IMG/VR virus record: IMGVR_UViG_3300018424_004328
Location: 1-20,325 of that record
DNA length: 20,325 bases
Source of the DNA: a virus
Direction: 5' to 3' (one strand)
This document shows positions 1 to 20,325 of the stretch, one piece after another. A program made the position numbers and the translations under genes. The notes below the pieces were generated by a model. It saw only the letters and a list, made by a program, of their open reading frames with translations, made no database searches and was not told where the DNA came from. Every line of letters starts with the position of its first letter. Position 1 is the first letter of the stretch.

Positions 1-324
1 AACTACTTCGTCAACTGTGTGGTCTTTCATATACTTCTTAAATTCTGGATAGATACTTGCATAGGTATCGCAACCTGTATGCACAATAGGTAAATCTTCA
101 AACTTATTTACCTTGTCTAAAATACCATCATCAAGTAATTGTTTTACTTCTGGATTATACTTAATACCTTGTTCTAGTTTTTCTGCTCTATTAGGGTGCT
201 TGTCTAGACCAAAGTTCATACAACGAAAGTTACAACCAAATGTACGCAAGAAAACAGAAGGTACGCCAACAAAACGTCCTTCGCCTTGTACACTATAAAA
301 TGCTTCACTATATCGTAACTTCAT
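1..324 (-). CDS. queE: 7-carboxy-7-deazaguanine synthase QueE, radical SAM (N-terminal 108 aa; runs off the window)
   Basis: QueE converts 6-carboxy-tetrahydropterin to 7-carboxy-7-deazaguanine, the committed radical-SAM step of preQ0 synthesis. The first residues, FYSVQGEGRFVGVPSVFLRT at 9-28, match the family's opening strand, and CNFRC (Cys31, Cys35) follows, with GCDTYAS at 84-90. Canonical QueE has CX3CX2C-D-T; here the third cysteine with its D-T (Cys85) lies about 49 residues after the second, so the cluster loop seems to carry an insertion. The ATG is preceded by GAGGAG and overlaps the stop of the upstream membrane-protein gene by one base (TAATG). It is the last gene of the folE operon in this window. 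The C-terminal part lies beyond position 1. The family call is firm; the loop interpretation is inference. Confidence 0.9.
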   Translation of the reverse strand, partial: MKLRYSEAFYSVQGEGRFVGVPSVFLRTFGCNFRCMNFGLDKHPNRAEKLEQGIKYNPEVKQLLDDGILDKVNKFEDLPIVHTGCDTYASIYPEFKKYMKDHTVDEVV

Positions 325-515
325 TAAACAATCTCCTCTGCAATACCAAGGAACTCAGCAACAGCAAAAAATAATGCTAGTGCTACCACTGATCCTGTGT
401 AAGCGGCTACTAAGCAACCTGCTAAACGTAATCCGCTTTTAATTAAACTTACATAAAAATGTCCTTTGCCTGGATCTTTAGGTGCCGGAACAAATACTTT
501 TTCTGGAATAGGCAT
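324..515 (-). CDS. small membrane protein, 63 aa, unknown function
   Basis: I do not recognise a family. The N-terminal ~28 residues are polar and rich in Pro and Lys; a hydrophobic stretch from about residue 30 to 58, rich in Ala, Val and Leu, looks like one long or two short membrane helices, followed by an acidic end. It sits between folE and queE, overlapping each by a single base (TAATG at both ends), so it is translated with the deazaguanine genes, but nothing in the sequence ties it to the pathway. A CAGGAG lies about 10 nt before the ATG, inside the 3' end of folE. Confidence 0.7.
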   Translation of the reverse strand: MPIPEKVFVPAPKDPGKGHFYVSLIKSGLRLAGCLVAAYTGSVVALALFFAVAEFLGIAEEIV

Positions 516-1198
516 TAGCAGGCAAACTCCTGTTGTAATTTGATATTGTCCATAAATTCTTTCTTAGTACCTGCATCGTCTTTAAAAGCACCTTTTAGTA
601 CTGTAGTTTGTGTTAAACTACTAGTTGCCATAATACCACGATTCTCACAACAACCATGTGTTGCTTGAATATACACACCTAAGTGTTCGGCATCAGTTGC
701 TTTCTGTATTTCACGAGCAATATCATTTGCAAGTTCTTCTTGCAGAGTACCACGTCTAGCACACCATTGTGCAATACGTGTATACTTAGATAGTCCAATA
801 AGTTTATTAGCGGCAATAATACCAATGTATGCTACACCAGTTACTGGTTGATGATGATGTGAACATACACTCTTAAGTTCGCTACGAACTACAAGCATAC
901 CTTCATATCTATCTTCGCTATCATTAGGAAATGCAGTTGCTGGCGGAATTGGATCATAACGTCCTTGCATTAATTCGTTAAAGTACATCTTTGCAAGACG
1001 TCTTGCGGTACCTTTTGAATTAGGATCATTATGACGATCAATTACCAATGTATCAAGAACATTTTCAAATGCTAGTGTAGCCTCTTCAATTAGTTCTTCT
1101 TTATCGCCTTTTTGTAAGACTTCGGAGATGTTGTCACCTGCCCAATAGCGGATGCCAGCATCTTCTAATTTTTGTTTTACTTGTTTACTTTTGCTCAA
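515..1198 (-). CDS. folE: GTP cyclohydrolase I
   Basis: FolE opens the GTP imidazole ring to give dihydroneopterin triphosphate, the first step of both folate and queuosine/7-deazaguanine synthesis. Seen motifs: GTARRLAKMYFNELMQGRY (63-81), the zinc and active-site SVCSHHHQPVTG (111-121), LSKYTRIAQWCARRGTLQEE (136-155) and ATHGCCENRG (179-188), which carries the second zinc cysteine. At 227 codons it is of normal bacterial length. The start is TTG, not ATG: the only good Shine-Dalgarno, GGAGAGATAAA, ends right before TTG at 1196-1198 and no in-frame ATG lies nearby. A perfect sigma70-type promoter stands 45 nt upstream. Co-transcription with queE points to deazaguanine rather than folate, though folate supply for thymidylate synthesis is possible. 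Confidence 0.95.
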   Translation of the reverse strand: MSKSKQVKQKLEDAGIRYWAGDNISEVLQKGDKEELIEEATLAFENVLDTLVIDRHNDPNSKGTARRLAKMYFNELMQGRYDPIPPATAFPNDSEDRYEGMLVVRSELKSVCSHHHQPVTGVAYIGIIAANKLIGLSKYTRIAQWCARRGTLQEELANDIAREIQKATDAEHLGVYIQATHGCCENRGIMATSSLTQTTVLKGAFKDDAGTKKEFMDNIKLQQEFAC

Positions 1199-1242
1199 TT
1201 TATCTCTCCGAGTTATAGACGTGGATGTCTAATATAGTTTAC

Positions 1243-1271
1243 ATTATATACTTTATTTAGGTTTTTGTCAA
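1243..1271 (-). promoter_or_regulatory. sigma70-type promoter for folE-queE
   Basis: On the minus strand TTGACA (1266-1271) is separated by exactly 17 nt from TATAAT (1243-1248), both full consensus. The start of transcription would fall near 1236, about 38 nt before the folE TTG. This gap of 91 nt between folE and the upstream gene also holds an 11-nt palindrome GTATATTATAC (1272-1282) and a CTAAATA box in the spacer. Confidence 0.85.
1254..1260 (-). promoter_or_regulatory. possible late-promoter box CTAAATA
   Basis: CTAAATA (minus strand) lies in the 17-nt spacer of the folE promoter. T4 late promoters use TATAAATA at -10; this differs by one or two bases. The same seven bases occur in the gaps before the clamp gene and before the 216-aa gene at 19168. 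Function is inferred only. Confidence 0.3.
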
Positions 1272-1289
1272 GTATATTATACACGAATA

Positions 1290-1499
1290 TTAAAAATATT
1301 TGTTCAATACTTCTAACTGATCATGATATTCTGCAATAACTTTCAGTTCTTTTTCAATGGCTTCCAAAACGTCCGGATGCTCACCTACGCCTGCTGAATT
1401 TTTCAAATACACTTCTACATTCATTGCGTGTTTGGCAATGTGTCCTTTTGCGTGTTCTTTGATTGCTTCAATCATGTTTTCTCTGTTATATTCTGGCAT
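1290..1499 (-). CDS. conserved small phage protein, 69 aa, unknown function
   Basis: I do not recognise a named family. The protein is predicted mostly helical (EAIKEHAKGHIAKHAMNVEV, then two amphipathic stretches around residues 40-67), has no membrane segment or signal peptide, and contains four histidines in its first 40 residues. An AAGGAAAAACA sits just before the ATG. It is the last gene of the block that starts at the HIT-gene promoter, 12 nt downstream of the SGNH-like gene; the folE promoter follows it. Confidence 0.65.
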   Translation of the reverse strand: MPEYNRENMIEAIKEHAKGHIAKHAMNVEVYLKNSAGVGEHPDVLEAIEKELKVIAEYHDQLEVLNKYF

Positions 1500-1511
1500 T
1501 GTTTTTCCTTT

Positions 1512-2363
1512 CTACTTAAATTGGTCTTTCATATAGTCTGTGCCAATAATTTGATGAATATCAACATCATAATGTTCATCATCAATTGTTTTGGTTCCTA
1601 CATTAATATCTTTGTGTTGTAGAAACCAATCTTCTACGTTATCTTTTGCAACTTCAACCAAATCAAAATTAAAATAATCATTTAAGTTGTCTGGAATCCA
1701 AGTCCATTTGTTTAACGCAAAAATTTTCAGTTTCGCATTGTTATTGCGACAAAGTTCTTGTAAGATATATAGTTCTTTTAAAAACTCACGTTGTGCTTTT
1801 AGGTTCATTAACTCCATCCAAGTCTTTACAGTCATGTATGGTTGTGTTCTTAGATCGGGATCGCCCATCATAAACCTTGGATGAAATTTAACTGTAAATT
1901 GACAATTTTTTTGGAAGTCTTGAGCATAACTTTGCATAGGTATATCAAATACATCTTGTGCTTCGTTGTGTATTCGTTTAATCCAGCAATCAATATTTCC
2001 TTTTGTAGTTTCTAATTCATATAGTTCATCTAAAGGAATCATCTTTTCGTAGTGTTGTGGGTACTGCATACATAGTCTAAAACGATTCCAATATGTTTGT
2101 TGTACAACTACTTCTTCAATATCGTCATACGTTTTAAAAAGATGTGAAAGCCATTCGCTATATTCCCACCAGCCGTTTGATGGATTTGCAAAGATGGCAC
2201 CATCTTTACCTTTGCTGTTAATATAAAACTCTGCCCAGTTGTTGTCGTTCCATTTACCAGAAAACTTCCAGTTTTCTAAATTCCAGTCTTGTTCATTAGG
2301 AGGCAAGTCGCCAATATGGTAACCTGATGTATGACTACACCCTAGTGCAACAATTCTACTCAT
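1512..2363 (-). CDS. SGNH/GDSL-hydrolase-like protein, 283 aa
   Basis: The N-terminal strand RIVALGCSHTSGYHIGD has the form of SGNH block I (a serine in G-x-S-x-x-x-G after a hydrophobic strand), and a late Asp/His-containing segment (DDEHYDVDIHQIIG) could supply the Asp-His pair. Such proteins are esterases or acetylhydrolases acting on lipids, sugars or peptidoglycan; the phage substrate is unknown. It is rich in Trp and Tyr, with no signal peptide. I take ATG at 2361-2363, which overlaps the HIT stop as TAATG with GGGAG ten bases upstream; a TTG three codons earlier is the alternative. The fold assignment rests mainly on block I, so it is moderate. Confidence 0.55.
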   Translation of the reverse strand: MSRIVALGCSHTSGYHIGDLPPNEQDWNLENWKFSGKWNDNNWAEFYINSKGKDGAIFANPSNGWWEYSEWLSHLFKTYDDIEEVVVQQTYWNRFRLCMQYPQHYEKMIPLDELYELETTKGNIDCWIKRIHNEAQDVFDIPMQSYAQDFQKNCQFTVKFHPRFMMGDPDLRTQPYMTVKTWMELMNLKAQREFLKELYILQELCRNNNAKLKIFALNKWTWIPDNLNDYFNFDLVEVAKDNVEDWFLQHKDINVGTKTIDDEHYDVDIHQIIGTDYMKDQFK

Positions 2364-2782
2364 TAAACACAATCTCCCATATCTTGAAATAAACTTGGTT
2401 GTTTAGGATCTCTTGTTTGGTATTTTTGTTTTGTGGGAAGAACGCCTCGAACACCACCTTTAGGATCGTCCATATCACCATCACGTCTAAAAATTAAATG
2501 AACGTGTGGATACATACAAGTTTGGCCTGCACTAGCACCAATGTTAATACCAATGTTATATCCTGTGATGTCGTTGTCTGCTTCTACATTTTGTTTACCC
2601 ATTGCTAGTGCAAATTTAAAACAACGTAGTATTTCTTCGTCCAAGTTTTCCTTAGGTACAACTAAAGTGTGTCCTGGTGTTACAGGAAATTTGTCGTTAT
2701 ATACTACAAAATCTCTTGTATCATAAACAACATCTGACCACGGTGCTCTACCGTCTGCTTGTGCTTTTTCTAAAGTATCCAT
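2363..2782 (-). CDS. HIT-family nucleotide hydrolase/transferase, 139 aa
   Basis: HIT proteins hydrolyse or transfer nucleoside phosphates such as Ap4A or AMP-lysine. The fold is clear: DFVVYNDKFPVTPGHTLVVP (24-43), the mid-helix region, NIGINIGASAGQTCMYPHVH (76-95) and PKGGVRGVLP (107-116), whose GGVRG is typical. The histidine triad reads Y91-P-H93-V-H95-L-I-F-R, so the first His of HxHxH is Tyr while the presumed nucleophile (middle His) and third His remain. Length is usual for the family. Its own consensus promoter lies about 60 nt upstream inside the previous gene; the SD is AAGGTG. Confidence 0.88.
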   Translation of the reverse strand: MDTLEKAQADGRAPWSDVVYDTRDFVVYNDKFPVTPGHTLVVPKENLDEEILRCFKFALAMGKQNVEADNDITGYNIGINIGASAGQTCMYPHVHLIFRRDGDMDDPKGGVRGVLPTKQKYQTRDPKQPSLFQDMGDCV

Positions 2783-2783
2783 A

Positions 2784-3479
2784 TTATTTCACCACCTTAA
2801 TTAATCGTTTTGGTCTAAGTTTAAGTGCTCGACGCATTAAGTTTATTATACCACCTTTTTTAAACTGTGTCAAGTAGTCTTTTCGTTCAAGTTCTTTTAT
2901 AACTTCTGGGGTAAGTTCACACTCAACCAATTTAATATTTTCAGTTAATTTTGGTGTAGTAAACTTAACATAACATAGTGGGTCTCCTCTTTTTATTTCT
3001 AAAGTTTCACCAACTTTATTAAAAACATATCCCCAACTAATACTTCTAATCCAACTATGTATATTGTAACTACCGCCTACAACACCATCTTTATAATCAT
3101 TTCGATGTAAGAAAGGCGGAGTAATTTCCATCAAGCAAGGTTCGTCTGCAATAAACAAGTATCTTAAATTAAATTGAAACATAGGTTTATTTAGATCATA
3201 CATATCATTACTATTATGAAATGTAACTAAACTTTGCAAGTGTTGTGTATCTACTTCGTCGCTGTTAATTTCAATACCGTCTTTGGTACTTGTAGCAGTA
3301 AAGTTAACAGGACTTTTTAGAACATAATAAGAGTTATACCAAGAAGCAAACGATGGGCAATCAATTACACCTCGTTTATTGTAGTCTTTATTCTTTACTG
3401 TTAACTTAGGTAGTTTTTCAGGTTCTAGAATTAATAACTCTGGAATAGGACCTGTCCAACACCAACCGACTGTAGTCAT
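2784..3479 (-). CDS. conserved phage protein, 231 aa, unknown function
   Basis: No named family recognised. The sequence is beta-rich with many aromatic residues (VGWCWTGPIPELL near the start, SIRSISWGYVFN-like core at about 140-160) and a basic C-terminus (RRALKLRPKRLIK). No signal peptide or membrane helix is apparent. The start is placed at ATG 3477-3479 because it has GCAGGAG at five bases and overlaps the upstream stop as TAATG; an upstream start nine codons earlier would read into the neighbouring gene. The 3' end contains the HIT promoter. Confidence 0.65.
   Translation of the reverse strand: MTTVGWCWTGPIPELLILEPEKLPKLTVKNKDYNKRGVIDCPSFASWYNSYYVLKSPVNFTATSTKDGIEINSDEVDTQHLQSLVTFHNSNDMYDLNKPMFQFNLRYLFIADEPCLMEITPPFLHRNDYKDGVVGGSYNIHSWIRSISWGYVFNKVGETLEIKRGDPLCYVKFTTPKLTENIKLVECELTPEVIKELERKDYLTQFKKGGIINLMRRALKLRPKRLIKVVK
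2845..2873 (-). promoter_or_regulatory. intragenic sigma70-type promoter for the HIT gene
   Basis: Minus-strand TTGACA (2868-2873), 17 nt, TATAAT (2845-2850): a full consensus match inside the last codons of the 231-aa gene. Transcription from about 2838 would give a leader near 56 nt before the HIT ATG at 2782. Confidence 0.75.
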
Positions 3480-4252
3480 TAAAACTCCTGCTTGTAAAAA
3501 TAGCAATAGTAACCTTTGCCGTTAGTATCGCCACCGTCGTTGCTTAATTCTTCACCATCATACTTTATAGCATATACAAGATCTTCACCATTAGGTGCTT
3601 CGCCAATACAGAACTTTAATTTTTTTGGATCAAACAATCCAGGTGTAGTAAATCCTGCATCGAAGAATGTGCCTTTTTCTGCACTATAAAATTGACAAAT
3701 ATAATCACCCTTTTCAGGATATCTATCTCCATAATCGTGATTGTCATCGTAGCATTCTACATATTCATCATCAGTAGAAAACTTTTCTGATGTTTCTTCC
3801 ATCCACTCACTTAGGTCTTGTCCTTCAACAATATCTTCAATAAACTTTGAACGATACTCATCACTCTCTACTTTTTCGATAGTAAGATATGCACCATCAA
3901 GTGTTGGCCCCCATGTATGATCAAACTCGTCAAGCGGTTCATACCAACTAGCACCTACTTCGCCTGTATCATCGTGCATGAACATTGCTTCTTTAGGAAT
4001 GTCTTTTGCTTTAACTTCTTCGTAGTGATCATCTTCATTTACTTCTTTTACTGATTTATCTTCAGCACTTGTAATGTAATGAATGGCATCGCTGTCACCA
4101 TGATCTTTTGTATGTGGATACCAAAAATCAAATGCTTCTTTTGAAATACGCATATATGAACATTCGGCACCATAACCACTTAATGAAAGTCTATAGTGAT
4201 GTGGACCTTTTATTTCTTCAACTAGTTCTTGTTTTTCTTCTGAAGTAGCCAT
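3479..4252 (-). CDS. acidic conserved phage protein, 257 aa, unknown function
   Basis: No family recognised. The protein is strongly acidic (long runs of Asp and Glu, e.g. around residues 105-175) and aromatic, and looks soluble. N-terminal GPHHYRLSLSGYGAECSYMR and C-terminal GKGYYCYFYKQEF segments look like beta strands. Extreme acidity in phage proteins sometimes goes with DNA mimicry, but no evidence here requires it. An AAGGAAAAAGATA precedes the ATG, which overlaps the upstream stop as TAATG. Confidence 0.65.
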   Translation of the reverse strand: MATSEEKQELVEEIKGPHHYRLSLSGYGAECSYMRISKEAFDFWYPHTKDHGDSDAIHYITSAEDKSVKEVNEDDHYEEVKAKDIPKEAMFMHDDTGEVGASWYEPLDEFDHTWGPTLDGAYLTIEKVESDEYRSKFIEDIVEGQDLSEWMEETSEKFSTDDEYVECYDDNHDYGDRYPEKGDYICQFYSAEKGTFFDAGFTTPGLFDPKKLKFCIGEAPNGEDLVYAIKYDGEELSNDGGDTNGKGYYCYFYKQEF

Positions 4253-4455
4253 TATCTTTTTCCTTGATTATTAATACAAACTGCTTGTGTTCCAGGTGGA
4301 AAATATTCAGTACCTGTGCCTAGTTCGTTTAGTAAAATATCACGACCTATAAAGCACTCTTCCATAGTGTCAAACTCGTAGTATGCTTCGATATAAGGCT
4401 CATCGTAACCTGCTTGGGCATTAAACATTATATTGATAAAAACTAAAAACCACAT
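4252..4455 (-). CDS. small exported protein with signal peptide, 67 aa
   Basis: Starting at ATG 4453-4455 the protein opens with a short hydrophobic segment and an A-x-A-like site (MWFLVFINIMFNAQA/GYDEP), a plausible Sec signal peptide with cleavage after residue 15. The mature ~52 residues hold two cysteines (about residues 34 and 59) that could form a disulphide in the periplasm. This start overlaps the upstream PRTase stop as TAATG; the longer reading from 4494 would extend 40 bases into that gene and bury the signal peptide. No family recognised. Confidence 0.6.
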   Translation of the reverse strand: MWFLVFINIMFNAQAGYDEPYIEAYYEFDTMEECFIGRDILLNELGTGTEYFPPGTQAVCINNQGKR

Positions 4456-5000
4456 TAGTATTGACCAACATTTTCCCAAGGATAAACAAGCCAAACATCT
4501 TCTTCAAACTTATTAACCGTGTCGCAATGATAGTTAACACACCCATCAAACTTTGATGAAAGGTTATCTGTTAATACTGCGAAACGAACGTTATTACCCC
4601 ATACCTTCTCCCATTTAGGATCGTTAGGCAAACAACCCGAACGCCAGTCGTCCTTGATCCAATTAAATGTAGCACCAGTATCGTTGATATCGTCTACAAT
4701 AAGAATTTTCTTTTCTAGTGGTCCGCCTGTAACACGGTCTTCTTCTTTTTCACGATATCCAAAGGCATCTTCTGCCATCCAAAAATTGCTTTCACTTTCT
4801 CTGTTATCATCACGCAGGCTTACCTTAAGTGCTTCGCAACGAATGCCTGTCATGTTACTAATAATAGTAGCAGGTACATTACCGCCTCGTGTAATACCTA
4901 CAATGTAATCAGGCTTCCAATTATCATAATACATTTGTAAAACAATGTTATTACACATACGTTCTACATCTGCCCAACTGTAATATTTCTTTTTAATCAT
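4455..5000 (-). CDS. type I phosphoribosyltransferase, 181 aa
   Basis: Type I PRTases join PRPP and a nucleobase, or the reverse. The PRPP loop is textbook: ILIVDDINDTGATF at 99-112, with YIVGITRGGNVPA at 32-44 as the first conserved loop (as in xanthine/guanine PRTases) and a C-terminal aromatic region. Closest known types are hypoxanthine/xanthine PRTases in purine salvage. AGAGGAAATCATC precedes the ATG, which overlaps the upstream oxygenase stop as ATGA. Given the nearby deazaguanine genes, handling of a modified purine is conceivable but unsupported. Base specificity cannot be read from sequence. Confidence 0.87.
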   Translation of the reverse strand: MIKKKYYSWADVERMCNNIVLQMYYDNWKPDYIVGITRGGNVPATIISNMTGIRCEALKVSLRDDNRESESNFWMAEDAFGYREKEEDRVTGGPLEKKILIVDDINDTGATFNWIKDDWRSGCLPNDPKWEKVWGNNVRFAVLTDNLSSKFDGCVNYHCDTVNKFEEDVWLVYPWENVGQY

Positions 5001-6166
5001 GATGATTTCCTCTTGAAGTTACCGCTAATAGAATATCTATCCTTTCCTGATAAATTTTTTCCTGTGTAGTGCGGTATGCTACTAGGAAAAATAAACATCG
5101 TCCCTGTGCTTGGGTGTACAGTCTTTTCATATGATTCTGTATTTGCAAATAGTTTAAAATGCAGATCACCTTGATTGTCAAGTACACGTGGATAATATAC
5201 AAAAGATATATCACTACCGTGATGATTATGAAAATTAGTACTACCGTTTGGCTCAGTTTTATGAACCCAAATACCTGTTAGTTCTAAATCATCTCCATAG
5301 TACTCTTGTACAGTTCTTTCTAGTTCTGCTTGTAAATGTGTGCAACCTGCAGAACTAGGATAAACTAAATCTTCGTAATGTGTGTCATTAGGGTCATTAT
5401 CAATTCTGTTATCACAAACTTCAATTTCTTCAACGATTTTATCGTGAATAACATTTGTAATAGCAGTTTCTAGTACATCAATTCTAGCAACAGTATGTAC
5501 GGTTTCTTTTTGAGGCATAGGAGGAACATACTCTTTTGTCCAAGGATAGGTTTCTGGATATCCCATTCTAATAGCACCTTCTCCTTTACCATGCCTATCT
5601 GGTTCGTATTTTACAAATTTAAATGTAGGCGTAAATCTATGTTCATTCCTTAAAGGAGTAGCAGTATGTAGGATATTGCTTTTCCAAATAAGCATACGTC
5701 CTGGAATAGGAGGTATTGCCCAAATAGTTGGATAGTCGCCTGTTCCTTCTAAGTTACCTTTTTCTTGTTTGTTAATAATAAACTTAGTTTCGCCACCGTC
5801 ATTGATATCCCAGTTATTATTTGCATAAAACATAAATGTCCAAGCATCATCGTTTTCGTCATCTACATGATAATATGCTTGTTCTCTTGGAGCAAAAATG
5901 TTTGCGTGTGATCTTTTTAAAATACAACCATGAACCTCTGGTACATACTTTTCACAAAACTCCCATAAAGCATGGAATATTTTTGTGCCTAAGTAATCAC
6001 CAGTACTCATTCCAGTTGGCGGTAAGTCAACATTATCAACTTCACCATACATATATAACATATTCTTAACGTCTAAAACAAGTTCGTTAAGGTGTGGCGG
6101 CGACCACACGTCATCAAAAATTTTCATTCTACCATCTAGTAGAGTTTGTACTTTAGGCTCCTGCAT
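4997..6166 (-). CDS. two-domain 2-oxoglutarate/Fe(II) oxygenase, 389 aa
   Basis: Two dioxygenase domains appear in tandem. Domain 1 (about 1-195) is prolyl-4-hydroxylase-like: H100-V-D102 as the first iron ligands, NDGGETKFI, then GRMLIWKSNILHTATPL with H167 and R177 for the 2OG carboxylate. Domain 2 (about 270-389) resembles the PF13759 group: NFHNHHGSDISFVYY at 311-325, GDLHF, GTMFIFPSSIPHYTG with H366, and R377. A roughly 70-residue linker separates them. The substrate could be a protein, small molecule or nucleic-acid base. Start M1 has only a weak GAAAG ahead and overlaps the upstream cupin by 14 bases; M14 is an alternative. Confidence 0.85.
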   Translation of the reverse strand: MQEPKVQTLLDGRMKIFDDVWSPPHLNELVLDVKNMLYMYGEVDNVDLPPTGMSTGDYLGTKIFHALWEFCEKYVPEVHGCILKRSHANIFAPREQAYYHVDDENDDAWTFMFYANNNWDINDGGETKFIINKQEKGNLEGTGDYPTIWAIPPIPGRMLIWKSNILHTATPLRNEHRFTPTFKFVKYEPDRHGKGEGAIRMGYPETYPWTKEYVPPMPQKETVHTVARIDVLETAITNVIHDKIVEEIEVCDNRIDNDPNDTHYEDLVYPSSAGCTHLQAELERTVQEYYGDDLELTGIWVHKTEPNGSTNFHNHHGSDISFVYYPRVLDNQGDLHFKLFANTESYEKTVHPSTGTMFIFPSSIPHYTGKNLSGKDRYSISGNFKRKSS

Positions 6167-6644
6167 CTTTTTCTTTCAAATACTCCTCATTATGGATCCA
6201 ACGATATCCTTCGTTTCTAACCCAACGCATAAATCCCCATTCTTGAACTTTACGTCCCATAAAGAATAAACTCCAACAAGGGATTTCATTTCCGTTTTCA
6301 TCCTTTTGTAATTCTAACCAATGCAAGTCGTCTGCTTTACGCATACGAAAATGCCCAGGTCCTCTCCAAACTCTTGTACTACCACATACGTGACCTTCTT
6401 GTGCAAAGATTGGAATATGTTCCCAATAACCACCTTTAAGAATAAAAGTTGCATAACTCCATGGGTGGTCATGTAGTGTGGGCTCATCACTTACAAGAAC
6501 TTTGTGTAGTGTGATATTAAAAGGAAAGTGTTTTCTATTTTTAAGAAATAGGTAATAACGGATAAGGTAAGGCACCTTTCCGTCTCTGTCTGTAATTACT
6601 CGACGCCTGCCGAGTTTGTCCATAATTTTAGAAAGGAACATCAT
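6153..6644 (-). CDS. cupin-like conserved phage protein, about 163 aa
   Basis: The core strand TLHDHPWSYATFILKGGYWE and the later GPGHFRMRKADDLHWLEL resemble the two histidine-bearing motifs of a cupin barrel (H-D-H early, a His in the second motif). Such domains bind a metal and act on sugars or small acids, or only bind ligands. The start is uncertain: three successive ATGs (6647, 6644, 6641) follow TAGGAAAG; the middle one is reported, giving a short overlap with the upstream gene. The longer reading from 6668 overlaps it more and lacks a better SD. Confidence 0.65.
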   Translation of the reverse strand: MMFLSKIMDKLGRRRVITDRDGKVPYLIRYYLFLKNRKHFPFNITLHKVLVSDEPTLHDHPWSYATFILKGGYWEHIPIFAQEGHVCGSTRVWRGPGHFRMRKADDLHWLELQKDENGNEIPCWSLFFMGRKVQEWGFMRWVRNEGYRWIHNEEYLKEKDAGA

Positions 6645-7011
6645 CATCTTTCCTACTGTTATAATCATCCTTACACAAGTTATATATTTCTAAAAACTTT
6701 TCATACTGTAGTTTTAGGGCAGGGTATAACTTAATCATATCTTCGATCTTATATTCTGCCGGCCAATTATCGCCATACTCTCCAAGTGTTATACTAGATG
6801 GAAAATCACCAGTATCAAAAGTTGTATCAAAACTTGTGTCAACATTAACAGTATAAGTGCCATCGCTTTGTACGTAACTTGTATCTATTGGATATGTAGT
6901 TGAATCCATTGTTGAATACGATGTAATTCCGCCTACAGTTGCACCTGGGCCTGTATAGTCAATATTAGTATTATCTAGTGTAATAGTAAATTTCTTTTCA
7001 TCATCGTCCAT
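6628..7011 (-). CDS. conserved phage protein, 127 aa, unknown function
   Basis: Two parts are visible: an N-terminal ~80 residues rich in Thr, Ser, Asp and Gly that look like beta strands or a low-complexity segment, and a helical C-terminal segment (YKIEDMIKLYPALKLQYEKF, then LEIYNLCKDDY) that looks like the conserved part. No catalytic motif, signal or membrane helix. The ATG overlaps the glycosyltransferase stop by 11 bases, so expression is probably coupled. Confidence 0.6.
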   Translation of the reverse strand: MDDDEKKFTITLDNTNIDYTGPGATVGGITSYSTMDSTTYPIDTSYVQSDGTYTVNVDTSFDTTFDTGDFPSSITLGEYGDNWPAEYKIEDMIKLYPALKLQYEKFLEIYNLCKDDYNSRKDDDVPF

Positions 7012-8068
7012 TATTAATCACCTTGTAAAGTGCTTGACCTGAAAAGAAGTCTTCTTTTAATTTTGTAACTTGTTTAAGTAACACTGGAAGATAATTGTCA
7101 TAGTTTTCCATGTAATCAGTAATTCTGTCAACTAAGACTCTTCTATATTTCTTGTAAGCAAAGAAGTCTTCTGTCCATTCGCTTGGATACTTAAATTCAT
7201 CTAATCCCATTTCGCTATAACTTAAACGATCCGGAACCATCGGAATAGCATTAACTAGTGCGCCTTCATACCAACTAATACCAAGTGTTTCTTGTAAGTT
7301 AGCACTAAACACTAGTTTTGCTTTACCTAGTAGGTTATGATACTCATTCTTTGTTAACGATTGTTCTTGACAAATAATAAGTTCATAGTTAGGTAAATGT
7401 TCTTTTAAGTCTCTAAATATTTCTGGTTGTTTCTCTGGAGCAACTCTATGCGGAAACAGAATAATATTTTCTTTAGGCATACCTTTGTAAGAGTCTAAAC
7501 TATTTTTTAGATACTCCATAGGCCATCCTACACGATGAAATTCTGTTTTATAATCGCCATATGCATATGGCTTCAATTGGAATGCTTTTTTAAACATTTC
7601 AATATGGAATTCTGTAGCAAAGAAGTTATCATGATAACATTCTAGCATACTTTGTTCTGCAAGACGTACCCAAGGTTTATCACCAATTAGTCTGCCCAAG
7701 AAATCTTGTGGGTCATAACTACCAGCGTGCCAGAGGCCACCAACGCGAATATTAACACCAAGTAACTCTGCCATGTAACGTAGTTGTATAACTGTAGGAT
7801 TCCAGGCATCGGTATAGAGAAAATAATCACCGTCCTTAATTTTACCATTGCAGAACATCTCTCCAATTTGTTCTAGTTGTTTACTCTTGTAAACATTAGT
7901 ACCGCCAAAGTTAAGAAATGCCCCAGGCGTAGTAGCCTGAGGCGTCTCTCCTCCACTGATAACAGTGACTTCGCTATTAGTAGCACGTTGTAACTGCTTA
8001 GGAAGATGTTCCTTCCACTGCTTAGTATAACGTGTATCTACTGCTTCGATGTCAACTATATAAATCAA
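7001..8068 (-). CDS. GT-B fold glycosyltransferase, 355 aa
   Basis: Hallmarks of a retaining GT-B enzyme (GT4-like): ENIILFPHRVAPEKQPEIF (200-218) as the start of the C-terminal Rossmann domain and ANLQETLGISWYEGALVNAI (256-275) holding an E-x7-E pair (E260, E268), with PMVPDRLSYSEM after it. Donor and acceptor are unknown; phage GTs of this kind modify DNA bases or surface glycans. The start is TTG at 8066-8068: AAGGAAG lies six bases before it, its TTGA overlaps the stop of the small upstream gene, and no ATG is available. It lies two genes downstream of the QueD-like gene. Confidence 0.85.
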   Translation of the reverse strand: MIYIVDIEAVDTRYTKQWKEHLPKQLQRATNSEVTVISGGETPQATTPGAFLNFGGTNVYKSKQLEQIGEMFCNGKIKDGDYFLYTDAWNPTVIQLRYMAELLGVNIRVGGLWHAGSYDPQDFLGRLIGDKPWVRLAEQSMLECYHDNFFATEFHIEMFKKAFQLKPYAYGDYKTEFHRVGWPMEYLKNSLDSYKGMPKENIILFPHRVAPEKQPEIFRDLKEHLPNYELIICQEQSLTKNEYHNLLGKAKLVFSANLQETLGISWYEGALVNAIPMVPDRLSYSEMGLDEFKYPSEWTEDFFAYKKYRRVLVDRITDYMENYDNYLPVLLKQVTKLKEDFFSGQALYKVINNGR

Positions 8069-8271
8069 TGAAACTTCCTTTTATTAAATTTTCGCTTTGG
8101 CTTTCGCGAAATTTTTGAAGGATCTAAATAACTTTGGTAAGTGCGAGACTTTTTATTATAAAGATCTGCTTCGTTAAAAATAAACCCGTTGAAACGGCAA
8201 AAGTCACGATAACTATCTAAGTCATCGAAAATTTGAACCACGTCAGGGCGTTTATCCCAATACTTGCTCAT
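8065..8271 (-). CDS. small basic conserved phage protein, 68 aa
   Basis: No named family. The reading from ATG 8269-8271 (MSKYWDKRPDVVQIFDDLDS) has AGGAAG eight bases ahead; the frame stays open upstream into the QueD-like gene but that part is a shadow. The first half is acidic-aromatic and probably folded (YRDFCRFNGFIFNEADLYN), while the last 20 residues are a basic Lys/Arg tail, which fits nucleic-acid contact. It lies between the QueD-like gene and the glycosyltransferase. Confidence 0.68.
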   Translation of the reverse strand: MSKYWDKRPDVVQIFDDLDSYRDFCRFNGFIFNEADLYNKKSRTYQSYLDPSKISRKPKRKFNKRKFH

Positions 8272-8284
8272 TTTAATGCTTCCT

Positions 8285-8740
8285 TTAGTTTCTAGCATAT
8301 TCAATGTGGGCACCGTTCTCTCCATCTTCGGAGACATCGATGTGGACTTCACGTCCAGGGTGTTTAGCACGGATTTGTTCATACAAATCATCTGCCATCA
8401 TTTCACAACTCTTATAATCTAGTTCAAGGGTTTTCTCCTCATAAAGTTTTTCTAACCATCTTTTGAATTGAATAAATTCGATATCTCTGTCGTTGTGTGT
8501 AACTGAGATAGCGACTTTGAAATGGAATATGTGTCTGTGGGGATATCCCAAAAACGAAACATCATATTCATCACCTGTTGCAAGACTAGGATCATCTAGT
8601 GCCGCAGGATACTTGTGGATTCCTTCCTTTCGGAATGTTACCCAAATCATTCTCTTTGCGTTTTCCATAATTGCCTTTTCGTTATCCTCTCTCATCATTC
8701 TCAACATATAATTGTGATAAGATTCTCTTACTGTTTCCAT
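8285..8740 (-). CDS. queD: QueD/PTPS-like tunnelling-fold protein with altered active site, 151 aa
   Basis: QueD makes 6-carboxy-tetrahydropterin from dihydroneopterin triphosphate, between FolE and QueE. The order of elements fits: a first zinc His in KEGIHKYPAA, FLGYPHRHIFHFKVAISVTH with H-R-H in place of H-G-H, IEFIQFKRWLEKLY as the DFxxLK helix region, SCEMMADDLYEQI as PT-x-E-xx-A, and VSEDGENGAHIEY as the final V-x-E-T strand. However the catalytic Cys four residues before HxH is Leu and the LDH histidine reads LDY. So the zinc site seems kept while the classical catalytic pair is not. The SD is weak (AAAGAAG). The family call is likely; the reaction is uncertain. Confidence 0.7.
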   Translation of the reverse strand: METVRESYHNYMLRMMREDNEKAIMENAKRMIWVTFRKEGIHKYPAALDDPSLATGDEYDVSFLGYPHRHIFHFKVAISVTHNDRDIEFIQFKRWLEKLYEEKTLELDYKSCEMMADDLYEQIRAKHPGREVHIDVSEDGENGAHIEYARN

Positions 8741-8742
8741 TT

Positions 8743-8771
8743 ATTATAACTTCTTTCTTAGTCATTGTCAA
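8743..8771 (-). promoter_or_regulatory. consensus sigma70-like promoter abutting the QueD-like start codon
   Basis: Minus-strand TTGACA (8766-8771), 17 nt, TATAAT (8743-8748). The -10 ends only two bases before the ATG at 8740, so initiation would fall at or inside the start codon; it may give a leaderless or 5'-short transcript serving downstream genes, or be a chance match. Confidence 0.5.
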
Positions 8772-9297
8772 CCGGATTATCGTTTTCATATTTGGACCAA
8801 TCTGTAAATTTTGAACGGTCTTGTAAATCGTGTACCTGATGAATCCAAACACCGGCATTAGTTGCTTTAAAATCTTTGTCGTCAATTTTGATACACGCAT
8901 TATAATTAAGTTGATCAATGTAAGGAATTTTTACACTAATCTGACTAATAAAGTTTGTTTTTTCGTTGTAACCGCTTTCTAACACCCACTCATGATATTT
9001 TACATCATAATCAAGTGTTACATGATATCCTTCTTTAAGCAAACCGTAAATTAGTGTATCCCAAGCCTTGTTAGTTTCTTCTTCACCATTTGGTAAAACT
9101 ATTTCAAAACTTTGATTAGCACCCAAGTAAATATGGTCTACGTGCTTTGCTTTTGCTTGTTCTAATACTTCATCTAACGGACGACATCCAACTACAAATA
9201 GTGTATCCATATCGTATGCTGGTGTTTTCTCTACTTCATATCCAGTAAAATAAACAACATCATCTTTTACAATGCCGTCTGAGTAATCACGTTTCAT
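8758..9297 (-). CDS. conserved phage protein, 179 aa, unknown function
   Basis: No named family. The N-terminal part (DDVVYFTGYEVEKTPAYDMD, then LFVVGCRPLDEVLEQAKAKH) alternates strand and helix like an alpha/beta fold, followed by VDHIYLGANQSFEI and a strand near 95-125; the C-terminus (from about 160) is polar. No membrane helix. It is directly upstream of the QueD-like gene (17-nt gap), and its ATG overlaps the stop of a DUF465-like gene as ATGA, so it may take part in the same pathway; that is inference from position only. Confidence 0.65.
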   Translation of the reverse strand: MKRDYSDGIVKDDVVYFTGYEVEKTPAYDMDTLFVVGCRPLDEVLEQAKAKHVDHIYLGANQSFEIVLPNGEEETNKAWDTLIYGLLKEGYHVTLDYDVKYHEWVLESGYNEKTNFISQISVKIPYIDQLNYNACIKIDDKDFKATNAGVWIHQVHDLQDRSKFTDWSKYENDNPVDND

Positions 9298-9455
9298 GAT
9301 TGTAATCTCTCAATTTCCTGTTTAACTATTAATTTCTCTTGTTTCATTTTCTTAAGTGCCGCATCATCTATATAATTACTATAACCTCTTTGGATCTCTT
9401 TGTCAAGTGTTTTATGCTTGATTATTAGTGCTTCCAATCTGTTTTCTTTAGTCAT
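9294..9455 (-). CDS. DUF465/YdcH-like small coiled-coil protein, 53 aa
   Basis: A gene too short for routine ORF calling. It starts at ATG 9453-9455 with AAGGAGAGCAT ahead and ends in TGA overlapping the next ATG. The pattern matches DUF465: a first helix (LEALIIKHKTLDKEIQRG, with the H-x-x-LD-x-x-I core), a short loop with D, and a second helix (ALKKMKQEKLIVKQEIERL, with the LKxxKLxxKDEI core). Function of DUF465 proteins is unknown; they form helical hairpins. A second such gene lies at 10080. Confidence 0.8.
   Translation of the reverse strand: MTKENRLEALIIKHKTLDKEIQRGYSNYIDDAALKKMKQEKLIVKQEIERLQS
9378..9406 (-). promoter_or_regulatory. possible intragenic promoter before the 179-aa gene
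   Basis: Minus-strand TTGACA (9401-9406), 17 nt, TATAGT (9378-9383), one mismatch. It lies inside the DUF465-like gene, where TTGACA falls on the conserved T-L-D codons, so coding constraint could explain half of it. Confidence 0.4.
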
Positions 9456-9466
9456 ATGCTCTCCTT

Positions 9467-9495
9467 AATATAACATTATAGTGTGTCGTTGTCAA
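9467..9495 (-). promoter_or_regulatory. weak promoter-like element before the DUF465-like gene
   Basis: Minus-strand TTGACA (9490-9495), 17 nt, TATATT (9467-9472), overlapping the 3' end of the oxygenase gene. A second TATAAT sits at 9475-9480 but at the wrong distance. The predicted start would run into the Shine-Dalgarno, which weakens the call. The stretch TATAATGTTATATTAAGGAG closely resembles the clamp-gene leader. Confidence 0.3.
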
Positions 9496-10066
9496 GTCCA
9501 AATCCTTCAATATCGCCATTAAATGCAATACTAATCCTATCTTTCTTGCTCCAATTTTCTTTAACTTGATGATTAATCCAACCTGGGAAAGAAACTAATT
9601 TACCAGTTTGTGGAATAACTGTAAATCTACAACCGTTATAAGAATTGGCCGCTTGAATTAGTTTAGGCGGTAGAGCATAGTCTACGATATTAGATGGGGG
9701 GAATAAAACTAAATCTCCGCAGTTTTGTTCGGCTTGTGGATAGTATACACAGGCTACGAAGTGTTTAGGGTGTAGATGTGTTTCTACAATGTTTGATGTT
9801 TGTTCTAAAGGCTTTTGTACATTTAGCCAAGCCTGTGTGGGTTTAATTTCATACCCATCAACCAAGTTCCACAGTTGTGTGAGCATTTTAAAATGTTCTC
9901 TTACCGCTTCTACTAGCGGTTGAAGAACAGGCTCGGCTAAATTTAAATGATTACTTTGACCTCTGTGCTTAACATTCTTGTATGCAAACTTAATAAGTTC
10001 GTCATTGTTAATGTCGCTAAGGTGCTCGTCTGAGAACGGAGTAGTAAACAAGTCAACTATTGCCAT
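9476..10066 (-). CDS. 2-oxoglutarate/Fe(II) oxygenase (PF13759-like), 196 aa
   Basis: The double-stranded beta-helix motifs of the 2OG-FeII_Oxy_5 type are present: VETHLHPKHFVACVYYP at 94-110 (H97, H99 as likely iron ligands), GDLVLFPPS, then GKLVSFPGWINHQVKENW at 155-172 with H166, and KKDRISIAFN with R177 for 2OG. Family members in marine phages have no proven substrate. A GGAG eight bases before the ATG is a good SD. It lies between two DUF465-like genes downstream of the TGT-like gene. Confidence 0.85.
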   Translation of the reverse strand: MAIVDLFTTPFSDEHLSDINNDELIKFAYKNVKHRGQSNHLNLAEPVLQPLVEAVREHFKMLTQLWNLVDGYEIKPTQAWLNVQKPLEQTSNIVETHLHPKHFVACVYYPQAEQNCGDLVLFPPSNIVDYALPPKLIQAANSYNGCRFTVIPQTGKLVSFPGWINHQVKENWSKKDRISIAFNGDIEGFGLDNDTL

Positions 10067-10079
10067 TCTCTGATCTCCT

Positions 10080-10268
10080 TTAAATTTTATTTTTAAATTT
10101 TAAAATAGCATCTTTTAGTGCTAGTTTGATTTTCTTATGCCTTTGCAAAAGTTCTTTTGAAGTCCATGAACGATCTCCGTCACGTTCCTGTTCCATCTCT
10201 GTAACTTTTTTATCGTAATATTGATGCTCTTCTTCTAAACGTTTTAGTTGCTTATTAGATTTGCTCAT
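10080..10268 (-). CDS. DUF465-like small helical protein, 62 aa
   Basis: Helical hairpin of two charged helices: LKRLEEEHQYYDKKVTEMEQ (8-27) and the later LQRHKKIKLALKDAILKFK, whose H-x-x-x-D and L-x-LKD patterns recall DUF465/YdcH. The loop is longer and more polar than in the 53-aa relative at 9294. It overlaps the 3' end of the TGT-like gene by 14 bases. No function known. Confidence 0.68.
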   Translation of the reverse strand: MSKSNKQLKRLEEEHQYYDKKVTEMEQERDGDRSWTSKELLQRHKKIKLALKDAILKFKNKI

Positions 10269-11799
10269 CTTCTAACTCCTCGAGTTTATGTTCTTGTTCT
10301 TCAGTAAATTCACTGTCACTTGAGTCATCTGAAGTTGTTGTGTCTGCTTCTTCAAATAAATTAGCAAACTGTGTACTAGCATTAACTGTCTTTTTACCAG
10401 TAGCACCTCTAGTGCCAATAACTGACATCCAGAATCTTGAAAATTCTTCTATGACCGCATTCGCTTCGTCTCTGTTGTCAGTTGCAAATATCGCTTCCAC
10501 AACATCTCTAAAAAATAACCTGTCAAAACGTTCTTCGACAAGCATCGCTGGAATTCTGCCTGCGTCATATTCTCTGTTTGCTTCTTGTACTGCATTAATG
10601 TGACTCCATACATTATGACCCATTTGGATCGCATATGAAAAACTATCCCAAGATGTTTTTCCTTCTTTACCTACTTTATTTAGATCGCCTGGTGCATAGA
10701 TACAAACATCTTTGGCTGTTAGTCCTGTTGTAATAGGCGAGTCTTTAAAACTTCCGTGTTTGTTTTCACGTACAAATGCTTGACCAAACGGTGTAAGGTC
10801 TTGTGCTAAACCTTTGTCGTCAATGCTAGGTACCATTCTGTATACCCATTTACTTCTATCTTTTGTTTCAAGTTCACAATAGATTTGACCATTTGCTGTT
10901 GCTAAGAATGGACTAGCACAGTCAAATGTAATTGTAAAGTTTTCGTTATGATGTTTACGAACTGCTCTTTGTACATCAGTTAGTAGTGTTGCCCACTCTA
11001 GTTTACTTGTACCCAAGAAGTGCATAAAGTCATGTTTGCCTTTTTCAAGTAATCCATCAAAACGTAGTGCAACAATACGTTTTAATGCTAGGTGAATATC
11101 ACACATATTCTGACCACCCATTGACCACCCATTAAAGTGATCAGTATACTTTTTAGGATCGCAATAGTCTTTCATTTGCTGATACCAATCTTCTGCATCA
11201 GCATGATTCTCACCTTGTAGTACATTTAAGAATTTACAATTACCATTACGATTTTTCATAAAGTAATCGTTATTAATACGTGTGGCATTTACTGCTTCTT
11301 GGTATGTACTAATACCAGTTGCTTTAACACCTTGTGGACTACGAGCAACCCAAGCCGGAATATCAAGGATCATACCGTAATCCATATATTCGTCCATCCA
11401 ACGTAAAACTTGTTCACGTTTCTTTTTCGCCTTAGGACAGTTAGGATCTTTCCAATCACCTTCCCATACACCTTTACCAATCTGGAATCCTCCAGAGTCG
11501 CCAAGCAACCAACTAGTATTGCGATCTCTGTTTCGGATCATATCTTCTTTAGGTGAGTCTTTGTTAATATCTAATTCAGCGTGACCTGCGGAATACAATG
11601 ACCAATTATATTGAAACATACCGTCATTGCGATTTAACCAGTTCAGACTTTCAACGTCATTAGGAAAGTTACTAGGAATTCTAGTTCTTTCAACATATTC
11701 TTCACGACGCTGTTTACCAATGAATGTAGCATAGAAGCCACTAATCGCTGGTAGGAAGATTGCGTAATCCTTTTGCTGTGCTGTTAAGTCCGTATTCAA
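10255..11799 (-). CDS. dpdA: tRNA-guanine-transglycosylase-superfamily enzyme, DpdA-like, about 514 aa
   Basis: TGT enzymes swap guanine for a 7-deazaguanine; DpdA members do so in DNA. Motifs, numbered from the longer reading: LLGDSGGFQIGKG with DSGGFQ at 105-110, ILDIPAW at 148-154, FLNVLQGENH around 195-203 (TGT V-Q-G), NGWSMGGQ at 227-234, HFLG at 264-267 and TFDCASPFLATANG at 295-308, with Asp297 at the nucleophile position. The tRNA-TGT C-terminal zinc motif is not evident, and the last ~35 residues are an acidic, probably disordered tail. TTG at 11797-11799 is preferred: GGAG stands five bases before it and the upstream TAA just ahead. A TTG four codons earlier (11811) is the alternative. 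FolE, QueD-like and QueE in the same window support DNA deazaguanylation. Confidence 0.82.
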   Translation of the reverse strand: MNTDLTAQQKDYAIFLPAISGFYATFIGKQRREEYVERTRIPSNFPNDVESLNWLNRNDGMFQYNWSLYSAGHAELDINKDSPKEDMIRNRDRNTSWLLGDSGGFQIGKGVWEGDWKDPNCPKAKKKREQVLRWMDEYMDYGMILDIPAWVARSPQGVKATGISTYQEAVNATRINNDYFMKNRNGNCKFLNVLQGENHADAEDWYQQMKDYCDPKKYTDHFNGWSMGGQNMCDIHLALKRIVALRFDGLLEKGKHDFMHFLGTSKLEWATLLTDVQRAVRKHHNENFTITFDCASPFLATANGQIYCELETKDRSKWVYRMVPSIDDKGLAQDLTPFGQAFVRENKHGSFKDSPITTGLTAKDVCIYAPGDLNKVGKEGKTSWDSFSYAIQMGHNVWSHINAVQEANREYDAGRIPAMLVEERFDRLFFRDVVEAIFATDNRDEANAVIEEFSRFWMSVIGTRGATGKKTVNASTQFANLFEEADTTTSDDSSDSEFTEEQEHKLEELEDEQI

Positions 11800-11800
11800 A

Positions 11801-11992
11801 TTATTCTCCAAATGCCTTAAATGCTAAGAGAGGAACAAGCCAAGGATAAACCAAATGCTCAACCAACTCATATACAACCAAAATAGTGAGCAACACGGCC
11901 CATAGTTTTGATGTTTTTGCTTTGTTGCTAACATATTCAAATATCCTCGAATGCCACTTTCCTAAACGTTCTATTATACCTGGTTTCGGCAT
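11801..11992 (-). CDS. small membrane protein, 63 aa, unknown function
   Basis: From ATG 11990-11992 (MPKPGIIERLGKWHSRIFEY) the protein has a basic N-terminal half and a hydrophobic segment at about 30-58 (LWAVLLTILVVYELVEHLVY and onward) predicted as one membrane helix, ending in KAFGE. AAGGAG lies three bases before the ATG and overlaps the clamp stop codon, so translation is probably coupled. A longer reading starting inside the clamp gene is unlikely. No family recognised. Confidence 0.65.
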   Translation of the reverse strand: MPKPGIIERLGKWHSRIFEYVSNKAKTSKLWAVLLTILVVYELVEHLVYPWLVPLLAFKAFGE

Positions 11993-11999
11993 AAACTCC

Positions 12000-12731
12000 T
12001 TACTTAGATTGTGCTGGAAGAATATAATCGTACTCAACCATTCCACTATCTACTGTGATTTGCATAGCACCTTGATCTGAAATCTTCATGTTTAATTTAC
12101 CATCAAGATTTAGAATTGCTTGTACTTGTGCTACAGGCCATGCCCAAGTGTGTTGTAATGCACCAGTTACACCTGTTTGGAAATTAAACTTACCAGCGTG
12201 TGTACTGTGATCACCAAAACTAAACACTAGGTTATCACCGTTAGTTGAAACATTAAAAGTTGGCTCTTCTGAATGCGCCGCACTTTGTAGTTTCATTCTA
12301 TTAATACTTGCAACAGTTGGCTCAAACTCTACTTCCCAACTTGCACCTTTAAACTTAACACTCTTTAGTTTTTCTTCAATGATTTGTTTGTTCATAAAAC
12401 GATAATCATTTTGGAAGTCACCTGCTTCGTTTTCAAAGTGAATGTGTGTTGGAACAGTTTCGCCATTACGTTCTGCTTTCTCTACAGAAAGTTTTGCGTT
12501 CTTTTGATACTCAGGATTCTTTAAGTGTAGTGCTAACTTGTCTAAGTTAGGCATACCAAAAGTACCATTGAACTCGCCTACGGAATTCTTTGCTTTTGCA
12601 GTTAAGATAACACTTCTATCTTCTGCCATACTTTCGATTGTTGTTGATTGATCATCGCCACTTACTTTAACTAGATTAAGAAAACCTAGTGAATGTGTGT
12701 GTGCGACAACGTCTTGTAAAATGTCTTTCAT
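12000..12731 (-). CDS. 45: DNA polymerase sliding clamp, gp45-like, 243 aa
   Basis: gp45 is the trimeric ring that tethers gp43 to DNA and, in T4, activates late transcription. The protein has the expected length (T4 gp45 is 228 aa), alternating strands and helices of two clamp subdomains, internal SAAHSEEPTFNVSTNGDNLV and LVFSFGDHSTHAGKFNFQTG regions, and the C-terminal strand MVEYDYILPAQSK. It is not followed by genes for the clamp loader (44/62) or regA as in T4; a small membrane protein and the TGT-like gene follow instead. A strong promoter and AAGGAGAAGC precede the ATG. Confidence 0.9.
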   Translation of the reverse strand: MKDILQDVVAHTHSLGFLNLVKVSGDDQSTTIESMAEDRSVILTAKAKNSVGEFNGTFGMPNLDKLALHLKNPEYQKNAKLSVEKAERNGETVPTHIHFENEAGDFQNDYRFMNKQIIEEKLKSVKFKGASWEVEFEPTVASINRMKLQSAAHSEEPTFNVSTNGDNLVFSFGDHSTHAGKFNFQTGVTGALQHTWAWPVAQVQAILNLDGKLNMKISDQGAMQITVDSGMVEYDYILPAQSK

Positions 12732-12745
12732 TGGTTGCTTCTCCT

Positions 12746-13501
12746 TTATATTACATTATATTTAGATTTTTGCGAAAAGTCAAGTTCTTTATTGGTCTCA
12801 ATAAAGTCAAAAATATTAACTTTCGGCTTCCACCCTAAATTCTTTAAGACAGTTATATCGGCTGTATTGTCCATACGTTCATTGTCCTTAGTTGTTTGTT
12901 CAGGATCAATGTTTGCCAATTTAGTTAAATCTGTAAGTGCTACAGACGTTCCTGTACCAATATCAATTATTCCTTTGGTATCTGTTTTGATTAATAGTAG
13001 AATTGCGTTTACAATATCACTGACGTGAATAAAATCTCTTTTATGGTTGGTAACGTAGGGGACATCGTTTCTTAGTAATCGAGGTATAAACATATTGGGC
13101 CTTGTCTGCTTGTTATTATATATAGTTGTAAATCGCATACCTAAACTGTTATCTGGCGCAATTTCTTCCATAACCTTTTTAGTCATCGCATAAGGATTTA
13201 AAAAAGGTTCTTTGGCTGTGCTAGAACTAGCATACAAAATTCTTGTGTTTGGAAAACTTTGAAAAATCTTTTTAGATGCTATAACATTATTTTCCCAAAA
13301 CAGTTTTGGATTATCAATGCTTCTTCGTAGTCCTGATTCTCCGGCAAGATGAATTACTAAATCAACATCAAAGTTTATTTCTAGATCAAGTATATCATTA
13401 CCTTCTAGTCTATCAATACCAATTACAAAATGTTCTTTTACTAACTCTGCATATAGTTCTTGACCTACTAAACCTTTATGTCCTGTTAGTAAAATTTTCA
13501 T
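12746..13501 (-). CDS. NAD(P)-dependent nucleotide-sugar epimerase/dehydratase, 251 aa
   Basis: Extended short-chain dehydrogenase. Cofactor loop G7-H-K-G10-L-V-G13 in MKILLTGHKGLVGQELYAEL, adenosine Asp30, the VIHLAGESG strand, S92-S93-S94 with Y104-x3-K108 as the catalytic triad, and a substrate-binding C-terminal part. At 251 aa it is short for UDP-glucose or dTDP-glucose epimerases (about 310-350), with the C-terminal domain reduced. The exact sugar cannot be read. It could feed the glycosyltransferase at 7001 or alter host glycans. Its ATG overlaps the glycosylase stop as ATGA. Its 3' end carries the clamp promoter. Confidence 0.88.
   Translation of the reverse strand: MKILLTGHKGLVGQELYAELVKEHFVIGIDRLEGNDILDLEINFDVDLVIHLAGESGLRRSIDNPKLFWENNVIASKKIFQSFPNTRILYASSSTAKEPFLNPYAMTKKVMEEIAPDNSLGMRFTTIYNNKQTRPNMFIPRLLRNDVPYVTNHKRDFIHVSDIVNAILLLIKTDTKGIIDIGTGTSVALTDLTKLANIDPEQTTKDNERMDNTADITVLKNLGWKPKVNIFDFIETNKELDFSQKSKYNVI
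12755..12783 (-). promoter_or_regulatory. sigma70-type promoter for the sliding clamp gene
   Basis: Minus-strand TTGACT (12778-12783), 17 nt, TATAAT (12755-12760), one mismatch in the -35. The -35 lies in the last codons of the epimerase gene. A CTAAATA box at 12759-12765 overlaps the -10. Confidence 0.75.
12759..12765 (-). promoter_or_regulatory. possible late-promoter box CTAAATA overlapping the clamp promoter
   Basis: CTAAATA runs directly into TATAAT on the minus strand. The clamp gene may thus have overlapping early and late promoters, as T4 replication genes have several. Inference. Confidence 0.3.
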
Positions 13502-13887
13502 ACTAATTCCTCAGCAATGTATCTTTTTAATTCTTTGTCTTGCACATCTGTAGGTATTTCATTTTTATAAAAAAGTCTATAACTGTCAGAACCGTACTTA
13601 CCAATACCGTATAATTGTGTAGCATCTTCTCCATCCCAATCTTCAAATTGTTCGCTCATTCGATACAGTCTTTCTGCTCGAACACGTTGCATACCTAACG
13701 GCTTTAGCACATCTTCAATTTCTTTTTTAGTAGCATATAGCAAACTACTATGTGTAGGCCAACGTCTAAAGAACTCTGTAAGTACAGGTTTAGTTTGACG
13801 CCTGTTTACCTGATTAAGACATATAACGCCAACCATATGTTGCCATACATTGTCGACTTGCTGTTGAACCATTAGATCATCACGCAT
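13498..13887 (-). CDS. MBD4-like HhH-GPD DNA glycosylase, 129 aa
   Basis: The whole sequence follows the catalytic domain of the eukaryotic mismatch glycosylase MBD4 and related endonuclease III-fold proteins: LNQVNRRQTKPVLTEFFRRW (24-43), EIEDVLKPLGMQRVRAERLY (56-75), LYGIGKYGSDSYRLF (92-106, the hairpin and G-I-G-K-Y) and IPTDVQDKELKRYI, where P112-T-D114 matches the P-E-D catalytic aspartate position of MBD4. No iron-sulphur cluster cysteines are present. It would remove T or U opposite G, or another base lesion. ATG 13885-13887 follows GGAAAGAGATACG and overlaps the cupin stop by eight bases; longer starts would lie well inside the cupin gene. Confidence 0.85.
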   Translation of the reverse strand: MRDDLMVQQQVDNVWQHMVGVICLNQVNRRQTKPVLTEFFRRWPTHSSLLYATKKEIEDVLKPLGMQRVRAERLYRMSEQFEDWDGEDATQLYGIGKYGSDSYRLFYKNEIPTDVQDKELKRYIAEELV

Positions 13888-14209
13888 CGTATCTCTTTCC
13901 ATCAAACACACAAACAAAGTATAATTCTTCATCACCTGCGTGTACACGATGAAATACTCCGTCTTGAATTAGTACTGTATCGCCTGGATAAACACTAAAC
14001 GTTTCATCATCAAGTTGCATATTACCTGTACCTTCGATAAACAAGTAAACTTCTTCTTGACCTTCGTGTTTATGTCCTGTTGTACTTTTATTAGGTCTTA
14101 ATCTAGTACTACTTACAATAAGATTTTTTAATCCTTTATTATCTTTTACAGTATAGCGGTCATCTTGTTTAACAACTTCACCGCCTATATCCCAGTTACC
14201 GAATTTCAT
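13880..14209 (-). CDS. cupin_2-type protein, 109 aa
   Basis: Single cupin barrel: GHKHEGQEEVYLFIEGTG at 45-62 carries the metal-binding H46-x-H48-x4-E53, and YPGDTVLIQDGVFHRVHAGD has the second-motif H87. Proteins of this type include sugar isomerases, oxygenases and plain binding proteins; no more precise call is possible. GGAGTGAAAAA precedes the ATG, which overlaps the exonuclease stop as ATGA. Adjacent DNA glycosylase and epimerase genes suggest sugar or base metabolism, but only by position. Confidence 0.82.
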   Translation of the reverse strand: MKFGNWDIGGEVVKQDDRYTVKDNKGLKNLIVSSTRLRPNKSTTGHKHEGQEEVYLFIEGTGNMQLDDETFSVYPGDTVLIQDGVFHRVHAGDEELYFVCVFDGKRYDA

Positions 14210-14748
14210 TTTTTCACTCCAAAATGTTTAAAGGTTGATTGGACACACTTTGCTTGATAATAACAATCTGCTAGTGCGTTGTGAGCCTCTTCTTGTATTG
14301 CCTTACGTGGATCACTTGGCATCATACTAAATAGAGTTCTGCTGTCTCTAATTTGCCAATAGTTCCATGGGCAAGGTTTTCCTACTTGTTTGTATAAATT
14401 TTGTAGAATAGCGTAGTCAAACAACGGACCTTGACACCAAAGTTGGTCAAGTCCAACACACCATTTATTAATTGCTTTTGTAAGTGTATCCATGTTTACT
14501 CTATTCTCATGATCACCAAATGCTTCGTCTTGAATATTTTGTTCTTGTCTACCCCACCAAGCAAGAGTATTATCATCAATTGAACGATTATACTTTTCTG
14601 ATTGCTCTTCGATATCACAACGTAGATATAATCCATCATGTGGCTCTGTATCAGAGTATGGATCAAACTTAATAGCACCAAGTGTAATAACTACACTATC
14701 TGGTTCTACACCAAGTGTTTCTAAGTCTATCATTCCGTGAGTAGCCAT
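14206..14748 (-). CDS. dexA: DEDD-family 3'-5' exonuclease, DexA-like, 180 aa
   Basis: DexA of T4 is a 3'-5' exonuclease acting on DNA. Here the DEDDh residues are visible: MIDLETLG (D8, E10), CQGPLFDYAIL (D111) and HNALADCYYQA (H156, D161). As in T4 DexA, a W-x-R-D-x-R-T-like strand (YWQIRDSRT at 130-138) sits between the second and third motifs. The protein is shorter than T4 DexA (227 aa). It could also be an Rv2179c-type exoribonuclease, which has the same layout. Its SD, GGAGAATAA, lies in the FGE-stop codons of the polymerase gene. Confidence 0.85.
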   Translation of the reverse strand: MATHGMIDLETLGVEPDSVVITLGAIKFDPYSDTEPHDGLYLRCDIEEQSEKYNRSIDDNTLAWWGRQEQNIQDEAFGDHENRVNMDTLTKAINKWCVGLDQLWCQGPLFDYAILQNLYKQVGKPCPWNYWQIRDSRTLFSMMPSDPRKAIQEEAHNALADCYYQAKCVQSTFKHFGVKK

Positions 14749-17418
14749 TTATTCTCCAAAGTCAAATAAATTGTTAAACGTATTTTTCTGTTGTGTACTA
14801 CTTAGATCATAATCCAACACACCGATAAGGTTATCTAGTTTATTATCAATAATAGTACCTTCCATAGCATCGTCATCAAATGGAAGTTCTTTAAACCAGT
14901 CCGGCAAACGTAGTTCATCTGTAGGATATGCAACACTTGTATACCCTAATGGATTCTGTTTTAGTTTACAAACAATAACTTTCATACCATCTACAATTTC
15001 TTGCGAGTATTTGTCACCGTTCATTTTCTTCAGTGTATTCCAATTGATACTTGCTCGAACGTGACCAGGCATATTTGTTTTGCCATCACGTTGTTCTTTT
15101 CGTAAGTATTCACCAATCTTGTTTGCACGTTTAGGCGAACCTTTTTCAAAGCCAGGACGTATTTTAAATTCAGTTCTAAATTCTGTAATACGATCTAATA
15201 CTTCTTTTTCAGATGCTTCTTTTAAAACCATAAGTAATAGTTCACTTAAAAATTCCTGCATAAACACAGGAGTATCTGAACGTTTAAGATCAAGACCCAT
15301 TGCTTTTACTTTACCTGGCTTGCCATCAACATCTTTACGTTCACCTTCTTCATCATATACAAGTGCCGCATAACGTTTCTTTGTAATGTATAATCCTGTT
15401 TCAGCAACAATTTCTCTACCTGCCGCAATAACATCTGAACGACTCTTTGGACAGTGAAATGCCTTTGCCATAAAGGCTTCAAAAGAACTGTTTGCTTCAT
15501 CGCATACTTGGTCATAAAGTTTAATTACACTTTCTTTAGTCCACGGTATTTGACCTTCTTCAATTTCTTTCTTAAGAACTGGATATGCACTAAAGTACAC
15601 AGAGTCAGTATCACCATAGATAACACTTTCGCCTACGTGATCATATGTACCTGTAATAACTTTGTTTACTTCAGCGGCCATATGTTTTGCAATTTGTCTA
15701 CCTGTTAGTGTAGTTGATTGTCCTATCCTCGGGTCAAAAAATCTGCAACCAGGATTAAGAATGGCCCCGTAAAGAGAGTTAAGATTAATCTTTTTAACAA
15801 GTTGCCTTTTGTCCCAAAATGCAATTTCAATTTTGTTTCCTGCATCAATTGCCTTCTTCTTCATTGCTTGGAGTTCTTTACGTTCAGCATACCAACGTTT
15901 TAGTAGTCCTGGAATAACACCATCAAACTCGGTTGTAAGTATTGTTCCGTTTGCTGTAAGCATCCAAGGGTTATTGCTATCAAAGATAATTTTATGAACT
16001 TCTGCCGCACTATATACTTCAGGTTCTTTACCTTCCCAGTCTACAGTAATGTCAAAGTCTTTTCTCTTTTCCATAACTGCATCATATTCTAATGTTCCAA
16101 ACTTACCTTCCCAAGCACCTGCAAATGATTTCTTTTGCAATGTCATTGCTTCTTCTAAGTATGCTTGTGTGTGATCAGGACGTAGTTGTCCAACGATAGT
16201 TGCTGGATCCATATTCAATGCACGAATCACAGATGGATATAGTGAATTCAAGTCCATCGAACCAATCCACTTGTGTACACCTTTTTTAGGAAATGCAACA
16301 TAAGCACCTGCCGCAGGATCACTACCTGGTTCACGTTTTGTCCTGTTAGGAACTTGTAGTCCTCTGTGATGTGCTTCGTTAATAATTGCTTGTTCTGTAA
16401 CTGCTACCGCACCCATTGTGGTCTGTAGCAAAACCGTATTTGCGTGTGCTAGTTCATTTGATAGGTCAATGAACTTTAGTTTTTGGTCCAACTTGTCCAG
16501 TAGTGCAACGTCTTGTCGGTTGTATTCGATGAACTTTCTGAAATCATTGTTATAAAGTTGATCGAGCGTACCTTCGTAAACAGTTTTGTTTTCGCCGACT
16601 TCCATTTCACCAATGGCATCAAGTCTGTAAGTATGTCTTTCTTCATATGTGTATTTACGATATAATTCCAAACTATCTAAATGCACTCTGCCTACTAGGT
16701 CATAGGTTTGTGCTGTTTTACCAAACTTTTCATACTCACGTTTTTTAGGAAGTTGTTTCCATAAACAAAAACGTCTTGTATCATCTTTGCTTAGTACACG
16801 AGCAACACGATTAACTGTGTAAGGAATATCATAACCTTCACTGTTCCAACCACTTAGTATATCTGCATCTTGAATAATATCTAAGAATGCTTCAAGCATA
16901 TCGCCTTCGTTATCATACAAGTATGTGTTTGGAAATTCTTTTACTTCTTCTTTTGCTTGTTCCATTGTCAAACCTTTAGGCGGCATTGCAAATGTAACAA
17001 GACTATCTAGCCATTGTAAGTGTACTGTAATTGCAGTAATTGGCATAAATGGATCGCTTGGATCTGCGAATCCACGTTCTGGATCAAAGTCAGTCTCAAT
17101 GTCAAAGAAGCAAACATTTAGTTTTGGAGCATCAACGTTTAAATAATTTTCACTTAAACATTGGAATATAGGATTAATATCACTTTCAAACAGTTCTTTG
17201 TTTTGATTAATAGCAAGTTCTTTTCTAAATTGCTTTGTATTTTTTGCTACAATACGTGATAACGGATCGCCAAAGATACTTTTATACTTTCCTCTTTGGT
17301 CTTTATAATAGAATGTATATTTAATTGGATATTCTGTAAGGTGTCGCTTACCGTCTTTTCGTTCTACTACACGAATAATATCTTGGTCGCGATCAAAGAT
17401 TGCATCTACATAACTCAT
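14749..17418 (-). CDS. 43: family B replicative DNA polymerase, gp43-like, 889 aa
   Basis: T4-type replicase with proofreading domain. ExoI FFDIETD at 104-110 (D106, E108), exoII GWNSEGYDIPY at 190-200, exoIII YNRQDVALLDKL at 299-310; polymerase motif A MDLNSLYPSV at 388-397, motif B KKINLNSLYGA at 542-552, motif C IYGDTDSVYF at 600-609. The C-terminus TFNNLFDFGE resembles the clamp-binding tail of phage polymerases. Length is close to T4 gp43 (898 aa), with no intein or split, unlike the split polymerases of some relatives. ATG 17416-17418 has AGGAGAAAAAA ahead; a hairpin sits one base upstream of that SD. Confidence 0.97.
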   Translation of the reverse strand: MSYVDAIFDRDQDIIRVVERKDGKRHLTEYPIKYTFYYKDQRGKYKSIFGDPLSRIVAKNTKQFRKELAINQNKELFESDINPIFQCLSENYLNVDAPKLNVCFFDIETDFDPERGFADPSDPFMPITAITVHLQWLDSLVTFAMPPKGLTMEQAKEEVKEFPNTYLYDNEGDMLEAFLDIIQDADILSGWNSEGYDIPYTVNRVARVLSKDDTRRFCLWKQLPKKREYEKFGKTAQTYDLVGRVHLDSLELYRKYTYEERHTYRLDAIGEMEVGENKTVYEGTLDQLYNNDFRKFIEYNRQDVALLDKLDQKLKFIDLSNELAHANTVLLQTTMGAVAVTEQAIINEAHHRGLQVPNRTKREPGSDPAAGAYVAFPKKGVHKWIGSMDLNSLYPSVIRALNMDPATIVGQLRPDHTQAYLEEAMTLQKKSFAGAWEGKFGTLEYDAVMEKRKDFDITVDWEGKEPEVYSAAEVHKIIFDSNNPWMLTANGTILTTEFDGVIPGLLKRWYAERKELQAMKKKAIDAGNKIEIAFWDKRQLVKKINLNSLYGAILNPGCRFFDPRIGQSTTLTGRQIAKHMAAEVNKVITGTYDHVGESVIYGDTDSVYFSAYPVLKKEIEEGQIPWTKESVIKLYDQVCDEANSSFEAFMAKAFHCPKSRSDVIAAGREIVAETGLYITKKRYAALVYDEEGERKDVDGKPGKVKAMGLDLKRSDTPVFMQEFLSELLLMVLKEASEKEVLDRITEFRTEFKIRPGFEKGSPKRANKIGEYLRKEQRDGKTNMPGHVRASINWNTLKKMNGDKYSQEIVDGMKVIVCKLKQNPLGYTSVAYPTDELRLPDWFKELPFDDDAMEGTIIDNKLDNLIGVLDYDLSSTQQKNTFNNLFDFGE

Positions 17419-17429
17419 TTTTTCTCCTG

Positions 17430-17451
17430 TTTGTCACTTCAGGCTGACAAA
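17430..17451 (-). promoter_or_regulatory. hairpin upstream of the polymerase SD, likely translational operator
   Basis: On the mRNA strand TTTGTCA, an 8-nt loop GCCTGAAG, and TGACAAA form a perfect 7-bp stem. It ends one base before AGGAG (17424-17428). T4 and RB69 gp43 repress their own translation by binding a hairpin with an 8-nt loop placed just at the Shine-Dalgarno; geometry here is the same, loop sequence differs. Confidence 0.65.
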
Positions 17452-17465
17452 TACCAACTAATCGT

Positions 17466-17741
17466 TTACTGGCCGATAACACCATACAAATGTTTAAAAA
17501 TGCCTACTAAGTATATAATTGTTAGTACGCCGTTTAAAACTATTAATGACTTCTCTTTCCAAAGTATTCCAACTACTGTCCAAATAGTAGATGCAATACC
17601 AAATCCGTATGTAGCATAAACTTGATTATCTAAAGCAGATAACGTAGTTGCCGCTAATAGCAAGACAGCAGTTGCCACCCATGCTAACGGTTGGTAGGGT
17701 TTAGTCTGTACTTCCTTGTTGTTTAAAGTATTCTTTATCAT
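17466..17741 (-). CDS. small membrane protein with three helices, 91 aa
   Basis: Three hydrophobic segments at about 18-36, 44-60 and 66-86 are separated by short polar loops, with ILWKEKSL between the last two; topology resembles a single three-helix unit of SWEET or PnuC-type proteins, though similarity is too weak for a call. The same layout recurs in the 93-aa protein at 18018, on the other side of the HAD gene. TAAGGCAATAA precedes the ATG; it overlaps the HAD gene by 41 bases, which is long but keeps the SD. Confidence 0.65.
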   Translation of the reverse strand: MIKNTLNNKEVQTKPYQPLAWVATAVLLLAATTLSALDNQVYATYGFGIASTIWTVVGILWKEKSLIVLNGVLTIIYLVGIFKHLYGVIGQ

Positions 17742-18012
17742 TTATTGCCTTATCATCTATCCAAATATCATAATGTGGTTTGCCAAATCTTACACTAGTA
17801 AATTTAACTCCCCAGCCTTTAAGTTGTTTCATTGTAAAGTCTTGCCAATCTTTGCCTGATACTGCACCTCGTGCAGTCCAATAATGAATGTCATGGCCTT
17901 CATCAAACAACTTATTAAAGTGAGCGATTCTATCTAAATCGGGTTCACTTTTTTCATAATTACTATCGTTAGTATAGCAGATTGTGTTGTCAATGTCAAC
18001 CATATATTTCAT
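17701..18012 (-). CDS. HAD-superfamily phosphatase, 103 aa
   Basis: Motif I MVDIDNTIC (D6-x-D8-x-T10), motif II T46 in HYWTARGA, motif III K78 followed by YDIWIDDKA (D86, D87) are in the usual order. No cap domain of size fits in 103 residues, so it is a minimal C0-type HAD that would act on a large or exposed phosphate, as in sugar-phosphate or polynucleotide phosphatases. The substrate is unknown. Start at M1 (no strong SD); M4 is possible. Its 5' codons contain a TTGACA-17-TATACT sequence. Confidence 0.82.
   Translation of the reverse strand: MKYMVDIDNTICYTNDSNYEKSEPDLDRIAHFNKLFDEGHDIHYWTARGAVSGKDWQDFTMKQLKGWGVKFTSVRFGKPHYDIWIDDKAINDKEYFKQQGSTD
17971..17999 (-). promoter_or_regulatory. 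possible intragenic promoter in the HAD gene
   Basis: Minus-strand TTGACA (17994-17999), 17 nt, TATACT (17971-17976), one mismatch. It coincides with the codons for the conserved V-D-I-D-N-T motif, so chance is a real alternative. It would serve the 91-aa and polymerase genes. Confidence 0.35.
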
Positions 18013-18017
18013 CTATT

Positions 18018-18299
18018 TTACCACCATCCCATTGCTACGCCAAATCCAAAAATGTTTACACTAAGAAAGTAGTAAACCATTACTAATGGCCATGCAAGTT
18101 TTCGTCTTGTATATGTAAAAATTGCTAGTGCTGAACCTAGCATAAATCCTGGATAAACAATACGCATATCCGGGTCAGCGGCATTAATGGCTAGAGTCAT
18201 ACTTGCACCTATAGTAACTAAGGTACCTATCATTTCTAACCAAAATGCTAAAGGGTCTTGTTTTTTTGCTTCTTTCCAGAAGTTGATAATTTTATTCAT
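18018..18299 (-). CDS. small membrane protein with three helices, 93 aa
   Basis: A short polar N-terminus (to about residue 16) precedes three hydrophobic segments at about 18-40, 47-64 and 68-92, with YTRRKLAW between the last two. Length, spacing and the basic inter-helix loop match the 91-aa protein at 17466, suggesting a divergent duplicate pair around the HAD gene. The ATG overlaps the dsbA stop as TAATG and lacks a close SD, so translation is probably coupled. No family assigned. Confidence 0.68.
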   Translation of the reverse strand: MNKIINFWKEAKKQDPLAFWLEMIGTLVTIGASMTLAINAADPDMRIVYPGFMLGSALAIFTYTRRKLAWPLVMVYYFLSVNIFGFGVAMGWW

Positions 18300-18562
18300 T
18301 ATAGTTTATCACGTCCTACAGTAACAATCAATGTTTCTAGGTCGTCAAAATCATCAGCAACTTTACCCCATTCACCTTTTTGTGCAATCTTAATTGCTTT
18401 GTTAATTAGTGATGGTTTAATGTTTAGTTCTTCTGCAACTGCTTTAACAGTATCTTTCAAACCTTCTTGTAAGTCTGAAATTTCTTGAAGTACTGTTACG
18501 CCTTCGTTAACCAATCTTTCTAGTTTGGCTTTTTCGTCTGCGCCGTAAGTTCGGTCACTCAT
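18299..18562 (-). CDS. dsbA: DsbA-like double-stranded DNA-binding protein, 87 aa
   Basis: T4 DsbA is an 89-aa protein that binds double-stranded DNA near late promoters and modulates late transcription. This protein has the same size, a YGADEKAKLERLVNEGVTVL N-terminal helix as found in cyanophage DsbA proteins, a long central helical region, a helix-turn-helix-like VAEELNIKPSLINKAIKIAQ at about 42-61, and a C-terminal acidic helix. GGAGAAACAA precedes the ATG. A consensus promoter stands just upstream, so it is probably an early or middle gene. Confidence 0.85.
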   Translation of the reverse strand: MSDRTYGADEKAKLERLVNEGVTVLQEISDLQEGLKDTVKAVAEELNIKPSLINKAIKIAQKGEWGKVADDFDDLETLIVTVGRDKL

Positions 18563-18587
18563 TTGTTTCTCCTATGTTATAATGTGT

Positions 18588-18616
18588 ATTATATATTCGT
18601 TTGTTCTTAATGTCAA
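18588..18616 (-). promoter_or_regulatory. sigma70-type promoter for dsbA
   Basis: Minus-strand TTGACA (18611-18616), 17 nt, TATAAT (18588-18593), full consensus. The -35 overlaps the stop codon of the upstream oxygenase gene. Predicted start near 18581, about 18 nt before the ATG, leaving the SD on the leader. Confidence 0.85.
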
Positions 18617-19149
18617 GTCGCTTGTGGTCTTTCCATAGTCAAATTGCCACTAACAATAACTCGTTCAAAATCTGTTTCTTGAATTGGTACCATGTGTGTT
18701 ACCCAACCAGGAAAAATAACAATAAGACCTGGTTCGGGTTGAATGGCTCTTTCAGCAGTTGGAAATACTAAAGGAGCACATTCTTCCGAAGCATCAACAT
18801 AATAACAAAAACTCCAAAGTGCTGGATGATGGGCGTGTGGTAGGGTTTCACCTCCTCTTTTATAAATTGCACCCCAGCAATCTGTTGCATAAAAATTTCC
18901 TTGTGGTACTGGATCTAATCCTTCTTCCAAAAGTTCTATAGCAAAGTCAATAATTTTTTTGAAATGCGGATTGTCATACATAGTCCAACGTGTCATATCC
19001 GCTTTGACATTTGTTTTATGGTATTGTTGATCACCTTGTTCCTTAATACAAGAAATAAGGTCTGCTTTGATAGATTCCTTTTCGTGGAACATACCAGTAA
19101 AAATATTCGCTCGTTCTTTAAACTCAAAAGTTTGAATATGTGGTACCAT
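18613..19149 (-). CDS. 2-oxoglutarate/Fe(II) oxygenase (PF13759-like), 178 aa
   Basis: The pattern is that of the 196-aa enzyme at 9476: CWGAIYKRGGETLPHAHHPA at 91-110 (H105, H107 candidate iron ligands), LWSFCYYVDAS, PGLIVIFPGWVTHMVPI at 140-156 with H152, and FERVIVSGNL with R163 for 2OG. The N-terminal 80 residues are helical. The start ATG at 19147-19149 lacks any Shine-Dalgarno; the 18 nt upstream are AT-rich and contain CATAAATA. No better start is visible. Substrate unknown. Confidence 0.82.
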   Translation of the reverse strand: MVPHIQTFEFKERANIFTGMFHEKESIKADLISCIKEQGDQQYHKTNVKADMTRWTMYDNPHFKKIIDFAIELLEEGLDPVPQGNFYATDCWGAIYKRGGETLPHAHHPALWSFCYYVDASEECAPLVFPTAERAIQPEPGLIVIFPGWVTHMVPIQETDFERVIVSGNLTMERPQAT

Positions 19150-19167
19150 GCAAATATTTATGATATG

Positions 19168-19818
19168 CTAGGTGTCTAAGGTTTCGTTGCGGTCCTTGTA
19201 GTGCCACTCGTCTGTGTGTCCTACACTCCACTTAGGAGTATTTTCAACTGTGTAGTTTTGGGTGCATACTTTGAAGTCTGGTGTTTTACGATCAGTTGGA
19301 ACAAGACTTTGATCTGTAAACACTACTCTGTTATTTGGTTGTGCGGCAAATTGTCCGTTGTCTAATTTAATTACATTAAATGATTTGTGTTCTGGATCGT
19401 GTTCTGCAAAGTTTTGATTAAGAGCAGTTTTATCTCTATGACAATTATCAATAGTAAAAAGATATTCACCTTTATGCATTTTACGATCTTTGCCAAAAAA
19501 TTCACAATCACTTAGCATAGGCTTTTTAATTACTGTAATATCGTAATCAAAGCAATCCCAAATCTGTAGTGTATCTAAAGGAAGTTGTTCGCTATGTAAG
19601 TAATCTTCTTTCCAAACAAACGCACTAAGAGGTAATTTATCGTATAATGCACCGTACTCTGTTAGTAGTGTTTCAAAATATAATGCTCTACCTTCTATAC
19701 TTTTAACACTAATCCATAACCCAGGAGTAACTTCTCCGTGACCTTTTTGATGGTCATATAAGAATTCCTTCTTTACAAAAACTTCGATAGGTGGTAGGTT
19801 ATGAACTAAAAAGGCCAT
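19168..19818 (-). CDS. conserved phage protein, 216 aa, unknown function
   Basis: No named family assigned. The start MAFLVHNLPPIEVFVKKEFL is typical of a strand-rich N-terminus; the sequence looks like a compact beta-rich domain with many aromatic residues (LQIWDCFDYDITVIKKP at about 84-100, DGEYLF-like strand at about 118, FTDQSLVPTDR near 167) and a charged C-terminus. It could be a virion or base-plate component given its position among late-type genes, but no evidence is direct. The SD is AGGAGAACAT. A CTAAATA box is found upstream. Confidence 0.7.
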   Translation of the reverse strand: MAFLVHNLPPIEVFVKKEFLYDHQKGHGEVTPGLWISVKSIEGRALYFETLLTEYGALYDKLPLSAFVWKEDYLHSEQLPLDTLQIWDCFDYDITVIKKPMLSDCEFFGKDRKMHKGEYLFTIDNCHRDKTALNQNFAEHDPEHKSFNVIKLDNGQFAAQPNNRVVFTDQSLVPTDRKTPDFKVCTQNYTVENTPKWSVGHTDEWHYKDRNETLDT

Positions 19819-19844
19819 ATGTTCTCCTAGGTTAATACTAGAGT

Positions 19845-19851
19845 TATTTAG
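19845..19851 (-). promoter_or_regulatory. possible late-promoter box CTAAATA before the 216-aa gene
   Basis: ACTAAATAACTC overlaps the stop of the 102-aa gene, 27 nt upstream of the next ATG. Distance would suit a late -10 box giving a short leader carrying AGGAG. One to two bases from T4 TATAAATA. Confidence 0.35.
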
Positions 19852-20156
19852 TTATTTTTGCTTTGAACTTTTGCTAGATAGTCACGAAACAGTGAGCCAT
19901 GTTCACCGCGAATATCTTCTGGTTCTTTTGGAGAGTGCATACCGCCACCAGCGTCAGTAGTAACTGCTTCAATGTCAGCATACTGTTCTTTTGGTGCATT
20001 TGCAACAGATCCACATCCGCAATCATCGTCGGGAATTAAATCCTTTACTTGATCAAAACGTCGGTCATCATCTGTTTTGTTAATAGTAATATCTATTTTA
20101 GGTTGTTCAGCATCGATAATATCTAAAAAGCCTCTAATAAGATCTGCTATTCTCAT
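19848..20156 (-). CDS. conserved phage protein, 102 aa, unknown function
   Basis: No family recognised. Short acidic protein with a helical N-terminus (MRIADLIRGFLDIIDAEQP), a disordered middle holding the cysteine pair DDDCGCGSVAN at about 43-53, and a C-terminal helix (GSLFRDYLAKVQ). No signal or membrane helix. The ATG overlaps the stop of the upstream gene as ATGA, so the two are coupled. Confidence 0.65.
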   Translation of the reverse strand: MRIADLIRGFLDIIDAEQPKIDITINKTDDDRRFDQVKDLIPDDDCGCGSVANAPKEQYADIEAVTTDAGGGMHSPKEPEDIRGEHGSLFRDYLAKVQSKNN

Positions 20157-20325
20157 TGTTGCCCACCCTTATTTGCTTGTTTCATTAATTGTTTAAACTT
20201 GCCCATAAGTTGTGGATCTTGCATTATAGTCATAATGCTTTGAGCATACGGTGAAATTGCTTTAAGCACATTTGGTGGAACAGTTTGGCCTTGTGCAACT
20301 TTATCTAGTCCTTTAGCAACTTGAG
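20153..20325 (-). CDS. C-terminal fragment of an unassigned phage protein (last 56 aa)
   Basis: An open frame enters at the right edge and ends in TGA at 20153-20155, overlapping the next ATG. The visible 56 residues are helical and polar with Met- and Gln-rich stretches (IMTIMQDPQLMGKFKQLMKQ) and end in ANKGGQQ. No domain can be named from this fragment; the N-terminus is outside the window. Confidence 0.6.
   Translation of the reverse strand, partial: QVAKGLDKVAQGQTVPPNVLKAISPYAQSIMTIMQDPQLMGKFKQLMKQANKGGQQ

Follow-up and report, generated by a model that had tools for sequence, protein, structure and literature searches.

The window, by which we mean the whole 20,325-bp stretch of DNA that was analysed, is an IMG/VR fragment from an uncultured marine virus of bacteria. 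Nearly all of its genes lie on the minus strand, with a T4-type DNA polymerase upstream of them. Two other contigs were almost identical to it: G002 (L004) matched at 99.88% identity across 20,069 bp, and the 117-kb contig G001 (L003) matched at 99.88% identity across 15.8 kb and continued beyond the other end of the window.

On the minus strand, the window encodes a TGT/DpdA-like transglycosylase of 518 amino acids (10255..11811), a conserved 179-aa protein whose fold is unassigned (8758..9297), a QueD-fold (T-fold) protein that we call qdl (8285..8740), a GT-B/GT4-like glycosyltransferase (GT) of 355 amino acids (7001..8068), a xanthine/guanine-type phosphoribosyltransferase (PRT; 4455..5000; NCBIfam xanthine PRT, E = 7e-11), FolE, or GTP cyclohydrolase I (515..1198), QueE (1..324) and an NAD-dependent sugar epimerase (12746..13501; PF01370, E = 1e-19). 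Four 2OG domains (two at 4997-6166, the others at 9476-10066 and 18613-19149) and an HhH-GPD (MBD4-like) glycosylase (13498-13947) are also present, as a preliminary description had stated of these domains and the GT.

That description had also named FolE and QueE, and profile searches confirmed both. FolE matched PF01227 at E = 3.4e-38 (131 bits against a cut-off of 27) and the PHROG GTP cyclohydrolase family at E = 1e-44. The window QueE is an N-terminal fragment of 108 amino acids, cut by the window end, that matched PHROG QueE at E = 1.5e-14; in G002 the gene is complete, as an open reading frame of 307 amino acids. Alignment with PA5oct, BUCT-ZZ01 and relatives showed that the three cluster cysteines are present, two in CNFRC and one in GCD past a long insertion. 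QueC had not been visible in the window, and its absence extended to long contigs: no match over the cut-off was found in G001, G002 or other relatives, the phage genome itself being incomplete.

The TGT-like and QueD-fold proteins

Pfam, NCBIfam and PDB sequence searches returned no match for the TGT-like protein, and PDB sequence profile searches were uninformative for this protein, for qdl and for the 8758 protein alike. The first two were modelled with AlphaFold. The AlphaFold model of the TGT-like protein, built from a 53-sequence alignment, was confident (pLDDT 91.5, pTM 0.91), and its top 35 PDB matches in Foldseek were all tRNA-guanine transglycosylases (TGTs; probability 0.99-1.00, E down to 3e-6), with modest TM-scores of 0.30-0.54 by target length. 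As modelled, the protein has a TGT-type barrel fold. Two catalytic-type aspartates, Asp105 in DSGGFQ and Asp297 in FDCASPF, were invariant across the 53 diverse sequences, and the FDCASPF region aligned with FDCVMPTR of E. coli TGT. The CxCxxC motif of the tRNA TGT zinc site (CxCxxC...H) occurred in none of the 53 members, the window protein included.

The preliminary description had called this protein DpdA-like. The fold, the aspartates and the DpdA-type motifs all agree with that reading; a clean placement in a DpdA subfamily was not obtained. A remote similarity to DpdA2 of phage nt-1 was detected at E = 4e-10 with a five-sequence profile and 1e-6 with the 53-sequence profile, and similarity to E. 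coli tRNA TGT, the sole tRNA TGT reference, at E = 9e-4, or 1e-5 with other settings. No similarity to DpdA1 of phage 9g was found (hhalign probability 0.2). The nearest reference sequences were those of Vibrio phage 2.275.O (2.5e-54) and then GR7B (1.7e-10). By sequence, the protein appears to fit no named DpdA subfamily cleanly in a comparison that covered DpdA1 and DpdA2. TGT-like genes are genetically linked to deazaguanine synthesis genes, both at IMG/VR loci and in cultured phages, and the protein probably represents its own family within the TGT/DpdA superfamily, with DNA as substrate.

The qdl model (AlphaFold, pLDDT 92) is a T-fold, and its best structural matches in Foldseek were E. 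coli QueD and other PTPS proteins. The family alignment kept His42 near the first strand, the HRH motif at residues 68-70 and Glu138. Aligned to E. coli QueD, His42, His68 and His70 would form a zinc triad and Glu138 would anchor the pterin or base. The catalytic cysteine and the Asp-His dyad of QueD were absent throughout the family in this alignment and comparison. An annotated QueD/PTPS gene lies near the qdl-family member in ACP17, phiST and RHph_I1_18, and a true QueD (PF01242) lies away from qdl in G001, G004, G007, PA5oct and Phosso. In the near-identical contig G001 the real QueD is at position 61392, and 21 of 28 long records contain a PF01242 QueD. We thus rejected the identification of qdl as QueD: the earlier assignment was right about the fold and wrong about the step. 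Because genuine QueD coexists with qdl members, we regard qdl as a separate family, one associated with phages that lack QueC.

We also considered a 'split QueD', in which qdl would lend zinc ligands to a phage QueD that has HGY in place of HGH. The idea first looked striking and was rejected because the two features occur independently: Ps15 and PhiXhv-12 have an HGY QueD but no qdl, and in L130, L148 and G039 qdl is found together with an HGH QueD. A plasmid search found no qdl.

Recurrence of the block in other phages

The IMG/VR search found at least 597 stretches with a TGT-like relative. Another 159 loci, annotated with profiles, gave the order TGT-like, 8758-type, qdl, GT, FolE, (PRT), (QueD), QueE, with no QueC. 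For a census, we dereplicated the TGT genes at 72% identity, leaving 40 clusters with 6 kb downstream. Within those 6 kb the GT occurred in 37 clusters, qdl in 33, the 8758-type gene in 30, FolE in 25 and PRT in 13; the sugar epimerase was an occasional partner (14 of 40 clusters). At a 50% identity threshold eight groups were left, six of them with qdl and six with the GT. A TGT-like or DpdA2 gene with qdl, GT, FolE and QueE is thus a recurrent block in hundreds of viral contigs, with QueC nearly always absent. With at least 597 TGT relatives, and the same neighbours at most of the loci retrieved, this association goes far beyond chance.

The preliminary description had considered the mix of modification genes, oxygenases and glycosylase distinctive. 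The GT proved to be a conserved partner; the other two enzyme types did not, since each lay near the TGT gene in about one of 39-40 relatives. No 2OG oxygenase was found downstream of a TGT gene, and only 1 of 39 clusters had one within 4 kb on either side; the HhH-GPD glycosylase was near the TGT gene in one cluster. On this dereplicated census, we rejected both as parts of the system and regard them as passengers.

The block is also present in cultured phages: in PA5oct; in ACP17 and X1, with DpdA2; in BUCT-ZZ01, which has DpdA2 and a pair of GT-like genes; and in Phosso, whose TGT gene lies at another place in the genome. These are unrelated phages, and the genes around the block differ. 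The recurrence makes it very improbable that the window holds unlinked auxiliary genes, FolE serving folate synthesis, as it also can, and QueE boosting host queuosine, that are chance neighbours in one phage clade, even though they spread over 11.8 kb, with 6-8 kb separating FolE and QueE from qdl and the GT.

The GT family profile matched a putative glycosyltransferase in PDB (E = 2e-4), and the GT homologues of X1 and BUCT-ZZ01 passed the PF00534/PF13692 cut-offs, which the window GT did not. All 19 phage records with a GT homologue, from about five lineages, also encode a TGT-like or DpdA2 gene, and FolE and QueE were both found in 10 of 10 phages tested, with each GT lineage represented. 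In several unrelated lineages the GT adjoins qdl, TGT or DpdA2; the most divergent homologues, those of the PhiXhv group, are located far from their own TGT gene. Homologues of the 8758 protein occur in PA5oct and ACP17, and we found no support for a 143-aa protein of X1 as a member of this family. PRT is also found within the PA5oct and BUCT-ZZ01 blocks.

QueC passed its cut-off in 1 of 46 long records, Vibrio phage 2.275.O, in which the TGT-like gene lies beside QueF, YhhQ and QueC, with no qdl and no GT. No QueC was found in BUCT-ZZ01, Bakedbeans, Ahp1 or MA9V-3, and Vibrio D479, which has qdl, gave a partial QueC-like match. The related phages ACP17 and Ps15 (PMC9025141) differ by a swap at the equivalent locus around DpdA2: the order is FolE...QueC-DpdA2-QueE in Ps15, with no GT and no qdl, and QueD-FolE-8758type-DpdA2-GT-qdl-QueE in ACP17, with no QueC. 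From this natural swap, qdl, with or without the GT, seems to replace QueC.

A candidate pathway and its alternatives

The fold, the residues and the conserved block support the proposal that these genes form a set for deazaguanine modification of DNA, with a DpdA-like transglycosylase and without QueC. On balance, we favour the view that the block encodes a QueC-less 7-deazaguanine pathway in which 7-carboxy-7-deazaguanine (CDG) is changed by qdl, inserted by the TGT-like enzyme and then glycosylated. The conversion of GTP to CDG by FolE, QueD and QueE is established chemistry; here, by family membership, FolE and QueE would carry it out together with a QueD from another part of the phage genome or from the host. 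Given the QueC swap and the retained binding site, qdl would act on CDG instead of QueC, by removing the carboxyl group or by altering C7 in another way. The fold and residues of the TGT-like enzyme suggest that it would use its two aspartates to swap guanine in phage DNA for the deazaguanine base. From its co-inheritance, the GT may add a sugar to the inserted base, and PRT may salvage the released guanine. The most likely purpose would be protection against restriction enzymes. If qdl were a decarboxylase, C7 would no longer offer the GT an obvious acceptor, so that qdl would have to have a different activity or the GT would have to attach its sugar at a different position.

We tentatively entertain the full form of this proposal, with a probability somewhat short of even: that the phage DNA has glycosylated 7-deazaguanine, made from a QueC-less, CDG-derived base by a re-purposed QueD-fold tailoring protein, a distinct TGT-like insertion enzyme and a dedicated GT4-type cap, by a cassette that would be common to several cultured jumbo phages and to aquatic phages numbering in the hundreds.

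The same pathway without glycosylation of the deazaguanine is rather unlikely, though it is the strongest competitor. Here qdl would be a CDG-processing enzyme, possibly DpdL, the DNA would receive 7-deazaguanine or 7-carboxy-7-deazaguanine, and the GT would act elsewhere, on another DNA base, lipopolysaccharide or protein. A 2023 paper reportedly described dCDG and dDG as natural phage DNA bases, and DpdL is said there to be a predicted CDG decarboxylase. Consistent with such a route, phiST, MA9V-3, D479 and Ahp1 carry qdl next to a different type of TGT-like barrel, and no GT accompanies it there; the GT is thus not obligatory. The constant company of the GT with DpdA-type genes in the 19 cultured records, and its position directly beside qdl, TGT or DpdA2 across several unrelated lineages, argue for a role in the modification itself.

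It is improbable that the TGT-like protein acts on tRNA and that the block makes a tRNA modification, possibly a glycosylated queuosine-like one, aiding phage translation. The absent CxCxxC zinc site, a nucleophile motif (D-x-A/S-S) that resembles that of DpdA (D-S-S) and not DCVMPTR, the occupation of the same place by DpdA2 in ACP17, X1 and BUCT-ZZ01, the position of the gene just downstream of the DNA polymerase and the lack of QueC and QueF in the block all argue against it, whereas the profile comparison, which puts the protein nearly as close to E. coli tRNA TGT (E 1e-3 to 1e-5) as to DpdA2, and the occurrence of glycosylated queuosine in tRNA speak for it.

If glycosylated deazaguanine is indeed made, sugar-capped deazaguanine would be added to the DNA disguises of phages, beside the cytosine and thymine bases that carry sugars, and this would matter for restriction, type IV defences and sequencing. 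We found no description of glycosylated deazaguanine in DNA in the open-licence literature, and a limited literature search found none of DNA modification in PA5oct-type phages; the probable swap of some guanines for a 7-deazaguanine made without QueC, possibly sugar-capped, would be a disguise of an undescribed type. If the proposal holds, hypothetical proteins of the well-known phages PA5oct, Paride, Callisto, ACP17 and BUCT-ZZ01 would gain a testable function, and a modified base would be expected in a T4-like marine group that is abundant and uncultured.

Comparison with known systems

Deazaguanine phages and DpdA are already known. The DpdA/DpdA2 modifications of phages 9g, CAjan and nt-1 (Hutinet 2019, PMC6884629) have FolE, QueD, QueE, a TGT-superfamily enzyme and a presumed guanine exchange in DNA in common with our system; the DNA of nt-1, a DpdA2 phage, contains dPreQ0. 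The window block differs from these in that QueC and an amidotransferase are missing, the TGT-like protein is divergent, and qdl and the GT are additional. The system of the Cellulophaga phage phiST type has FolE, QueD, QueE, a qdl homologue and a TGT-like barrel, and likewise no QueC; its barrel is a different and shorter one, it has no GT, and its qdl is 35% identical. Its product was reportedly identified as dCDG or dDG in 2023. ACP17, X1 and BUCT-ZZ01 have in common with the window the GT, qdl, FolE, QueE and the lack of QueC, but use DpdA2 and not the TGT-like family of the window.

With QueD and PTPS proteins (E. coli QueD; PDB 4ntk, 3qn9), qdl has in common the T-fold, the presumed zinc-binding histidine triad and the anchoring glutamate, but it lacks the catalytic cysteine and Asp-His dyad and coexists with a true QueD. 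With T4 glucosyl-hmC and other sugar-modified phage DNA, the likeness is a phage GT that is presumed to act on a modified base once the DNA has been replicated; the presumed acceptor here is a purine analogue introduced by base exchange, in contrast to hydroxymethylcytosine in T4.

Conserved and variable genes of the deazaguanine block

A xanthine/guanine phosphoribosyltransferase gene (window 4455-5000) recurs in deazaguanine blocks, including those of phages PA5oct (gp163) and BUCT-ZZ01 (UTS52039), and its product might recycle guanine set free by base exchange. The 179-aa protein encoded at 8758-9297 is also conserved, with 22 invariant columns in an alignment of 32 sequences; a search for relatives of known function detected none. 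Conservation of the block did not extend to the window's four 2OG-Fe(II) oxygenase domains, which are distributed over three genes (4997-6166, 9476-10066 and 18613-19149).

QueE and QueD-fold variants

The window's QueE (1-324) carries an insertion of approximately 60 residues between the second cluster cysteine (CNFRC) and the third (GCDTYAS). Sequence alignment indicated that a similar long insertion is common to the QueE proteins of PA5oct, X1, BUCT-ZZ01 and Ps15, and that those of 9g, ACP17 and phiST have no long insertion between these cysteines.

In many phage QueD proteins (loci L102-L104, L113-L184, L313 and L314), CxxxHGY replaces CxxxHGH and the first zinc histidine is mostly missing; thus, two of the three QueD zinc ligands are altered. 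Counterparts of qdl, the distinct QueD-fold family of the window (8285-8740, minus strand), form the C-terminal part of longer open reading frames in Bakedbeans (L318:6212-7363) and MA9V-3 (L321:6428-7309). Judged by eye, the N-terminus of the latter looks like an HNH-type insertion.

TGT-like relatives in other settings

In BUCT-ZZ01, the gene at L311:7665-9008, immediately upstream of DpdA2, encodes a further GT4-like protein, the second in this phage. Alphaproteobacterial contigs (Sphingomonas, Roseomonas and Azospirillum; L301-L310) encode relatives, 28-34% identical, of the window's TGT-like transglycosylase (10255-11811, minus strand), and qdl was not found with them in these contigs. 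In Azospirillum (L301), a homologue of the window's glycosyltransferase (7001-8068, minus strand) adjoins the TGT-like relative on the opposite strand. In Vibrio phage 2.275.O, a TGT-like gene lies inside a cluster with QueF, YhhQ, QueC and FolE (L083:11908-19000); thus, the preQ0/preQ1 branch is another route with which the TGT-like family operates.
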